This document shows, piece after piece, positions 1 through 64,000 of a stretch of DNA of 64,000 bases. The notes beneath the pieces were generated by a model. It ran no database searches. It was not told where the DNA came from and saw nothing but the letters and a program-made list of their open reading frames with translations. The first letter of the stretch is position 1; each line of letters opens with the position of its first letter. This DNA is from an uncultured Flammeovirgaceae bacterium. GTDB taxonomy: Bacteria; Bacteroidota; Bacteroidia; Cytophagales; Cyclobacteriaceae. Location: positions 186,001 to 250,000 of the forward strand of contig CAKZYA010000060.1 of the NCBI GenBank assembly GCA_937883755.1. Reading direction: 5' to 3'. Made by a program: the position numbers and the translations under genes.

Positions 1-85
1 GGAGTACCTTTACGGCGTGTCGTGATTCCTCCTCATCTAAAAAATGAGTTCCATCAGCAGCGTTAGGTTGGTAAAAGGTAGTCAT
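1..85 (-). CDS. rsmE: 16S rRNA (uracil-1498-N3)-methyltransferase, N-terminus only
   Basis: Only the first 28 codons are in the window; the gene runs off the left edge. The start ATG is at 85 on the minus strand. The visible peptide begins MTTFYQPNAADG and continues LDEEESRHAVKVL, which matches the N-terminal PUA-like part of Bacteroidota RsmE (FYQP..., EESRH..VLR). The family methylates U1498 of 16S rRNA. The gene lies 8 bp downstream of pyrD on the same strand, so the two are probably co-transcribed. The call is from a short N-terminal match only. Confidence 0.75.
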   Translation of the reverse strand, partial: MTTFYQPNAADGTHFLDEEESRHAVKVL

Positions 86-93
86 GGGAAAAG

Positions 94-1146
94 CTAACTC
101 CCAGCATAAGCCGCCTGTTGCTGCAAAATTGCTCGATTAATGTCGCGAATCAAGGCGGGGCCTTCATAAACATATCCAGTATAGATCTGTACTAAACTGG
201 CTCCGGCTTCTAGTTTTTCCAGGGCATCCGATGCCGAGCTAATTCCTCCCACACCAATGATTGGAAGTTTACCCCCAGATTTTTGAGAAATATAGCGAAT
301 TACTTCGGTGGATCGCCCTTTAACTGATTCGCCACTCAAACCTCCGGCACCAATCTCTTTTAGTCGAGTAGCATTGGTTTTAAGGCTATTGCGGGAGATG
401 GTGGTATTGGTAGCAATGATACCATCTACTGGTACTGATAGACATATTTCAATAATATCGTCTAATTGAGGCTCAGTCAGGTCAGGGGCAATTTTTAGCA
501 GAATGGGTTTTGGGTGATCTTTTTGCTGATTCAGTTTTTTCAAATGATTGAGTAGGTTGAAAAGCGGCTCTTTTTCCTGAAGTTGTCGTAAATCGGGAGT
601 ATTAGGTGAGCTGACGTTGACGGTAAAGTAATCGACTAAGGGATACAGAGCTTCGAAGCATTGTTCGTAATCGTCAATAGCATTTTCGTTAGGAGTGACT
701 TTATTTTTGCCAATATTGCCTCCGACAATGATGTTTGATTTGCGCTCAATAAGTCGATGAGCCGCTTCATGAATGCCTTCGTTGTTAAAACCCATGCGGT
801 TTATTAGGCTGTGGTCATCAGGAAGGCGAAACAAGCGTGGCTGAGGGTTTCCCGCCTGGGGAAGAGGGGTGAGCGTACCAATTTCTACAAACCCAAACCC
901 CAAGGCTTCCATTTCATCAATCAGCTTAGCATCTTTATCGAATCCTGCGGCTAGCCCTACGGGGTTCTTAAATGTTAATCCAAATAATTCTCGTTTTAAG
1001 TTTGGGTTACTAACTTCAAACTGGTTGCGAAACAGGGATTTCACCAGAGGCAAAGCCATAACAAACTTTAGTAAGCCAACCGTGACCCGATGGGCTTGCT
1101 CCGGCTGAATGAGGAAGAGTAGGGGACGAATAAGTGATTTATACAT
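94..1146 (-). CDS. pyrD: Class 2 dihydroorotate dehydrogenase (quinone)
   Basis: At 350 aa this has the length of class 2 (membrane-associated, quinone-dependent) DHODH, which oxidises dihydroorotate to orotate in pyrimidine synthesis. The first 30 residues form the hydrophobic amphipathic extension typical of class 2 enzymes. FMN-barrel motifs are clear: [10 protein letters not shown] near residue 63, NIGKNK, the catalytic-serine region [30 protein letters not shown] and the phosphate-binding [20 protein letters not shown] with [12 protein letters not shown] near the C-terminus. It appears intact and is followed closely by rsmE on the same strand. Confidence 0.97.
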
Positions 1147-1253
1147 TAATAATGATTAATGATTGATGAAAAATGATTGCGGCCGCCGCGCGGATGAGTA
1201 GTAAAAAAGATATTTAATCCATTATTCATTACTCACTCATCATTATTCATTAT
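1146..1253. repeat. Intergenic inverted AT-rich repeat between pyrD and xerD
   Basis: The left arm is built of ATGATTAATGATTGATGA-like units (about 1150-1176). The right arm (about 1221-1253) reads as ATAATGAATAATGATGAGTG on the other strand, so inverted copies of an AATGATTAATGA-type unit flank a GC-rich centre containing GCGGCCGC. It could act as a bidirectional terminator or be a host intergenic repeat. It overlaps the 3' end of xerD by about 20 bp. Confidence 0.45.
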
Positions 1254-2171
1254 AATAGGTCGTTTAGAACGAGGGTGACAGTCGGTGATGATTTGCCGTA
1301 AATAGTCTCGATCTAAGTGGGTATAAATTTCGGTAGTGGTAATAGAAACGTGACCTAGCATATCTTGCACTGCTCGTAAATTCGCGCCACCTTCTACCAA
1401 ATGAGTGGCGAAAGAATGTCGGAAAGTATGCGGGCTTACCTTTTTGGTAATTCCAGCTCGATCAGCAGCATCCCGAACAATATTAAAGATCATGACCCGG
1501 CTCAGCTTACTGCCCCGCCGATTCAGAAATAGATAATTTTCCTGACCGGGTTCTATATCCAAGTGTCGACGCACATGTTCGGTATATATTTTAATGTATT
1601 TCAGTGCATCCTGACCTACTGGAACAATACGTTCTTTGTTGCCTTTTCCGATGATACGAATGAATCCTACATCAGTATAGAGGTTGCTGATACGAAGTTC
1701 AGTCAGCTCGGTCACTCGCATCCCCGAGCTGTATAGAGTCTCAATAATCGCGCGGTTTCGGATGCCTTCATCTGTAGACATATCTACTGCGTCCAGAATC
1801 TGCTCAATTTCAGGGAACGATAAAGTATCAGGTAGCTTTCGGTCAATTTTTGGCCCTTCTAGTAGTAGCGATGGATCTTTATCAATCAAATCTCGGTACA
1901 ATAAAAACTTATAGAATGCTTTTACGCCAGCCAGGATTCGTGCCTGGGATGCTGGGGTCATTCCCAGATTATAAATGTACTCCAGGAAGACTAGTAAATG
2001 TTTTTGTTTAATCTCCAGTGGTGACAAATCCCATTCCGATAAGTCAGCAAATTGCTGGAGTTTATCAATATCGCTAAGGTACGCCTTGAGGGAGTTGTCC
2101 GACAGCGACCGCTCTAGTCTGAGGTAATCGCCAAATTCTTCAATATAAGTGTTCCAGTCCTTAGCAGTCAT
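1233..2171 (-). CDS. xerD: Tyrosine recombinase XerD
   Basis: With the start at 2171 (MTAKDWNTYIEEFGDYL) the product is 312 aa, the usual XerD length. The open frame extends to 2231, but the extra 20 residues are not XerD-like. Domains: N-terminal SAM-like core-binding region (about 1-100) and C-terminal catalytic domain with SSGMRVTEL (Arg I), GKGNKER, HTFRHSFATHL (His-x-x-Arg), LGHVSITTTEIYTH (His and the nucleophilic Tyr). It resolves chromosome dimers with XerC at dif. The position opposite aroQ is a common Bacteroidota arrangement, so I read it as the host gene and not the prophage integrase, although it lies only about 2 kb from the element. Confidence 0.93.
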   Translation of the reverse strand: MTAKDWNTYIEEFGDYLRLERSLSDNSLKAYLSDIDKLQQFADLSEWDLSPLEIKQKHLLVFLEYIYNLGMTPASQARILAGVKAFYKFLLYRDLIDKDPSLLLEGPKIDRKLPDTLSFPEIEQILDAVDMSTDEGIRNRAIIETLYSSGMRVTELTELRISNLYTDVGFIRIIGKGNKERIVPVGQDALKYIKIYTEHVRRHLDIEPGQENYLFLNRRGSKLSRVMIFNIVRDAADRAGITKKVSPHTFRHSFATHLVEGGANLRAVQDMLGHVSITTTEIYTHLDRDYLRQIITDCHPRSKRPIIMNNDE

Positions 2172-2341
2172 GCAAGAAGTCCTTTCAGCGAAGGTACTGT
2201 TTTTACAATAAAGATGATAACTTGCCAGCAAATGTGTTCAAGTGTTTGTGTGCTTAGGTGGTCACCGCATAGTGTTCATGAAAGTTGAGTAGTCTCGAAC
2301 ACCCGAACATCATTCCATGACGGCCTAAACACCTAAATCTT

Positions 2342-2770
2342 ATGAATATCACCATCATCAACGGTCCCAACTTAAATTTGCTGGGCAAGCGGGAGCCAGA
2401 AATTTACGGTAAGTTTTCTTTTGAGGATTACTTGGAGAAATTAAGGCAAATCTACCCGGAGCATACCTTGGATTACTTCCAAAGTAACTCGGAAGGGGAG
2501 ATCGTTAGTAAAATTCAGGAAGTTGGTTTTAGTGTGGATGGGATTGTGTTAAATGCCGCTGCGTACACGCATACCTCAGTTGCTATCGCCGATGCGGTAG
2601 CTGCCGTAAATGCTCCGGTGATTGAGGTCCATATTTCTAACGTTCACGCTCGCGAAGCCTTTCGCCACCATAGTTTTGTAAGTGCAGTTGCTCGGGGAGT
2701 GATTGTTGGACTTGGGCTAGCCGGATACAAACTAGCCATTGATTTTCTCATTGAAAATAGTCAAGCATGA
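2342..2770 (+). CDS. aroQ: Type II 3-dehydroquinate dehydratase
   Basis: The 142-aa product has the standard length and motifs of type II dehydroquinase: the N-terminal INGPNLNLLGKREPEIYG, the SNSEGEIVSKIQ loop, LNAAAYTHTSVAIADA and EVHISNVHAREAFRHHSF. It dehydrates 3-dehydroquinate in the shikimate pathway. The stop overlaps the start of the following aminotransferase by 4 bp, so the two are translationally coupled. The roughly 110 bp between xerD and this gene contains GAACAC and CACCTAA-type short repeats. Confidence 0.96.
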   Translation: MNITIINGPNLNLLGKREPEIYGKFSFEDYLEKLRQIYPEHTLDYFQSNSEGEIVSKIQEVGFSVDGIVLNAAAYTHTSVAIADAVAAVNAPVIEVHISNVHAREAFRHHSFVSAVARGVIVGLGLAGYKLAIDFLIENSQA

Positions 2771-3840
2771 TAACATTTTACCCTGGTCCGTCTAAAGTCT
2801 ATCCGGAAGTACCTCAGTACGTCCGGGAAGCCTACGAGGCAGGAGTACTGAGTATCAATCACCGCAGTCCGGAGTTTATGGAAATTTTCCGGCGGGTAAG
2901 GCAGCTGGTCAAAGAGAAACTAGATGTACCTGATAGCTATACCGTAGTGTTTAGCAGTTCCGCGACTGAATGTTGGGAGATTATCAGTCAGTCATTAGTC
3001 AGTAAAAAGTCACTCCACATATTTAACGGTGCCTTTGGCGAAAAATGGTGGCGTTACGCTCAGCAGTTAGTTCCAGCCACCGAAAGTATCGTATTTGATC
3101 GGGAAGAACTGCCCGACATTGATCAAATTTTAGCCGACGATGCAGATCTTATTGCAATTACCCATAACGAGACTTCTAACGGTACTGCTTTGCCAGGTGA
3201 TTGGATGCAAAAGCTACGTAAGCAGTTTCCAAATGCATTAATCGCTGCCGATTCTACCTCTTCAATGGCTGGGGTAGCACTTCCCTGGGAAGCAGCCGAT
3301 ATATGGTACGCTTCGGTACAAAAGTGTTTTGGTTTACCTGCCGGATTAGCAGTTATGGTTCTTTCGCCTCAGGCTATTGAGCAGACTCAATCGTTAGGTG
3401 AGAAAGGGCATTACAACAGTCTGCTAAATATTTACGACCAGTCTCAACGCTACCAAACGACTCACACACCTAATGTACTAGGAATTTATCTACTGATGCG
3501 GACTCTAGAAAATCGAGCGAGTATATCAGAGGTTAATACTCAATTAACGAAGCGATTTACTGAGTGGTTTATTATGTTACAGAACTTAAATTATGTTAAG
3601 TTAATTATTACTAATGATGCCGTTCAATCTAAAACGGTAGTACCATTTCAAGCTACACCCGAAGTAATCAATCAACTACAAGAGCAAGCGAAGGAGCAGG
3701 GGATAATCATCGGAAATGGTTACGGCGAACTGAAGACAACCACTTTGCGTATTGCAAATTTTCCAGCTATTACTGATGCTGAAATACACCAACTCATGAA
3801 TTTTTTCGCCAACTTCGCGCCCGAAAAATTATCTCACTAG
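2767..3840 (+). CDS. Class-V aminotransferase, phosphoserine-aminotransferase-like
   Basis: A 357-aa PLP enzyme of fold type I. The N-terminus (FYPGPSKVYPEVPQYVREAY, then SINHRSPEF) follows the SerC-like pattern of FxPGPs and (S/N)HRS. ATECWE, HNETSNG, DSTSSMAG and SVQKCFGLPAG, with the PLP-binding Lys in VQK, complete the cofactor site. It could make phosphoserine or act on another amino-acid substrate; many Bacteroidota carry such a SerC-like paralogue next to aroQ. It overlaps aroQ by 4 bp and is followed after 4 bp by marC. Confidence 0.85.
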   Translation: MITFYPGPSKVYPEVPQYVREAYEAGVLSINHRSPEFMEIFRRVRQLVKEKLDVPDSYTVVFSSSATECWEIISQSLVSKKSLHIFNGAFGEKWWRYAQQLVPATESIVFDREELPDIDQILADDADLIAITHNETSNGTALPGDWMQKLRKQFPNALIAADSTSSMAGVALPWEAADIWYASVQKCFGLPAGLAVMVLSPQAIEQTQSLGEKGHYNSLLNIYDQSQRYQTTHTPNVLGIYLLMRTLENRASISEVNTQLTKRFTEWFIMLQNLNYVKLIITNDAVQSKTVVPFQATPEVINQLQEQAKEQGIIIGNGYGELKTTTLRIANFPAITDAEIHQLMNFFANFAPEKLSH

Positions 3841-3844
3841 GCAT

Positions 3845-4327
3845 ATGTTTCAGTTTAGAGAAATCATTTCGGTGAGTCTGATTCTATTTTCAGTCATCGA
3901 TATATTGGGAAATATCCCCATTATCATCAACCTCAGAAAGCGGAGCGGTACTATTGAATCGGGTAAAGCTACTTTGGTTTCAGGGATTATTATGCTGGGC
4001 TTCCTATTTTTGGGCGACCGTATTCTTCGGCTATTTGGATTAGATGTGGCCTCATTTGCCATTGCTGGGGCATTAGTCATGTTTTTAATTGGCATGGAAA
4101 TGGTGCTAGGAATAGAGATATTTAAACCTGATCCGGAGAGTGAAACGGATGCCACTATTGTACCGTTGGCCTTTCCGCTGATTGCGGGAGCAGGCACGAT
4201 GACCACTCTAGTTTCGCTTCGGGCGGCTTACAGTTACCCCAATATTGTGGTGGGCATCGTGATTAATTTATTTTTAGTGTATATAATAAAAACCCTCTTT
4301 TTTACGCAATATACGCTTATTTTCTAA
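3845..4327 (+). pseudogene. MarC-family membrane protein, C-terminally truncated
   Basis: The first ~145 residues are clearly MarC family (UPF0056 integral membrane protein): FREIISVSLILFSVIDILGN, SGKATLVSGIIMLGFLF, VASFAIAGALVMFLIGMEM, TIVPLAFPLIAGAGTMTTL. MarC proteins usually have about 190-220 residues and six membrane segments; here the frame ends at 160 aa. After IVINLFLVYI the sequence changes to KTLFFTQYTLIF and stops, so the last one to two helices are missing. I infer that the phage element inserted into the gene and that the displaced 3' end lies beyond the window. A simple host deletion is the alternative. Confidence 0.75.
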
Positions 4328-4335
4328 CATTTTTA
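4270..4335. other. Probable left junction (attL-like) of the prophage
   Basis: The homology of marC to its family ends in this AT-rich stretch (near TTAGTGTATATAATAAAAA), and the first phage-type gene begins just to the right on the opposite strand. The precise core cannot be set because the right junction, which would carry a matching repeat and the 3' end of marC, is not in the window. Position is inferred from loss of protein homology only. Confidence 0.4.
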
Positions 4336-4363
4336 GTGGGTGCTCACCTAAGTGTTAACCCAC
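4336..4363. repeat. Inverted repeat GTGGGT/ACCCAC at the element edge
   Basis: GTGGGT (4336-4341) and ACCCAC (4358-4363) form a hairpin that encloses GTGCTCACCTA. The same word recurs as GTGCTCACCTA at 8436-8446 and as its complement TAGGTGAGCAC at 9353-9363. It lies between the truncated marC and the stop of the leftmost phage gene, so it may be a terminator for the leftward operon or part of a recombination site. Confidence 0.4.
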
Positions 4364-4376
4364 AAAAATACAATTG

Positions 4377-4853
4377 CTACCAGTGCTCAAATAGATCATC
4401 ACTATTGCTTGATTCTTTTCCACCTTCATAGGAAGACTCGTTAGTAGGTGTAAAATCAATACCTGATTCTAAGGTATTAATTTCTTTGACTTCTTCAGTT
4501 TGCTTTTCGGTGAGATCAGTTAGATCGTCGGTGAAATTTAAGAAATCGTCTTTCTTTGGAAAAGCTTCAATCAGCTTCTGTTCTTTCGCCTGGTTATACC
4601 TCAGCATCTTCTGATACGCTTTCACACTGCCCCCTGAAGAAAAGATCGGGTTGAAGTAGAACACGGTACCCTTGTCTATGGCTATCTCAGGAGGTTCATA
4701 CTGGCATAAGCGGTAGAGACGCTGCATATTCTCTACGTAGCTGATGGTAAAGCGTTTGTATCGGTCCACATTGTAGCTATTCTCTACGCGAAAACCATCG
4801 TAGTGCTGTTTTGCTATATCGAAATAGTCGGTTCTAAGATCAAATGTTTTCAT
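4377..4853 (-). CDS. Hypothetical phage protein, MKTFDL start
   Basis: A 158-aa protein with no family I recognise. The N-terminal two thirds is mixed and aromatic-rich (DYFDIAKQHYDGFRVENSY, FNPIFSSGGSVKAYQKML); the C-terminal 60 residues are acidic and Ser/Glu-rich. Its first residues, MKTFDL, and the corresponding DNA match the start of the next gene upstream (5876). This suggests that the 5' ends share a duplicated origin or a conserved start region. It is the last gene of the leftward operon. Confidence 0.7.
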   Translation of the reverse strand: MKTFDLRTDYFDIAKQHYDGFRVENSYNVDRYKRFTISYVENMQRLYRLCQYEPPEIAIDKGTVFYFNPIFSSGGSVKAYQKMLRYNQAKEQKLIEAFPKKDDFLNFTDDLTDLTEKQTEEVKEINTLESGIDFTPTNESSYEGGKESSNSDDLFEHW

Positions 4854-4880
4854 ATTACTATTTATTTGGGTTGGATATAT

Positions 4881-5876
4881 TTAATCAGTGCAGCTACCTG
4901 ATGAACACATATTTTGTGCTGTAAAATCTAGTGTTTCAGTGTAGGGTAGGTCTTTAATTTGTTGCAAGGAAAGGTCTGATCGGAACGTCGCGTTATAGCG
5001 CTGTTCCATTGTAATCCAGAACTTACCTTTTTTAGGTCGTTCACGGAATTGCTTTTGTAGCTGTTCGATAGGCCTATGAAAACAGAATTCGCAATTATTG
5101 AACTCAGGAAAGCTTACGGGTTTGTCTTCCCAATAAGAAATTACATCAGCTTGTGTGTTTTTGATTACTGGGAAGTTTCCAATCCGCCAATGGTGGGTTC
5201 GCCACTTAATATTTCCTTTATGCCTTCCTTCTGTGTGGATACTATCAGGATACTTAAAAGTCTCTTTGAAAGAGGAGACTCGTTCTATATCGTCCAAGCG
5301 ATAGCCAATATTCATTCTTACTATTGGTTTATCTGACTTCCAGAAAGTAGTTCCTAGTGCATATAGATAGCTTTCGTATCGATCTACGCTAGGTGTTCCG
5401 CGATAGTGGCGATAACCATGTTTCAGGAATTCATAGATGGGTTTTATTTTCATCTCTGAAGTGCAGAATCGTGCTCTAGCATTGGGTAGAAAATTGCGAT
5501 CGGAGATAATTTTATCTAACGATTCACCGCAAACCACAATAATTTCTTTTCCTATATATTGCTCTAGTTCCATCACTGAGCGAATGGTTTCATCACTTTC
5601 TAGTGTAGCGTATACCAAATCAGTATCTAGCTTGTTCCAGACGTAACGGCGTATAGCTTCGTCTTGAATGTAAAACTCTGGGTAGTCAGTTGTTACTAGA
5701 GAAAAGATATTCATGTCAGCAGGATGCTTTACTGCCATCATTGCAGAAGTTCTTCCACCTGAAATGCTGTTTACTGTGAAAAGGTGATCAGACTGATTTC
5801 CTTTTAATAGTTTATGTCTGATATTCTGGATCTTTATCTTTTTCTTGGCCTCTTTACTGAGGTCAAAGGTTTTCAT
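4881..5876 (-). CDS. PAPS-reductase-like PP-loop protein
   Basis: 331 aa. A PP-loop ATP-binding motif SGGRTSAMM is at residues 39-47. RFCTSEMKIKPI (about 137-147) fits the R-C-T-x-x-x-K pattern of the PAPS reductase family. Cysteines CEFCFHRP (262-269) and a C-terminal MCSSGSC could bind a metal or Fe-S cluster. Phages of Bacteroidota often encode such proteins. Whether they reduce PAPS, act in thiolation of nucleic acid (DndC-like) or do something else is not decided by sequence. It starts MKTFDL like its downstream neighbour, and its start overlaps the stop of the 6064 gene by 4 bp. Confidence 0.8.
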   Translation of the reverse strand: MKTFDLSKEAKKKIKIQNIRHKLLKGNQSDHLFTVNSISGGRTSAMMAVKHPADMNIFSLVTTDYPEFYIQDEAIRRYVWNKLDTDLVYATLESDETIRSVMELEQYIGKEIIVVCGESLDKIISDRNFLPNARARFCTSEMKIKPIYEFLKHGYRHYRGTPSVDRYESYLYALGTTFWKSDKPIVRMNIGYRLDDIERVSSFKETFKYPDSIHTEGRHKGNIKWRTHHWRIGNFPVIKNTQADVISYWEDKPVSFPEFNNCEFCFHRPIEQLQKQFRERPKKGKFWITMEQRYNATFRSDLSLQQIKDLPYTETLDFTAQNMCSSGSCTD

Positions 5877-6064
5877 AGCTGTATGGTTTCGGTGAAGGTT
5901 CTTAGGATTTGATGCTTTTCCAGTTCTTCATCAGCATCTTCTTGATCACATATTAAGTAATAATGCCGAATTAGATACGCAGCAATCTCTGGGTTCATTT
6001 CTTTGGGATAGGAGTACAAACCCACCTCTTCATTTTCTTCGTCGATGACTTGGTATATTTTCAT
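5873..6064 (-). CDS. Small acidic hypothetical protein
   Basis: 63 aa, acidic (EENEEVG, CDQEDADEELEKHQ). No family recognised. It overlaps the PP-loop gene by 4 bp (ATGA) and lies 12 bp after the 6358 gene, so it is clearly inside the leftward operon. Early phage genes of this size often encode host-takeover factors, but nothing in the sequence shows a function. Confidence 0.6.
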   Translation of the reverse strand: MKIYQVIDEENEEVGLYSYPKEMNPEIAAYLIRHYYLICDQEDADEELEKHQILRTFTETIQL

Positions 6065-6076
6065 GATCGTTTGGGT

Positions 6077-6358
6077 TTAGTAAAAATCTATATTTTCGGT
6101 GCGAACCCATTCCATAAGATTTACACCGTTTCGCGTGATTTCTACTAAGGTGAAATGTAGATCAGTATCTTCCTCGTGGTAGGTAATCGTATAACCTACT
6201 CCGTTTTCCAAGGTTACTTCCTCTCCTGTTTCAGTGGTACCTATAGGAAGGGAGTCTGGTTGATCAGTTCGGGTGTAGGCAAAGTGAGTGCTTGAGTTTG
6301 ATAGACATTTTTTTAAGTCAATATCAAAATTAGGGTCTTTTTTTAATGTGGCTTTCAT
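6077..6358 (-). CDS. Hypothetical protein, beta-rich
   Basis: 93 aa. The middle (GEEVTLENGVGYTITYHEEDTD) looks like a small beta domain and the C-terminus ends LMEWVRTENIDFY. No family recognised. Its start overlaps the stop of the 6630 gene by 4 bp (ATGA), indicating translational coupling within the leftward operon. Confidence 0.62.
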   Translation of the reverse strand: MKATLKKDPNFDIDLKKCLSNSSTHFAYTRTDQPDSLPIGTTETGEEVTLENGVGYTITYHEEDTDLHFTLVEITRNGVNLMEWVRTENIDFY

Positions 6359-6630
6359 AATTTACGGTGCATGTTTCGGGTAAAAGAATGGTTAATATCA
6401 CCTTCCAGAAAGGTAGCGTAATAGTAGTTTTTGGAAAACAGGTCTTTGCAGTCGTACACCTGGCGTATGCGCTTCGCAAATTCATCTCCTCGCAACCGTT
6501 CGTTTCTTTGAATGATGTGGCCGTAAGCGTGTACCGCTATGGTTCGCAACTCTTTTTTATCGGTGCTTGACAACGATTTGAGGTGAGTTGATAGCTGTCT
6601 TTTTAGGGAGTTTCTAGTTTCTGGTTTCAT
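6355..6630 (-). CDS. Basic helical hypothetical protein
   Basis: 91 aa, strongly basic and helical (NSLKRQLSTHLKSLSSTDKKEL, HAYGHIIQRNERLRGDEFAKRIRQVY). A nucleic-acid-binding role is possible from charge alone. It overlaps both neighbours by 4 bp. No named family was recognised. Confidence 0.62.
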   Translation of the reverse strand: MKPETRNSLKRQLSTHLKSLSSTDKKELRTIAVHAYGHIIQRNERLRGDEFAKRIRQVYDCKDLFSKNYYYATFLEGDINHSFTRNMHRKL

Positions 6631-6872
6631 AGTAACGTGGTTTGGTTTTGGAAGATGGAATGTTGAACGGGTTGTTCGGTGGAATTGCGCGCAGCTCGCT
6701 CCCGGCTATCTAATATCGCTTGGCGTTTAGCCTGGAGACTCGCCAGCTGATGCTTGGCAGCACGAAGGTTCTCGCGGACGGTCTGGCTATCGCTATGCTC
6801 ATGATACGCTTTCATCCGGCTGATTCTGCCTTGTAAGTATTCAATTTTTTGATCAATGGTGAGTAAGTTCAT
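6627..6872 (-). CDS. Predicted coiled-coil small protein
   Basis: 81 aa, almost entirely helical. Residues 5-60 have heptad-like spacing (IDQKIEYLQGRISRMKAY, LRAAKHQLASLQAKRQAIL), so a short coiled coil or helical hairpin is likely. No family recognised. It overlaps the 6630 gene by 4 bp and sits 2 bp after the 7315 gene. Confidence 0.62.
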   Translation of the reverse strand: MNLLTIDQKIEYLQGRISRMKAYHEHSDSQTVRENLRAAKHQLASLQAKRQAILDSRERAARNSTEQPVQHSIFQNQTTLL

Positions 6873-6874
6873 GA

Positions 6875-7315
6875 TTATATGGTTTGAGGGTCAGAAATAA
6901 AATCGTTTATCCAGAACTCAAGTACAGACCAGTTAATGCCTTCGTTAGCATCTCGTTTCATATGTACAAGCTTCAATACTATTTTAGCTTTATCATCCGT
7001 TAGTGAGGCGTTAATGTTACTGGCAGCCTGGTGAACATCTTCAACACTCCACCAGTCGGCTATCCAGTAGCCATTCTGGCGTAATCGGGCGACCGCTGTT
7101 TGTTCTTCTTCTGAAAGAAGGGTATTTTGTTCTAATTCTCGCTTAGCATAATCAGCAGCTTCTAACGCACCCTTTGGTGTACGGTACTGATCTACGTGAT
7201 AACTAGCTAATTGAATTGCTTTTTGGCCGTGCTTGGTGGCTACTTGATCATATAAACGAGCTTCGTACACATTACCTTCATTATTTAATGTTCGGACTTC
7301 ATAAGAGATAAACAT
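6875..7315 (-). CDS. Conserved mobile-element protein, unknown function
   Basis: 146 aa. The C-terminal 60 residues (WSVEDVHQAASNINASLTDDKAKIVLKLVHMKRDANEGINWSVLEFWINDF) have the look of a short domain common in plasmid and phage proteins, with an acidic helix followed by G-x-x-W-x-x-x-E. No biochemical role is known to me. Its mRNA leader is produced by the hammerhead ribozyme just upstream: cleavage between 7340 and 7339 would leave a 24-nt leader before the ATG at 7315. Confidence 0.7.
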   Translation of the reverse strand: MFISYEVRTLNNEGNVYEARLYDQVATKHGQKAIQLASYHVDQYRTPKGALEAADYAKRELEQNTLLSEEEQTAVARLRQNGYWIADWWSVEDVHQAASNINASLTDDKAKIVLKLVHMKRDANEGINWSVLEFWINDFISDPQTI

Positions 7316-7333
7316 GATAATACTATTTAGTGT

Positions 7334-7387
7334 GACATAGACGGGGACAAAGCCCCGTTTCGGCTATCTAAGCCTCTTCAGTATGCC
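7334..7387 (-). ncRNA. Type I hammerhead ribozyme (HHR-B)
   Basis: Read on the minus strand every conserved element is present. Stem I is GGCATA/TATGTC (7387-7382 with 7339-7334, one G-U pair). Core CTGAAGA is at 7381-7375. Stem II is GGCT-tagat-AGCC. Core GAAA is at 7361-7358. Stem III is ACGGGG-ctttgt-CCCCGT (7358-7353 with 7346-7341). The cleavage nucleotide C17 is at 7340, preceded by GT. Stem I is the open stem, hence type I. TGT/ACA pairing with an AA bulge can extend stem I, which could serve the loop-loop contact. It begins at the base after the TAA of gene 7388-8293 and ends 18 nt before the next gene. Confidence 0.9.
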
Positions 7388-8293
7388 TTACATTTCTTTG
7401 ACAAAGCTTTTTACATACTTCGAAGGAATGTATAGCCCGTGGTTTATATGGGTGACTTTTTCACCTTCTAGCAGGTGACCACTTGCTTTACACTGGGAAA
7501 AACCTTCTTTGAGTTGCTCTTTACTGAAAGCGAAGAAACCACCATACTTTTTAATCGTGTTATCCACTTTTTCTTGTTTGGCTTGCTTCTTTTGCTGTTT
7601 AGTTTGAGATTCTTCTTTATTTTGTTGGATGGTAGCTTTGGACTCTTCCACATCTGCCCAAAGAATGATAGCCGTCTTAACTTTATCTTTAAGCTCCTTT
7701 ACTTTTTTATTAGCGTAAGAAAGTGCTAAAGAATGCGGTCGTTTCTCAGGATTTTCTTTTAAATACTGATGAAAGGTAATAGCTTCTTCTAATTGCATTT
7801 GAAAAAACTCTATACTCTCAGGCATCGATAAATTTACCTTTTGCGCTTCTTGCTCCCAGTACTTCGCTCTACGCTGGTGAGCTTCTGCTTTATCGGAAAA
7901 CTCAACACATTTACGCATATTATTATCAGCTTCCCGAATGATTTTACGGTGCCGACCTTCACTATGGTGACCTACTTTAATAGGTTCACCCAATGACAAA
8001 AAGTCTCGATGTTTGTTAGAAGCTTGGTAAGCCTGGTTACTTTTTCGCTCGGCTGAATCAGCCCAACCTTGTATTCTTTCAGCTTTTCGTTTTGCTCTTT
8101 CCTGAGCATTAAAGCCATCAGCACGGGTAATAGAGTAATAGAATAGCCCGTTTTTATGAAATACTAGATTGTGAACAATATGTTCATTCTCTTTCCCTCG
8201 CTTGGTGGTGAGGGTGATGGTTTCACCTTTCTGGTATTCTTGCTCGCACTGAGCTACAAATACATTAGGGCAATACTTTCGATACGTGTTCAT
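7388..8293 (-). CDS. DUF3560 domain protein
   Basis: 301 aa. Residues 62-150 match DUF3560: an ERAKRKAERIQGWADSAERK helix, then LGEPIKVGHHSEGRHRK (101-117) and NNMRKCVEFSDKAEAHQRRA. The family is widespread on plasmids and phages and has no established function. The N-terminus is a small beta region; residues 205-250 are Lys/Gln-rich coiled coil, and the C-terminus ends in a basic helical tail. The gene is bracketed by the two hammerhead ribozymes, so its mRNA could be released as a monocistronic unit by two self-cleavages. Confidence 0.8.
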   Translation of the reverse strand: MNTYRKYCPNVFVAQCEQEYQKGETITLTTKRGKENEHIVHNLVFHKNGLFYYSITRADGFNAQERAKRKAERIQGWADSAERKSNQAYQASNKHRDFLSLGEPIKVGHHSEGRHRKIIREADNNMRKCVEFSDKAEAHQRRAKYWEQEAQKVNLSMPESIEFFQMQLEEAITFHQYLKENPEKRPHSLALSYANKKVKELKDKVKTAIILWADVEESKATIQQNKEESQTKQQKKQAKQEKVDNTIKKYGGFFAFSKEQLKEGFSQCKASGHLLEGEKVTHINHGLYIPSKYVKSFVKEM

Positions 8294-8549
8294 GATACAG
8301 TTTTTAAGTTGAAAATTTGGTTGGTGTGTGCTAGTGCATTGAAGCGTAGGCCGAACGTCTAAGCATTGTTAGCAATAGACAGAGCACCATAGCACACAGA
8401 TAATAGCTCGGTGCTAGGCTACCAGAATTTAATCTGTGCTCACCTACCTACCTTCTTCCGATCTTTAAGGATTACCACAATATACCAGCATATCAGATCA
8501 TCTATCTGAAAGACACTGTTCAGTGGTTTTGCTCTACGAAAGTGCTTGA
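8294..8549 (-). promoter_or_regulatory. Structured 5' leader with possible pseudoknot
   Basis: About 260 nt separate HHR-A from the DUF3560 start with no ORF. Two inverted repeats interlock: AGCACC (8383-8388) with GGTGCT (8410-8415), and AGCACACAGAT (8391-8401) with ATCTGTGCT (8432-8440, two-base bulge). Pairing order i<k<j<l gives a pseudoknot. Further small hairpins are ATTG-TTAG-CAAT near 8365-8376 and CACTG-TT-CAGTG near 8514-8525. This leader is the 3' product of HHR-A cleavage. A regulatory RNA role is inferred from structure only. Confidence 0.45.
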
Positions 8550-8602
8550 GATATAGACAGGGACAGTGCCCTGTTTCGTCCTTCCGGACTCATCAGTATA
8601 TC
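8550..8602 (-). ncRNA. Type I hammerhead ribozyme (HHR-A)
   Basis: On the minus strand: stem I GATATA/TATATC (8602-8597 with 8555-8550), core CTGATGA (8596-8590), stem II GTCC-GGAA-GGAC, core GAAA (8577-8574), stem III ACAGGG-cactgt-CCCTGT (8574-8569 with 8562-8557), then C17 at 8556 in the context GTC. All invariant hammerhead core bases are present and all three stems pair fully. The 5' strand of stem I overlaps the TGA stop of gene 8601-8837. Predicted cleavage lies between 8556 and 8555. It shares architecture with HHR-B, but the stem sequences have diverged while keeping pairing. Confidence 0.92.
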
Positions 8603-8837
8603 AGACCCTATTCGATGCTTTCAGTACCGGACACATTGAGTACACTCCAAACGGATAGATAAACTCAACCTCATTATCATAAACATGAATCTTCTTTCGG
8701 GTTGTACCCTTAGTGACAGGGTCTTGAATTGTAACAGTCTTAGCGGTACGCTTGATAATCTTCCACTCTACCCGTGCCCGAGAATCACCAATGAAATTGT
8801 GGTGATACGTGGAGTTTACTTCAAATTCTGTAATCAT
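8601..8837 (-). CDS. Small conserved protein of plasmids and phages
   Basis: 78 aa. The pattern R-T-A-K-T-V-T-I-x-D, then TTRKKIHVYDNEVEFIYPFGVYSMCPVL, resembles a short beta protein common in plasmid and phage genomes (xxRTxKTV...RRKI.V.dg.e...PYGxYSMxP). I know no function for it. It is the first gene of the leftward operon, with a candidate promoter 45-76 bp upstream. Its stop codon is part of hammerhead ribozyme HHR-A. Confidence 0.72.
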   Translation of the reverse strand: MITEFEVNSTYHHNFIGDSRARVEWKIIKRTAKTVTIQDPVTKGTTRKKIHVYDNEVEFIYPFGVYSMCPVLKASNRV

Positions 8838-8881
8838 AATTGAAATGTGTTAATTGTGGGTGATTGTTTGAATGACTTATG

Positions 8882-8913
8882 CAATACTATATATTTATTC
8901 GGAATTACACAAA
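8882..8913 (-). promoter_or_regulatory. Candidate promoter of the leftward operon
   Basis: On the minus strand, TTTG (8913-8910), a 20-bp spacer and TAGTATTG (8889-8882) approximate the Bacteroidota consensus TTTG then TAnnTTTG, with one mismatch. It lies 45 bp upstream of the first leftward gene. The TTATCA half-sites start 15 bp farther upstream. Confidence 0.5.
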
Positions 8914-8927
8914 AAATGTTACAACTT

Positions 8928-8990
8928 TTATCATAAAAAATATGTAACTACTTGATAATCAGTTAGAAAAATTATCATACCCATTATCAT
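8928..8990. repeat. Cluster of TTATCA half-sites (operator or iteron candidates)
   Basis: TTATCAT occurs at 8928-8934, 8972-8978 and 8984-8990, with an inverted copy TGATAA at 8953-8958. TGATAAT (8953-8959) and ATTATCA (8971-8977) form a perfect 7-bp inverted repeat with an 11-bp spacer. The cluster is just upstream of the leftward promoter, which suits a dimeric regulator. TGATAATCAG (8953-8962) recurs at 63829-63838 near the other end of the window. Confidence 0.5.
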
Positions 8991-9099
8991 AAAAAGTAAG
9001 AAATACCCAAAATTACCCCGCATTTCACCCGTCTAAGCCTAAATATCTACACTATCACTACTATCATATAGAATATTACATACTATATACCATCATAGA

Positions 9100-9190
9100 G
9101 TACAGTAGATACTGTACGTATCCCTACCGTATTCTTGTACTCATTGTAGTTTTTCTACAACCCTGTACTATAACCATAGAGAAACTCTAT
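9100..9190. repeat. Three consecutive short palindromes
   Basis: Three perfect inverted repeats lie within 91 bp: GTACAGTA-GA-TACTGTAC (9100-9117), TTGTAG-TTTTT-CTACAA (9144-9160) and ATAGAG-AAA-CTCTAT (9176-9190). Each has a different sequence, so they are unlikely to be copies of one another. They may be binding sites for different regulators or small hairpins in a non-coding transcript. Confidence 0.5.
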
Positions 9191-9442
9191 CAACTATCCA
9201 AACCCATAGAAAACCCCTATATTACCCTACCTTATCTGATCCTTTGTGGGGAGTCACTACCCAAACCCTTATAAATCAACCACTTACAACCCAAAAATAA
9301 GTTTAATTCTTAACTAATATTTTAGCTTTCTCTACCCAATAGTACGAGCATTTAGGTGAGCACCTGCTATGATTTCCGGTTTACGACCAGTCAGATAGAC
9401 CTTTTGACAATACCTGACAAAGTGCTACCAATCTACCTACTT

Positions 9443-9464
9443 ACACCCTAATCTATTGTACTTT
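9443..9464 (+). repeat. Direct repeat, copy 1 of 2
   Basis: ACACCCTAATCTATTGTAC plus TTT. The second copy is at 9541-9562, with one base deleted and one changed. TTGTACT (9456-9462) also pairs with AGTACAA (9476-9482). The two copies flank the pseudoknot-like element at 9495-9539. Confidence 0.5.
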
Positions 9465-9494
9465 ACACTACACATAGTACAACGTTTAAGTACA

Positions 9495-9539
9495 ATTGGT
9501 CTCGATCTCTCACGGGCTGGAGACCAATATTTACCCGTG
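9495..9539. other. H-type pseudoknot candidate
   Basis: ATTGGTCTC (9495-9503) pairs perfectly with GAGACCAAT (9520-9528), 9 bp. CACGGG (9511-9516), which lies in the loop of that stem, pairs perfectly with CCCGTG (9534-9539), downstream of it. The two stems interlock as an H-type pseudoknot. The complementarity is equally valid on either strand. It does not match a ribozyme or riboswitch I know. Such a fold could be an RNA control element or a double-stranded protein-binding site. Confidence 0.5.
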
Positions 9540-9540
9540 C

Positions 9541-9562
9541 ACACCCTAATTATTGTACATTT
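9541..9562 (+). repeat. Direct repeat, copy 2 of 2
   Basis: ACACCCTAATTATTGTACAT plus TT, the near-copy of 9443-9464. It begins two bases after the pseudoknot-like element ends, so element and repeats form one compact block. Confidence 0.5.
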
Positions 9563-10012
9563 CTTAGTGAAATCAATCAATAACAGCTCTGAGATTCACA
9601 CACAGCAGACCCATCAAGACCATTGTATAAGCTATCCTACTGTACAGAGCACATTACATACTGATCTATTCTATATCATACAATTAGCACATCTCTACAT
9701 CAGCTTTCTTTCCCAACCTACCATAGCGACCAAGCTTTCTATTTTCAAATCAATTTCTCATTTCAAAGCTCAAAAGTGAACCACCCGGTCGAAACTGAGA
9801 GAAAAGGGGAGACCATGACCCACCCCCTTGAAATTAGTAGTAACCCCACTTCTCCATCACTCTTATCATTTCACAACTCAACATTGCCATTATACAATTA
9901 GGGATAGGTAGCAGAGTAGACAGGGTTGGGGTAGGTTGGGTAGTGGGATAGGGGCAATGGAACGTGTGGTTATGAACATTAGATTGTGTAATTATGAAAA
10001 AATAGGGTGAAA

Positions 10013-10045
10013 TTTTGGGTAAAAGTGAATAATGGCTTAGATTTG
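10013..10045 (+). promoter_or_regulatory. Rightward promoter
   Basis: TTTTG (10013-10017), a 20-bp spacer and TAGATTTG (10038-10045) match the Bacteroidota promoter consensus exactly at the -7 box (TAnnTTTG). Transcription would begin about 10050-10052. This coincides with the first ATG at 10051, so either the mRNA is leaderless or the true start is at 10108. Confidence 0.65.
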
Positions 10046-10050
10046 GGTAG

Positions 10051-10344
10051 ATGGTCATAACACGAGGATTAATAAGCGATGATAGTTTAGTGGCAGATAG
10101 CCCTGGAATGGGTGAAATAGAGGAATTGGAATTAGTACTATTCAAGTATGAGGTAGGGGATTTAGTGGTATGTGGTAGTGAAGCGTGTTTTGTACGGGAT
10201 CGGATGAGTTGGAAGGGTGAGCCATTGTATGAGTTGGTAACGGTTCATATGTGGGATCATCAGATCAGGAGGAACACTCCAGAGCAGGCAATTATGAAGG
10301 TAGAGTTTGATCAGGAAAGAGGTAAAGTGGTTGTACGGAAATAA
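10051..10344 (+). CDS. Hypothetical protein, first gene of the rightward operon
   Basis: 97 aa from the first ATG; 78 aa from the internal ATG at 10108 (MGEIEELELVLFKYEVGD). The second is favoured if the promoter at 10013-10045 needs a leader. The core (YEVGDLVVCGSEACFVRDRM, LYELVTVHMWDH) resembles a small SH3/KOW-like beta barrel. No family is firmly recognised. Strongly G-rich coding strand, like the sequence just upstream. Confidence 0.65.
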   Translation: MVITRGLISDDSLVADSPGMGEIEELELVLFKYEVGDLVVCGSEACFVRDRMSWKGEPLYELVTVHMWDHQIRRNTPEQAIMKVEFDQERGKVVVRK

Positions 10345-10351
10345 AAAATTC

Positions 10352-11140
10352 ATGAGTAAAGCAGTAGCGATAGCTAAAAATTCAATTGGTGTTCCGGTCA
10401 ATATGCTGGACAAAGTGGCAGTGGCGGTTGAGTCATTGAATGACCACGAAAAAACGATCGACACGCCGGAAGGCAAGCTCACGCTCACCACCCATTACCG
10501 AGAAGAAACGGTGAGTGATGGAACCCAGGATTTATCTCGGGCAACGATCAAAGGAACGGTGGTAGGGCTGCCAAAGAAATTGTCTAAATACCGGGTGGAT
10601 AGTCATCCGCAGAGTCCGCATAAGCACAAGGGTTTCCAGGAAGATGATATTGAGATGAATTTGTCTGTAGGTGATACGGTCTACTTTCACTACACCGAAA
10701 CCGGTCAGCACCGTAGGTTTTTAGGCAAAACAGCGAAAGGCGATGACGGTTCGCCACGCGATGTCCTAGCCATGATGGTCAGCAATATCTTTTGCCGGGT
10801 GGCCGGCACTCCGGTAGCTTACGAAGTTGGGCAAGTAGAAATTGAGACTGTGGGTGGGTGGTTGTTGGTGGAACCCGAAGAGAAAGAGGTGATGTCGGGT
10901 TCTATTCATTTGCCTCACAAAGAGAGTTCTCGTGCCCAGGTGGGGCGTATTGCTGCAGTAGGCCCACCGCTGAAGTTTGAGTACGGGAATATGCGGGAAT
11001 TGAAGGTGGGGGATAGAGTGGTATTTGATAAGAACTGCCACTTTGAAAATAAGATAGAGTGCATCAACTACTACTGTATGCACCGGGGCAGTATCTGGGG
11101 TATCCTCCCCGAAAACGCGATTGTCAACCCTTTAAAATAA
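10352..11140 (+). CDS. GroES-like co-chaperonin
   Basis: 262 aa from the ATG at 10352 (MSKAVAIAKNSIGV); the open frame reaches back to 10307 inside the preceding gene and that extension is not believed. The C-terminal part has the Cpn10 pattern: VGGWLLVEPEEKEVMSGSIHLP, SSRAQVGRIAAVGPP, LKVGDRVVFDKN, and a final GSIWGILPENAIV. The family caps GroEL during protein folding. Phage versions, such as T4 gp31, help fold capsid protein. At 262 aa it is well over twice normal GroES length. The N-terminal half (a VGDTVYFHYTETG region) may be a second, diverged Cpn10-like copy or a phage-specific domain. Confidence 0.75.
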   Translation: MSKAVAIAKNSIGVPVNMLDKVAVAVESLNDHEKTIDTPEGKLTLTTHYREETVSDGTQDLSRATIKGTVVGLPKKLSKYRVDSHPQSPHKHKGFQEDDIEMNLSVGDTVYFHYTETGQHRRFLGKTAKGDDGSPRDVLAMMVSNIFCRVAGTPVAYEVGQVEIETVGGWLLVEPEEKEVMSGSIHLPHKESSRAQVGRIAAVGPPLKFEYGNMRELKVGDRVVFDKNCHFENKIECINYYCMHRGSIWGILPENAIVNPLK

Positions 11141-11147
11141 GCCAATT

Positions 11148-11447
11148 ATGATTCAGGACACTGAGCCACATTACCACACAAATGCACCAAATCGAGAGAT
11201 GGATTCTGTTTCTGTTAGCATAAGTAAGCTGCAAGAGCAAGCGTCCATTACACGGGAAATGTTGCAGCATCTAGAAAAGATTTCAGCAAGGATTGCTGGC
11301 CCATTAGACTCAGTGAAGGGGGAAGTTGGTGGTCCTAGGCCTGATGAATCCTCTATGAAAGAAATGCTCTCTCAATTGGCTAATGATAGCAACAAAAATA
11401 TTCAAAACTTAGAGAGGCTTCTTAGTCATTTAGAGCAAAATCTGTAA
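11148..11447 (+). CDS. Small helical hypothetical protein
   Basis: 99 aa, predicted largely helical (SVSISKLQEQASITREMLQHLEKI and the C-terminal SNKNIQNLERLLSHLEQN). Possibly a coiled-coil protein. No family recognised. It starts 8 bp after the GroES-like gene. Confidence 0.6.
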   Translation: MIQDTEPHYHTNAPNREMDSVSVSISKLQEQASITREMLQHLEKISARIAGPLDSVKGEVGGPRPDESSMKEMLSQLANDSNKNIQNLERLLSHLEQNL

Positions 11448-11467
11448 CCATTTAAACTTGATATATC

Positions 11468-11860
11468 ATGGAACAAGGAACGGAAAATGTAAAAGGCTTT
11501 ATTGATGAAGTCTTAGAAACGGCTGATCTAACCAGTGATTCGCTGGATGACAGTGATCTAACTGTAAAGGATTTAGGGTTAGCTTTTCGGATACCGGGTA
11601 TCTACGATGGGGTACGCGCTGCGTTGGGAAAACTAGTACCAGAAGCGTTAGACATCACGCTGATAGAAGAAATTGATTTGTACAAGTACATTGATGAGAA
11701 GGTGGCTGAGTTAGTGGCCGATGCCGAGCGCGATCTTTTTGAGAAGCCAGTGGGTGATTTCTTAAAGGTATGCGTCACGGTATTACGAGGCGGTAAGAGT
11801 GGTGTAGAATTTATTCAGGGCTTACTGGACGCCCCTCCTCAAATTGCTACAGGAGTATAA
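11468..11860 (+). CDS. Acidic helical hypothetical protein
   Basis: 130 aa, very acidic (ETADLTSDSLDDSDLTVKDL) and helical through to the end (IDEKVAELVADAERDLFEK). No family recognised; acidic proteins of this size in phages can be structural, inhibitory or DNA-mimicking, but nothing specific is visible. A strong terminator follows 38 bp downstream, so this is the last gene of the first rightward transcription unit. Confidence 0.62.
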   Translation: MEQGTENVKGFIDEVLETADLTSDSLDDSDLTVKDLGLAFRIPGIYDGVRAALGKLVPEALDITLIEEIDLYKYIDEKVAELVADAERDLFEKPVGDFLKVCVTVLRGGKSGVEFIQGLLDAPPQIATGV

Positions 11861-11898
11861 GAAATAGGTTGGTTTTTTATGAATAATGAGCGATTAGG

Positions 11899-11933
11899 AT
11901 AGGGTGCTGAGTTTCTCTTCACCCTATTTTTTT
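11899..11933 (+). terminator. Intrinsic terminator
   Basis: ATAGGGTG (11899-11906) pairs with CACCCTAT (11920-11927) across a 13-nt loop and is followed by a run of seven T. It separates the GroES-like unit from the Acb2/Tad1-like gene and rules out the upstream ATG at 11904 as a start. Confidence 0.85.
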
Positions 11934-11951
11934 ACCCTTAAATTTTATACA

Positions 11952-12611
11952 ATGAAATTTCAAGCAATAGAAAAAAAGGTTATCGATGCAGAGCAGTTCT
12001 TGCCCCCCGACAACATTCCGGAAGGGGTGCAAAATGTGCATCAAACAAACTTAGGACGTTATTTAGGTGAAGTCATCACCGCTCAAGGTCAAAATGTAGT
12101 AGTAGCTTCTGGTGAATGGATTGTTAAAGAGGCTGGGTATGAAGATCGCTATTACCCTATTGACAGTGGAATATTTGACGAAACCTATCAACCATTAGAA
12201 GAGAGAAAGGTGTTTCCCGGTAATGATTTAGAGGTAATCGCCTTAGAAGAAACGGTGTATCCATCTAAAGAGCAGAGTGTATTTGCTGTTGTCCATCACG
12301 AAGATCCATATGGTGGGGCACACGAGTATGAGTTTCGTAACTCTTTAGGGTTTTCAGACGGGAAAGCTAGGTATGCTCATGGTCGGCAACGTATTCGCTT
12401 CGTTGAAAAAACAGACACAATAATGCTTGCTGGCTTGCAGTCCGAACAATTGGTGATTGCCTTGATTGATCGCACCCAGAAACTAGATGCTCGCTTCCCG
12501 TGTGAGGAAAATAAGGAAATGATTACCGCATTGAAAGTCTTTTTAGAGATGTCTCGCAGACGGGTAAAGAACCGTCAAGATCGTGGGGTAATGGGTGATT
12601 TGAAGAAGTAG
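11952..12611 (+). CDS. Candidate cyclic-nucleotide sponge: Acb2/Tad1-type hairpin fusion
   Basis: 219 aa from the ATG at 11952; the ATG at 11904 lies within a terminator. Residues 1-85 resemble a common phage domain (usually MKYRKKPVVIEA...[25 protein letters not shown]): here MKFQAIEKKVIDAEQF, SGEWIVKEAG, YYPIDSGIFDETYQPL. Residues 108-151 (FAVVHHEDPYGGAHEYEF) and 157-216 match the Acb2/Tad1 hairpin pattern: GLQSEQLVIALIDRTQ, FPCEENKEMITALKVFLE, RRRVKNRQDRGVMG. Acb2 and Tad1 bind CBASS and Thoeris signalling nucleotides and so block those defences. The fusion is unusual. Anti-defence activity is inferred from the domain. Confidence 0.7.
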   Translation: MKFQAIEKKVIDAEQFLPPDNIPEGVQNVHQTNLGRYLGEVITAQGQNVVVASGEWIVKEAGYEDRYYPIDSGIFDETYQPLEERKVFPGNDLEVIALEETVYPSKEQSVFAVVHHEDPYGGAHEYEFRNSLGFSDGKARYAHGRQRIRFVEKTDTIMLAGLQSEQLVIALIDRTQKLDARFPCEENKEMITALKVFLEMSRRRVKNRQDRGVMGDLKK

Positions 12612-12614
12612 GTT

Positions 12615-13058
12615 ATGATTCCAGTGTTAACACTCTTCGTTTGTGTCTGCCTAGCGGCAGGTGCCACTTTCCTACTGGTTATCATCACCCTAGCGGTGAT
12701 TGCTAAGCGGTATCATGATCTTCTGAATAATCCTATGTATGGGCGGGTGCATGTGTTTGAGTACAAACCTGATGTTGAGACTGTTCGCACTGATTTTGAT
12801 ATAATCCCTTCCTACAACGAAGAATTTGACCAAAAGAAACTTCGTTATCAGTTAGCCCTAAGGTTAGCTGATAGTTTAGTTGAAAAGAATTTGGTTAGTA
12901 TTCAAGCAACAAGAGATGACAGAAACCCTCTTCGGGATGTCATGAACGTTCGGGCAAAGGTAGAGGTAGTAGCTCCGCAAGACTATTCCCGCTACGAGAA
13001 GGCTAGAGACGGTTTCCAACTCTTTTCCCGCACCATCCCTCACCCAAGATACCGATGA
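12615..13058 (+). CDS. Membrane-anchored hypothetical protein
   Basis: 147 aa. Residues about 4-28 form one strong transmembrane helix (LTLFVCVCLAAGATFLLVII), followed by a soluble domain (HVFEYKPDVETVRTDFDI...). Likely an inner-membrane protein with a cytoplasmic or periplasmic domain. No family recognised. It follows the Acb2/Tad1-like gene by 3 bp and overlaps the next gene by 4 bp. Confidence 0.62.
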   Translation: MIPVLTLFVCVCLAAGATFLLVIITLAVIAKRYHDLLNNPMYGRVHVFEYKPDVETVRTDFDIIPSYNEEFDQKKLRYQLALRLADSLVEKNLVSIQATRDDRNPLRDVMNVRAKVEVVAPQDYSRYEKARDGFQLFSRTIPHPRYR

Positions 13059-13342
13059 TTATAGAATACACCGCCACCGCTAGTCAACAGTTTGAAGGCA
13101 ATGGTTGGACTGCTTACCGAAGAAAAAAGTCTGGCGTCACCCGAATCTTTGATGATTTGTGGTACGGACTAAAAGATCGTAATGACCTTGAATATCATCA
13201 GTTAGAAGACAAGATCGTTGATCTGAAATTCAATTCTTCTTCTAAAGCTTTCTGCTGGGTTATGGAGGACAATGGCTGTATAAATATCTGCCAGCGAGGA
13301 GTAATGCCGATTATCTGGATCATTAAATCAACAGACAAATGA
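13055..13342 (+). CDS. Hypothetical protein
   Basis: 95 aa, alpha/beta with many aromatic residues (NGWTAYRRKKSGVTRIFDDLWYGL, FCWVMEDNGCINICQRGVMPIIWII). No family recognised. Start overlaps the upstream stop (ATGA), and the stop overlaps the next start. Confidence 0.58.
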   Translation: MIIEYTATASQQFEGNGWTAYRRKKSGVTRIFDDLWYGLKDRNDLEYHQLEDKIVDLKFNSSSKAFCWVMEDNGCINICQRGVMPIIWIIKSTDK

Positions 13343-13563
13343 ACAAAGAAAAGACAACGGGTGATATTATCATCCATGAAACGCGAACGAAATTCAGTCT
13401 TAAAGACAAGATTAGGGTATTGTTCGGTAGTGTTGTAACCGTTCGTTCCGAAATCTATACTAAGCATGAAGAGTGCTTGGTGACTGGATCAAGTTCTAAA
13501 ACGTATGTAGACCGCATATTTCCGAAAAAAAGAAATATGAAAGTGGGCGAGGGGACAATCTAA
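13339..13563 (+). CDS. Small basic hypothetical protein
   Basis: 74 aa, basic (TRTKFSLKDKIRVLFGSVV, RIFPKKRNMKVGEG). No family recognised. Four-base overlap with the upstream gene and one-base overlap (TAATG) with the next, so translation is coupled through this string of genes. Confidence 0.58.
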   Translation: MNKEKTTGDIIIHETRTKFSLKDKIRVLFGSVVTVRSEIYTKHEECLVTGSSSKTYVDRIFPKKRNMKVGEGTI

Positions 13564-14225
13564 TGAAAGAGTTTGTCCGATTACAGTTTCCAGTACATCA
13601 GTTAAAGGAAGATGCTAGTGCCTTTGAAGCCTTCACCCCATTCCGAAAGCATCATGACTTTGTATACTGCCCATATGAAGACCGTGACCAGTGGATTAAG
13701 TTTATCTGCTACTACTACGACTTCCACTCTGACCTTCAGCGTGACTTTCCTGACGACAAAGAACGGATGGAAGTGGCCGCTGAGCTGGCCGGATTCAAAC
13801 GCAAAAATAAAGGCTGGCAAAGTAGACGTCTTGAGCTAGTGCTTCAGTCTAAATTTATCGAGGATGAAACCGATGATATCGCCCGTATGATCGTCGGCTT
13901 TCTACTTGATATCCACCAACCCGGCCAGCACCAGTGGACCCAGTACTGTATGAAGCGGGTCGTGTACCAACAGAATCTGATGCTGCTCATAGATCACGGC
14001 AAAGAGGAGACGGATCTGGAACAGAGTGTGAAAACTGCCAAAGAAAAAGGGAACGTGATGAAGATCAATGACCAGCTTGCCAAAGAGATGGAAGAGATCA
14101 AGGACACCTTATTCAGAAAGTCGGACGAACTAACGGAAGTGGCAGAACAGCGGCTATTCCCCACCACAATGGAAGTAGTGGCTCATAAGAAAGTATATCC
14201 CAGGGACACGAAAGGAGTAGGATAA
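13563..14225 (+). CDS. Conserved phage protein, possible small terminase subunit
   Basis: 220 aa. The start MKEFVRLQFPVHQLKEDASAFEAF, the pattern W-I-K-F-I-C-Y-Y-Y-D, and AAELAGFK resemble a protein encoded upstream of terminase in crAss-like phages. The C-terminal half is charged and helical. The position four genes before TerL suits a packaging or virion protein. A small-terminase role is a guess from position; no HTH is evident. Confidence 0.55.
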   Translation: MKEFVRLQFPVHQLKEDASAFEAFTPFRKHHDFVYCPYEDRDQWIKFICYYYDFHSDLQRDFPDDKERMEVAAELAGFKRKNKGWQSRRLELVLQSKFIEDETDDIARMIVGFLLDIHQPGQHQWTQYCMKRVVYQQNLMLLIDHGKEETDLEQSVKTAKEKGNVMKINDQLAKEMEEIKDTLFRKSDELTEVAEQRLFPTTMEVVAHKKVYPRDTKGVG

Positions 14226-14485
14226 TGATGCAAGAAATAGACGTAGTGATGAAAAGGGATCATTTCACTTGGAATATGCGCCTCACTGAAAAAAAGCAGC
14301 AGATCACCAGTGAGAGTGATCATAAGCGGTACCAACTAGTGAAGAAAGCACTCAAGTGGTTGATAGAATTTCAAAAGGAAGACTTTGAAGGCCGGATTCG
14401 CTCACAAGAGTACTACCAAAAAATCAGACTACTCCGCAACACCCATATCCTGACCGAAGAAGAATTTAAACGACTAGATACTTAA
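14225..14485 (+). CDS. Small basic helical hypothetical protein
   Basis: 86 aa, helical and charged (RLTEKKQQITSESDHKRYQLVKKALKWLIEFQKEDF). Two ATG codons in a row at the start; either may be used. The first overlaps the upstream stop by one base. No family recognised. Confidence 0.58.
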   Translation: MMQEIDVVMKRDHFTWNMRLTEKKQQITSESDHKRYQLVKKALKWLIEFQKEDFEGRIRSQEYYQKIRLLRNTHILTEEEFKRLDT

Positions 14486-14487
14486 TT

Positions 14488-15003
14488 ATGGCACGATTCA
14501 AAGAAGTTGTTCGGGGCTTGAGTCCAAGAGAATATACAGCCTACCTAACTTATCTGCACGAACAAAAAGCAAATAAGAGTGCGTTGCTGTTGAATTTGGA
14601 GTGGAACAAGGTGCCGCAAGTTCAGCAGCTTCAAAAGCTTGATGTTGGGATGAATGCTTTCTATGTTCTTCGTTCTCGCCTACTAGATATTATTGAAGAT
14701 TGCTATCCACCCCCACTTCCTAAAGACCCAAAAAACACTTTAACTATTCATGAAATTGATAAGACTTCTGTAGTGGCTTCTTGTGAAGATATAAAGACTA
14801 TAGAGGAGACTGATTTAGTCAGAATTGTTTTAGAAAGTGGTGATACAGTAGGGGGTTATGTAAAAGAAGTGGAAAAGTGTCTGGCAAACGAAGAGTTGTC
14901 ATTGATCCATTTAGTTTTATTCAGTGAAGATAGTGCGGTGTTTTTGAAAACTGGGAGTTACGAATCCGTCTTCTTTAAAGCTGCTCAACCCCTAAACCAA
15001 TGA
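14488..15003 (+). CDS. Hypothetical protein
   Basis: 171 aa: a helical N-terminal half (YTAYLTYLHEQKANKSALLL, VLRSRLLDIIEDCYPPPLPK) and a beta-rich C-terminal half (VRIVLESGDTVGGYVKEVEK, IHLVLFSEDSAVFLKTGSYE). No family recognised. It overlaps the following gene by 4 bp. Confidence 0.58.
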   Translation: MARFKEVVRGLSPREYTAYLTYLHEQKANKSALLLNLEWNKVPQVQQLQKLDVGMNAFYVLRSRLLDIIEDCYPPPLPKDPKNTLTIHEIDKTSVVASCEDIKTIEETDLVRIVLESGDTVGGYVKEVEKCLANEELSLIHLVLFSEDSAVFLKTGSYESVFFKAAQPLNQ

Positions 15004-15356
15004 GTAATATTAAATACCTCAACACCGAGTACACCTTTAAGGTCACACATCAGTCCAATGTTCTGTATCAGCGCCCTGTGTCGTTTTTTGGCTGGTTAGC
15101 GGGACGAGAAAGACAAGAGGTGGAACTGGTGAACTTAGAGCTTGAAACGGTTGATCTGATTCCAGACATTGAGCCAGGTGATCTATTAATTCTTTATCCC
15201 CCGAACAGAAAACTCATGACTTCTTACTACCATGTAGAACAGGTGCAGGAGTACTTAGATGGTAGGCAGAAGGTGTTTGTTCAGGCCTACACTGATTCCA
15301 AGTCGGTCATTGAAGAAGAGATGAAAGGTTTAATCATTCAACATCCAGCGTTATGA
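15000..15356 (+). CDS. Hypothetical beta-rich protein
   Basis: 118 aa, predicted mostly beta strands (YTFKVTHQSNVLYQRPVSFF, VDLIPDIEPGDLLILYPP, YYHVEQVQEYLDGRQKVFVQ). Small beta-barrel proteins near terminase can be head-completion factors, but no family is recognised. Both ends overlap neighbours by 4 bp. Confidence 0.58.
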   Translation: MSNIKYLNTEYTFKVTHQSNVLYQRPVSFFGWLAGRERQEVELVNLELETVDLIPDIEPGDLLILYPPNRKLMTSYYHVEQVQEYLDGRQKVFVQAYTDSKSVIEEEMKGLIIQHPAL

Positions 15357-15670
15357 AGCCTAAAATAAGTACGTATTCCCCGTTTGATTATAATGATTTG
15401 CTTGAGAATGCGGAGTTTGGTTTCATTGATTCAAGGCGCGGAAATACAGGTGGTGAGCGTCGCCCTATAGTTATTGTTGTGGAAGATGTGTTACATAATA
15501 AATTTGATGGATTTGAAATCGATGTTTACAACAATGGCATTAAAATATCTGCCGAAATTTCCTTTCCTAAAGAGGGTATTGATCTAGAATCAATTACTAC
15601 CGATGTCAACAAGTTAATATGCGACTGGCTAGTTGAGCAAGGGCACCCATATTTGTTAACCGCCGATTAA
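15353..15670 (+). CDS. Hypothetical protein
   Basis: 105 aa, with an N-terminal FDYNDLLENAEFGFIDSRRG and a beta-hairpin centre (FEIDVYNNGIKISAEISFP). No family recognised. It ends 6 bp before the large terminase gene. Confidence 0.56.
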   Translation: MKPKISTYSPFDYNDLLENAEFGFIDSRRGNTGGERRPIVIVVEDVLHNKFDGFEIDVYNNGIKISAEISFPKEGIDLESITTDVNKLICDWLVEQGHPYLLTAD

Positions 15671-15676
15671 GCTGTA

Positions 15677-17884
15677 ATGCATATTCCTTATCCTGACCCT
15701 CGTTCCGGCAAGCCCATCACCAACCACTTTGTGGATTTGGAATCAGAGCTGTTCACCTACCGGTGTTACTTGCCCCGAGTCGGCTACGTATGGAACTACT
15801 GGACGGGGAAGATGGAACGCCGCGAGATCATAGGCCAGTACCGCACCCAGAAAAATCAACTCTGGCACCGCCAAGAGCTACCCAAAGAATTTCGTAAGTG
15901 GGAAAAGCAAGAGCGTAACTACCGAAAAAAATACCCCAGCTACATCAATCAACAAGCTGAAAAGATCCGGTTACGAGAGCTAGACCGGATAAAAAACGGG
16001 GCCTGGTTTATGCTACAAGGCGAACCCTTCTTTCTCACGGGTGCTTGGTACATGCATCTCAATTATAGTGAGTTTGATTTTGGTTTCCCTGACTTCCGGG
16101 TGCCTGACCGGGAAGTGTGGTATTTTTTGCAATGGATCTACGATAATCCTAAATATGTTGCTGCCTTCATTGCTTCGTGCCGCCGAATTGGTAAAACCGC
16201 TGACGAGATCACATTTGTCCTTTGGATGACTTTTCTCACGAAGAATGGCTTTGGCGGAATGCAATCCACTTCAGAAGACGAAATGGAAAAGCTCTGGGAA
16301 ACCAGGGTAGAACGAGTGTTTAGAAAGCTTCCTCGTTTCATGCGCCCGTTCTATGATGTGCGGGGTGGAATATCAGATAGCATCTCGTTTGATATTCCTG
16401 ACTCTAAAAAACGGGATGATGCCCATAAAGATTACGACGACTTTTTAGAAGAGCATGATCTACCCCTTGTACATGGCGGTAGGTTAGACTACGCTTCTTC
16501 AAAAACGAAAGCCTATGATTCTGAAAAGCTTCACGCTTACATTGGGGACGAAGACGGAAAGAATGAGACGATTGACATCCGGGCGCGCTGGTCTAAAATC
16601 ATGCCTTGCTTCACCGAAACTGGAGATCCTGATTCTGGCGTAATTGGTAAAGCGCTGTGCGCTACGACCGTGGATAAAGATAAAGAGGGTGAGGAAGCGG
16701 ATATCTCAAATGATGCCATGCTGCGCTACAAAGACTTAGTGATGGCTTCTATCCCTAAACCGGATAACTTAAACCCATTAGGCCAAACCTCTACACTAGC
16801 AGCCTTTCATTTTATCAGTGCTCACAAGCACTATGTGATTGATAAAAAGACAGGTATCAGCGATGAAGAAAGAGCAAGAAAACTCCTGAAGCAGCAAAAA
16901 AATTATTTACGGGAGAATAATCCTCGGCAGTACATTGAGTTTTGCCGGAAATATCCTGAGACATTCAAAGAGGCCTGCATGACGGGGGATGGTGAAACCG
17001 AATTCCCTGAAGATGTTATCCATTTGCGCTTAGAAGCTCTGGAGCGATTAGCTGAACCTCCCTGGCGACAAGGGAACTTCGAGTGGGAGGATGAAAAAAT
17101 CAAAGATCGAGTGATCTGGGTTCCAGACAGTAAAGGCAAATGGAAAGTTGGCTACCTGCCTAGTAAGAAAAATCGCTACCGACGGGTAAGCCGATTTCGC
17201 AATAACGAGATGGTAGTAGATAAGGCTCCCATTGACCCGAGCTACTTTTCTTGTGGTACTGACCCCATCAAGCGAGGTAAAAAGAAGCGAGCCGATCCAA
17301 ACCGAGGCTCTGCGGCAGTGAGTCATATCTGGATGAACAACTGCCCAGTACCGTCGGATATGGACGAAGATACACTCATTAAGCTCACTAATAACTTCAT
17401 CGTGCGCTACGAAAATAAGCCCGACCATGCCGAAGAGTACTGGGAGGATATGATTAAGCAGTGCATGTACTATGGCTGCCAGATACTCACCGAGAAAGGG
17501 GGAGGGGGAGACTTACTTGAGTTAGAGTTTGAGCGCAGGGGCTACCAAGACTATCTCATGAAGCGTCCTGATATAGCTATTGCTTCTACGGCGAATAAAG
17601 ACCGACAGAAAGAAATGACGGGAGGAGAGGCCTCTCATGGCCTTGCGGATAAATATGTCTCACTGATTGGTAATCACGTGAAGCACCGAGGGAAAGACTA
17701 CATTTTTGCTGAGGACTTACAGCAGATGCTGGTGTACGATTTTTCAAACCGGGAGAAATACGATGCGATTGCGAGTATGGGTATGACCAGGTTAGCCGCT
17801 GATGGTGTCACACAGAAGTCTAAGAAGCCAAAGGTAAGTAAGAAGATGCATTCACTATTCCCTAAACATAAACTACCTGGTTAG
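15677..17884 (+). CDS. terL: Terminase large subunit
   Basis: 735 aa, the size of crAss-like TerL. A deviant Walker A, ASCRRIGKT (167-174), replaces the usual GxxGxGKS/T. A Walker B-like stretch HAYIGDEDGK (286-295) supplies the acidic pair. The RNase-H-like nuclease begins at SCGTDPIKRG (525-534), with the first catalytic Asp in GTDP, and later acidic residues follow in GGGGDLLELEF. The enzyme cuts concatemeric DNA and drives it through the portal using ATP. The neighbouring tRNA locus and portal gene support the call. Confidence 0.85.
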   Translation: MHIPYPDPRSGKPITNHFVDLESELFTYRCYLPRVGYVWNYWTGKMERREIIGQYRTQKNQLWHRQELPKEFRKWEKQERNYRKKYPSYINQQAEKIRLRELDRIKNGAWFMLQGEPFFLTGAWYMHLNYSEFDFGFPDFRVPDREVWYFLQWIYDNPKYVAAFIASCRRIGKTADEITFVLWMTFLTKNGFGGMQSTSEDEMEKLWETRVERVFRKLPRFMRPFYDVRGGISDSISFDIPDSKKRDDAHKDYDDFLEEHDLPLVHGGRLDYASSKTKAYDSEKLHAYIGDEDGKNETIDIRARWSKIMPCFTETGDPDSGVIGKALCATTVDKDKEGEEADISNDAMLRYKDLVMASIPKPDNLNPLGQTSTLAAFHFISAHKHYVIDKKTGISDEERARKLLKQQKNYLRENNPRQYIEFCRKYPETFKEACMTGDGETEFPEDVIHLRLEALERLAEPPWRQGNFEWEDEKIKDRVIWVPDSKGKWKVGYLPSKKNRYRRVSRFRNNEMVVDKAPIDPSYFSCGTDPIKRGKKKRADPNRGSAAVSHIWMNNCPVPSDMDEDTLIKLTNNFIVRYENKPDHAEEYWEDMIKQCMYYGCQILTEKGGGGDLLELEFERRGYQDYLMKRPDIAIASTANKDRQKEMTGGEASHGLADKYVSLIGNHVKHRGKDYIFAEDLQQMLVYDFSNREKYDAIASMGMTRLAADGVTQKSKKPKVSKKMHSLFPKHKLPG

Positions 17885-17887
17885 TCT

Positions 17888-17905
17888 ATTTGTAAAACTA
17901 CAAAT
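17888..17905. promoter_or_regulatory. Operator-like palindrome O1
   Basis: ATTTGTA-AAAC-TACAAAT, a perfect 7-bp inverted repeat (8 bp counting the flanking T and A). It sits just after the terL stop. A second copy with the same arms is at 17951-17968; the start-to-start distance is 63 bp, six helical turns. Confidence 0.6.
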
Positions 17906-17950
17906 AAATATTGGGAAGTGGCTTAAAACGAGTTTAAAGAAAGATTTTCG

Positions 17951-17968
17951 ATTTGTAAATCTACAAAT
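17951..17968. promoter_or_regulatory. Operator-like palindrome O2
   Basis: ATTTGTA-AATC-TACAAAT, with the same arms as O1 and a different spacer. It ends three bases before the ATG of gene 17972, so a bound dimer, or the equivalent mRNA hairpin, would obstruct expression of that gene. No protein for it is identified in the window. Confidence 0.6.
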
Positions 17969-17971
17969 ATC

Positions 17972-18277
17972 ATGATTGAACCTAAAGAAAAGCCTGTTGA
18001 GCATAGCCAGGCTGAGGTGAGGAAAGCGCAGCATAAAACCCGTTTCACCCACCGGATGCATGTCCACCGAGGACATCGGCTATTCGTCTTTGATGGTGAG
18101 AAAGTATCTGAGGTAGAAACAGAAACCATTACTTCGCTCGGTGAAGACGGGAAAGTACGGCAAGTCAGGAAAGCTCAACGTAACCCGAAGCATTGGTATA
18201 TGCCCGCATTGAACCTCAAGAATGCCATCAAGAGATTTAAGAAGGTTAGACTCATCCCCGAAGACTACCAGCCATGA
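17972..18277 (+). CDS. Conserved small phage protein between TerL and portal
   Basis: 101 aa, basic, His-rich (HKTRFTHRMHVHRGHRLFVFDG), ending LNLKNAIKRFKKVRLIPEDY. The pattern H-K-T-x-F-x-H-x-M-H-V-x-x-G-H, then ALNxKxAIKxF, is one I associate with small proteins near the terminase in crAss-like phages. Function unknown. It is preceded by the O1/O2 palindromes and overlaps the next gene by 4 bp. Confidence 0.65.
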   Translation: MIEPKEKPVEHSQAEVRKAQHKTRFTHRMHVHRGHRLFVFDGEKVSEVETETITSLGEDGKVRQVRKAQRNPKHWYMPALNLKNAIKRFKKVRLIPEDYQP

Positions 18278-18477
18278 CCAAAAGATATATCGTTTGTGTG
18301 GTGAGTAATGTGATGGATAGGCTTGAGCCATTAGCAGTGTATGGGTTAGGGGATAGCGAAAAGTTTAGAACCAAGGGCGATGCTTTTAAAGCGATTGAGT
18401 TTCAGTATCTCGAGCTGCGCCCTAATCTAAAATTCAGCATTGTTCCCGTGTACAGTATGGATAAAACCCTTAAATAA
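18274..18477 (+). CDS. Small hypothetical protein
   Basis: 67 aa, compact alpha/beta (RYIVCVVSNVMDRLEPLAVY, DAFKAIEFQYLEL, KFSIVPVYSM). No family recognised. ATGA overlap with the upstream gene. A Bacteroidota promoter begins right at its stop codon. Confidence 0.58.
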   Translation: MTKRYIVCVVSNVMDRLEPLAVYGLGDSEKFRTKGDAFKAIEFQYLELRPNLKFSIVPVYSMDKTLK

Positions 18478-18510
18478 TTTTTGGTAAATCCGAAATATTT
18501 TTTAGCTTTG
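18478..18510 (+). promoter_or_regulatory. Promoter of the tRNA-like RNA locus
   Basis: TTTTTG (18478-18483), a 19-bp spacer, and TAGCTTTG (18503-18510), a perfect TAnnTTTG. There is no protein gene for the next 418 bp; the tRNA-like elements and a terminator follow instead. The product is therefore probably a non-coding transcript of about 340 nt starting near 18516. Confidence 0.7.
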
Positions 18511-18530
18511 GGTGTAGTGTAGTAGAAATC

Positions 18531-18578
18531 AGCAGTAAGTAAGCAGGATACACAAAGGTTCAAGTCCTTTTGCTGCTC
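18531..18578 (+). tRNA. tRNA-like fragment: acceptor stem and T-arm only
   Basis: AGCAGTA (18531-18537) pairs 7/7 with TGCTGCT (18571-18577), one G-U. A canonical T-arm AAAGG-TTCAAGT-CCTTT (18554-18570) adjoins the 3' acceptor strand. Only 16 nt lie between the 5' acceptor strand and the T-arm, room for one tiny hairpin (GTA-AGCAGGA-TAC), so no D-arm or anticodon arm can form. It may be a decayed tRNA, or a minimal tRNA mimic. No anticodon can be assigned. Confidence 0.35.
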
Positions 18579-18687
18579 AAAAAACCCTAATTTTTAACTC
18601 GGCCTTAAATCGCAATCCGGCGAGGCAAATGAATGATTACTTTTACGCCGACCTGAGCGCAGGTGACAATTGGAGAGACAAGAATAT

Positions 18688-18760
18688 CGCGGGGTGGTTG
18701 TTGGCCTACCCACTGAGATTCATAACCTTAGCCACATCGGTTCGATTCCGATCCCCGCAA
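18688..18760 (+). tRNA. tRNA with CAU anticodon (Met-like, possibly initiator type)
   Basis: 73 nt. Acceptor strands CGCGGGG and CCCCGCA pair at six positions with a C1-A72 mismatch, the hallmark of bacterial initiator tRNA. U8 is present. The anticodon loop TTCATAA carries CAT at 18721-18723. The T-arm ATCGG-TTCGATT-CCGAT is perfect. Weak points are an irregular D-arm (only GGT/ACC pairs in shifted register) and an A-C mismatch at the top of the anticodon stem, without the three G-C pairs of a true initiator. Could also be elongator Met, Ile2 (CAU) or a decaying copy. Confidence 0.55.
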
Positions 18761-18822
18761 CTAACTTTCTTTTTACCATTGATTTGGTCTTTGCCAGACT
18801 TTAGATTTGTTAATCATCTCTT

Positions 18823-18853
18823 AAAACCTCTTCGGATTCCGGGGAGGTTTTTT
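18823..18853 (+). terminator. Intrinsic terminator after the tRNA-like locus
   Basis: AAAACCTC (18823-18830) pairs with GAGGTTTT (18844-18851); the enclosed CGGA-T-TCCG pairs again, giving a long hairpin, followed by T residues. It closes the transcript begun at 18478-18510 and lies upstream of the portal promoter. The 88-aa frame at 18629-18895 covers this and the tRNA, so it is not a gene. Confidence 0.8.
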
Positions 18854-18871
18854 CATGCTAAAATCAGTGAA

Positions 18872-18904
18872 TTTGCGTTTCACGTAAAACCTTAAGTATA
18901 TTTA
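18872..18904 (+). promoter_or_regulatory. Candidate late promoter before portal
   Basis: TTTG (18872-18875), a 21-bp spacer and TATATTTA (18897-18904), one base from TAnnTTTG. It would place the transcript start about 18 bp before the portal ATG, and because a terminator lies just upstream, the head genes need a promoter here. Confidence 0.5.
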
Positions 18905-18928
18905 GGGTAAAACTGAAACTATTCTGTC

Positions 18929-21301
18929 ATGCCTACCCAAAGCGGTGATTTACTTTCCCCTCCTAGCGATCAGCTAGACCCTCGTTATAAAAACGCCGAC
19001 TGGTATCAAAAGTGGGCTGAGTTCATTGAAAAGCTTTACAACTCTCAATACAACCAAAAACGGCGGGAACTCGCCCAGTACTATCGTCAGCTTGCCCGAG
19101 GGGAACAGCGCGTTCAGGACTACTACCACATGCTCAATATCTCTGATGAAGATATTGCCAATAAGGAATCTTGGTTTAAAAGCGACTGGATCACCTTAAA
19201 GCTCGATAAGTTCTGGAATATCGTAGCCGATAAACTTGCTGAAGCCAAGAAAGGACTTATCATTAAGCAGATCGATTACAACTCTTATCTGAGGCGTAGG
19301 GACTTAGAAGCCCAGATAGAAGATTTCGTCAATAACCAAGACTTATATAAAACCCTAGAGGGTATGGGTATTGAAACCCAAAGCCCACTTCCCGAAGGTG
19401 TACCGGTTCCTAATGGTAAAGATGAACTCCAGCTCTTCATGGACACGGCTTTGCAACCTAAAGTGATCCATCAAATGCATGAAGCGATCGACGAGACGCT
19501 TCAGGTGAACCGCTTCAATGACATCTATCGGGAATGCATGAACGACATTCTTCGGATTGGCTATGGGGGCACCATGAGCTACATGGGACGTAACCGGGCA
19601 ACCATTAATCGCTGCATCCCTGAGAACTTTGCCTTACTAGATTCTGACTTTTCAGACTACCGGGATCTGCCTTATATTGGCTACCGGCGTAAGGTGACGC
19701 TTGGTGAGCTGCGAAACTGGGACACCAATAACGAACTTACTGAAGAGGACTACTACCAGATTGCTAATAGCATTGACTCAAGCAAGTACAGTAATACTAC
19801 TTCCGGAACGCGCCATGCCCACTATAATACCACAGGCGAATATCCGTATGATCGGGAAGCGGTGTATCTGTGGCATGCCGAATGGTTCAGCGATGATCTG
19901 ATGGTGACCAAATCCCGGAAGAATAAAGTGGGTAACAAAGTGGTAGAAACCAAAGCCGCTAGTTGGTACAAGCCTCAGTTAGCCCACGAGGACTTTGTAG
20001 AGCAGTATGCCAAGCAAGGTCAAGCCGTACATGCCGAACCCTATAAGAACATATATAATTGTTACTGGATTGAAGGAACCAAGTACAAGTTCCGGATGGG
20101 TATGCAGCAAAGCCAGGAGCGTAACCGAGAAGATTATTCTGACCCTAAGTTTTCTTACCGGGTAGTCAAGGTAGAAAAGAGTCTATTAGAAGTGCTGGAG
20201 CCCCGTATTCATATGGCAAACGTCCATTGGTTCCAGTACAAGCATTATTCTACCCAGTCCAAAGGGGACGGTACGATCATGGACCCCACCAAAGGAGTGA
20301 TTGCGGCATTAGGACAAGGCGAAGAGGGAGAAGAGGCTGATCCCATCAAAGCGATTTTAATGAATCACAAGATGCTCACCCAGCTTGGAGTAGGATTTGG
20401 AGAACTCACTGCTCAAGGTTTTGCGATGCAGGAATTTAAAGGGGGGATGGCAAAAGCAGCACTGGATCATTTCCAAATGATGCAGAATGAGCTTTTGATG
20501 ACTGCCGAGGACAGTGGTTTTAATTCGGTGACAGACGCTTCCTCTCCGGATGCCGAGCTTACCAACCAATTAGCCCAGTTTGCTTTTGACAGCCATAGCC
20601 ATGCTATTGGCCCTTATCGGTTTGCCGGAAAACGACTACACGAAGAAACGGCGATTCGCTTATCGTTCTTGATTCCTGAGATGCTTCGGGCGAACAGCGA
20701 TCTTTCGCCGGTGGAAAAATCCCAGGGTAAGCTGTATGATGCTTTTGCAAAGTATGTCTTTGATGTCAGGATAGAATCTGGGCTAGAAGAAGCAGAGCGT
20801 CAGCGGTTGCATGAGATTATCATTAAAGAGATGGATGCCCAGGCGTTAGCTAGTGATGTGGGACTAATGATTCTCAATCAGGACAACTTACAAAAAGCCA
20901 TGTATCACTATATCCTGGCTAAGAAGCAGCGTAAGGAAGAAGAGCGTGAGATGGCTGCTCAAAATGCTCAGATGAACAATGAAGGCGCAGCACAAGCTGC
21001 TCAACTTGCCTCTGAAGCCAAACTCAAAGAAATTGAGCTAGAAGGCCAGTGGAAGGTGAAGGTGAAAGAGATTGATTTAGCAATCGAAGATAAGAAGTTA
21101 GAACGAGAGCGAATCCTTCAACTCACCAAGCACGACCACGAAGAAGAGTTACAAGAAGAGCAGCACGACCATGAACAGGAAATGCAGCAAGCCCAAACCG
21201 TCACTGAGATTACCAAAGAAAGTATGCGGGTTCAGTCTTCTCGACAAAATGCCACTGATGCTAATCGTTCTTCGAAGAAAGAAGTAAAAGAGACTTCTTA
21301 A
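18929..21301 (+). CDS. Portal protein
   Basis: 790 aa, the size of crAss-like and P22-like portals. It follows terminase and precedes scaffold and capsid genes. Visible features: helical N-terminus (KWAEFIEKLYNSQYNQKRRELAQYYRQLARGEQ), a central clip/wing-like region (ILRIGYGGTMSYMGRNRATI, FALLDSDFSDYRDLPYIGYRR), and a long C-terminal charged coiled coil (residues about 660-780, rich in Glu, Gln and His). Twelve copies form the DNA gate and motor seat. The 3' end overlaps the opposing gene at 21261 by 41 bp. Confidence 0.8.
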   Translation: MPTQSGDLLSPPSDQLDPRYKNADWYQKWAEFIEKLYNSQYNQKRRELAQYYRQLARGEQRVQDYYHMLNISDEDIANKESWFKSDWITLKLDKFWNIVADKLAEAKKGLIIKQIDYNSYLRRRDLEAQIEDFVNNQDLYKTLEGMGIETQSPLPEGVPVPNGKDELQLFMDTALQPKVIHQMHEAIDETLQVNRFNDIYRECMNDILRIGYGGTMSYMGRNRATINRCIPENFALLDSDFSDYRDLPYIGYRRKVTLGELRNWDTNNELTEEDYYQIANSIDSSKYSNTTSGTRHAHYNTTGEYPYDREAVYLWHAEWFSDDLMVTKSRKNKVGNKVVETKAASWYKPQLAHEDFVEQYAKQGQAVHAEPYKNIYNCYWIEGTKYKFRMGMQQSQERNREDYSDPKFSYRVVKVEKSLLEVLEPRIHMANVHWFQYKHYSTQSKGDGTIMDPTKGVIAALGQGEEGEEADPIKAILMNHKMLTQLGVGFGELTAQGFAMQEFKGGMAKAALDHFQMMQNELLMTAEDSGFNSVTDASSPDAELTNQLAQFAFDSHSHAIGPYRFAGKRLHEETAIRLSFLIPEMLRANSDLSPVEKSQGKLYDAFAKYVFDVRIESGLEEAERQRLHEIIIKEMDAQALASDVGLMILNQDNLQKAMYHYILAKKQRKEEEREMAAQNAQMNNEGAAQAAQLASEAKLKEIELEGQWKVKVKEIDLAIEDKKLERERILQLTKHDHEEELQEEQHDHEQEMQQAQTVTEITKESMRVQSSRQNATDANRSSKKEVKETS

Positions 21302-21674
21302 CAAACGCGGCCTGACTTGTGCCCTGCATCATGCAGAAATGAATAGCCGTGGGAAGAGATAGCCAGTAAGCATGTTTCTTGTCTTTGCCAGGGAAAGGTA
21401 ATGAATCGATATAGTCTATGTTTTCTTCCACCGCCTGATTATCCAGTAACATCCGCCTAGCATCACGAACATAGTGCTCATAAGCTTTTCCCAGCGCTCG
21501 GTACAAGTCGCGGTAGTAAACATAAAAATATTGATTACCCTGCCACCCGAAGCTTAGATATCGAATCAAGTGTCCGTTGACGTTCAATTTTATCAGAGGA
21601 GAGACAGATACCCCCGAGTTCGGGAAAACGGGAATTGAATACTTCAAGGACGTATTCTTCAATGTCTTCTTCAT
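21261..21674 (-). CDS. Hypothetical protein, probable C-terminal part of a frameshifted gene
   Basis: 137 aa if started at 21674. The stretch from SPLIKLNVNGHLIRYLSFGWQG onwards, through YFYVYYRDLYRALGKAYEHYV and LPFPGKDKKHAYWLSLPTAI, looks protein-like; the first 20 residues do not. The frame overlaps the upstream minus-strand ORF (21535-21858) by 140 bp, in +1 relation, and both share a run of five G. One base less in that run would fuse the two into one protein of about 210-220 aa. No family recognised. It points against the structural genes around it, so is probably a cargo (moron) gene. Confidence 0.5.
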   Translation of the reverse strand: MKKTLKNTSLKYSIPVFPNSGVSVSPLIKLNVNGHLIRYLSFGWQGNQYFYVYYRDLYRALGKAYEHYVRDARRMLLDNQAVEENIDYIDSLPFPGKDKKHAYWLSLPTAIHFCMMQGTSQAAFVKKSLLLLSSKND

Positions 21675-21858
21675 GCCGGGCTAATGAACTCCAGAATTGA
21701 TTTTGGGCAACTGGTGTACCGTCCACGTTACTAATACCTACCGAAGCTACTTTGGGCAAAGCAAGCCCATTGATGTCTACTAAACACACCTCGGCCTCCC
21801 CAGAAACTTTCACTCTCAGGTTCTCAAAACCGATCTGTATAGTGTACAAAATAAACAT
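21535..21858 (-). CDS. Hypothetical protein, probable N-terminal part of a frameshifted gene
   Basis: 107 aa. The first ~80 residues (FENLRVKVSGEAEVCLVDIN, VGISNVDGTPVAQNQFWSSL, EEDIEEYVLEVFNSRFPELG) look like a real domain; after the poly-G run (minus-strand GGGGG at 21615-21611) the sequence becomes SSDKIERQRTLDS and stops. This fits either a natural frameshift signal or an indel. No family recognised. Its start is preceded by a 135-bp gap that also carries an IR at 21902-21915. Confidence 0.5.
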   Translation of the reverse strand: MFILYTIQIGFENLRVKVSGEAEVCLVDINGLALPKVASVGISNVDGTPVAQNQFWSSLARHEEDIEEYVLEVFNSRFPELGGICLSSDKIERQRTLDSISKLRVAG

Positions 21859-21901
21859 AACTAAAAACCTCGTGGTACTACTTGATTAACGTAGCGATTA
21901 C

Positions 21902-21915
21902 TGCCAATGTTGGCA
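21902..21915. repeat. Short palindrome TGCCAA-TG-TTGGCA
   Basis: A perfect 6-bp inverted repeat with a 2-bp centre lies in the divergent gap between the leftward moron-like gene (21858) and the scaffold-like gene (21994). The position suits an operator, but no more can be said. Confidence 0.35.
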
Positions 21916-21993
21916 ACAATCTACCTAAAATTTCATAATTACCCAAAAAAAATCGTTATCGCGGAAAGAAGAACATAATTTGACCCAACACAT

Positions 21994-23388
21994 ATGTCTT
22001 TTAAGGTAGAGAAAATAGAGAAAGCAGAATACGATCAGTTAACCACTGGGCAACCTGCTCCAGAAGCCAATCCGGCACCACAATCCGGCAATCCTACCCC
22101 AACACCCACAGCAACTCCTGAACCTACTCCAGCAGCTACACCTAATCAGCCTGCTGATGAAGGGCAGCCAGTAACTAATCCTCAGCAACCCAATGGAACA
22201 CAACCAGGCAATAATCCCGTGGGGGGAGAACTTTCCACACAAGAGGGTGAAACCGGCAACGCAACCAGTGCCAGCGGAACCCCTGCCTCCTCACCTTCAG
22301 AACCACCAGTGGGAGAGCAGCCCGGCAATTCAAATGATGCGCAGGGAAATGGAACTTCAACGACTCAGACACCTACTCCACCTGCTCTAACCCAAGAGCA
22401 GGCGCAGCAGCAGCTGAATCAATACATGACTGACCAAATCAGTCAGGCGACTGGAGGAAGGATTAAAAGCTTAGAGGAACTACAAAACTTCAATCCAACC
22501 CCTGAATTTAAAAGCGATCGTCACCGTGACTTATACGCTTTGATTAACTCAGTGGACGAAGATCAGATCGACCAAACCTTACAGCGGTATGCTCATGTCA
22601 ACCGACTTGATGCTACTCAGCTTGATAATAAAGAACTGTTAGTCCAGGGAGCTTTATTAGATCCGGAATTTGCTGGATTAAGTGAAGCGGATATCCGAGG
22701 CTACATCGGAGAAGAATACGAGAACCTTACCGAAGACGAATCCTTCACTGCCAAAACCGAACTCACCCGGCGCATTAACCGGGCAAAGCAACTACTCTCA
22801 TCTGAGAAAGATAAATACTCCGGCATCATTGAGAAAGGCCGGGAAGGATTTACCAGTCAGGCAAACCCTGAGCCTTCTGAGCAAGAACGGCAATACGAAC
22901 AGGAGCGGCAGCAGCAAATGCAGATGGGAAAGCAGTTCATGCAGAACTACCAAGGCATTCAGATGGAAATTGAAGGAGGTACGCAAGAGGGCGGTGATGG
23001 ATGGAAGGAGAACTTTAATTACAACATAGACCCAAACAAGCCCGATATCCGGGAATTTGTTCAACATTTCACTGAAAGTCCGGGGATAGCGTTCCGGGAT
23101 TTCTTAATAAATTATGCAGCCAACGACGAAGGCACCGCACTTTCACCAGAGCGTCTAGCCGAATTTGCAACCGTCGCAGCCGTTGGTGTGCGAAATTTTG
23201 CCCAAACCGCGTTTAAGCGAGGCCGAGATGCCGGGATAGAGTCAGAACGTCTAGTCAGAACCAACACCCAGGGGGCAGCTCAAACCATCATGAATGGTGC
23301 TAACAATACCGCGAATCCATCCACGCCAACCACTTGGAAGGGAATTCAAAAAAGTATTGTAGAACAAGCCCAAGCTCAACGCGCCTAA
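21994..23388 (+). CDS. Putative scaffolding protein
   Basis: 464 aa. After a short start (MSFKVEKIEKAEYDQL) residues 20-130 are low-complexity Pro/Thr/Gln/Asn. The rest is charged and helical, with Gln-rich coiled coil near 290-320 (EQERQYEQERQQQMQMGKQF). Position between portal and major capsid protein and a high helical content are typical of scaffolds, which are removed after capsid assembly. No protease domain is seen. Role assigned by position and composition, not by homology. Confidence 0.6.
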   Translation: MSFKVEKIEKAEYDQLTTGQPAPEANPAPQSGNPTPTPTATPEPTPAATPNQPADEGQPVTNPQQPNGTQPGNNPVGGELSTQEGETGNATSASGTPASSPSEPPVGEQPGNSNDAQGNGTSTTQTPTPPALTQEQAQQQLNQYMTDQISQATGGRIKSLEELQNFNPTPEFKSDRHRDLYALINSVDEDQIDQTLQRYAHVNRLDATQLDNKELLVQGALLDPEFAGLSEADIRGYIGEEYENLTEDESFTAKTELTRRINRAKQLLSSEKDKYSGIIEKGREGFTSQANPEPSEQERQYEQERQQQMQMGKQFMQNYQGIQMEIEGGTQEGGDGWKENFNYNIDPNKPDIREFVQHFTESPGIAFRDFLINYAANDEGTALSPERLAEFATVAAVGVRNFAQTAFKRGRDAGIESERLVRTNTQGAAQTIMNGANNTANPSTPTTWKGIQKSIVEQAQAQRA

Positions 23389-23483
23389 CAGTCGGTAGCG
23401 AGTCTACCCGATTTTCTTGACCCAAAGCCCATGCTCACAAAGAGACTGGGAGTACTCTATCCAATTTAAAAAATCTTTAAATC

Positions 23484-24878
23484 ATGCCAATGCAAAATAC
23501 AGCACCCATGACCGTCAATCATCAGGTGCTCTCTACAATGAATATTTTGGAGCCTGACGACTATAAGGCTTTAGTAGGTCGCTACCCAATGTATCGCGGC
23601 CTATCATATTGGAAAATGTTATACCCTGCCCAGAACCGTACTAAGCACGTGCGGAAAGCTCGTCAGATGACCATTCGTAACTGGGAAATGGGTGACCACA
23701 TTGCCCGTAACCTAGAAGTGGAAAGCGTAGATAATGCTACCGCTAACGTCACCAAAGTAACTATTGCTGATGCCTACCATTACCAAGGAAACGCTAATAT
23801 CCGGAAAACGGACTTAGTGAAGTTCCCCAATGGTGCTCGAGGTTTTGTGGAAGAAGTGGATCGCACCGCCGATGCAAACGTGGCAACCATCCGGGGACTC
23901 AATACCCATAATGTGCAAGCCGCTGCTACTGCCATGTCAGCGGGGCAAGAAATCATTGTCTACTCTAACGCACAGACTGAAGAAAGCTCAGAGATCGAAG
24001 GCCGTATCACTCCGCGCTATCCATTCACCACCAAGCTTCAGACCATACGCGAAGACTTGAAAGTGACCGATTACGCGCATATTGCCAAGCTTGCTTACTA
24101 TAAAGTGGGTGACCAGGGCTACCTATTTGATCCTGACCTTACCACCAAGATGGACAACTTTGAGATGAACATTGAAATGGCTCAGCTCATTGGTGAAGAA
24201 GACGGCGGTAGTATCAATTACAATGGCAAAAGTGTGGGTACCATGCAAGGCTTTATTCCCGAAGCCATTGCTTCCGGCATCACAGGTACATGGGACCCGG
24301 CAGCCAATCCAGTAGAGCCAGGCTGGGAGTTCTTCGATGATATGCGAAAACTCATCAACCAAAAGCATGGGCCAACTGCCTACACCTTACTAGGCGGTCT
24401 GGACTGGACAAGTGCATTACTCAAAATGGTCTACGATTTTGCTTCCAACACTGGTACTGAGTTTAACTTCTCCCAGATCCCTGGTGGAAAGGAGCAAGCC
24501 ATTGCGATGCACCTAAAAGGGGTGAGCATCGGCGGACTTGATATTGCTTTCCGGGAAATCCCCGCGTTCAGTAAACCTAATATGCTTGGGGCAGTAGGAC
24601 ACGAATACGACGGAGCATTCATGGGTATCCCTGTAGGAACCATTAACACCATGCTTGATGGCGAAAGCTTGAATGTATCCTACTTGCAGCACGTGTATGC
24701 TGATCATGATATTGCTGTGCCTTTACAGCAAGGTATGGATCATGCGATCTGGGAATCTGGTGCAATGGCTAAAGGTGGGCCGACTAATGGTACCATGCAG
24801 CACCTATTCCACTGCATAGGTCACTTCGGGGTTGAGTTCTTTTCTCGCCATCTATTCATGTATTACACCAAAGCCTAG
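23484..24878 (+). CDS. Major capsid protein
   Basis: 464 aa. Placement immediately after portal and scaffold, the size, and composition fit an HK97-fold capsid protein of crAss-like type. Recognisable regions: TIRNWEMGDHIARNLEVESV, an E-loop-like ITPRYPFTTKLQTIREDLKV, GYLFDPDLTTKMDNFEMNIEMA, a YTLLGGLDWTSALLKMVYDF helix and a C-terminal GHFGVEFFSRHLFMYYTKA. A 95-bp leader containing a near-perfect hairpin precedes it, and another hairpin follows the stop. Confidence 0.8.
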   Translation: MPMQNTAPMTVNHQVLSTMNILEPDDYKALVGRYPMYRGLSYWKMLYPAQNRTKHVRKARQMTIRNWEMGDHIARNLEVESVDNATANVTKVTIADAYHYQGNANIRKTDLVKFPNGARGFVEEVDRTADANVATIRGLNTHNVQAAATAMSAGQEIIVYSNAQTEESSEIEGRITPRYPFTTKLQTIREDLKVTDYAHIAKLAYYKVGDQGYLFDPDLTTKMDNFEMNIEMAQLIGEEDGGSINYNGKSVGTMQGFIPEAIASGITGTWDPAANPVEPGWEFFDDMRKLINQKHGPTAYTLLGGLDWTSALLKMVYDFASNTGTEFNFSQIPGGKEQAIAMHLKGVSIGGLDIAFREIPAFSKPNMLGAVGHEYDGAFMGIPVGTINTMLDGESLNVSYLQHVYADHDIAVPLQQGMDHAIWESGAMAKGGPTNGTMQHLFHCIGHFGVEFFSRHLFMYYTKA

Positions 24879-24915
24879 ATTAGTCATCCACATCATTTCC
24901 TCTTTTGGGTCAAGT

Positions 24916-24946
24916 GGTGGCAGGAAGCTTTTAGTGTACTGCCACC
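24916..24946 (+). promoter_or_regulatory. Stable hairpin after the capsid gene
   Basis: GGTGGCAG (24916-24923) and CTGCCACC (24939-24946) are perfectly complementary, with a 15-nt loop. There is no T tract, so it is not a classical terminator. It could stabilise or process the capsid mRNA, so that capsid protein is made in excess over the next genes. Confidence 0.5.
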
Positions 24947-24983
24947 CATTGCCCAGAAAGGGATTCACTTAAAATATCTAATT

Positions 24984-26108
24984 ATGTTTAGACCCAACGA
25001 AGTGCTATCTAAAAAATATCATGTTGAGCCACCGGTGCAAGACACGATATTTGAGTTAATTGTCCCCACCCGTCTCGACGATGATGGGCGACCGATTCCC
25101 CGCTCAGCATCCAAGATGCTTAGTAAAGAAGTGCGGGTGTATGATGAGCAAGAAGGGCAGTATGTCTCTATCGGTAATGTAGACAGTATTCGAAAAGTCG
25201 TCGATCGTGACACTGGGAAGGAAAAGTCTGTCTATCAGCTTAAGCGACCGATCTTTATCAATGCTCAACTGAAAGTACCTAAAGAGAAGGTTGCGCTCTA
25301 CGAGTACTTATGCAGCTATCCTACGAACGAGTCAAACCCGTTCCGGGATAAAACTAAAGCTCCTGAGTTCCGCCTGGTCAACAGTACCATTGCCTTAAAG
25401 CAGGAGAACGACTTTGGCTTACTAGAGAACCTCTTAAAGTCTGCTATCTACAATCAGGACTACAAAGTACTTGTGCAGGTGTCGAAAGAGTTAGGCTTAA
25501 AAACCAAAGGCGATGAGCTGACGATCAACTCACAGATCATCAAGTTTGTAGAGGAAGGTAAAAAACTTGGCACCCAGCGTATTGGCCGTTGTCAGCAGGT
25601 GATTGAAGCTTTTAAGGTGCAAGACCCAGCCATTCAGAAAGCGGCTCGCTTACTCTACCTAATCAAAGCCGAAACGCAGGGAATTGTTGTCTACCGACCA
25701 GGGACGCGGAAGTTTATCTTTAACACTGCTAAAGGCGATCCTATCACTGAGGTGCCTGCCAAGACCAATCCGATGCGTCACCTCATGGAGTTCTTAGGTA
25801 CAGCAAATGGGAAAGAAGCCCTTTTTATCATTCGTCAAACCGTCAGTGAAGGCAAGAAGCTTGAAGAAGTAGTTGAAGATTTAGAAGAGCAAAAAGCGCA
25901 GGAAGCCGAGATAGAAGCTGCCCGGAAACGCCAAGAAGAGGAGGCTAAGCTTAAAGCTGAAGCAGCCAAGAAAGCTACTGAGGAAGCTCGGAAACAAGCC
26001 GAAGCGAAAGCAAAGGCAGAGGCTGAAGCAAACGCTAAGAAAGCTGCTGAGGAAAAAGCAAAGCAGCAGGCGGTGAAGCAAGATCAGGAAGCTAAACCTT
26101 CTAAATAG
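24984..26108 (+). CDS. Head-associated protein with Ala/Lys/Glu coiled-coil tail
   Basis: 374 aa. The N-terminal ~285 residues form a globular region (VQDTIFELIVPTRLDDDGRPIPR, VYDEQEGQYVSIGNVDSIRKV). From about 290 to the end it is a long Ala/Lys/Glu/Gln coiled coil (EEEAKLKAEAAKKATEEARK and similar). Placement right after the capsid gene suggests a capsid-decoration or head-completion protein. No family recognised. Confidence 0.6.
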   Translation: MFRPNEVLSKKYHVEPPVQDTIFELIVPTRLDDDGRPIPRSASKMLSKEVRVYDEQEGQYVSIGNVDSIRKVVDRDTGKEKSVYQLKRPIFINAQLKVPKEKVALYEYLCSYPTNESNPFRDKTKAPEFRLVNSTIALKQENDFGLLENLLKSAIYNQDYKVLVQVSKELGLKTKGDELTINSQIIKFVEEGKKLGTQRIGRCQQVIEAFKVQDPAIQKAARLLYLIKAETQGIVVYRPGTRKFIFNTAKGDPITEVPAKTNPMRHLMEFLGTANGKEALFIIRQTVSEGKKLEEVVEDLEEQKAQEAEIEAARKRQEEEAKLKAEAAKKATEEARKQAEAKAKAEAEANAKKAAEEKAKQQAVKQDQEAKPSK

Positions 26109-26115
26109 CTAGTCT

Positions 26116-26862
26116 GTGGCAACGTTTAGAGCAAAAGTAGGGCTATACAAACGATACGAAGATCAGCCAAAGGCTACCTTTGCTGATCAGACCGGTATCT
26201 TTGGGGAGCCCTACTTATCCTATAATCCCAAAACAGGCACCACCGTCCAGTTACTCAATGATACTGGCTATGGTTCTGATACGGGAGTGATCTTATCGGA
26301 TCATGCCCGTTTGCTACTGGTGCGCTATCTGGGAGGAGATCAACCGATCATTCTACCTGAAGCCTACAATGCCTCTTCTCCTACGGTAGAAGAGTTTACT
26401 ATCCCACTAGAATACGATGGTGTTTATGAGCTTTCGCTGTTACTTGTTCCATTAGACCGAGGGCAGGCCTTCGCAACTGGTCAAGCTCGTTTTCTTTACG
26501 ATCAGACTATTCAACCCTATTTGGGAGAAGTGGAAGTACGACAGGCTAATGGCGCTTGGGTAAAAAAGCCGATTGAAGAACTTTTTGGCTTTGTTAGTTC
26601 TAACACGCACCTGAGTGAAGTACTGTATGAACCATTATTTCCTGAAGCGGAAAGGTTGTTTCAGCAAGTAGAAACCAGGCGTATTGAATCCCGATTGGGT
26701 CAGCGAGACCAGCGTACCACGACGCTCGATGATATTTCTGATGACTACAACCTCTACTTCACTGCGGTGCTTAATGCCGCTGAGGCCAAACTTCCTCGGG
26801 AAATACAGCGCATCAGTGAAGGAATGATTCAATTGAATGAACAAGTAAAAGGTACGCTGTAA
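26116..26862 (+). CDS. Hypothetical head or fibre-associated protein, GTG start
   Basis: 248 aa beginning at GTG 26116. N-terminal two thirds beta-rich (VGLYKRYEDQPKATFADQTG, VEEFTIPLEYDGVYELSLLL), last 70 residues helical. It overlaps the following FN3 protein by one base (TAATG), so it is probably part of the same virion structure. No family recognised. Confidence 0.58.
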   Translation: MATFRAKVGLYKRYEDQPKATFADQTGIFGEPYLSYNPKTGTTVQLLNDTGYGSDTGVILSDHARLLLVRYLGGDQPIILPEAYNASSPTVEEFTIPLEYDGVYELSLLLVPLDRGQAFATGQARFLYDQTIQPYLGEVEVRQANGAWVKKPIEELFGFVSSNTHLSEVLYEPLFPEAERLFQQVETRRIESRLGQRDQRTTTLDDISDDYNLYFTAVLNAAEAKLPREIQRISEGMIQLNEQVKGTL

Positions 26863-28919
26863 TGTTTACGTCTCCCAATAATCCGGTTAAGACTTACTTT
26901 CAACGAAACTTTCAGAAGATAGAAGGAATCAAGCTTATCTCCTCGGATGATAGCTTTGTGATTACTCCATATCAAGATGATAATATCCAGGTGTTTGATA
27001 TCACTTCTACTAAAAAGGTAGGTGATAATGAAGACGAGGAGGTATTAGCTACTTACCTATTTGGGGTATCACTAAATCGGCTTCCTTCTTGGGCTGAGGT
27101 GGCGACGGGTGTTGGCAGACAAGTCAGTGTAAGAAGTAACTTTTACGAGTTTCAAACAGGATCTGGAACCTACTGGTGGGTGGCTGTGCCTTCAGCAATT
27201 AATGCGATATTTAACTTTGGTGGGTACAATATCAATCCAGTAAGATTACGCCTGCATGGTGTGCTTGGCAACGAGGCGTACGATGTCTACGTTTCTCCCA
27301 ACCGAAACACTGGCCCACTACTGATGTGGTTGTCCGCTGAGAATGAAAATTATCAAGCCCCAGGAAGTCCTCAATCTCCAGGGGTAGGTATTCCTACAGG
27401 GTTAACCATTGTAACCGAAGGAGACACCTACGTAGAATTGCAGTGGACAGCGGCAGATTTGGCTGAAGGGTATGAGTTGCAGCGTGCTTTGGATGCTAAT
27501 TTCACCGATGAAGCAGTAACGCTGGATATCGGGGGGCTTACTAGCTATCGAGATGAGCAGCTTCGCTCTCAGGAGTCTTATTACTACCGAGTGCGGGCTT
27601 ATGGAGAGGGCACTTCTTCTAGTTGGACATTAGCAGTCAACCCGACAACAACGGCTCCTATTCCAGCGATACCCAACGATTTATTATTATTCTCTTCAGA
27701 CATCACTACGCTGGCAGGAGAGTGGACGAGTGTGGCTTTTGCGACGGATTATGAGATTCACCGATCGCTAACAGAAGATTTTCTAGAGTATGAGATTGTT
27801 CAGGCTTTAGTAGAAGAACCCAAATCTACCTTTGTTGATACTAATCTAATTAGTGGGACAATCTACTACTACCGAATTCGGGCTGTCAACGATGGTGGAA
27901 CTAGTGATTGGTCACCTATTCAGTCATTTCAACTTCCTTACGAGGTATCTCAATCACCCAATAATCTTCATGCAATATTTGTGGATGCTGGAACCACACT
28001 AGCAAACATCTTATACTGGTCACCACCATTAGGTGCGGTTACGGGGTATCTAGTGCGACGCAGAGTGGTGGATGATGGTGGTGATTTTACCACTGTATAT
28101 TTTAGCCCCGATAATGGGAACACCATCTTCACAGATGAAAATGTTGAACTAGGAAAGACGTATCAGTATCAAGTTCAGTCGTATAATAATCAGCAGCCAG
28201 GTGGTGATTCTGAAATACTCACTTTCTTAGCCAATCAGAAAAGTATTGATTTTTCTATTAAAGACGGGTCTACGCAGCAACCTATCAGTGGCTATGTTGT
28301 AGCGATCTTTAGTGATATTGCTAGTAAGGCTACTGGTGAGCAACTAACTAATAGTAATGCTACTGATGTAGTCACTTTTATAAGAGTAAGAGGCGGCGTA
28401 AATATTCCTTTCACCCCTATTGTTGATAATCAGCTTGGTTATACAATCATAATAATTCCAGCTGACAACCCCCTTGACGAAGCTGAGGAATACCAAGTTT
28501 CAATAGAAGACACGATTGATTCAAATAACCAACCGTTTCCTGATACTAGCATTACTTACACCACACTCACGGGACTTATTCCTTACAATGTTCGGTTATC
28601 AGCGAGCAGTGTAGCAGAAAATTACACAGGTAAGGTCGGAGATCTTCAGGCAGATGGTGGTGGAAACATGACTTTCACGGTAGATAGTGGGATTGATGAG
28701 GCTTTATTCAGCATTCAAAACGGTGATGAGCTACATCTAGATACTGCTGTAATCTATGACAACTGGCGAGATATTACTGGAGTACCCATTGATGTGCTTG
28801 AGCAGTACACCAATGTCCAACTAGAAGCCAAACGGCTTTATGTCAATATTATAGCCACCAATAGTGGTGGGTCAAGCGTTCCTTTCCCTATTTCTATTAA
28901 CATCTTACCCTCAAGCTAA
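26862..28919 (+). CDS. Fibronectin type III and cadherin-like virion protein
   Basis: 685 aa. Residues 1-165 are a unique N-terminal region. About 170-265, 268-363 and 368-458 look like three FN3 repeats, with the usual W and Y-x-x-R-A (WTAADLAEGYELQRA, YYYRVRAYGEG; YYYRIRAVNDGG). A beta domain follows (IDFSIKDGSTQQPISGYVVA), then a cadherin-like module (LSASSVAENYTGKVGDLQAD) of the type also found in the 32614 gene. FN3 and cadherin modules on virions usually bind surface carbohydrate. It overlaps the next gene by one base. Confidence 0.7.
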   Translation: MFTSPNNPVKTYFQRNFQKIEGIKLISSDDSFVITPYQDDNIQVFDITSTKKVGDNEDEEVLATYLFGVSLNRLPSWAEVATGVGRQVSVRSNFYEFQTGSGTYWWVAVPSAINAIFNFGGYNINPVRLRLHGVLGNEAYDVYVSPNRNTGPLLMWLSAENENYQAPGSPQSPGVGIPTGLTIVTEGDTYVELQWTAADLAEGYELQRALDANFTDEAVTLDIGGLTSYRDEQLRSQESYYYRVRAYGEGTSSSWTLAVNPTTTAPIPAIPNDLLLFSSDITTLAGEWTSVAFATDYEIHRSLTEDFLEYEIVQALVEEPKSTFVDTNLISGTIYYYRIRAVNDGGTSDWSPIQSFQLPYEVSQSPNNLHAIFVDAGTTLANILYWSPPLGAVTGYLVRRRVVDDGGDFTTVYFSPDNGNTIFTDENVELGKTYQYQVQSYNNQQPGGDSEILTFLANQKSIDFSIKDGSTQQPISGYVVAIFSDIASKATGEQLTNSNATDVVTFIRVRGGVNIPFTPIVDNQLGYTIIIIPADNPLDEAEEYQVSIEDTIDSNNQPFPDTSITYTTLTGLIPYNVRLSASSVAENYTGKVGDLQADGGGNMTFTVDSGIDEALFSIQNGDELHLDTAVIYDNWRDITGVPIDVLEQYTNVQLEAKRLYVNIIATNSGGSSVPFPISINILPSS

Positions 28920-31900
28920 TGCGGTTTTTAAAAATACTGTGTGGAATTCTATTACTGATCTCTTTGGTCTGGGATGAAGTACGGGCACAAGCCGTGATTG
29001 ATAGTACGGCAACCAAAGAAGAATTGTTAAACAGAACCATATCCGACGGTTTATGGAATCGCTACGATTACGGGGTGAATATTATTTACCATATCCATAC
29101 CGTTAGCGATAGCTTGATACGGATTTTGGCTACCAAAGACTCACTGCAATTCTACTATACGATTGCCAAGGCGGATTCTATCATCAATAATTACCGTAGG
29201 CTAGATTCTCTGATTACACTGGATGCTATTGATCCGGAAGGGGCAACTCTAGGCTATGTGCCAGCGGTTGGTCCAGGTAATACAGTAGTATGGACTGAGC
29301 CAGCCACGGGTGGTGGAACAGGGGATATGCAGCAAAGTATTTATGATACTGATGGAAACGGGGTTGTAGAACAAGTTGAGTCATTTGCTTATGGTAACTT
29401 AAGTGGTGTTCCTACAGAGTTTCCCCCCTCAGCCCACGCACATACAGTGAGTAATATCTCTGATGCAGGTAATCTTGCAACGTTAGATTCCGCCGCGTGG
29501 ACTACTCTAAGTAAGGCTGTTAGAGATAGTATATTAGTGCGCTTCTCAGGTTCCTACAATGATTTGGATGATTTACCATCACTTGGAGTGTTGTCGGGAA
29601 ATGATTCAGTGCTGTGGGATCATCTTTCTCAGCGAGTGAAAGATAGTATAGAAGTGGTAGCAGTAGGTGGTAGCATACCTGGCTTACAAGACTCACTCAG
29701 CAATAAAGTAAATCTAGCGGCCTTAGATACGATGGTTACTGATGCTGAGTTGGCAGCCGTTTCAGGTGGAGCACTTGCTGATGGAAGTGTAACCAATATT
29801 AAAATTGCGGACGATGCAGTGGATAGTTTTAAAATCGCGAACAATGCAGTTATTGGTGAAAAGATTGCTGATAACGCTATAGCAGAAGTTAAACTATCTG
29901 GTTTAGTGCAAACAAAACTTAATGCCTACACAAGTAAACTAGATATTGCAGACACCACCGCCCTTGCCCGAAAAACGCAGCTATTAGCCAAACTAGATAC
30001 TTCTAATCACCGCTATACGGTATCAGCATCCGTATCAGGCAACACTATTATCCTCAATCAATCCACTGGGGATGTAATCACCATCGAGGATATTCCCATT
30101 ATCACCCAAGAGGAGCAAATTAAGTTAGCGAATCAGTATATCATTCCTCAATTATATGCCTTTGGTGAGGCCATTGGGGATGGTAGTTCGCATCCGCTGT
30201 CTAATTTAATACCAGGCACATTCGCTGATTTAGCCGATGCCCAGACGTATTACAGTAATGCTACGGCGGTAACCGATGAACTGGGTGGACTCTGTATTCA
30301 GAAGGCTATTGATGAAGCCGACGCGCTTTATCAGACAAATAATTTTGCCCCAATTGTTCACATCCCTTATGGGAGTTACTGGACAACCAACCCTTTTACA
30401 CTAGGACATCACAAACGCATTTTTGGTATCGGCCCACAAGGAACAAGAATCATCGCTCATGCTGCCATGACAACCATGCTTCGCCTAGATGAACAGCGAG
30501 GGTTCTACGAGCACCATATGAGCGTGAGAGGTATTTATTTCGACGGCAACCATTTGGCTGACAATTTACTTGAGGCTCAGAATGTTAATGAAAACGCAAT
30601 TTTTGATGACTTATGGTTAATGCGTTTCCGAGGACGCGGGTTCTGGTCACGATCACCTCAGTACGCGACTCCTGCTAATCCAATCAATTATAGCCTATCC
30701 AATATTCACGCTATCGCTAGTGACCAAGTTGATGCAATTGCCGGAATCCACCTTGATGATGGTACGGGAGAGCGGGTACGATTATCGAATATCACGATCA
30801 ATGCCCTTAATGAAAACGTTGATGGTAGTAGCTGTATCTTGATTGATGCCGGAGGTTCATTACTTGCTCAAATAGAAAACATTCATCTAGAGGGGGCGAC
30901 CGTGGGTATTCGGATGAACCGGGGGATTAGCACGATTAAAGCCGTCACTGGCCATAGCACCGTAGACACCGTAGCCTTCTTTGACCGTACAGGAAGCAAT
31001 CAGGGGGCAGGAAGCATTGAGATGGTCACCTTGGCAGGTTCTACCGTCGCCTCAGCCTATGAAGAAGATACCCGAAGTAGGAGCCATAGCTCGAATCTGA
31101 TTGGCTCAGATTTTATTGGAGCTAATAAGTTCTCACTGACTAGCACTAGCGTGTCAGCCACTCCTTTTGATGTGACGGGTGGGATTGGGCAGACTGCCGA
31201 TATTGCAAGATTTTACAGTCCGAATCTTACTAACTGGACTGGATTTGATGCAGAAGGACGGTTATATGATTACCGTTACAATCCTGGAGTACGCTTAATG
31301 AGCCGTAATACCAGTGTTGGATTAGATTTATGGTATCACTCAGATAGTGATCAACTCTATCTTACCCGAGTCAATCAAGGTGATCCAGCTTCTAGTGCAG
31401 CCAATGGAACCCCTCTTTTCCGAAAAGGACGTGAGGCAATGGGAACTACGTATACTCCTAACGTCTCTCGTCACAACCAGACTAATCAACGCACTGGCGG
31501 GGCAAATACAACGACGCTACCCAATAGTTTGCCCGGTGGCTACGTGACCTTCTTCCTGCAAAATGATGCTGCGGGAGTCATCACGTTTCAGGCAGAATTA
31601 GGGGCAACAGTCAATGCCGGGGGATCAGCTCTAACGACGAATGGTAACGGTGCCTTTGTCCGGGCGGAAGTGCTGCGGAACCCTGATGATGTCAGTGCTG
31701 AGTGGATTCTCTCAGGTGACTTAACAGGCACAGGAGGGGGTGGGGGAGGAAGTCTCACAATTACAGAAACCCCCATTGCCAGTAACACTATTACGATTGA
31801 CTTATCCACCAACCGGCAAACGTCAGCCACCTATGATGCCACGGGAGACGTGACGTTTACCGTGCCTGCTTCCGGCCAGGTAGATGGTAACGAGTATCAG

Positions 31901-32614
31901 TTTGAGGTTCTTCTTAATGGCTTAGAAAGCATTCTTTTGTCGGGAGATGCCAATGACTACAAACTCTATAACCTTGCCGATGGCGAAGCCCTAGATTCAG
32001 GGCGCTACGAAATCATTACTTGGCAAAAGCGAGGTATCACCCATATCTCTATTCCCGAAAACTACGCTATTGATACCAGCACGGTGGCTAGTTCACCAGG
32101 TGGAGGGGGTAGCCCTGGTGGTGGGGGCGGCAGTTCAGCAACGTTTGGCACAGTAGTTAACGGCACCACCAATGGAGATGATTTCACCTCTGACCCTTCG
32201 GGTATCTCGGATTGGGTAGCCTATGCTGAGATTACTGAAAAACTAGCTGAAAATACTGATGGTTCCATTCAAATTGAAATTGATGATCCTAGTAAGCGAG
32301 TGGCACTCAAAGCTACTTCTACGGATGCTTATGCAGCCAATCCGGGCATCATGACCTGGACAAGCTCGAGTCAGTTCTATGCGAAGAACCCCTCTACGGT
32401 CGGCGGAGATGCTGCTGAAGCAGGGGACTTGCTTCGCTTGAGTAGGGCCGGGACCGTGCTCATCTTTGAGTATTCTGAAGATAGCGGTTCCAACTGGACA
32501 ACGATCACCACCCGAGACTTAGGAGATGGCCGGGAGCTATTCTTCTGGGTAGCGGCTCGCGATAATAGTGCCTCAGCACTCAATGTAACGGTAACCGGAA
32601 CAATAGCAAAATAA
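28919..32614 (+). CDS. Large tail-fibre or tailspike-like protein with signal peptide
   Basis: 1231 aa. It begins with a clear Sec signal peptide (MRFLKILCGILLLISLVWD, cleavage probably after VRAQA), odd for a virion protein. Residues ~240-340 carry fibre-type repeats (ALADGSVTNIKIADDAVDSF, IANNAVIGEKIADNAIAEVK). From ~430 to 740 there is a pectate-lyase-type right-handed beta helix (QKAIDEADALY, VHIPYGSYWTTNPFTLG, HKRIFGIGPQGTRIIAH). The C-terminal part has Gly-rich linkers and a LamG-like or concanavalin-like region. Likely a polysaccharide-cleaving or -binding fibre. Starts in TAATG overlap with the previous gene. Confidence 0.7.
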   Translation: MRFLKILCGILLLISLVWDEVRAQAVIDSTATKEELLNRTISDGLWNRYDYGVNIIYHIHTVSDSLIRILATKDSLQFYYTIAKADSIINNYRRLDSLITLDAIDPEGATLGYVPAVGPGNTVVWTEPATGGGTGDMQQSIYDTDGNGVVEQVESFAYGNLSGVPTEFPPSAHAHTVSNISDAGNLATLDSAAWTTLSKAVRDSILVRFSGSYNDLDDLPSLGVLSGNDSVLWDHLSQRVKDSIEVVAVGGSIPGLQDSLSNKVNLAALDTMVTDAELAAVSGGALADGSVTNIKIADDAVDSFKIANNAVIGEKIADNAIAEVKLSGLVQTKLNAYTSKLDIADTTALARKTQLLAKLDTSNHRYTVSASVSGNTIILNQSTGDVITIEDIPIITQEEQIKLANQYIIPQLYAFGEAIGDGSSHPLSNLIPGTFADLADAQTYYSNATAVTDELGGLCIQKAIDEADALYQTNNFAPIVHIPYGSYWTTNPFTLGHHKRIFGIGPQGTRIIAHAAMTTMLRLDEQRGFYEHHMSVRGIYFDGNHLADNLLEAQNVNENAIFDDLWLMRFRGRGFWSRSPQYATPANPINYSLSNIHAIASDQVDAIAGIHLDDGTGERVRLSNITINALNENVDGSSCILIDAGGSLLAQIENIHLEGATVGIRMNRGISTIKAVTGHSTVDTVAFFDRTGSNQGAGSIEMVTLAGSTVASAYEEDTRSRSHSSNLIGSDFIGANKFSLTSTSVSATPFDVTGGIGQTADIARFYSPNLTNWTGFDAEGRLYDYRYNPGVRLMSRNTSVGLDLWYHSDSDQLYLTRVNQGDPASSAANGTPLFRKGREAMGTTYTPNVSRHNQTNQRTGGANTTTLPNSLPGGYVTFFLQNDAAGVITFQAELGATVNAGGSALTTNGNGAFVRAEVLRNPDDVSAEWILSGDLTGTGGGGGGSLTITETPIASNTITIDLSTNRQTSATYDATGDVTFTVPASGQVDGNEYQFEVLLNGLESILLSGDANDYKLYNLADGEALDSGRYEIITWQKRGITHISIPENYAIDTSTVASSPGGGGSPGGGGGSSATFGTVVNGTTNGDDFTSDPSGISDWVAYAEITEKLAENTDGSIQIEIDDPSKRVALKATSTDAYAANPGIMTWTSSSQFYAKNPSTVGGDAAEAGDLLRLSRAGTVLIFEYSEDSGSNWTTITTRDLGDGRELFFWVAARDNSASALNVTVTGTIAK

Positions 32615-35600
32615 TGCGATACCTGTTTCTTCTACTGATTTTTCTTAGTCAGCTCACCCTAGATAGCTACTGCCAGCAGGTAGGTGCATTCCGGGCAAAG
32701 CGATACATTCCCTTTGACCAGGCTAACATCATTGTCGATGGCAATAGCCTATCAACCTCAGCGGGGACGGGGATTGCTTGGCCAGCGAAGATGGATGCAA
32801 TTCATCCTTTTGATGCTAATAGTGCAACCATCACCAATATTGCTGTCAGCGGACAGAATACAAGGAACATGCTCGCTGATGCAGCTAGTCAAGTAGATGG
32901 TGCCTTTGATGAGAGTAAGGTGAATGTAGTCATCGCTTGGGAGATTAGAAACGATATCGTCGCAGGGCAAACCATTCAGCAAGCGTTAGATAGTTTTGAA
33001 CAGTACTGCAGCGAACGCAGAGAAGCCGGGTTTTACGTAGTGGTACTAACCCTGACCCCTAGCTGGCGTGATGATTACGGCGTTGGTGGTGAGGTAGGAT
33101 ACAATCAGTTGGAAGCAGATCGACTAGCTGTTAATGACAGTCTTCGGAAGTACCATAAGAACTACTCGGATTTACTCATTGATATTGGCGATCATCCCCA
33201 GTTAGGGCAAACGGGGGCGAATGAACCGGACGGATGGCAGTTCTCGGATGGGCGCATGGGACCAACCACGCTCTATCACGATGGCACTCACTTTACGGAT
33301 GCAGGCAAGGATCTGATTGCAGCCATGGTACGGGGTAAGCTTTTGGGGATGAGTTATAAGTTAAAGCCAGATAGTGTGGTTACTCCCGCTTCTGAGCTAA
33401 TTGCTTTCAGCCCTGAGCAAATCCGCATGGATAACATCCAGCTAGTAGAAACGGAGTGGAATCGGGGCAATATGTGGGATGGAGTGCTTGACGATAATAT
33501 CTCAGTTGGTTACGAAGACTGGTACGACAAACCTCGCTTTGAGGGGGATAGCGCGGGAATGCAGTATATGCGCTGGTTTGGTGGCAGAGTTGTCGTTGAT
33601 AGCATTGGTATCTACCACACCGGAGATTCTTACGACCTGATATTTCAGAAGTCACTCAACCCGGTAGATACAGCGTTTAGAACATTTCTGACAGTGAATT
33701 CTGCTGGATTTAACAATCAGTGGACGTACCATGATATTGTCAATGATACCCTAGAGTACTTACAGTTAACGGTGCAAAACCGTAATCTGAAAACCCCGGA
33801 TGACATCGCGGTATATGGCCACTACATTGATACTCCCGATTATGACTATCCAGCAGCTACCGAAAACAATACTCGACCCCTATTCAAGGATTTTCTAGGC
33901 ATCAACACTTTTTTCAATAACTATACAGTCGATTCTACTGCTGATGAAAATGTAGAAGAATATAGGCTATACCAGGATGCTCGCTATTTTATGACTGATA
34001 CCGTAGAGTATGGGCAAGAGCTGTACGGTCATGCCGACCCTAACGTACGGGCAAGCTTCACTAAACTAGCGGGGCAAGGCACAGTGTATCTGAACCCAAA
34101 AGCGGGAAGCTACCAGTGTTATAACTGCTTTGAGTATACCAGCCCTAATTTGCGGGTCGTAGAAACCGGTGCGGGGGCAAATGTGACGATTACCCATAAC
34201 TTGAACTCAAAGATTTATGGGGTGAACGCCCATTTAGCCTCGGATACCAGTGTACAGATCACGCCCGCGGGTGGACTAGTGACAAGAAATCTCAATGATG
34301 CCATCTTTCCAGTTCCGGCACAATACCAAGGAGAAGATCTAATCTTCAAGGTAGCGGACGAGTCTAGGTTCTCGGGTAATAGAAAATTTATTGACAACGA
34401 ACACTGGAACGGGTTTGCATACGATGCCTGGGATATGTACGCGACAGCCGTCTATCACTACGTAGCCATCTACGGTTTTGGGGACATTAACGGAGGCGAC
34501 GTAACCGAAGGCAATAAGCTTACGAAGCTACGATTAGAAGATACTTCTACTCCAGTCAATCAAGGGAAGATTGAATACATTTTGATCGGTAACGAACTGC
34601 AACTGAATTGGGAGGATGAAGATGCTTTCCACAACGTGCAGGAGGTATTTAATCTAATAGTAGCCACCTACGAGGCTGCCAAATTAGCCGACCCTGGAAT
34701 AAAGGTCATCCTTGGGCCATCCCATCAGCATAATCCTGCATTTTACGAAAGGCTTATCAGAAGCTCTATTGCGCTGCGCGGGGAGAACAATTTTCCCTGG
34801 GACGGTTGGTCTTTCAATCACTACTCTAACGATGCTCAAGGTGAGCAGAACGGAGCCAGTACCCGAGGGGTACACCCGGAGGGAGACATAGCAATTAGTA
34901 AGATTCAGCAATTAATTGACTTAAAAGAAGCGTGGTGCCCAACGATTGAGCTATTCATTGGGGAATATGGCTATGACACGAATGGTTCTAAACAGCAGGT
35001 TAATTCAGTGGGTAGTCTATCTCAGAATGAAATGCAAGGAGCGTTACTGCTTCGCTCAGTGCTCGAGTACTTGCGTATTGGGGGCATTGATGGTACCTTT
35101 CAGTACATGATTAGAGACGTGACAAACAACAACAATAACACGTTTGTCTACAATAATTCAGGGCTTACCTACTCACTCAATAATGATCTAAACCCCAAGT
35201 TTGCTTGGTATGCTTTTAAGCAGTTTAAAGACTTGATTGGTAACTATACATACGAGTCTACAACGGTGGCTGCTGACTCTATGCATACCGCTCAGTTTGA
35301 TAGTTCGGGCGTGAAAGCCTACGTCGTTTGGATGGGTACGTATAGCGATAGTGTACTAACGAACGTTACTTTACCCATTGACGCGGGGCTTACGCAGGTG
35401 GTAGAGGCGGTAATTGATTCCACTAGCATTACAGCAACACTTACTGACCTGACAGTTACTTCTAATCAGGTGACAATTAACGTCAACGAAATTCCTCGGA
35501 TTATTAAGTCAGGCGTAGCTCCTGTGGGTGTCCCCCCTTCCAATATTGCTCTATCCAATCAATCAATTGCCGAAAATTCGGCTAACGGAACGGTGATTGG

Positions 35601-37923
35601 CGCCCTATCCGCCGATGGGGATACACCCATCACATTCACCTTAAAAACCGTAGACGACTATGCGAATTACAGTATTAGTGGTAGTGATCTTACAGTTAAT
35701 ACCGGACTTGATTACGAGACGAATCCGTCGGATAATATTACAGTGGTTGCAACGAATGATGAAGCGTCGGTCGAAGCGAGTTTTACAATAACGATTACCG
35801 ATGTCAATGAGAGTTATATAGCACCGACAGCCTTCACCCATGGCACCGAGAGTTTCACTGGTAATGGGAATATCAGTGGTGAGACGGTGTACTATAATGT
35901 TTTTACTCCTGACAATATCACCAATAGCGACTTGGTATTTATTGATTTAGCAGGGTATTCATTTCGAGATAATGCCAGCACTGGAAATGTAGCCAGGGGA
36001 GGCGCAACCCTTTCTCAAATGATCGACGCTGATACTCCTGCTTCTGGTGATTACGCGCATGTTTGGGACTGTGCTGCGGTGTTAACTGTACAATCGAGGG
36101 TTTGGACGCGCCAGCAGTACGGAGATGGAGCTTATCAGGCGTTAGCGGATTGGGCTAGTAAAAACGGTAAAACGGTAGCTAACTTAGATGTAGTGGTCGT
36201 TGGTATGTCCTACGGAGGAGAAGCGGCTAACTATTTCACCAATGACTATGCTGATCAGTTCAACCGGATCATTCACTGTTCAGTACATCCGCAGGAAGAG
36301 GAGTTGCTACCTGCCAACCGCTCAGCCTTGTGGGGAACCGATGTTGATGTAGCATATTTCCTAAGCTCTACCGGAGATAGCAACCCGTCTACCTTACCTG
36401 ATGTGGTGGTAGACTGGTCAACGGGCACCGATGCGGACGGAGCGGATACTAGATTATATATTTCTAACGGAGGGGTTATTGGTGGGCATGCTGGAGCAAA
36501 TGATGAGTGGTTTGTTATTTCAGGAAAACTCGCTGATTACGATTGGAGTGATACGAATCCTAGCGGTAACATGACGGGTAACGCAACTTATACCCCACCT
36601 AATACCATTGCTCAACAGGTCTACGATCCCTACGACAAGAATATGGTCGAGGAGTTCTACGAAGACTTGAATATAACAAACACTGGCTTCCAAGTGATTC
36701 TCCCTGCTAATGTTGCTCCGACAAATTTAGCCTTGTCCAATAGTGCGATCAATGAGAATCTAACGGGGTTTGTCGGTACGTTAAGTGCTGATGGCTTTCC
36801 TGCACCGACGTTTGCTATTAGCGGAGGAGCTGACCAAACGGACTTTACGCTGGTGAATAGTAATGAGCTTCATCTTTTGAACGCGAAAGATTTTGAAGTA
36901 GACGATATCACCCTAGAAGTACAAGTGACTGCTTCCAATACCGAGGCACCCGATGCTGTTCTGACCTTTACCATCAATATCCTGGATGTAGCCGAAGGTG
37001 GCGGAGGAAGTTACGCCAAAGCCTTCGGGGCAAACTTTGGCCGAACGGTGGGCGATGCTGGCTTTGCGGACTTTGTAAACCTTTCTGACGGTTCGGCTGA
37101 ATGGGCTTCGGGTGATATTCAGGGGTCTGGCATGGAACTGCATAAAGCCAATACCCATATCATCAATGGGTATTACGATAACTTTGGGGTTAATGTCGCC
37201 GGAGATATTAGTCCAGCGGATGTGAATAGATCATTTTGGCGAAGAAACGATCCAATCACCGGGCCATTAGAATTGACTGTGAGAAACGTTACAGGAACAC
37301 CACTGAACGATGGTGATAATGTCCGGGTGAAGCTGGTGATTGCTGACGATAGAGGAAGTGCTATTAACTGTACGGTGATTGTAGAAGGGGTAACAGTCAA
37401 TCATAATGCAGAAGACAATGTGAATGCGCTGGTAGTGGATGTAGTAGTCGGAGCGGATAATGATATAGATATATCCATTGATCAGACCTCGGATGCCAGT
37501 TGGGGTAAGTTCATAAACGCTTTAGAGGTGCATTTGGAGAATAGCTTTGCTTGGTGGCAGTTGGTGTTGATGCTAGGGTTTTGGCTGGGTAGTATAGCAC
37601 GAGCAAATTTCATCCAAAAAGTTTCTGACAACGTGCGCCTGAGAAGGCACAAGATTATACATTACTACTTTCTGTTCTTGAGTAGAAATATTCATTGTCG
37701 AGCGATAATATGGTTTAGTGCGGTCAATAATTTCGTCATGGAACTTAACCTCAATATAGCTAGGGCGCATTGCTACATCCTCAAAGCTTGTATACCAGCC
37801 AAGCTCATCCTGAATACCCAAATCTTTCGCCAACTCATCTACTTTCTGATGATATTCGCTAGCCTTAGAGTGGCTGACGTAACAGGAATGCTTCAAATCA
37901 GGATCAGCAGAGAATATAGATAG
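32614..37923 (+). CDS. Giant multi-domain carbohydrate-active protein with signal peptide
   Basis: 1769 aa. Signal peptide MRYLFLLLIFLSQLTLDSYC. An SGNH/GDSL esterase-like domain (~35-250) has VDGNSLS and HDGTHFTDAG. A glycoside-hydrolase-like barrel (~420-930) has IGNELQ (acid/base Glu) and IGEYGYDT (nucleophile Glu). A cadherin-like repeat (~970-1065) is followed by an alpha/beta-hydrolase region with GMSYGGE (~1197), another cadherin-like repeat (~1370-1460) and a malectin-like beta domain (~1470-1640). The last ~115 residues (FAWWQLVLMLGFWLGSIAR onward) do not resemble any domain. They are antisense to the gene at 37573-37947, so the original stop was probably lost. Confidence 0.7.
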   Translation: MRYLFLLLIFLSQLTLDSYCQQVGAFRAKRYIPFDQANIIVDGNSLSTSAGTGIAWPAKMDAIHPFDANSATITNIAVSGQNTRNMLADAASQVDGAFDESKVNVVIAWEIRNDIVAGQTIQQALDSFEQYCSERREAGFYVVVLTLTPSWRDDYGVGGEVGYNQLEADRLAVNDSLRKYHKNYSDLLIDIGDHPQLGQTGANEPDGWQFSDGRMGPTTLYHDGTHFTDAGKDLIAAMVRGKLLGMSYKLKPDSVVTPASELIAFSPEQIRMDNIQLVETEWNRGNMWDGVLDDNISVGYEDWYDKPRFEGDSAGMQYMRWFGGRVVVDSIGIYHTGDSYDLIFQKSLNPVDTAFRTFLTVNSAGFNNQWTYHDIVNDTLEYLQLTVQNRNLKTPDDIAVYGHYIDTPDYDYPAATENNTRPLFKDFLGINTFFNNYTVDSTADENVEEYRLYQDARYFMTDTVEYGQELYGHADPNVRASFTKLAGQGTVYLNPKAGSYQCYNCFEYTSPNLRVVETGAGANVTITHNLNSKIYGVNAHLASDTSVQITPAGGLVTRNLNDAIFPVPAQYQGEDLIFKVADESRFSGNRKFIDNEHWNGFAYDAWDMYATAVYHYVAIYGFGDINGGDVTEGNKLTKLRLEDTSTPVNQGKIEYILIGNELQLNWEDEDAFHNVQEVFNLIVATYEAAKLADPGIKVILGPSHQHNPAFYERLIRSSIALRGENNFPWDGWSFNHYSNDAQGEQNGASTRGVHPEGDIAISKIQQLIDLKEAWCPTIELFIGEYGYDTNGSKQQVNSVGSLSQNEMQGALLLRSVLEYLRIGGIDGTFQYMIRDVTNNNNNTFVYNNSGLTYSLNNDLNPKFAWYAFKQFKDLIGNYTYESTTVAADSMHTAQFDSSGVKAYVVWMGTYSDSVLTNVTLPIDAGLTQVVEAVIDSTSITATLTDLTVTSNQVTINVNEIPRIIKSGVAPVGVPPSNIALSNQSIAENSANGTVIGALSADGDTPITFTLKTVDDYANYSISGSDLTVNTGLDYETNPSDNITVVATNDEASVEASFTITITDVNESYIAPTAFTHGTESFTGNGNISGETVYYNVFTPDNITNSDLVFIDLAGYSFRDNASTGNVARGGATLSQMIDADTPASGDYAHVWDCAAVLTVQSRVWTRQQYGDGAYQALADWASKNGKTVANLDVVVVGMSYGGEAANYFTNDYADQFNRIIHCSVHPQEEELLPANRSALWGTDVDVAYFLSSTGDSNPSTLPDVVVDWSTGTDADGADTRLYISNGGVIGGHAGANDEWFVISGKLADYDWSDTNPSGNMTGNATYTPPNTIAQQVYDPYDKNMVEEFYEDLNITNTGFQVILPANVAPTNLALSNSAINENLTGFVGTLSADGFPAPTFAISGGADQTDFTLVNSNELHLLNAKDFEVDDITLEVQVTASNTEAPDAVLTFTINILDVAEGGGGSYAKAFGANFGRTVGDAGFADFVNLSDGSAEWASGDIQGSGMELHKANTHIINGYYDNFGVNVAGDISPADVNRSFWRRNDPITGPLELTVRNVTGTPLNDGDNVRVKLVIADDRGSAINCTVIVEGVTVNHNAEDNVNALVVDVVVGADNDIDISIDQTSDASWGKFINALEVHLENSFAWWQLVLMLGFWLGSIARANFIQKVSDNVRLRRHKIIHYYFLFLSRNIHCRAIIWFSAVNNFVMELNLNIARAHCYILKACIPAKLILNTQIFRQLIYFLMIFASLRVADVTGMLQIRISREYR

Positions 37924-37947
37924 TAAAAGGATAAATAGATAGCGCAT
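37573..37947 (-). CDS. Exported small protein (antisense overlap with fibre gene)
   Basis: 124 aa from the ATG at 37947 (MRYLFILLLSIFSADPDLKHSC); the frame extends to 38145 but that would cover the divergent gene at 37981. The N-terminus is a hydrophobic signal sequence and the rest a soluble domain (SKASEYHQKVDELAKDLGIQ, FHDEIIDRTKPYYRSTMNIS, YNLVPSQAHVVRNFLDEICS). The first residues closely resemble those of the 32614 protein. It overlaps the fibre gene's 3' end on the opposite strand by ~350 bp and is 33 bp from the divergent 37981 gene. No family recognised. Confidence 0.6.
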   Translation of the reverse strand: MRYLFILLLSIFSADPDLKHSCYVSHSKASEYHQKVDELAKDLGIQDELGWYTSFEDVAMRPSYIEVKFHDEIIDRTKPYYRSTMNISTQEQKVVMYNLVPSQAHVVRNFLDEICSCYTTQPKP

Positions 37948-37980
37948 AGAGTAAAGATAGTGAAAAAATATAAGTAAGAG

Positions 37981-38727
37981 ATGTTTAAGATAATTTGGAA
38001 TCCGATAAATGAAGCGTTCAAAAATGTTAAAAATCGCTATCAGTATCGAATATTTATTTGGGTGCTGATCTTGGCAACCGTTGCCTTTGTAGTAACAAAA
38101 GTATCGGAGGCGCAAATTGAGATGGCCAAAGAGCGAAGTAATCATAACACGAAAGTTTATGGCGATCTAGACGATATGGTCGATCTAATCCAACTCCGCC
38201 TGAGCACACACCCGAAGTATGATGTAATTCGTAGCATGATACTTTATGCCCATAATGAAGATGCGATCATCAATCCATTTGAAAACGTGCATGTGGTGGT
38301 CACGCATGAGGGTGTACATGGAGATTATAGAAAGATTAAAGCTAACTGGGACATTGATAATGACCGATTGATGTCAGACGGACTACGGAATGTGATTGGA
38401 GAAGCCATGAATCGTAAGGGTTACGATAATAAATACTACTACATACCCGACATCGTGAATGCTCCTGATTTGGATGGTGGGAATTACGGGCTACTCCCTT
38501 CTTCAAAAGGTAAAAGTGCGATTATCTATTACATCGATACCAAAGCAGAAGTCAAAACTTGGCTAGACTATTTGAATCCCTTCTATTTTAACGAAGCAGA
38601 AAACCCAAAAGCCCGAATGCTCTTCTTGCTGGTTGTTTTTGATACAGTAGGCGTGAAGCAATACAATGAAGGTATTGTTCCAATTGTGGAAGATTACCGA
38701 GATAGAATATATAATATAATTAATTAA
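37981..38727 (+). CDS. Single-span membrane protein of unknown function
   Basis: 248 aa. Residues 23-44 form a transmembrane helix (RIFIWVLILATVAFVVTKVS), followed by a heptad-like stretch and a globular alpha/beta domain (VHVVVTHEGVHGDYRKIKAN, MLFLLVVFDTVGV). Located between fibre genes together with the exported protein at 37573, it may be a moron that alters the host envelope or excludes other phages. This is only a suggestion from membrane topology and location. Confidence 0.6.
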   Translation: MFKIIWNPINEAFKNVKNRYQYRIFIWVLILATVAFVVTKVSEAQIEMAKERSNHNTKVYGDLDDMVDLIQLRLSTHPKYDVIRSMILYAHNEDAIINPFENVHVVVTHEGVHGDYRKIKANWDIDNDRLMSDGLRNVIGEAMNRKGYDNKYYYIPDIVNAPDLDGGNYGLLPSSKGKSAIIYYIDTKAEVKTWLDYLNPFYFNEAENPKARMLFLLVVFDTVGVKQYNEGIVPIVEDYRDRIYNIIN

Positions 38728-38731
38728 GCGG

Positions 38732-41700
38732 ATGGCTGAGCAAAAAAATACTGGAAGCCTCGTTCAGAGCACGATTGATACAGTTCGCCCGAGCGACACC
38801 TATGCTACTCACCGTAGTAGAAAAGGGGAGGGTGGGCCATTTTCAGTCCGTAACCTAGAAGGGCTTCAGCAAATCCCCTTTGACCGCTTATACCATGATT
38901 GCTACTGCACCGTACAAGAAAATAGCGAGGCAAGCATTCCTCGCACCATGTACGTGCTCAAAAAACTACCCATAGAGTATCTTCCTGATCCCGGAGTTGA
39001 TGTCTATGATAAGCCGGGACCTGATGAATGGAGTAACTATCGAATCATTGATATATCACTCGATGAATCTCATGAAGGGTTCTTTCTTAACTTCTGGAAG
39101 ATTGCATGGCAAGATGACACTTTTGATTTAGCCTATGACGAGGAGTTTGCCCCTGACTACGATGGGTCTTACTATACCGATAACGATCTTCCTGAAAGCT
39201 CGGTACCTCCGTTTCCATATGATAAAGATGCCGCTTGGAATGCTGCGAATTGGTCGCAGGCGTATGACCCTTCTATTCACGAGTGGAAGCGAGTACGTTG
39301 GGGAAATAGCGCGCCTTCTTTACCCTTCCGGGTCACTAGTGATTACGAGGTAGGGGATATTCCGAATTTCTTGTTTCGCTGGTATCTGACGCAGCAAGGA
39401 AAGCCGCCGAAGCCGAAATTTATGGCTCCGGATAACATCAACCCGAATAGCCAGCCCCCTGACTGGTTTGATACGCCCCCTGAGAAACCCGATGGAGATT
39501 ATCAGCTCTGGGAGCTCCGGGGTATTCTCAACTACGCTGGAGTATTAAAACGACCTTGGCAAGAGCCGGTACAAGTTCCAATCAACGGGGACTTAGTGCG
39601 CTACTCTGTCAACAACTCACCTGACCCGAGTGGGATTGTTGATACATTAACCGCGGCCACAACCAGTTCGCCAGGGGACTCAGCACTACTCAATGCTGGC
39701 TGGTTTGCTACGCCTCACCCCAAATATTCGTATCGGGCGACCCGAAGAAAGATTGATCAAGCCGAGTATTCTACGTGGAATATTGAGCGAATTGGTCAGG
39801 AAACCTCCGAGCGAACGATCTTTATCTACCGCAACTTTCCTGAAAAGCTTGCTAACTATATTCTTAACAATCCTGACGAAGAGTTTGAAATTAGTGAAGG
39901 AGGGGATGGTCAACCTTTTCGTCCGCAAGTGGACCGGCCAGAGAAGTGGACAGATAAACCTGATCCTAATCCGATGGCTGGCTGGATCCCTTTTGAGATT
40001 CAAGCGAATTTTTCAGCAGGGGGAAGGCGGATAACTCCATGGAGTGACCCTATTCCCAAGACGGCTAGTGACTTAGTGATTGGTAGTATTACTAGTGATC
40101 GGGGAAACAGCTTTCGATTTCGCCCTAATCAAGAGCCTACCCGAGAGTTCACCCAAATCACCCTAACAGCCAATTTAGTTCGGGGTAAGCTATTACTTAA
40201 TGGTGTAGAAGATATTGCTTACGACTGGCGTAGAATCAATAATGGAGGTAGCGCTCAAGATACTGTATTTGGCACAGACAGAACAGTAGTAATTACACCG
40301 GATGATGTAAATGGCAGTGCTATTTTTGAGTGCCAGATGCGCCACACTGTTAAAGGTATTATTAACTTTTTTACTGAGCGATACGAAATATTAGACATTG
40401 CTGATGGGGCTGATGCAAAAGAGCTGACTATTAAAACGAATACAGCAATTTTCTTCACCAAAGAAGGTAATACAACCCCAAGCACAGTAACCTTAGAAGG
40501 TTTTGCTAAAAATATTTTGCATGGCACATTAGCCTTCACCTGGTCATACCGAAATGGCCAAGATAGTATTGCTGATGGCCCTTGGACAGACTTGATTGAC
40601 CAGACGGCTAAAGTAACACTGCCTTCCACTGAGTTTTTAGATCAGTTAGGAGCCACCGACTTTGTAGAGTATCGATGCCGGGTATTAGAAACGAACACCA
40701 ATGCTATCTATGAAGATCGGCTTACGGTGTCTCATCAGGATTTAGAAGATGGCATTCTTTCCTATTCAGTCGTACTATCTAATCCTCAGCACACCATTCC
40801 GACTCGGGAGGATGGTACGTTAATCAATAATTTAGTACTGGATAGTGCTTTTACTTCCTATCAGATATTTGAGGAAGGAACAGATGTTACCTCAGATTAT
40901 GATTCGGTAACAACCAATATTCAAAAAACCTTAGCTGCTGGGGCTGATAACTCCAATGATCAAGTAGCTATATCTGTGGATACCAACACAAAGCGGATTC
41001 TAGTTACCTCGTGGGGTGCTAAGGTACAAGAAGCTAATGTTCAGATCACCTTTGAAGATATAGGTAACGTAGACCGCTACCCGCTGCAGCGTAATTTCAA
41101 GCTCATCCGGCAGACAGGGTACGGATCAATCATTGTCGCCGATATTGATGTAGCGGATGATAGTCCTAGTAATGGATTTGTCTTTTTCCCAGGAGACACC
41201 GCTGACAAAGACTTAACGGTCGTGGTATACAGTAACGGTTTAGAAGTAGATGACCTGACTGGTTGGACGATTGACTGGGATGCGGAAGGTAGTACCGGTA
41301 GTGGGGAAACCTTTACTGTCACTCCTGAGATGGTGGATAGTAAGCTCACTGTAAAAGTAACGGTCACCAATCCTGAAGGATCTCAAGTGGCACGTAAGGC
41401 TTTTATTACTGAGCTTGCCGATGCTGAAGGCATGGTCTTCTTACATCATCCGGGTATTGCTAAGCCTGATACGCCCACACTGCCTTATGAGGAATATATT
41501 TTTGTTGAAGAAGACTTACGAGTGACAGGCATTCATCAAGCGAATGAACCTATTTGGTTGTATAAGTTTGATGTCAATTATAACTACACCTTCAACTTTG
41601 TAAAAGGCGGAGGGGCTGGCTGGGATATCATCGCCAAACGACTAGATGGCTCTATAGATGAAATTCAAACGAATCTTACATTCCCTAATGGAGCAACGGG

Positions 41701-43474
41701 AACACTGGTCAATCACGAATTGTATTCTCAAATAGGACTACGCCCTCGCTCCACGACGAATCAGGATACTCATATTGCCTTAATCTTAAAATTCTCTGGC
41801 AGTGACTCAAGCGTAACGTGGACGCACAAGATTGTCTCTGATGGTCCCGATGCAACGTACTGGAGAAGTGAAAAAAGGCGGTCTGATCCTCCTTCAGCAT
41901 GGTCAGAGCCTTTTCGGTTTGCCTTTGAAGAAGCGCAGTTTGTACCAGGTGGGTTTATGGCCACTTTCATGGCAATCCGCACCAATGAACAGAAAGCCCC
42001 CAAGGCTCCTCGTGCTACGGTGCAACCGGAGGTAGAAGGTACTAGTCGGCTCAAAGACTTCTTTACGTCCGACGGGGTAAAGTGGTACAGTGAAGGGAAT
42101 CTCCCTTCTTTCAATCGCTTCACGCATAAGCTCTATCAGTCCCAAAAGCTTGTCCGCTTCACCAGAGAAGACAACTATATAAGTAGTACGGCCACGGCAT
42201 GGACAGCTCCCCGCTTAGTGGGAGGAACCAATGGCCTAAATGGCTCGGCTCCGTTATTTATCTTCCGTCGTCAAAGTACGCGCCCTAGTGAAGGTCAGCT
42301 GCCTGTGAACAACCTCAAGATGGAGCAATCTGGAGGAACAGGTTGGAGTGTGCAAGCACCATCAGGAAATGCCCAGCTTTGGATGTCCACCGCTCGCTTT
42401 GAATGGAATACTATGCTCGATCGTTATGTCCAACAAGAAAACTGGTCGCGCCCTGAAGCATTTGGAGGGGAAGGTTCTCGAATCGCTTACTTGTATCAGG
42501 CAGCCACCCAAAACGATCGTCAACCGGCTTCTCCTACTGCCAGTCCAGAAGATGTACTGAGTGCTGGGGGAACGTATCGTGATGGTGCTTGGAGAAAAAC
42601 AAGCACCAACGCTCATTGGAAAGCAATTGCCTATTACAATGGTGCTTGGAGTGTTTGGTTTATAGAGCGTCTTACTGGAGCCACTGGAGCGGCGGGAGCC
42701 AATGGGAGTAAGTGGTATCTGTTTAATGCTATGTCGGTTTCAAGCGAGTCTAGCGATAAGCACAGCTTCTTTGTCAGTACCGATGGGCGGGTAGATGATT
42801 ATGCCATCAAGCCTGATGGGAGATTCTACCAAAAAACCAATGCCCAGAACAACCGATGGTATTACCGAGGACGGGGAGGTAATAGGATCTATAGCACCAA
42901 TGAGCTAAGTGGGGTGAGCTTTCAGGGCACAGGGCAGTTTCGATCTACCTCTGGAGCTGCCAATGACCTAGCCATTCACGAAGACGGGAATATCTATAAA
43001 AGAGCTAGTAGCTCAACTACCTGGACGAAGGTGGGGGCACTTGATCTCACCCAACTATTTAGTGATCAATTCTGGGTTGATAGGTGGAAAGTGAAAGGTA
43101 CAGGAAGCAACTTTACTAGTTGGGATGTAGAATTTCAGCGATCGGTGACAGGAATAGTCTACGTTTCAGGCAACGTGTATCGAGGAAGTGGAGGGCAAAG
43201 CTTTCGCCAGTTCACAATCCCTTCGAGTGTCCTTAGTTGGCTGCTACCTATGCACTATCAATTTAGTGCAGGAGTCAATAAGTTTAAGAAATTTCAATTA
43301 GGAGGTGTTTTTATTCGTGAGTCAGATGATGGAATTGGGCGTGATACTTCTGGCGCATTTATCTATAAGAATGGGTCTAGCTACCACTTAACCTTAGAGT
43401 TTGCTGGAGGGCACACCGCCCAAATCAACGATCAGTACCCTTCAATAGCCAACACAATCTGGAATAACGCTTAA
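38732..43474 (+). CDS. Very large tail-fibre-like protein
   Basis: 1580 aa with no signal peptide. N-terminal ~430 residues are a repeat-poor region (SVRNLEGLQQIPFDRLYHDC). Then a series of Ig/beta-sandwich-like modules follows (TSDRGNSFRFRPNQEPTREF, WRINNGGSAQDTVFG-like). Around 1315-1325 a short collagen-like TGATGAAGANGSKWYL precedes the C-terminal receptor-binding part, where DRWKVKGTGSNFTSWDVEFQ and beta-rich VTGIVYVSGNVYRGSGG may be the tip. It is probably an adhesin recognising the cell surface. No catalytic motif evident. Confidence 0.62.
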   Translation: MAEQKNTGSLVQSTIDTVRPSDTYATHRSRKGEGGPFSVRNLEGLQQIPFDRLYHDCYCTVQENSEASIPRTMYVLKKLPIEYLPDPGVDVYDKPGPDEWSNYRIIDISLDESHEGFFLNFWKIAWQDDTFDLAYDEEFAPDYDGSYYTDNDLPESSVPPFPYDKDAAWNAANWSQAYDPSIHEWKRVRWGNSAPSLPFRVTSDYEVGDIPNFLFRWYLTQQGKPPKPKFMAPDNINPNSQPPDWFDTPPEKPDGDYQLWELRGILNYAGVLKRPWQEPVQVPINGDLVRYSVNNSPDPSGIVDTLTAATTSSPGDSALLNAGWFATPHPKYSYRATRRKIDQAEYSTWNIERIGQETSERTIFIYRNFPEKLANYILNNPDEEFEISEGGDGQPFRPQVDRPEKWTDKPDPNPMAGWIPFEIQANFSAGGRRITPWSDPIPKTASDLVIGSITSDRGNSFRFRPNQEPTREFTQITLTANLVRGKLLLNGVEDIAYDWRRINNGGSAQDTVFGTDRTVVITPDDVNGSAIFECQMRHTVKGIINFFTERYEILDIADGADAKELTIKTNTAIFFTKEGNTTPSTVTLEGFAKNILHGTLAFTWSYRNGQDSIADGPWTDLIDQTAKVTLPSTEFLDQLGATDFVEYRCRVLETNTNAIYEDRLTVSHQDLEDGILSYSVVLSNPQHTIPTREDGTLINNLVLDSAFTSYQIFEEGTDVTSDYDSVTTNIQKTLAAGADNSNDQVAISVDTNTKRILVTSWGAKVQEANVQITFEDIGNVDRYPLQRNFKLIRQTGYGSIIVADIDVADDSPSNGFVFFPGDTADKDLTVVVYSNGLEVDDLTGWTIDWDAEGSTGSGETFTVTPEMVDSKLTVKVTVTNPEGSQVARKAFITELADAEGMVFLHHPGIAKPDTPTLPYEEYIFVEEDLRVTGIHQANEPIWLYKFDVNYNYTFNFVKGGGAGWDIIAKRLDGSIDEIQTNLTFPNGATGTLVNHELYSQIGLRPRSTTNQDTHIALILKFSGSDSSVTWTHKIVSDGPDATYWRSEKRRSDPPSAWSEPFRFAFEEAQFVPGGFMATFMAIRTNEQKAPKAPRATVQPEVEGTSRLKDFFTSDGVKWYSEGNLPSFNRFTHKLYQSQKLVRFTREDNYISSTATAWTAPRLVGGTNGLNGSAPLFIFRRQSTRPSEGQLPVNNLKMEQSGGTGWSVQAPSGNAQLWMSTARFEWNTMLDRYVQQENWSRPEAFGGEGSRIAYLYQAATQNDRQPASPTASPEDVLSAGGTYRDGAWRKTSTNAHWKAIAYYNGAWSVWFIERLTGATGAAGANGSKWYLFNAMSVSSESSDKHSFFVSTDGRVDDYAIKPDGRFYQKTNAQNNRWYYRGRGGNRIYSTNELSGVSFQGTGQFRSTSGAANDLAIHEDGNIYKRASSSTTWTKVGALDLTQLFSDQFWVDRWKVKGTGSNFTSWDVEFQRSVTGIVYVSGNVYRGSGGQSFRQFTIPSSVLSWLLPMHYQFSAGVNKFKKFQLGGVFIRESDDGIGRDTSGAFIYKNGSSYHLTLEFAGGHTAQINDQYPSIANTIWNNA

Positions 43475-43485
43475 AGTAAAATATT

Positions 43486-46023
43486 ATGGAGTATACTGCA
43501 GCAACGACAGCAAAGATTGATGACTTCTACCAGCGAGGCAGCTTTAAGCTAATCCAGATGGTTGCTGAGCTAGCTGATGATACGGACTCACTAGACAAGC
43601 GTGACCGTAGCCGTCTGCGCGGTCAGTGTAAAGACTTAAACAAGTTTTTAGTATCAGTGGATAGTGGACTTATCAACTGGGAAGAAGAACAGGTGCTGCG
43701 CTATTTAGAATACTACACCCAGCAATACCAGTTAGTCCATTTACCGCCTCGTCAGCTATCGTATCGGGGGCAATCGCTGTTTATCTTACAGTCATCCAGT
43801 TCTAGCTCACCTACGGCGCCGGGGGCAGAAGGAAGCTCTTTACGGGCAGGCTCAGCTCAAGTACAGTACTTAAACGGAGAGTGGCAATTCAATAGAGAAG
43901 GTGAGAGTCCTAGAGCTATGTTGGGACTAGGAGATGTGATCAATGATCAGGCGGTGGCACCGGATCGAACCTTTAGTTCTTCCGAGATTGTCCGAAGATT
44001 ATCAAAATATCTGACATCAACTCAGATAGAAGCTTTGATGGGAATGACCCAAGAGGAGCAAACACGCCTGATTAATGTAGAAAGTTTCGTCAATGCGTTC
44101 CCTGCTGACCCCGAAAGCTTTCAGAGTATTGAGGAAAAAGATCAACCAGGAGGGTATGCTTCATTAGATGAAACAGGTAAAATCTCTTCTGACTTAATTC
44201 CTGTCGTCGGTCAAGCTTTAAATTATCAGGCGCAGTACAATGCTGCCACCAATCTTCCTGCACTACCCGGTCCCAGTAATGATAACCGAGGTCACCTCTA
44301 CATTGTCAAGGTAGCGGGAGCTCAATCGTTTATTGAAAATTCTATTGCTCTAAACCCCGGAGACTGGGTGATCAGTGATGGTACAAATTGGGAGGTAGTG
44401 CCGATCTCTGATTTTATTGGTTCACCTACAGGAGGGGTTAACGCCTTTGGAGTAGCTAGGGTGAATCAGTTTGTCTTAGACACAAGTAGTGTTAATATTT
44501 TAACGCTCAACTCAAACTCAAACGATTCCATCAGTACGATTTTGGGTATGGAGGGAGTGAGTCAAAAGACCATTATTATTTCAGCTTCTTCTAATGAAGT
44601 GCGTTTCCGATCGACGTTTATTCCGGTTAGTCAAATCATTGGAAAGCATGTGGTGGGACAGCGGTGTTTACTTACTCTTTTTCGCGTATCTTCTACCTCT
44701 GAAAACTACTATGCTATCTTTCAATCTGACCGAAAAGTACAGGTAGCTTTTGATTCGGAGGATAACCGGTTGGCTGTCATTGTGGATGGCGTAAGCTCAT
44801 CGGTTCAAATCCCTGTTGATGGAAGTGCTCCGGGAGTGAATGTGAATGTTCAAGGAGGTATCCTTACTGTTCAGGTGGGTGCAAGTTTTGGTACAGCCAC
44901 GTTACCGACGTCTACCCCCGGGGGCGTAGGAATAGCCATTCAAGAGATTGTTGATGATATGGATTTGAGTGAGCAAGATAACTACGCGCACTTGTTCCAA
45001 ACGGATGATCAGGCGACAGTGATCCGCGTTCCTGAAGGTGTCCCAGAAGGTAAAAGCCACACCTTTGATATTAGCCGGGGTAGTACGCGACTAGATTGGG
45101 ATGACTCGTACCAAGCCGCTTACGGCACACTGTTTAATAAGTTGGAGGCCAGCCCAGTAGGCCCTAGTATTGGAAGTATTCGTTTTGGGGCGGATAACCG
45201 AGTATTTTTCATTGGTCAGCAGTGGCAATTGGATACTACCAACATGACTTTAGCCCAGGCCTTAGGGGATGCTATTTTTTCTAAGCATGAGTCAGTATCC
45301 ACGTATAATGCAACGGAAGGTCGCTGGGCAAGTGACACTCCCGGAGCCCCTGCAATGGTGGCGGGTTCATTTCAAAACCCAACCGTAATCAACGGTTTTC
45401 TTGCCTGCAATGGTATTGATCAGATGCTGTATATGCCACAGGTGTCTCTACCTAACATGGGAATAATTTGTATAGTAAAGTTTGATTCCACCTTCAATCA
45501 ACTAGCATTTTCCCCACCTAATAATGTGGATAAGTGCAACGCCATTGCTTTTTGTCATCAAGCCAAAGACCGAGCATCCACCATGTTTCAAATGATTCCG
45601 AATAATGAGCTACGTGCCACCGGTCGGTATTATGATGCAACGCAAGAAACTGACCCGCCTTATTTGACGGGAAATAAGTTTGCTGCATCAGAAAGGGTAG
45701 TAGCTGATTTTCAGGATAATGACTTGTACATGGTCTATCTTACTAGGCAGGGAGGGCAAGGCTTTACTTGGAAAGTTGAGTGGGTGCCTTTGAGTCAAGA
45801 CCAGTATGTCTTTAATTCCAACTACACGATGGCATCAACCCATGCAGTCAATCAGACAAGCATGATTGCCATTGGGGGTGAACGACGTGGGGGAGAAAAT
45901 GGGGAGGTGGATGAAAGTACAAGTTTTTTTCCAACATTGGTGAAAGCACCTATCATCCTGAATCGGGGGCTTACTACACAAGAGTTGACTAACGCTTTCT
46001 TAGCCTACAAAAACTTGTCATAA
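43486..46023 (+). CDS. Fibre protein with LamG-like C-terminus
   Basis: 845 aa. Helical N-terminus (TTAKIDDFYQRGSFKLIQMV), fibre-type connector modules such as LNYQAQYNAATNLPALPGPS and NPGDWVISDGTNWEVVP, which are common in tail-fibre shafts. From ~600 to 845 there is a LamG-like lectin fold (NGFLACNGIDQMLYMPQV, GIICIVKFDSTFNQLAF, IILNRGLTTQELTNAFLAYK). LamG domains often bind glycans. It overlaps the next gene by one base (TAATG). Confidence 0.62.
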   Translation: MEYTAATTAKIDDFYQRGSFKLIQMVAELADDTDSLDKRDRSRLRGQCKDLNKFLVSVDSGLINWEEEQVLRYLEYYTQQYQLVHLPPRQLSYRGQSLFILQSSSSSSPTAPGAEGSSLRAGSAQVQYLNGEWQFNREGESPRAMLGLGDVINDQAVAPDRTFSSSEIVRRLSKYLTSTQIEALMGMTQEEQTRLINVESFVNAFPADPESFQSIEEKDQPGGYASLDETGKISSDLIPVVGQALNYQAQYNAATNLPALPGPSNDNRGHLYIVKVAGAQSFIENSIALNPGDWVISDGTNWEVVPISDFIGSPTGGVNAFGVARVNQFVLDTSSVNILTLNSNSNDSISTILGMEGVSQKTIIISASSNEVRFRSTFIPVSQIIGKHVVGQRCLLTLFRVSSTSENYYAIFQSDRKVQVAFDSEDNRLAVIVDGVSSSVQIPVDGSAPGVNVNVQGGILTVQVGASFGTATLPTSTPGGVGIAIQEIVDDMDLSEQDNYAHLFQTDDQATVIRVPEGVPEGKSHTFDISRGSTRLDWDDSYQAAYGTLFNKLEASPVGPSIGSIRFGADNRVFFIGQQWQLDTTNMTLAQALGDAIFSKHESVSTYNATEGRWASDTPGAPAMVAGSFQNPTVINGFLACNGIDQMLYMPQVSLPNMGIICIVKFDSTFNQLAFSPPNNVDKCNAIAFCHQAKDRASTMFQMIPNNELRATGRYYDATQETDPPYLTGNKFAASERVVADFQDNDLYMVYLTRQGGQGFTWKVEWVPLSQDQYVFNSNYTMASTHAVNQTSMIAIGGERRGGENGEVDESTSFFPTLVKAPIILNRGLTTQELTNAFLAYKNLS

Positions 46024-49000
46024 TGGGATATCTGAATACATTTCGTCAACTCACTCAAGTGACCCTGCCAGCACCACCCATTGCGAATGCTGGTTCGGAT
46101 ATCACCGTTGTCGATGCTGATCAAAACTCCCGTGAGCTAGTACAATTAGATGGGCAAGGCTCTACATCAGAAGCTCAGATTACAGGCTATTTGTGGACAC
46201 TACCTGATGGATTTAATACTGAACCTAACCCAATAGTGAGTCTTCCTATTGGCACCCATCAGATTCAGTTAACCGTCACCGATGCCTACGGGCAGACGGG
46301 TTCCGATACCCTCACCGTTCGGGTAGTTAGCTCGCAAAGTAACATCAGTAGCTTAGACCACCCTTACTTTGAGGTGAGCGGTTTGGCGTATCAAAGTGAA
46401 AGTGAGCTGCCTAGTATTGCTGGAAAACGCATGTTCATTGATGAAAGTAAGCTAGACTTATACCGTCAGATGCGTGTGGCTTCTAAGTACAGTACGCAGC
46501 GAGGTTGGTTAGAGAGCACAAATCAAAAGAACTTTACGGGAAAAGCGTTACGCTATGTCTTGGGTGATGGAGCTAGTTTTGGGCAAGAAGCAATCGTTGA
46601 TATCTATAATGATTTAATGGCTCAACTAAATCCTGCTGGTGACTACGGTAGAGTAAAAAACTTTCATGAGTTGGTTTTTTCAGGCTGTTTTGTGCTTTCC
46701 GTTTGTAAAGACTTATTCCCCGTCGGTCAAATTAGCTATGATGATCTACGACTAGCCATAGAAAGAAATCTCTACGAGCACAGTAACGATCACCGATTTC
46801 CTTCATCAGTTCATTTCAATGATCGAGGGGGCTGGGCTGGGCACCAAAACACGATGATGTGGCTACATTATCTTTATTGTTTTGCTTGTTATGACTCGCA
46901 TCCTCAGTACTGGAATGAGCTGATGCAGACGCATTTTAAAACGAATGGGTTGCAAGATTCGGTTGATATAATGGCGGAGTGGCAGTTTCATAATCAAGGG
47001 AATAGCTATGCAGGAGCAAAGACTCGAGCTTTAGTGACTATTGAATTTATGTGCCGGCAGGCCGGATTCGATAAATACTTATTTCATCCTAAGATTGCCC
47101 GGATAGCTGACGCTTGGTACTATACATTACAAAGTAACCGGCAATTACTCATTGATGGAGAAAGAAACAACAATCGTGAGTATACTCAGTATGATGGTCT
47201 TAGCGGCATCTTTGCTGCCTGCGGAATGCTCATTGATGAGCCAGGCTACAATCACCTAGACTTAACTAATTACTTTAAGTTTGACTCAGCCTTTGTAGAT
47301 ATTGCTTTTCAAGGAATGGCGTTACTGTTTGAGCAGAAACGCCACGCAGTCACCAGTTTAGACCACCTACCATATGCGAAAGCGTATGGATCGCCTGGCA
47401 ACGTATATGGGATGGCGGCTCGCACCAAGCATGATATGAGTGGGGCACTCAATATTGATGACTTTCAAGTGTTTTTTAAAACCTGCCTGTTAGAAAATAC
47501 TTCTCATGCTGAGAACTGCCCTGGCAATGTCCAGATCGCATTCAATGGTAAGCTTACAGGAAAAACGGGTCAGATGACCAATAATCAGTTCTCCACTCAT
47601 GCTAAGCTATGGGTGAAAAATGCTGCCGGAAATAATATGCAGATTTTTGCCAGAAGCTCAGGAGATGAAATAGAACGCATTGGGGGAGCCAAGCGAGTGA
47701 CTGGCCAGGCATATACGCATGTAGGATTGGCGCAGTTAGCGACCAACCGCTATGCTGCTATTGGCTGGAATGGGCAGCTTTGGGACTATCTGTACAATGA
47801 GATAGATATGGTGCCAGCCTACGATGGTAGGGCGGTCACTAGCCAACGGGCACATTTTGCCGGCAGATTTGAAAGCTTGAAGAATGGTACCCATCCTGGT
47901 TTTGTGGTAACCTATGACCGGATGTTTGCTAATAATGATATTGACCAGGCGGTGCTTTGGCAGCTCTATACAGCGGGTACAAAATCGGGTAACCGGGTAG
48001 TGGGTAGTGCTTCGCGAGGAAGTGGTCACCTAGCGTATTACTTTCGTACCACTTCTAGTAATTCCATTCGAGTCAACCAGACAAGAAGCTTCACGTATCG
48101 CGGCGTAAATATGGATCGGGATGCTGACAGCAATGAGATGGGTGGGTTTCATGCCGAAGTAGAATTTCCGAATGCTGGTGAGAACCGATTACTGACTCTG
48201 GAATTGCCTGGTAAAACATCTTCTTTTCCCAATGACTCGGAAGTAATCTTTCTAAGCACCGATAAGATGGAGGGGCTACAGTTCTTCGATCAGATTGTCA
48301 TGTTTAGTAAGGCTGGTAATTTAATTGATAGCGACACCTTCACCTTTTTAGGCAGTGGCACTTATCAAGTGACCATGATGAATATGGCTCCAGGAAACTA
48401 CGATCAGGGGACTGTCACCGAAGAAGGAGGGAATATACTTCGGTTTACAACGAATCCTGGGACAATCATCATTGAGGATTCTGGTGGGAGCAACGCCAAT
48501 AATTATTATAGAGAAAATGTTCCATTTGAATTAATTAAGCTATATGATTTTGAAGGGTTACATGGACAGACCTTTAGTAATGAGTATTACTTAGATGATA
48601 CAGAACTTCATCATCAGCATCACCCTGATATTCAGCCAACCGTATTAAACCAAGATGATGATCCGGATGTGGCCGGAGCGATCAATGGATTAGCTGTACG
48701 CTTGCATGCTGAGCGGGTGCCAGACGGAAGTCCGATTCTGGATGGACTAAATCCCAGTAACTCCAACGATCAACAGACAATTACTGAAATACGGCGTAGG
48801 TACGCTCGTGCAGAGCTAGAGTGGTTTATTCCCAGAGGAAGCCATAGTGATCAATTTGGGCTTTTAAAAGACAATCGGCACCGCTACTTCAAAATTGGAG
48901 TAGACTATGTGTATGTATTTGGTAATAAACCTGCTTCCAATTACGAAAAAGAAATACGGAATAATGTTCCTGGTGCTAACAGTAATAGTAGTACGGGAAT

Positions 49001-49490
49001 TGGACAAGATGTTTGGAATAGCATCATTGACCTAAAGCAAGATGGTAATGGTCAAAGCCGTGATGCTAGTTTTCGTATTCGGATGCAAGGGGATTATGCC
49101 AATTTTGTCATGAATGGCAATCCTCGCCTCGATGCAAACCAAGCTGACGCCGACACCTTGCATTGGCGTGAAGGGGTTCATCTTCCTGAGTGGCACGATG
49201 GTAATTGGCATCTGTGGACAGTCCGTGCTTTGTGGCACCCTACCAACGGTCATATCTATGTTTGGTTTGACGATCGATTAGTATTTAGCCGAGTAGGGGT
49301 GTGCACATGCTTTAACGATAGTAATGTTGGGCAAGGTCCATATACTAAAGGGGGTGCCTACGATGCAGACTTTTTATCCGATGCAGACACTGGCTCCAAT
49401 GTAAAAGATGTCATGTTTGATTTTATGGGAATTGGTCTTTATGACCCAGAAGGTAATGGTATTCCAAAATATAAAAATTCAGCGGCATGA
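46023..49490 (+). CDS. PKD-domain polysaccharide-lyase-like depolymerase
   Basis: 1155 aa. PKD domain at ~12-110 (PPIANAGSDITVVDADQNSR, QLDGQGSTSEAQITGYLWTL, IQLTVTDAYGQTGSDTLTVR). The following ~650 residues resemble chondroitin/alginate-type lyases with an alpha/alpha-toroid and a beta-sandwich: FHELVFSGCFVLSVCKDLF, GGWAGHQNTMMWLHYLYCF, FHNQGNSYAGAKTRALV, NREYTQYDGLSGIFAACGML. The C-terminal ~270 residues form a jelly-roll, lyase or lectin-like (HLPEWHDGNWHLWTVRALWH, IYVWFDDRLVF). The enzyme family is not securely assigned. Likely cleaves an acidic polysaccharide on the host or in its surroundings. Confidence 0.62.
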   Translation: MGYLNTFRQLTQVTLPAPPIANAGSDITVVDADQNSRELVQLDGQGSTSEAQITGYLWTLPDGFNTEPNPIVSLPIGTHQIQLTVTDAYGQTGSDTLTVRVVSSQSNISSLDHPYFEVSGLAYQSESELPSIAGKRMFIDESKLDLYRQMRVASKYSTQRGWLESTNQKNFTGKALRYVLGDGASFGQEAIVDIYNDLMAQLNPAGDYGRVKNFHELVFSGCFVLSVCKDLFPVGQISYDDLRLAIERNLYEHSNDHRFPSSVHFNDRGGWAGHQNTMMWLHYLYCFACYDSHPQYWNELMQTHFKTNGLQDSVDIMAEWQFHNQGNSYAGAKTRALVTIEFMCRQAGFDKYLFHPKIARIADAWYYTLQSNRQLLIDGERNNNREYTQYDGLSGIFAACGMLIDEPGYNHLDLTNYFKFDSAFVDIAFQGMALLFEQKRHAVTSLDHLPYAKAYGSPGNVYGMAARTKHDMSGALNIDDFQVFFKTCLLENTSHAENCPGNVQIAFNGKLTGKTGQMTNNQFSTHAKLWVKNAAGNNMQIFARSSGDEIERIGGAKRVTGQAYTHVGLAQLATNRYAAIGWNGQLWDYLYNEIDMVPAYDGRAVTSQRAHFAGRFESLKNGTHPGFVVTYDRMFANNDIDQAVLWQLYTAGTKSGNRVVGSASRGSGHLAYYFRTTSSNSIRVNQTRSFTYRGVNMDRDADSNEMGGFHAEVEFPNAGENRLLTLELPGKTSSFPNDSEVIFLSTDKMEGLQFFDQIVMFSKAGNLIDSDTFTFLGSGTYQVTMMNMAPGNYDQGTVTEEGGNILRFTTNPGTIIIEDSGGSNANNYYRENVPFELIKLYDFEGLHGQTFSNEYYLDDTELHHQHHPDIQPTVLNQDDDPDVAGAINGLAVRLHAERVPDGSPILDGLNPSNSNDQQTITEIRRRYARAELEWFIPRGSHSDQFGLLKDNRHRYFKIGVDYVYVFGNKPASNYEKEIRNNVPGANSNSSTGIGQDVWNSIIDLKQDGNGQSRDASFRIRMQGDYANFVMNGNPRLDANQADADTLHWREGVHLPEWHDGNWHLWTVRALWHPTNGHIYVWFDDRLVFSRVGVCTCFNDSNVGQGPYTKGGAYDADFLSDADTGSNVKDVMFDFMGIGLYDPEGNGIPKYKNSAA

Positions 49491-50113
49491 AATATACCCA
49501 ATACATAGTAGACTTCGTAAAATTCCTTCAAGGTAAAGGATTGACTCGAGGGGCCACGCCTGAACAGGTGTGCGATGCGCTTCATACTGCCCAGCTTGAT
49601 TTGTACGAAACCTATCTTTCTGAGCTCGAGAAAAACCGATTAGTACGCAAGTACTTAGAACCCTTTTTGAAAAGCGACAAACTTGAGAAAGAAGGAGATG
49701 GTATGTTTCCACTTCCTGAGTATGCACTTCATGCCCGAGTGGAGAACGCTGTTGGTAGACGAGTAGAGATTATCAGTGAAGGGCAGTGGTCACACCGAAT
49801 AGATAATACCGTTACTGGTCCCTCTGAGCGTTATCCAATTGGAAGAATAGAGTCAGGAAAAATGAAAGTGCTACCCGACACAGAAATTGTAAATTTTTAC
49901 TACTACAAACCACTTGTTAAACCACACTACCATTACGAATATATTGGTTCTAAGCTTGAGTACAGAGAGGATAAAACAATTGATATTGACTGGACTGATA
50001 TCATTGTACCCAAGCTGACCGCGGCTACCCTGAAGATACTGCAAATCCCCTTACGAGAGGAGCTACAAGTAGAATTTGGCTTAGAACCTAAACGAACCGC
50101 TATTACTGAATAA
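49487..50113 (+). CDS. Putative tail ring or adaptor protein
   Basis: 208 aa. N-terminus MKYTQYIVDFVKFLQGKGLTRG and PEQVCDALHTAQLDLYETYL resembles the small structural proteins encoded before the muzzle gene of crAss-like phages; the C-terminus is IPLREELQVEFGLEPKRTAI. Such proteins form rings beneath the portal. It overlaps the depolymerase gene by 4 bp. The call is by position plus resemblance. Confidence 0.55.
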   Translation: MKYTQYIVDFVKFLQGKGLTRGATPEQVCDALHTAQLDLYETYLSELEKNRLVRKYLEPFLKSDKLEKEGDGMFPLPEYALHARVENAVGRRVEIISEGQWSHRIDNTVTGPSERYPIGRIESGKMKVLPDTEIVNFYYYKPLVKPHYHYEYIGSKLEYREDKTIDIDWTDIIVPKLTAATLKILQIPLREELQVEFGLEPKRTAITE

Positions 50114-50115
50114 CT

Positions 50116-50766
50116 ATGACACTACAGCAACTTACCGATTTACTGATTGAAAAAATCTCAGGGGGAAAGCTGAATGAAGACTTTCGCCATCATCCCAATG
50201 AGATTATGATGCGTATTCAGCTTGCCGTTCCTATGCTATTGCGCCAGCAGTGGTTTGAGGACTATAAGGTAGGAGATGGTAAGATCGAGCGAGGCTATAT
50301 TCAAGTGTATGAAAACCTGGAGATAAAGTCCAGTGACCACGGTTCACGCAAAAAGTTGTTTGTAGACCTTCCGAGTGAATGGGTGGCACTACCTGGGCAA
50401 CGAGGGATTGGCAATGTTTACTTCAGCCATACAGTCTCAAGAAGCTTAGAAGATTATTTTATGTTTCGTGGCGACCCAGCTTCTACTATTGACTTAGAAG
50501 CTACTAATAAGCGGTTTAGTGGCAGGCATAGCTACACAGTAGAAGGACAGAGACTCGTACTAGACCAAGAAGGTATCAATATAAAAAAGCACAAGATTAC
50601 CGCAGAGCTGATGGTTGGAGTCCCTAGTACGATTCAACCCAATGATCCACTACCGCTTACCCGAGATATTCAAGAAAAGGTGTTGGTATATCTGTATAAT
50701 GAATATGTTCCGGCAGCACCTTCTGATAAAGTATTGGATGACAGAGATATTAATAGCGTGAACTAA
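50116..50766 (+). CDS. Putative tail ring or adaptor protein
   Basis: 216 aa, mostly beta with helical ends (TLQQLTDLLIEKISGGKLNE, EIMMRIQLAVPMLLRQQWFE). Sits between two other ring-like genes, with gaps of only 2 and 5 bp. No firm family match; position suggests a connector component. Confidence 0.52.
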   Translation: MTLQQLTDLLIEKISGGKLNEDFRHHPNEIMMRIQLAVPMLLRQQWFEDYKVGDGKIERGYIQVYENLEIKSSDHGSRKKLFVDLPSEWVALPGQRGIGNVYFSHTVSRSLEDYFMFRGDPASTIDLEATNKRFSGRHSYTVEGQRLVLDQEGINIKKHKITAELMVGVPSTIQPNDPLPLTRDIQEKVLVYLYNEYVPAAPSDKVLDDRDINSVN

Positions 50767-50771
50767 AAGGT

Positions 50772-51506
50772 ATGTATAAATTAAGCTATATCACCCAAAA
50801 CGCATTACAGCGGTGCCGAGTTGACGAGAAGGAGTTTCATGTGATGCTTCAACTAGTCATCTGGGGCTACCGGGAGTATTTTATGGATTACGGAAAAACG
50901 GTGCGTATCGCTGAGCTATCGATTGATAACTTTAGTGAGGCGGCATGCCCGGAGGACATGGTGAATTGGACGAGTCTATATTACCAAACTGAGAAAGGGG
51001 CCAAGTACACCTTTGTCCAAGACGATTCCATTGCTTTACCCAATGACGATAAAAACCGTACTGTTCCACGGAGTTTTAAAGAGGCGATGCCAGAGCTATC
51101 AAGTTACTTTGTTCAACATTACGGGAAGGTGGGAAGGTATTTTCAGCATGGAGTTCTTAAGCAAGTAAAGCTTAATACTCAGACGGATCTGTTTCGCTAC
51201 GACCGAACGCGCAATAAGTTTGTCTTCCGGCAGCTCTCAGACCCAGGGAAGATGATCTTTGTAGAATACATCACCGACGGGCTTCGCGAAGACGACGAAG
51301 CTCTAGTACATCCCTATGCGCTAGAGCCATTGCTACGCTATGCGGTGCTGGAGTACAGGAAAAGCCGCCCAAGAAAATATACCAACTTTGATGTTCGGGT
51401 TGCCCAAGAAGACTATGATAAGGCAATGGAGCATCTACGGAGCAGAAATCTCAAGATCAGCTTTAAGCGAATCTCTCGATTAATTATTCAATCCAGAACC
51501 TATTAA
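50772..51506 (+). CDS. Putative tail tubular or ring protein
   Basis: 244 aa. MYKLSYITQNALQRCRVDEKEF and the C-terminal pattern IFVEYITDGLREDDEALVHPYALEPLLRYAVLEYRK match a common architecture of phage tail ring proteins, in which Y-x-x-D-G is followed by V-x-P and a long helix. Adjacent to the muzzle-like gene by one base. Confidence 0.58.
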   Translation: MYKLSYITQNALQRCRVDEKEFHVMLQLVIWGYREYFMDYGKTVRIAELSIDNFSEAACPEDMVNWTSLYYQTEKGAKYTFVQDDSIALPNDDKNRTVPRSFKEAMPELSSYFVQHYGKVGRYFQHGVLKQVKLNTQTDLFRYDRTRNKFVFRQLSDPGKMIFVEYITDGLREDDEALVHPYALEPLLRYAVLEYRKSRPRKYTNFDVRVAQEDYDKAMEHLRSRNLKISFKRISRLIIQSRTY

Positions 51507-51507
51507 T

Positions 51508-54500
51508 ATGCCTCAGTCAGCCAGTTATATTCCTCGTGCGCTCAACTTAGATATAGATATTGCTACATTACAGCCAGGTGAGTATACCTTCTTATTGAAT
51601 GGTAGAACGGTATCGGCTGAAAAGAAAGGTAGCAAGGAAGATGTTCGGGGTAATCGCATTGAGTCTGCTTTTACAGGGGTTATTCAACGCATTCCTAACA
51701 AAAAGGGGAATGTGGCAGGGATGATTCGTTACGGAAGAACCCTTACGGTGTTGTATAATGGCCCGGATGGACTCGATGGCATTTACCAGTACTCAGAACA
51801 GGATGACGACTGGACAAGGATTAGCGAAGATGAAGTGTTTGGCTTTGGGAATAAGGTGTATCATGCCGCAATCATTGGCGATCAGTTGATATACAGCGTT
51901 CCGTTTATTGGGGAAATCCGGCGGATAGACTTCTCCATTTTTAACCGAGAGTTCCAAATCACTGAGCCTATGCTTCGCCTTCAGCGTCGGCCTCCGCATG
52001 AGCCAGTCGTGGTTGGTGGCGAAGTAAGAAATAGTCAAGTCAATGGTAACCGGGTAAACCGAGATACCTATCAATTTGCTTACCGCTATGTATATGAGGA
52101 TGACTCTCTTTCTGTTTTTTCCCCTTGGTCAACGCCCCATTTAGCCAGTACTAGTCCAAGTGATAGTGACTCACTCAACGAACTCAATCTTTACGTAGAT
52201 GTACCCGAGGATATCCATCAGGTCGTAAAAGCTGTAGAGATTGCCTTTCGCAAAAACGATGACACCCAAGGGTATTTAGTGAATCGGTTTGATGTAGTGC
52301 GCTCAGGCATTACAACGATAGGGTTTACCGCTACTGAGAATACGACTCCGCTGCCCGATGATGAATGGCTTACCCTATTTCATAATGTACCCAAAGCCCA
52401 TACCCTCACCGTCAGCAAGAATCACCTATTACTAGGCAACTTAGAATTTGGCTTAACAACGAACGGTACGAGTCTACGACTGGATATAGAAAAGAAGTTA
52501 GTCCGAGATAATGAATTTATTGAGCGGCACGGAAGTATGAAGCGGGTAGGGGTCGTGATGATCGCTGAAAATGGCTATATGTCAGGAGTACAAGCCGATG
52601 AACTGTTTACCACGGCCTATCAGCAAGTACTACCACTTTCTACTGGAGAAATTCCAATAGGTTGGAACAAGCATTTTAAGCAGCGCATGAACGTTACGGT
52701 GACAGGTAGACTTCCTTCCTGGGTGCGTTACCTGCAACTTGCTGTCACTGAAGACCTAGCTACTTCTATTTACTGTCAGGTGCCTGTGATCTATTACTTC
52801 TATGTGGCCGATGCTCCAGCTGATGAAAATTTTACTCCCGAAGTAACGAGAAGCCGAATAGAAGGAAAGCAGTTTCTCACCTATAAACCTACGAGCCGAG
52901 GGGATTTCAGCTATTTGTATTTACAGGTACCCGATAATATCCCTATTGAGCCTGATGGACAGATGTACGTGCGGTTATTAGATTTGATTGGGCAAAAAGT
53001 ACATGAAGAGCCTGTTTTAGCGGTAGTAGGTAATATGGTGGTAGTCAATGACTTCGGTATCACCAACTTTTCGAATTTACCACCAAAGCTTTTTGTTGAG
53101 TTTTATAAGCGAAGAGAAGAAGTAAGTGATACATTTTATCTAACCGGTAAGCGGGTACCTGTGGCGGGTAATCCAGTGAATGTAACGATTGAACTCCCTG
53201 GACAAGACCATATGATTCCTATTTTTGATACAGGAGAAAACAACCTAGATCGCTACTGGAAATTTGATCAGAAAGTCAAAGACTATAATGCTGATAATTT
53301 CCCTGGTTACATCAATTGGTCACACCAAGGCAACTGGGTGTACTCTCCTAGTCCGACGTATCACACCAAACTAGACAGCTCTGAGGTGACATTAGAAAGC
53401 AAGTTGCAGCGCATTGAAATATCGAAGAAGCAAACAGGCTGGTTTATCTTCAAGAAAACCAAGACCGAAGCAACACCAGTATATCAGACTCAATTTAAAT
53501 CTAACCGCGGCTACACACTAGATTATACCAAGACGGCTTCCGGTTTAGGATTACCGGTAGTGAAAATTGATGGGAGTGGCGTAGTGGACCTACCTGCGGG
53601 AATTGCCTACACCGATGTACTCAGAGAAGATAGCACCATCAATAATCTGGGAGTTATTCCGGTGGCTAATCTATACTTGCTCTCCGAAGATCGGGGCAGA
53701 ATTGTGAAGATGGTTACCGTACAAGAGGTGGTGCTATGCCTTCATGAGCACAATGTCTCTACGCTCTATATTGGCAATGGTCAAGTAGAATTTAAAGATG
53801 TGTCCCTACTAGCCAAAACTGAGAATGTGATTGGGGATGATCGGCCTTTGCGGGGAGATTATGGTTGCCAGCATGAAGAGAGTGTGGATGAACTGGATGG
53901 GCAGGTTTTTTGGTATGATGACCACCGGGGGGCTGTTCTGCGCTACACTACCGAAGGTATTTATCCAGTGAGCAATAATGGATTATACTTTCACTTCCTG
54001 AAAAAGACCGGGAAATACGCGAAGACTTCAGTGTATGGAGTCATTGACCCTAAGCATAAGCAGTATATCATCACCTTTCCAACAGTAGCACTCAAGGGGG
54101 AAGATGATCTAGCGGCCGAAACACTTGTGTTTGATATCCAAAGTGAACGCTGGGAAGGATGGCAAGAGTGGACGAAGGACGACATCACCCAACCCGTGGG
54201 CTACCGAACACAGACGATGGCTGCCTATGTGGGTTCTCAGCTTTTTGTGGCGATGCAGGATCAGCTTTGGAGGCATAATACAGGAGAGTATTTGAATTTC
54301 TTTGGGAAAGAGCGAGAAAGCATTCTGCGTATTCCCATGTCACCTGAACCTAACCTGGTAAAAGACTTCCTAGCTGTTCATATTCACGCCGATAGCTTAG
54401 GGGCGATCGCTTCAGGTGAGACAGTCTTACTAAAGTTTACGACCAACTTAGGCCAAGAAAGCTATTTACCTTATCATCTACTTGAACTAGAAGAGGGTGT

Positions 54501-54699
54501 GTATAAAGCGGAGGTGATGCGCGACATAAAAACTCCTGGTTATGAAAATCAACCTGTTCAAGCGTTGTATGAAGGGCAGGTATTGAAAGGGGAGGTGATG
54601 GAGGTTGAGTTGATTAGTAGAGGAGAGACAGGTCAGGAAGAATCCAGTCGCCTCAGAAGAATTAGCATGTTATTTATTCCGAGTCCAATAAACATTTAA
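51508..54699 (+). CDS. Muzzle or tail-stabilisation-like protein
   Basis: 1063 aa. The start SASYIPRALNLDIDIATLQPGEYTFLLNGR followed by GNRIESAFTG resembles the stabilisation/muzzle protein of crAss-like phages (LN-D-x-x-P-x-x-L-P-x-G-x-Y-x-x-A-x-N). The body is almost all beta: propeller-like repeats (VYHAAIIGDQLIYSVPFIGE, TLTVSKNHLLLGNLEFG) and, near 790-860, EESVDELDGQVFWYDDHRGA, GYRTQTMAAYVGSQLFVA. The protein probably closes the tail barrel. It is one of the best pointers to the crAss-like affinity of the element. Confidence 0.68.
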   Translation: MPQSASYIPRALNLDIDIATLQPGEYTFLLNGRTVSAEKKGSKEDVRGNRIESAFTGVIQRIPNKKGNVAGMIRYGRTLTVLYNGPDGLDGIYQYSEQDDDWTRISEDEVFGFGNKVYHAAIIGDQLIYSVPFIGEIRRIDFSIFNREFQITEPMLRLQRRPPHEPVVVGGEVRNSQVNGNRVNRDTYQFAYRYVYEDDSLSVFSPWSTPHLASTSPSDSDSLNELNLYVDVPEDIHQVVKAVEIAFRKNDDTQGYLVNRFDVVRSGITTIGFTATENTTPLPDDEWLTLFHNVPKAHTLTVSKNHLLLGNLEFGLTTNGTSLRLDIEKKLVRDNEFIERHGSMKRVGVVMIAENGYMSGVQADELFTTAYQQVLPLSTGEIPIGWNKHFKQRMNVTVTGRLPSWVRYLQLAVTEDLATSIYCQVPVIYYFYVADAPADENFTPEVTRSRIEGKQFLTYKPTSRGDFSYLYLQVPDNIPIEPDGQMYVRLLDLIGQKVHEEPVLAVVGNMVVVNDFGITNFSNLPPKLFVEFYKRREEVSDTFYLTGKRVPVAGNPVNVTIELPGQDHMIPIFDTGENNLDRYWKFDQKVKDYNADNFPGYINWSHQGNWVYSPSPTYHTKLDSSEVTLESKLQRIEISKKQTGWFIFKKTKTEATPVYQTQFKSNRGYTLDYTKTASGLGLPVVKIDGSGVVDLPAGIAYTDVLREDSTINNLGVIPVANLYLLSEDRGRIVKMVTVQEVVLCLHEHNVSTLYIGNGQVEFKDVSLLAKTENVIGDDRPLRGDYGCQHEESVDELDGQVFWYDDHRGAVLRYTTEGIYPVSNNGLYFHFLKKTGKYAKTSVYGVIDPKHKQYIITFPTVALKGEDDLAAETLVFDIQSERWEGWQEWTKDDITQPVGYRTQTMAAYVGSQLFVAMQDQLWRHNTGEYLNFFGKERESILRIPMSPEPNLVKDFLAVHIHADSLGAIASGETVLLKFTTNLGQESYLPYHLLELEEGVYKAEVMRDIKTPGYENQPVQALYEGQVLKGEVMEVELISRGETGQEESSRLRRISMLFIPSPINI

Positions 54700-54703
54700 A
54701 GTT

Positions 54704-55570
54704 ATGCCTTTACCTATTGCCGCCATCATAGGAGCTGTTCAACTGGGTTCAGCCGTGGTGAACACCATTAGCTCAGCAAGGATGGCCAAGAAACAAGAGA
54801 AGGAAGCCCGCAACCTAGCTAGACAAGGCCCAGATCCTTTACCTGCTTCTATCCGGGAAGCGTTAGGGAAAGCCCGTATTCAAGCATCCGAGGTAGTAAG
54901 TTCCGGTTTCACCGCTGAGAAGTCTGTCTTGGATGGAGAAGCAGCTACTGCGACCAAAGCAGCTACCCGAAACTCTCGCAATAGCGCGGAAGCTGCTGCG
55001 ATTGCTGCTCAAATTCATGGTCAGAAAGGAAGGCAAATGAATCGGTTGCTCTCCCGAGAGGATCGCCGTCGGGAACGCTCCCAAGACCGTCTAGCCAGTT
55101 TGCTGACCACGGCCGGGCAGTTTGAGCAGCAGAACAATTTTGCTCTTCAGCAGCAAGTAGCAGGCTTACTTGGGGCAAGTGATCAGAACAGAAGTGATGC
55201 AAGAAACTACCTACCTAATACAATTGCTGGTATGGACATTGAAGGGATTGCTGGAGATGTAGCAGGAATGGGTGGTGGAAGAAATCGCAGATCCGTAGCT
55301 AGTAATCCAGGGGTGGCCGCTCAGGTAGCAAAAGTCAATGGCAGTGGCGTAGCAGGTGGCGTAATGAGTGCGCCGTCCATGCAAGCGTATGCCCCTAATG
55401 CCCGAGTCGCTGGTGCTGAAACAGCTTCAGTAGGTGGTTTACCCGAAGTACCATATACTACGCTAGATAAGCGAATGCAACGAGCCTACATTGACTCATT
55501 TGATGCTAATAATGATGCTTCTTTACAAGTGGTTCGTGGTAAGAATGGTGATATTCCAGTTATTAATTAA
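54704..55570 (+). CDS. Internal virion protein, small
   Basis: 288 aa. N-terminal hydrophobic segment (PLPIAAIIGAVQLGSAVVNTI), then an Ala/Arg/Gln-rich helical region (ATRNSRNSAEAAAIAAQIHG) and a Gly-rich, loosely folded C-terminus. Similar layout to internal or cargo proteins in podoviruses (T7 gp14-like), which are ejected before DNA. Function is inferred from composition and position. Confidence 0.58.
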   Translation: MPLPIAAIIGAVQLGSAVVNTISSARMAKKQEKEARNLARQGPDPLPASIREALGKARIQASEVVSSGFTAEKSVLDGEAATATKAATRNSRNSAEAAAIAAQIHGQKGRQMNRLLSREDRRRERSQDRLASLLTTAGQFEQQNNFALQQQVAGLLGASDQNRSDARNYLPNTIAGMDIEGIAGDVAGMGGGRNRRSVASNPGVAAQVAKVNGSGVAGGVMSAPSMQAYAPNARVAGAETASVGGLPEVPYTTLDKRMQRAYIDSFDANNDASLQVVRGKNGDIPVIN

Positions 55571-55576
55571 AAAAAT

Positions 55577-57139
55577 ATGCCTGTAGCGAAAGTATCCAAT
55601 GCCGTAATAGGACCTGATCCAGTTCAGGTTGGCAATCAAGTCATGGCTCGCACCCAGTTTGCTCAGCAGCGCAGAGAGCTACAACAACGGCAACAGGCGC
55701 AGAGAGCTGAGCGTGAGCATCAGGAGCTCAACAAGTTCTGGCAGAGCATTGAGGATATTGATACATGGGAACCGTTTGCCTCGCAGATGCAGCAAAGCAA
55801 ACAGCGATTTCAACTGGCCTTCCAACAGCAGCTCAACCAGTCCGAGATGAATGCCTCTGAGCTTTCTAAATCTGCTGGTATGCAGCAGGCCAAGAGCCAG
55901 TTGCTGGCTGAGGCTAGTTACTATAAGAGTATGGGAGCTGTAGCTAAAGAGATGAAGTCCACCCTGGATGCAGGAGAGTTTTATAATGAAGGAACAGCGA
56001 AGCGGTATTTAAATAACCTCGTGTTTCGTAAGCCTGACTTCAATAAAAGCCCACTAGAGTATGCTGAGAGCCTAAGTAGCCCAGGTTTACTTGATCAAAA
56101 TAAAATTGTCAGTGGTGTAGTAAAAAATATCCAAAACCAGATTGCAGAATCAGGGAGTGGAGGTATTTATGAACAAGGGGGCAAAATCTATGGCTCTACT
56201 GTAGAAAATAAACTACGCTTTGCCACAGACGAAAACGGACGAGTCGCTGAAGGAGTGGTGTCGCATGTGCTGAATATGAATGATCAACTCGGTGAGACGA
56301 TTCGGTTTGATATGGCTCGCCAGGCGTATGAAGCCCAACATGGAAAAGTGAATCTGGAAGATCCGGAAGATCACCAAGCTGTAAAACAACTCTATGAAGA
56401 GCAGTTCCGCGATGACACTTCTGATGCTACTAAAGATTATATTTTTGAAAAGACTCGAGATATTTTAGAGCAGCATCAGCAGAAGGCGTTTAAGAATAAC
56501 CGAGTGAGCTATGGCAACAAACCTAAACCTCCTAAGATAGAAAAGCCTAAGCCTGACACCGGCCCATTTAAAGATGCTGAGACGTTGAGCCGGGTAAGGG
56601 AGCGTTACGACACGCTCACTCAGATCGTGGATGACTACTCTCAGACCCAGGCGAATAGCCTGATTGGACAGAAAACGGGGCAAGGCACCATCACCGGAAT
56701 TAAGATCAATAAGCCCAAAGCCGGGCAAAAGGGTAGGTTCGGAACTCCTTTTGGTTCAGTGAAACCCCAGAAAGGCGAGATGGTAATTACGTTAAATCCC
56801 AACCGTCAGCAGGAGAGTGAGCCAGATTTGAGTAATGTAGGGGCTACGGGTGCTGATGAAGATATTGTTCGTCAGCGCCAGATGGAGCGTGCTGAGCAAG
56901 ATGCTAATCAGCCTGTCACCATTCGTATCCCGATGGACACCGAAGAGGATAAGGCCTCAGCAATGTCCCGGTTAAATAACCTACTTCAGTTTGGTAGCGG
57001 TAAGGGCATGATTACCAATGAAGATATTCGGATGTACGATCGTGAGAAAGGGAACAAGCGGTTTAGTGGAGGAGATGAAGATATGTTCTCAGACTTTGAT
57101 GGCGAAGATGACCCATTCTCCGATTTTGATGAAAGCTAA
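55577..57139 (+). CDS. Internal virion (cargo) protein
   Basis: 520 aa. Gln-rich coiled-coil N-terminus (QFAQQRRELQQRQQAQRAER), a middle helical region and an acidic disordered C-terminus (GGDEDMFSDFDGEDDPFSDF). Highly charged and helical, like proteins packed in podovirus heads. It ends one base before the start of the SLOG gene. No specific family recognised. Confidence 0.55.
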   Translation: MPVAKVSNAVIGPDPVQVGNQVMARTQFAQQRRELQQRQQAQRAEREHQELNKFWQSIEDIDTWEPFASQMQQSKQRFQLAFQQQLNQSEMNASELSKSAGMQQAKSQLLAEASYYKSMGAVAKEMKSTLDAGEFYNEGTAKRYLNNLVFRKPDFNKSPLEYAESLSSPGLLDQNKIVSGVVKNIQNQIAESGSGGIYEQGGKIYGSTVENKLRFATDENGRVAEGVVSHVLNMNDQLGETIRFDMARQAYEAQHGKVNLEDPEDHQAVKQLYEEQFRDDTSDATKDYIFEKTRDILEQHQQKAFKNNRVSYGNKPKPPKIEKPKPDTGPFKDAETLSRVRERYDTLTQIVDDYSQTQANSLIGQKTGQGTITGIKINKPKAGQKGRFGTPFGSVKPQKGEMVITLNPNRQQESEPDLSNVGATGADEDIVRQRQMERAEQDANQPVTIRIPMDTEEDKASAMSRLNNLLQFGSGKGMITNEDIRMYDREKGNKRFSGGDEDMFSDFDGEDDPFSDFDES

Positions 57140-57140
57140 T

Positions 57141-57545
57141 ATGATTCGGATTATTATAGCAGGTGGTAGGGACTACACTAATTATCCTGAGCTGAAAGGT
57201 TTCTGCAAAGCGGTAGTTGATCTTTATAAGAATGATGTTGAGATCGTTAGTGGCACAATGAAAGGAGTTGATCTGCTAGGGGAGAGGTTTTCTAGGGAAG
57301 TGATTGGGTCGGAACCCGCTCGTTTTCCTGCTGATTGGGATGATATTAATCACCCTGAAGCAGTTGTAAAGTATAAAAAGAATGGCAAGCCATATAACGC
57401 AGCAGCTGGGCCTATTCGCAATAGAAAGATGGCAGACTACGCTGATATGCTTATTGCTTTTTGGGATAAAAAATCTCGGGGCACTAAGAATATGATTGAA
57501 GAAGCTGAAAAACGAGGACTTCTCGTCCACATAAATTATTATTAG
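57141..57545 (+). CDS. YspA/cpYpsA-type SLOG domain protein
   Basis: 134 aa from the ATG at 57141; the longer frame from 57018 lies inside the previous gene. Motifs: IIIAGGRDYTNYP at the start (GGRDF-type), VSGTMKGVDLLGERF, AGPIRNRKMADYADMLIAFW and GTKNMIEEAEKRGL, all typical of the DUF2493/YspA branch of the SLOG superfamily (Rossmann-like, predicted to bind nucleotides or ADP-ribose-like ligands). Such proteins are common in phages. Function is undetermined, but a role in sensing or cleaving nucleotide signals is possible. An unusual location between two virion genes. Confidence 0.8.
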   Translation: MIRIIIAGGRDYTNYPELKGFCKAVVDLYKNDVEIVSGTMKGVDLLGERFSREVIGSEPARFPADWDDINHPEAVVKYKKNGKPYNAAAGPIRNRKMADYADMLIAFWDKKSRGTKNMIEEAEKRGLLVHINYY

Positions 57546-57547
57546 TT

Positions 57548-60500
57548 ATGCCTAACGAACTATATAATCTAATTGATAAGGCCACTGGCAAAGAGCGGTT
57601 CTCCAAGAATCCTCAGAAGGCTGATACCTACTTCTCACAAAACCCTGATAAGCTAGACGCAGCTATCGAGCTACTTCGGAAAAAGCACAAGCCCCAGGCG
57701 GATAGTGCGAAGTTCCGGCAGTACATTGATAAGAAGTACTTGTCAGAAGGATTAGGTAAAAAAAAAGACCCGAGTCAGTTGGGGCCTCTGGTTACGGAGA
57801 ATCTTCAGCTTCGTCCGACGGAAACCCAGAACCCTTCACCAACCACTACCCGGATGCCCGAAGCATCCCAAGAAAACCCAATCTCCTCACCCGCTTCTAC
57901 CGATGGCTCCACCGATCAGTCACAAGTAGCTGATAACGAGTCAGTAGAAACCTCAAGTCAAAGCAGTTCTTCAACTGGATCGCCAACCGCAGACAAAGAG
58001 ACTAGTCTTTGGGAAACAATGAAGTCTTCTGTAAGCAATCTGCTAGAGAATACTATTCCCGGTGCAGCAGCTTCAGCAATGGCTTTGTTTACCCCGGATG
58101 ATCTGAGTATGACGATGGGTGGTAGCTACGTCTACAATCAAGAGCAACTTAAAGCCCAGCGTGAGCAGATCAGTGCTGCCAAGAACGAAGCCATGAAATT
58201 CGCTGGAGAGAAGTTTGCCGCCTCAGCTGAGGAACGCGATAAGCTTGTTTCTAATATCTCAGACATTGATGATCCACTAGACTTAGCCAATTACCTGGTG
58301 GGGGCTGCCTCAGAAGCCGCGGTACAAATTCCTTTGACATTAGCCACCTTTGGGGGGTCGTCGTTAATTCAATCGTCCGGATCGGTGTACTATCAGGCAC
58401 TAGAAGAATATGCTCAGAAGAACGATGTAACGGTTGAGGAAGCCATTAAGCAGAACAAAGATGCTAAGCTAGGGGCTATGCTCACGGGGGCTATCTCAGC
58501 AGCCCTGGACCGGGTAGGAGCCGGGAAGGTGGCGAAGAGTATTAAACCCGAGGCGGTGCTTAGTTCACTACGTAAACGGGTCTTAGAAAAGAGCAAAGAT
58601 GTAGTGGGTTCAGGTATGGAAGAAGGGGCTACGGAAATGGTTCAGGAAGCTATTGAAAGTATAGGGGCAGGGGTCGGCAGTGGGCAGACCGTGCTAGAAG
58701 CCATAGAGAATCTAGATGGCGAGCAATTGATTAATGCAGGTGCTCGAGGACTGGCCGGAGGTACGACCTTATCCGGAGCAGGTAATGTAGCTAGTGAAGT
58801 GGCTGGGCAAGGAGTGAAAGCGGTGTACGGAGAACCGCTCCCCACAGATCCGGATGCTACCAACCCTTTTGATGAAAATAATGTTAAAGCTCCAGAAGGT
58901 GTGTTGGGAGAAGATGGTGGAGATAGTTCGGCCAATCCATTCAAAAATGATATGCGGGTGGACGAAGAAGTGATTGAGCCTGATACTGAAGAAGTGGATG
59001 AGCGGTACCGAAAAGAGACTAAGCGTAATCCCTTCACAGATAAAAAGCGGCAGGAAGATGATGTAGAAGTTGATGAAAACGGCGATATTGTTAATCCATT
59101 TGATGAAGAAACCAAAGACGTTGCACAAATCATTGAAGAAGATGGAGAACGCGCCAGTGAATCCGATGAAAACGACCTCTCTGATAGACTGGGAGAGCGG
59201 GACGATAACGATGCTACTGGTTCCGCAAATACCTTGGATGAGCCATCCCAACGAGCGGAGTCTAATGCGTCAAGAATTGGAGAGCAAACGACTGCTGAAG
59301 ACCAGATCACCCAAGCCTACCGACGATGGGCAAGTGATCCGGAAGCCGACGTAGAGCAAGCTTTACAAGAGCTTGAGAGGCACTCCTACTCCCGCAAAGA
59401 ATTGCTAGAGAATGATATGGAGCGGGAACGGGCGATTGCTGAAGTGTTCGGCGGCCCCACTACCGATGAGATCACCCAAAACATTCAAAACTTAACGAAT
59501 CCTGATGGAACAAGAGAAGAAAATAGCGATCAGTCAGATGATACAAATACTGACTTGTCGGACATTACAGAAGAGGGTGGTGGGGATGATAACCAGCAAG
59601 CGGCCTCTGACCCAGTGGAAGTCTCCGAAGAAGCGACCGTTCGCGCAGAGACCGAACAGGATCAACCGGGGCAAGCCAATCCTATAGAGCTATCCGAAGA
59701 AGATCAGCAAAAGCAGCGGATCAACCGGGTGATAAGTTCTTCTAAGGACTACAATAACCAAACCAGAACCTACCGCAATTCCCTCAAAGGCAAACGTACC
59801 CTGAACGAGATCAAGAAGAATGCCCGTGACCAGGGCTACAAAGTCCGCACCAATGCTTCCGGTAAACTCACGCTAATTGACCCTAATACTGGCGCAGAAG
59901 CGAGAAAGAAGCGAATAGCCGATGATACTAGCTCCTACAAGACACTGGCTGGGATTTCCTCTGAGGGTAAAGTAGTATATCAAAAGCTTAAGGAAAACGG
60001 CGCTTTGGACACGATCGGTCAAGACGGGCAACGTCTAGACATCCCCATGCTACCGAGAGACTTCGAAAAAGCGAAGCGAGATGTTGAGGCTGGAAAGCAA
60101 TCGTGGCAGGCCGATGAGTTATTAAACTGGGTGGAACAGGTGCAGCAAGATGGTTTTGTTCCTACCAAGACCAAAGCGGTACCCATTGAGGATATTGGTA
60201 AAACGGATGATTCTTTTACTGTTCCAGAATCTGGGGCTGAGAGCATTCCAGAGAGCGCACCATTCTTAGTGGGAAGCAGCGCTGATCCTACACTAGGGCT
60301 TATTTCAGGACTACCTAGGAAAGCGAAGCGCATATATCAAAAGTACGTCCGCTCTCGAGGCGATCTACCCCACGAAGTCTTTGATGAAAAGATTTACAAA
60401 GAGGGGCGTATCAGTAAAGAAATCCGGCAAGTAGCTAGGGTGTCAGCCAAAGCTCGTCGGTCAATCAAAAAGTCTTACGGTAAAGGATGGGAAGCCAAGT

Positions 60501-62803
60501 TACCAGATGTGAATGCTGCACTGCGAGGAGAGAAGGATATTACCAGCTTACCTTCTAAGGTGCAGGAGTCTGTTCGGGAAATGCGCGCTCACATCAAGTC
60601 ACTCAGTAAGTCTATGATTGACGAAGGGGTGGTATCGGGTGAAATGAAAGCGGTGTTTGATAAGAACATGGACACCTACCTGAACCGAAGCTATAAAATC
60701 TTTGATGACCCCAAGTGGGCAGAGAATGTACCTACTCAAGTGATGAACCGGGCGAAATCATATCTTCGTTCTCACTTTAAAAGCCAAAACCAAAACCTAA
60801 CTGAAGATCAGCTTAATGGCTACATCAAAGCGTTTTTGGCGAAAAAGGGAGAGAAGAACCCAATCTCTATACTGGCTTCTAGTAAGCTAGGCGCGAAGAA
60901 CTTGGGCTCACTTAAACAGCGTAAAGATATTCCTGCGCCGATCCGGGCACTGATGGGTGAGTACGACGATGTGCTAGTCAATTATAGCAAGTCGGTGGCG
61001 AAGATGGCTCAAGTCCTACATAACCATAAATTCCTTTCTAACATCAAACAGATAGGGATGGGGGAGTACTTCTTTGAAGGGGAAAATCCTCCAGACAGCA
61101 AGCACCATGTCCAGATCAGTGCGGAAACCAACGAATCCTTAGCTCCTTTAAATGGACTGTGGACTACTCCCGAGATTAAGAAAGCCTTTGAGGACTTTGA
61201 TAAATTGTCGATCGCTCAGGGTGAAGGATTAGCTCCTGCCATGCTACGAGGCTATATGAAAGCTACGGGGTACTATAAAGCAGCAAAGACTGTATTCAAC
61301 CCGATCACTCATGCTCGTAACTTCTCAGGTGGGGTTTACTTTACCCTGGCCAATGGGCACTGGAGGCAGCAGCACGGTTTCAAAGCATTTGCTACGAATT
61401 GGAATGATTTGGGTGGGCGTAAGAATGAAAAGCTTAACAGCTACTTGGATAAGCTCACGGAACTTGGGGTAGTGGGAGGAAGTGTGGATGCTACGTATAT
61501 CCGGGAGACCCTGGAAGAAGCGAAGCGCAGAGATGGTGATGTGCAAAAGATGAACGAGTCCTGGTTTCATAAGTACCGGAATAAGGCTGGAAAAAAGGTG
61601 ATGGATGCCTACCAGAAAGAGGATGATTTTTGGAAAATTATCGCTTTTGAAAATGAGAAGGCCCGGTATAAGAATGACTTTAAGAGTGAAGAAGAACTAG
61701 AGCGCCACGCAGCTCAAGTAGTAAGAAACACGCTTCCTAACTACGATATGCTTGGGCAAGGACTCAAGCAAGCCAAGTACTTACCCTTCACTGCCTCGTT
61801 TCTATCTTTTCCGGCAGAGATTGTTCGTACTACAGGGAACATTCTAAAAATCACCCATGATGATTTGAAAGCAGGCCGGGTACAGGCGGGTATGGAGCGT
61901 ATGGCTGGCACGATGGGGGCAGCAGCACTCACGGCTGGGATTGCTACTATGCTTAGAATGGAGTTCGGTGTAGATGATGAAGACGACGAATCGGCCCGTC
62001 GGTTCATGGCTCCCTGGGACAAGAATGGTAGTATCGCCTTTGTGGGACCTATTGAAAACGGCCGGGTGGACTATATTAATCTGTCCTACACAGATCCCTA
62101 TTCATATTGGCAAGACCCATTTCACACCATGCTGCGTGGAGCTACGACGGATAAAGATATAGGTGATGCTAGTATGGAAGCGTTAGGCCAGATGCTGAAC
62201 CCCTTCATGGATGAAGAAATGCTGGTGAGTCGGATACTGGATGCTAGTAGAAATAAAATAAAGGCATCTGGCGCACCTATCTATAATGAGAAGGAAAGTT
62301 TTTTTGTGCAAAACAAAAAGAAAACAGCCTATGTACTGGAAGGTTTAGAGCCAGGGGTAGCGAATTTTGCAAGACGGCTCTACATGGCTTCTACAGGACA
62401 GAAGGGGGATTGGGGGCAAGAGTATGAAGTGGGGCGAGAAGTGGCTGCTAACTTGATGGGATTGCGCCGGGTGACGCTGGATGTTCGTCAGTCAATAGGG
62501 TTTCGGTTTCGAAACTTCAATAGTGAATTGATTGAGGCTAAAAGAATCTATACATCGGTGGCTAAACGAAGGGGTAATGTGAGTGAGGAAGAACTGGAAG
62601 ATGCTTACCAGCGAGCCAATGAGGCTTACCGGAAAACCCTAGAGGAATATCAGCAGTATTTTGAGGCGGGGGTAGCGATGAAAGTACCTTATAAAGAGAT
62701 GCGCGATATACTGGGGGATAAGGAGGTAAGAATCAGTAAAGAGAATGAGTACATCATTGCCGGATTAAAACCTATCAAACCTTTAGAGAAGATCAAGCGT
62801 TAG
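57548..62803 (+). CDS. Giant internal virion protein
   Basis: 1751 aa. N-terminus LYNLIDKATGKERFSKNPQK and FRQYIDKKYLSEGLGKKKDP, then Ser/Pro/Thr-rich linker to ~155, hydrophobic/amphipathic helices (YLVGAASEAAVQIPLTLATF and LTGAISAALDRVGAGKV), a very acidic repeat-like stretch ~430-720 (Asp/Glu/Asn with NPF motifs: ATNPFDENN, SANPFKND, RNPFTDKK, IVNPFDEET), and a C-terminal helical domain with KTVFNPITHARNFSGGVYFT (about 1246-1265), a motif familiar from large virion proteins of Bacteroidota phages, and GTMGAAALTAGIATML. Probably ejected with DNA or embedded in the head. No RNA-polymerase or lytic motif seen. Confidence 0.6.
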   Translation: MPNELYNLIDKATGKERFSKNPQKADTYFSQNPDKLDAAIELLRKKHKPQADSAKFRQYIDKKYLSEGLGKKKDPSQLGPLVTENLQLRPTETQNPSPTTTRMPEASQENPISSPASTDGSTDQSQVADNESVETSSQSSSSTGSPTADKETSLWETMKSSVSNLLENTIPGAAASAMALFTPDDLSMTMGGSYVYNQEQLKAQREQISAAKNEAMKFAGEKFAASAEERDKLVSNISDIDDPLDLANYLVGAASEAAVQIPLTLATFGGSSLIQSSGSVYYQALEEYAQKNDVTVEEAIKQNKDAKLGAMLTGAISAALDRVGAGKVAKSIKPEAVLSSLRKRVLEKSKDVVGSGMEEGATEMVQEAIESIGAGVGSGQTVLEAIENLDGEQLINAGARGLAGGTTLSGAGNVASEVAGQGVKAVYGEPLPTDPDATNPFDENNVKAPEGVLGEDGGDSSANPFKNDMRVDEEVIEPDTEEVDERYRKETKRNPFTDKKRQEDDVEVDENGDIVNPFDEETKDVAQIIEEDGERASESDENDLSDRLGERDDNDATGSANTLDEPSQRAESNASRIGEQTTAEDQITQAYRRWASDPEADVEQALQELERHSYSRKELLENDMERERAIAEVFGGPTTDEITQNIQNLTNPDGTREENSDQSDDTNTDLSDITEEGGGDDNQQAASDPVEVSEEATVRAETEQDQPGQANPIELSEEDQQKQRINRVISSSKDYNNQTRTYRNSLKGKRTLNEIKKNARDQGYKVRTNASGKLTLIDPNTGAEARKKRIADDTSSYKTLAGISSEGKVVYQKLKENGALDTIGQDGQRLDIPMLPRDFEKAKRDVEAGKQSWQADELLNWVEQVQQDGFVPTKTKAVPIEDIGKTDDSFTVPESGAESIPESAPFLVGSSADPTLGLISGLPRKAKRIYQKYVRSRGDLPHEVFDEKIYKEGRISKEIRQVARVSAKARRSIKKSYGKGWEAKLPDVNAALRGEKDITSLPSKVQESVREMRAHIKSLSKSMIDEGVVSGEMKAVFDKNMDTYLNRSYKIFDDPKWAENVPTQVMNRAKSYLRSHFKSQNQNLTEDQLNGYIKAFLAKKGEKNPISILASSKLGAKNLGSLKQRKDIPAPIRALMGEYDDVLVNYSKSVAKMAQVLHNHKFLSNIKQIGMGEYFFEGENPPDSKHHVQISAETNESLAPLNGLWTTPEIKKAFEDFDKLSIAQGEGLAPAMLRGYMKATGYYKAAKTVFNPITHARNFSGGVYFTLANGHWRQQHGFKAFATNWNDLGGRKNEKLNSYLDKLTELGVVGGSVDATYIRETLEEAKRRDGDVQKMNESWFHKYRNKAGKKVMDAYQKEDDFWKIIAFENEKARYKNDFKSEEELERHAAQVVRNTLPNYDMLGQGLKQAKYLPFTASFLSFPAEIVRTTGNILKITHDDLKAGRVQAGMERMAGTMGAAALTAGIATMLRMEFGVDDEDDESARRFMAPWDKNGSIAFVGPIENGRVDYINLSYTDPYSYWQDPFHTMLRGATTDKDIGDASMEALGQMLNPFMDEEMLVSRILDASRNKIKASGAPIYNEKESFFVQNKKKTAYVLEGLEPGVANFARRLYMASTGQKGDWGQEYEVGREVAANLMGLRRVTLDVRQSIGFRFRNFNSELIEAKRIYTSVAKRRGNVSEEELEDAYQRANEAYRKTLEEYQQYFEAGVAMKVPYKEMRDILGDKEVRISKENEYIIAGLKPIKPLEKIKR

Positions 62804-62830
62804 AGGTTTTAACCAAACCATTAACACGCA

Positions 62831-63091
62831 TTGAAAGACTTTTTCACTTTCACGGCAGCTACTGCTATTACTCTATTCAAATCTTTATTTTTCTGTGTAT
62901 TACTCTATGGAGCATTAGTAGAAAAAGGGATACTCCAAATTGTAATGATATTGATTGTCGCTTTATTTGTGAAGGGATTGTTTAGAGGATGGTACCAGTC
63001 ATATAAAGTTGACCCATCATTTACAATAGTTTATCTACTAATATTTCTAGCCACTAGCCTCTATACTTGCTATCTCGCTCTTAATCCATAA
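62831..63091 (+). CDS. Holin-like small membrane protein (TTG start)
   Basis: 86 aa starting with TTG at 62831 (fKDFFTFTAATAITLFKSLF). Three hydrophobic segments, about residues 8-28, 33-51 and 62-82, with short charged loops (KGLFRGWYQSYKVD). Size, three helices and its place straight after the virion block suit a holin, which makes pores for endolysin release. No endolysin is seen beside it, so the call is tentative. Confidence 0.5.
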   Translation: MKDFFTFTAATAITLFKSLFFCVLLYGALVEKGILQIVMILIVALFVKGLFRGWYQSYKVDPSFTIVYLLIFLATSLYTCYLALNP

Positions 63092-63097
63092 CCAACT

Positions 63098-63364
63098 ATG
63101 AAAACTAAACTACGCTATCTATCGATCGTTCTGACAATTATTGCGCTCAACCTAACTATCCAAACCCTACAAAGCTTAGAAATCATCCCAAAGGCTCACG
63201 CTACTCCGGCCTACGTGAATACCGACGGTAGTATTGATGTGAATATCCAGGAAACGGTTCCAGTGAAAGTAGAAAGTATAGATCAACATGCCTTTTACTA
63301 CGTAGAGCCATTAATAGTACAGCAGGACGGTCAGATAAGTGTCTATTGCGATAATTGCGATTAA
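63098..63364 (+). CDS. Small exported protein
   Basis: 88 aa. N-terminal hydrophobic segment (YLSIVLTIIALNLTIQTLQS) that looks like an uncleaved anchor or signal, then a beta-rich soluble tail (AYVNTDGSIDVNIQETVPVK) ending in CDNCD with two cysteines. Resembles small signal-anchored proteins of Bacteroidota with pattern MKTK-hydrophobic-HA-xxVN-dGSidV. Function unknown. Six bases after the holin-like gene. Confidence 0.55.
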   Translation: MKTKLRYLSIVLTIIALNLTIQTLQSLEIIPKAHATPAYVNTDGSIDVNIQETVPVKVESIDQHAFYYVEPLIVQQDGQISVYCDNCD

Positions 63365-63389
63365 TTCACTGTCAAAAAAATCGGGCTAA

Positions 63390-63722
63390 TTATTCTTTGG
63401 GCAGATGCAACGGCCTGCCATTTTCATCATAGCGATTCGTTCTTACCCGAACGTACCGACTCGCGATTTCCTCTGGGGTATAGCGGACTATTCGTTTATC
63501 CACTGGGGTAAACTGCGGCTTTCTTCCTACTTCATACTTATGGTTACGAATTATCTCAACTGCCTCTAACGCTTGCTCATAGGTCATACAACGAATTTTG
63601 CGTGGATAGCTGGCTTTAGATAAGAGCATCGCGTAGTTTCCCTTTCGGGTCTTTGCTTGCCGAAAATAGATTTTGTGTTTAAAGCAAAGCTTGAGGATTT
63701 TATTGACTTCTTGCTTAGTCAT
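63390..63722 (-). CDS. Basic hypothetical protein
   Basis: 110 aa, strongly basic (LKLCFKHKIYFRQAKTRKGN, ALEAVEIIRNHKYEVGRKPQ). A YEQALEAVEII helix suggests a small alpha/beta fold. No family recognised. It is convergent with the rightward genes, ending 25 bp from 63364, so a new leftward unit starts here. The 156 bp upstream are AT-rich and contain TGATAATCAG (63829-63838). Confidence 0.58.
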   Translation of the reverse strand: MTKQEVNKILKLCFKHKIYFRQAKTRKGNYAMLLSKASYPRKIRCMTYEQALEAVEIIRNHKYEVGRKPQFTPVDKRIVRYTPEEIASRYVRVRTNRYDENGRPLHLPKE

Positions 63723-63878
63723 ACTGTGCTTTCAAGCAAACATACAGGTTTTAAACAAACACTTTACTTGTTTTAAGAATATTATACTTCAAAAAGCAAC
63801 AAAATAGTACACAAAATTTGTATTTTACTGATAATCAGCGATATGTAGGAGCGAATATCGACTGAAAAATCAGGTCAA

Positions 63879-64000
63879 TTAATAGCGGTAGGTGGGGGAG
63901 AAAAGACCAAGCCACAAATACTCAGTCTTATCAATATTAGGTGATTCATGTTCGTAAAACTCTTTTATTGAAGCTTCATCGTAACCATGAAAGTCAAAGA
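63879..64000 (-). CDS. C-terminal end of a leftward gene, partial
   Basis: The minus-strand frame is open from the window edge to a TAA at 63881-63879, giving at least 39 codons: FDFHGYDEASIKEFYEHESP then NIDKTEYLWLGLFSPTYRY. Reads like real protein sequence, but too little is visible for identification. It does not resemble the missing marC 3' end. Confidence 0.45.
   Translation of the reverse strand, partial: FDFHGYDEASIKEFYEHESPNIDKTEYLWLGLFSPTYRY

Follow-up and report, generated by a model that had tools for sequence, protein, structure and literature searches.

Two type I hammerhead motifs (HH-A and HH-B) bracket a DUF3560 gene on the minus strand of a prophage, where they probably serve as intergenic cut points of a leftward operon, as judged from sequence anatomy and from a survey of hammerheads in viral contigs. 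All positions refer to the window, the whole stretch of 64 000 nucleotides that was analysed, unless a contig is named (Table 1). The initial annotation had described two hammerheads flanking this gene; both are present where it had placed them, complete, of type I and on the minus strand. Its proposal that two cuts process a polycistronic phage RNA between genes appears to be borne out by the anatomy of the operon together with the survey comparison.

Anatomy of the hammerheads and of the prophage operon

In each motif three stems are arranged around the core, with loops closing stems II and III and with stem I open; stems I, II and III contain 6, 4 and 6 bp, respectively. Every core base (C3, U4, G5, A6, N7, G8, A9, G12, A13, A14, A15, U16 and H17) is present in both, by the core-base criterion given in the text of Perreault et al. 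(2011; PMC3088659). Stem I of HH-A pairs 8602–8597 with 8555–8550, followed by core segment 8596–8590, and the cut is predicted after C8556; the corresponding elements of HH-B are 7387–7382 with 7339–7334, core segment 7381–7375 and a predicted cut after C7340. Differences between the stems of the two motifs are compensating. The predicted cuts delimit a piece of 1216 nt (8555–7340), in agreement with the ∼1.2 kb species that had been anticipated between these positions. Each hammerhead had also been said to lie directly after a stop codon, which is so for HH-B, starting right after UAA 7390–7388, but not for HH-A, in which the last two bases of UGA 8603–8601 are the first two bases of stem I.

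Table 1. Features of the hammerhead operon and the adjacent prophage edge (window coordinates).
Feature	Position	Strand	Remarks
78-aa ORF	8601..8837	-	5' of HH-A; UGA stop 8603–8601 overlaps HH-A stem I
HH-A, type I hammerhead, 4-nt loop II subtype	8550..8602	-	Structure scanner; covariance model 50.9 bits
Predicted HH-A cut to DUF3560 start, 262-nt stretch	8294..8555	-	No tRNA
DUF3560 gene, 301 aa	7388..8293	-	PF12083, phrog_17519; UAA stop 7390–7388
HH-B, type I hammerhead, 5-nt loop II subtype	7334..7387	-	Structure scanner; covariance model 55.1 bits
24-nt leader of downstream mRNA after predicted HH-B cut	7316..7339	-	From coordinates
146-aa ORF	6875..7315	-	3' of HH-B; weak phrog_10258 match
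Six tightly packed ORFs (81, 91, 93, 63, 331 and 158 aa)	4377..6872	-	Without hammerheads
Left prophage edge, about 4284	4276..4292		Within marC 3' end

The 78-aa ORF has no match in Pfam or PHROG, and the 331-aa ORF resembles the PAPS reductase-like phrog_424. A terminator scan of the operon gave no minus-strand site inside it, so that a single transcript across HH-A and HH-B is plausible. Consensus scans for an operon promoter were at chance level and identified none with confidence; the position is compatible with the suggested early operon. Between the leftward operon and the rightward genes, ∼1.2 kb (8838–10040) contains no convincing gene. A promoter-like TTTG-TANNTTTG match lies on the plus strand at 10014–10045, one of three in the window against 1.5 expected, and the end of the phage ORF at 10307–11140 matches a co-chaperonin GroES PHROG (phrog_3188). 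The predicted fold of the DUF3560 protein is a weak model (pTM 0.41), which has no match in the PDB at E ≤ 0.001.

The carrier is a prophage of ∼81 kb extending from position 4284 (C60:190284) to about C60:271179. It sits where genome G002 has an uninterrupted marC–rnhA border, and 9 bp are common to both edges. The gene content includes a terminase, a portal and a helicase/toprim protein, with a gene of the phage integrase family near the right edge. On these coordinates, the hammerhead operon of an excised circle would read across the joined ends toward the integrase and replication genes. One further copy of the operon was found, on a G002 contig that is 99.9% identical over 12 kb and has both hammerheads unchanged. 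This phage contig starts inside the same marC gene, and a separate marC region of G002 runs on uninterrupted; the copy is taken to be the same phage, perhaps misbinned, and does not count as independent conservation. Distant terminase relatives (22–26% identity) occur in three loci of the survey (L041, L109 and L144), and searches of viral_contigs by terminase or by the 146-aa protein confirmed no relative of the phage.

Differences between the window and the compared copies (L025 and L169; G002:C481) fall in tight clusters. Inside the DUF3560 gene, eight changes lie within 44 nt (7659–7616); at each of them the other copy has T on the minus strand, and an in-frame TAG occurs in it at this cluster. 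Seven changes at 20263–20749 and 23454 are all A in the window, and ORF 28919–32614 contains groups of nine and 22 (30832–30868 and 31843–32041). Assembly error, targeted mutation or recombination may be the cause of this clustering.

A loose core pattern has five matches in the window, all at the HH-A and HH-B sites, compared with 0.34 expected; genome-wide it gives 63 matches and its reversed control also 63, so the loose pattern alone proves nothing. A strict structure scanner, which requires the stems, finds HH-A and HH-B and has no hit in 100 Markov-randomised 64-kb windows; a type III-like match inside the DUF3560 gene (7702–7807, plus strand) has weak stems (4, 2.5 and 4) and was discounted. 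A covariance model was constructed from 60 of the 113 short non-redundant viral-contig hammerheads among the pattern matches listed, with HH-A and HH-B excluded. The scores that it assigns to them (Table 1) compare with a next best of 14.6 bits in 93 kb and of 18.5 bits (E of 0.3) in the whole 7.6-Mb genome, and over 293 related genomes only their own genome and G002 match. The 60-row alignment has a covariation of 0.856, against 0.161 when shuffled, and 100% of its cells are paired; both figures are partly circular owing to preselection of the rows for pairing. Rfam gives no match to either motif at its gathering scores, which are a curator's cut-off and not a molecular property. RF00163 (Hammerhead_1) and RF03152 (RAGATH-1 hammerhead) have the fold and core of HH-A and HH-B, but score under both thresholds: RF00163 reaches 21.4 bits on HH-A (threshold 34), and RF03152 20.9 bits on HH-B and 19.7 bits on HH-A (threshold 56.3).

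The isolated cores fold as hammerheads, with energies of −15.1 kcal/mol for HH-A (53 nt) and −17.3 kcal/mol for HH-B (54 nt). In three longer stretches the hammerhead fold has to be forced at a cost of 0.0, 1.6 and 3.8 kcal/mol (HH-A) or 0.9, 2.0 and 6.0 kcal/mol (HH-B); the energy models, which ignore tertiary contacts and folding during transcription, would thus prefer other pairings by at most 6.0 kcal/mol in the longer context. For 253 survey hammerheads among the matches listed, the mean cost is 1.55 kcal/mol when the native 60 nt upstream are included, 1.61 kcal/mol with upstream sequences swapped between loci and 2.2 kcal/mol with shuffled ones. The native and swapped values give no support to an anti-ribozyme pairing selected in the upstream gene: in these models alternative pairings would compete with the hammerheads, and a selected anti-ribozyme switch shows no sign. 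The structured 260-nt leader that had been attributed to the DUF3560 mRNA has about that length (262 nt, 8555–8294), but is no stabler than shuffled sequence (with 9 nt of the gene included, z is −0.84 and 38 of 200 shuffles are as good). A tRNA-like leader was also sought upstream of DUF3560 and none was found; the window has no tRNA. Since none of the ribozyme stems includes the translation start region of the 146-aa ORF, there is no indication that cleavage would unmask its translation.

Hammerheads at the gene borders of other viral contigs

Two sets of loci were collected from viral contigs. Set A contains at least 120 loci found by pattern, 108 of those listed having a strict hammerhead; set B, obtained separately with a second pattern that differs in its stem I bases, adds at least 117 loci new relative to set A, 109 of them with a hammerhead among the matches listed. 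The matches listed contain 178 hammerheads for set A (167 of type I) and 154 of type I for set B; removal of near-duplicates left 132 and 123 of type I, respectively. A reversed-pattern control returned 17 loci and no hammerhead. ORFs in the survey were defined mechanically and are not gene calls.

The characteristic layout consists of a stop codon, the ribozyme, 10–29 nt and a start codon; it held in set B among the matches listed there. For hammerheads with 300 nt upstream, the stop of an ORF of at least 80 codons lies between −5 and +9 of the first ribozyme base in 58/128 cases in set A, where the pattern was first noticed, and in 45/116 cases in set B (matches listed), compared with 2.3% at random sites and with 4/128 and 0/116 on the opposite strand. 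For 183 of the 257 listed hammerheads, HH-A and HH-B included, the first start codon (ORFs of at least 50 codons) is located 10–29 nt beyond stem I, whereas ∼34 are expected. Both neighbours (ORFs of at least 60 codons), one whose stop is no more than 20 nt from the start of the ribozyme and one that begins up to 60 nt after it, are present for 149 of the 226 listed hammerheads with enough flank. All hammerheads are on one strand in each of the 44 loci with several non-redundant hammerheads among the matches listed. One locus (L147) carries 12 hammerheads, 11 of type I, within 6.3 kb (2292–8607), where they separate most of the small genes. A further helix beyond stem I was considered and rejected, with 32.0% observed and 31.9% with flanks swapped (matches listed).

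The length of loop II covaries with the bases that flank the 6-bp stem I in these phage type I hammerheads, a relation that may point to a tertiary contact between loop II and the stem I region. Among the 257 listed (again with HH-A and HH-B), 147 have a 5-nt loop II; stem I is preceded by A in 144 of these and followed by A in all 147, with a second A in 117. Another 26 have a 4-nt loop II, with stem I preceded by T in 12, followed by T in 20 and next by A in 20. The remaining 84 have other loops, exceeding 6 nt in 37 of them. HH-B belongs to the 5-nt and HH-A to the 4-nt subtype, each agreeing with its own kind at −1 and +1; both depart at +2, the next position past stem I, where they have C and A occurs in 117/147 and 20/26 of the respective listed subtypes. 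Since they are of different subtypes, a recent duplication is unlikely.

Genes next to the survey hammerheads are diverse. Sixty proteins, chosen from 99 upstream and 96 downstream proteins of at least 90 aa among the matches listed, match 36 different PHROGs, the largest being anti-restriction with five proteins; RNA polymerase, MazG-like, GTP cyclohydrolase and RecE-like proteins occur once each (25 of the 36 families were listed). A special link between DUF3560 and the ribozymes is not supported by other loci: of 22 with a DUF3560 hit (L009–L018, L021–L024 and L026–L033), at least half of them weak or partial matches and one (L009) with only ∼300 nt upstream to compare, none has a strict hammerhead. 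The idea that the ribozymes are present on account of DUF3560 was therefore rejected. In two Pasteurella phages (L032 and L033) two tRNA genes and a tRNA-like gene, called with an 8-base anticodon loop, are located at 5631–5874 just upstream of the DUF3560 relative, and the window contains nothing like them.

Probable intergenic cutting and alternative readings

Cleavage by a hammerhead leaves a 2',3'-cyclic phosphate on the upstream piece and a 5'-OH on the downstream piece. From this known chemistry, each motif would fold as the RNA polymerase passes and cut ∼45 nt beyond the preceding stop codon, splitting the transcript into an orf78 piece, the 1216-nt DUF3560 piece and the remainder. The upstream piece would retain its stop and end in the stem II and III hairpins with the cyclic phosphate; the downstream piece would begin with the 5'-OH and have its own start region, behind a leader of 24 nt for the 146-aa ORF or 262 nt for DUF3560. 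Such cutting would probably allow adjacent genes to differ in the stability and yield of their RNAs with no nuclease involved, an effect comparable to that of RNase III sites in the T7 early operon.

Translation might add a further level of control. If a terminating ribosome covers the ribozyme and blocks its folding, cleavage would follow once the ribosome leaves, and cutting would report on translation of the upstream gene; this would supplement intergenic cutting and not oppose it. HH-A and HH-B both adjoin or overlap upstream stops, and of the 161 listed survey hammerheads for which an upstream ORF was identified, 112 have a stop that ends at the base before stem I or later. Because ribozyme bases so often double as the upstream stop, there is a hint of cleavage being gated by ribosomes that terminate there. 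Of these 161 stops, 26 end on the base before stem I, 24 (UAG in 20 cases) on its first base, 26 farther inside the stem, 21 at the core UGA and 15 beyond it, and the other 49 end further upstream. Compactness of the genomes alone would, however, place elements near stops, and the ribozyme has stops in all frames, so that any ORF entering it ends there. In an open-frame null the core UGA would take 23% of the stops, the stem I end 10%, and positions −5 and −6 (relative to C3) 8 and 5%, and the 161 listed show 13, 10, 15 and 16%, respectively; the core UGA is therefore used less than the null predicts, and the excess is confined to −6 and −5. The stop of HH-B (UAA) ends at −6 and that of HH-A (UGA) at −4. 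The fold costs given above for native and swapped upstream sequences of the listed hammerheads likewise argue against selected pairing with the upstream gene, and on balance we regard gating by translation as unlikely, though attractive. A stronger form, in which phages merged translation termination and RNA self-cleavage, is similarly doubtful: the upstream stop would include the A that precedes stem I, the opening base or the end of that stem, or the catalytic core UGA, and the ribosome would hold the ribozyme open and permit cleavage only once the upstream gene has been translated; if true, HH-A and HH-B would be two instances of it in two structural subtypes in one operon.

It is improbable that the ribozymes are idle remnants or neutral hitch-hikers from phage segments that have no effect on expression. 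The variety of flanking genes would suit such passengers, as would the absence of hammerheads from the 22 other DUF3560 loci and from 291 of 293 related genomes, but the cores and stems of HH-A and HH-B are intact, position and strand are tightly constrained among the survey matches listed, and drifting remnants would not show the association of loop II with the bases next to stem I. Still less credible is double cleavage followed by ligation, giving a ∼1.2-kb DUF3560 circle or joining orf78 to downstream RNA, which we consider highly improbable. Two ribozymes on one strand could in principle act in this way, the joining stem for a splice is complete (five Watson–Crick pairs and one G–U), and among the matches listed 21/44 neighbouring pairs of the 5-nt-loop subtype have a circle-compatible and 24/44 a splice-compatible stem I, compared with only 7.1% circle-compatible between loci. 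As evidence of a selected function this was rejected. Stem I likeness in set A was 0.67 within and 0.43 between loci when weighted by pairs (matches listed); with weighting by locus, and in the 5-nt-loop subtype of both sets together, stem III has the same excess (0.48 and 0.44 on a 0–1 scale for the listed matches, indistinguishable), so common descent explains it. The joining stem of six pairs for the circle has one mismatch and one G–U. The unit of a retrozyme is bounded on either side by nearly identical ribozymes in direct repeat; HH-A and HH-B belong to different subtypes, and 8450–8700 and 7250–7500 have no 12-mer in common, so a retrozyme-like direct repeat is absent. Spliced and circular products of comparable arrangements were sought by Perreault et al. 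(2011; PMC3088659) and, according to its text, none was detected. The circularisation raised by the initial annotation is accordingly not favoured, and intergenic cutting remains the preferred reading.

The window thus provides an operon with two ribozymes whose cut positions are predicted at single-base resolution, and the survey layout turns the presence of phage hammerheads near genes into a rule for RNA ends and stops that is directly testable by end-mapping RNA sequencing; L147 is the best natural test case for operon cutting by ribozymes. What may be new here is this layout rule together with the stop-codon overlap. The overlap was not seen in the literature searched, a weak negative as subscription papers were mostly outside its coverage, and a term search did not find 'stop codon' in the main text of PMC3088659.

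Relation to known systems

RNase III sites cut the polycistronic RNA of the T7 early operon between genes. There a host nuclease does the cutting, whereas the RNA at HH-A and HH-B would cut itself. The bracketing arrangement and the ideas of single-gene mRNAs and circles are not new, having been published in 2011 (PMC3088659). According to the text of that report, prophage hammerheads flank single genes or short blocks in Clostridium scindens, Azorhizobium caulinodans and Agrobacterium tumefaciens; processing to single-gene or operon-length mRNAs is proposed, with circles and splices mentioned as undetected, and three arrangements were cleaved in vitro and one in E. coli. As in those clusters, at least two same-strand hammerheads surround a single gene in a prophage here, and the flanking genes are variable; the genes themselves (there e.g. 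ardA, here DUF3560) and the host group are different. The text of a 2017 review leaves the role of prokaryotic hammerheads open and describes them as flanking small ORFs (PMC6155905), and that of another report finds them enriched near Mu-like phage genes and other ribozymes, for a reason described there as unknown (PMC10085705).

Theta ribozymes of gut phages, as described in the text of PMC10879173, are likewise small self-cleaving phage RNAs with a proposed processing role. They have an HDV-like fold and are tied to tRNAs, whereas the window has neither a tRNA nor an HDV-like Rfam match, and no HDV-like fold beside tRNA genes was found in it. Retrozymes and circular hammerhead RNAs, in the descriptions given by PMC4918200 and PMC7761336, resemble the present operon in having hammerhead pairs on one RNA; they propagate as circles, whereas here the subtypes and flanks differ and the segment between the two hammerheads is an ordinary phage gene.
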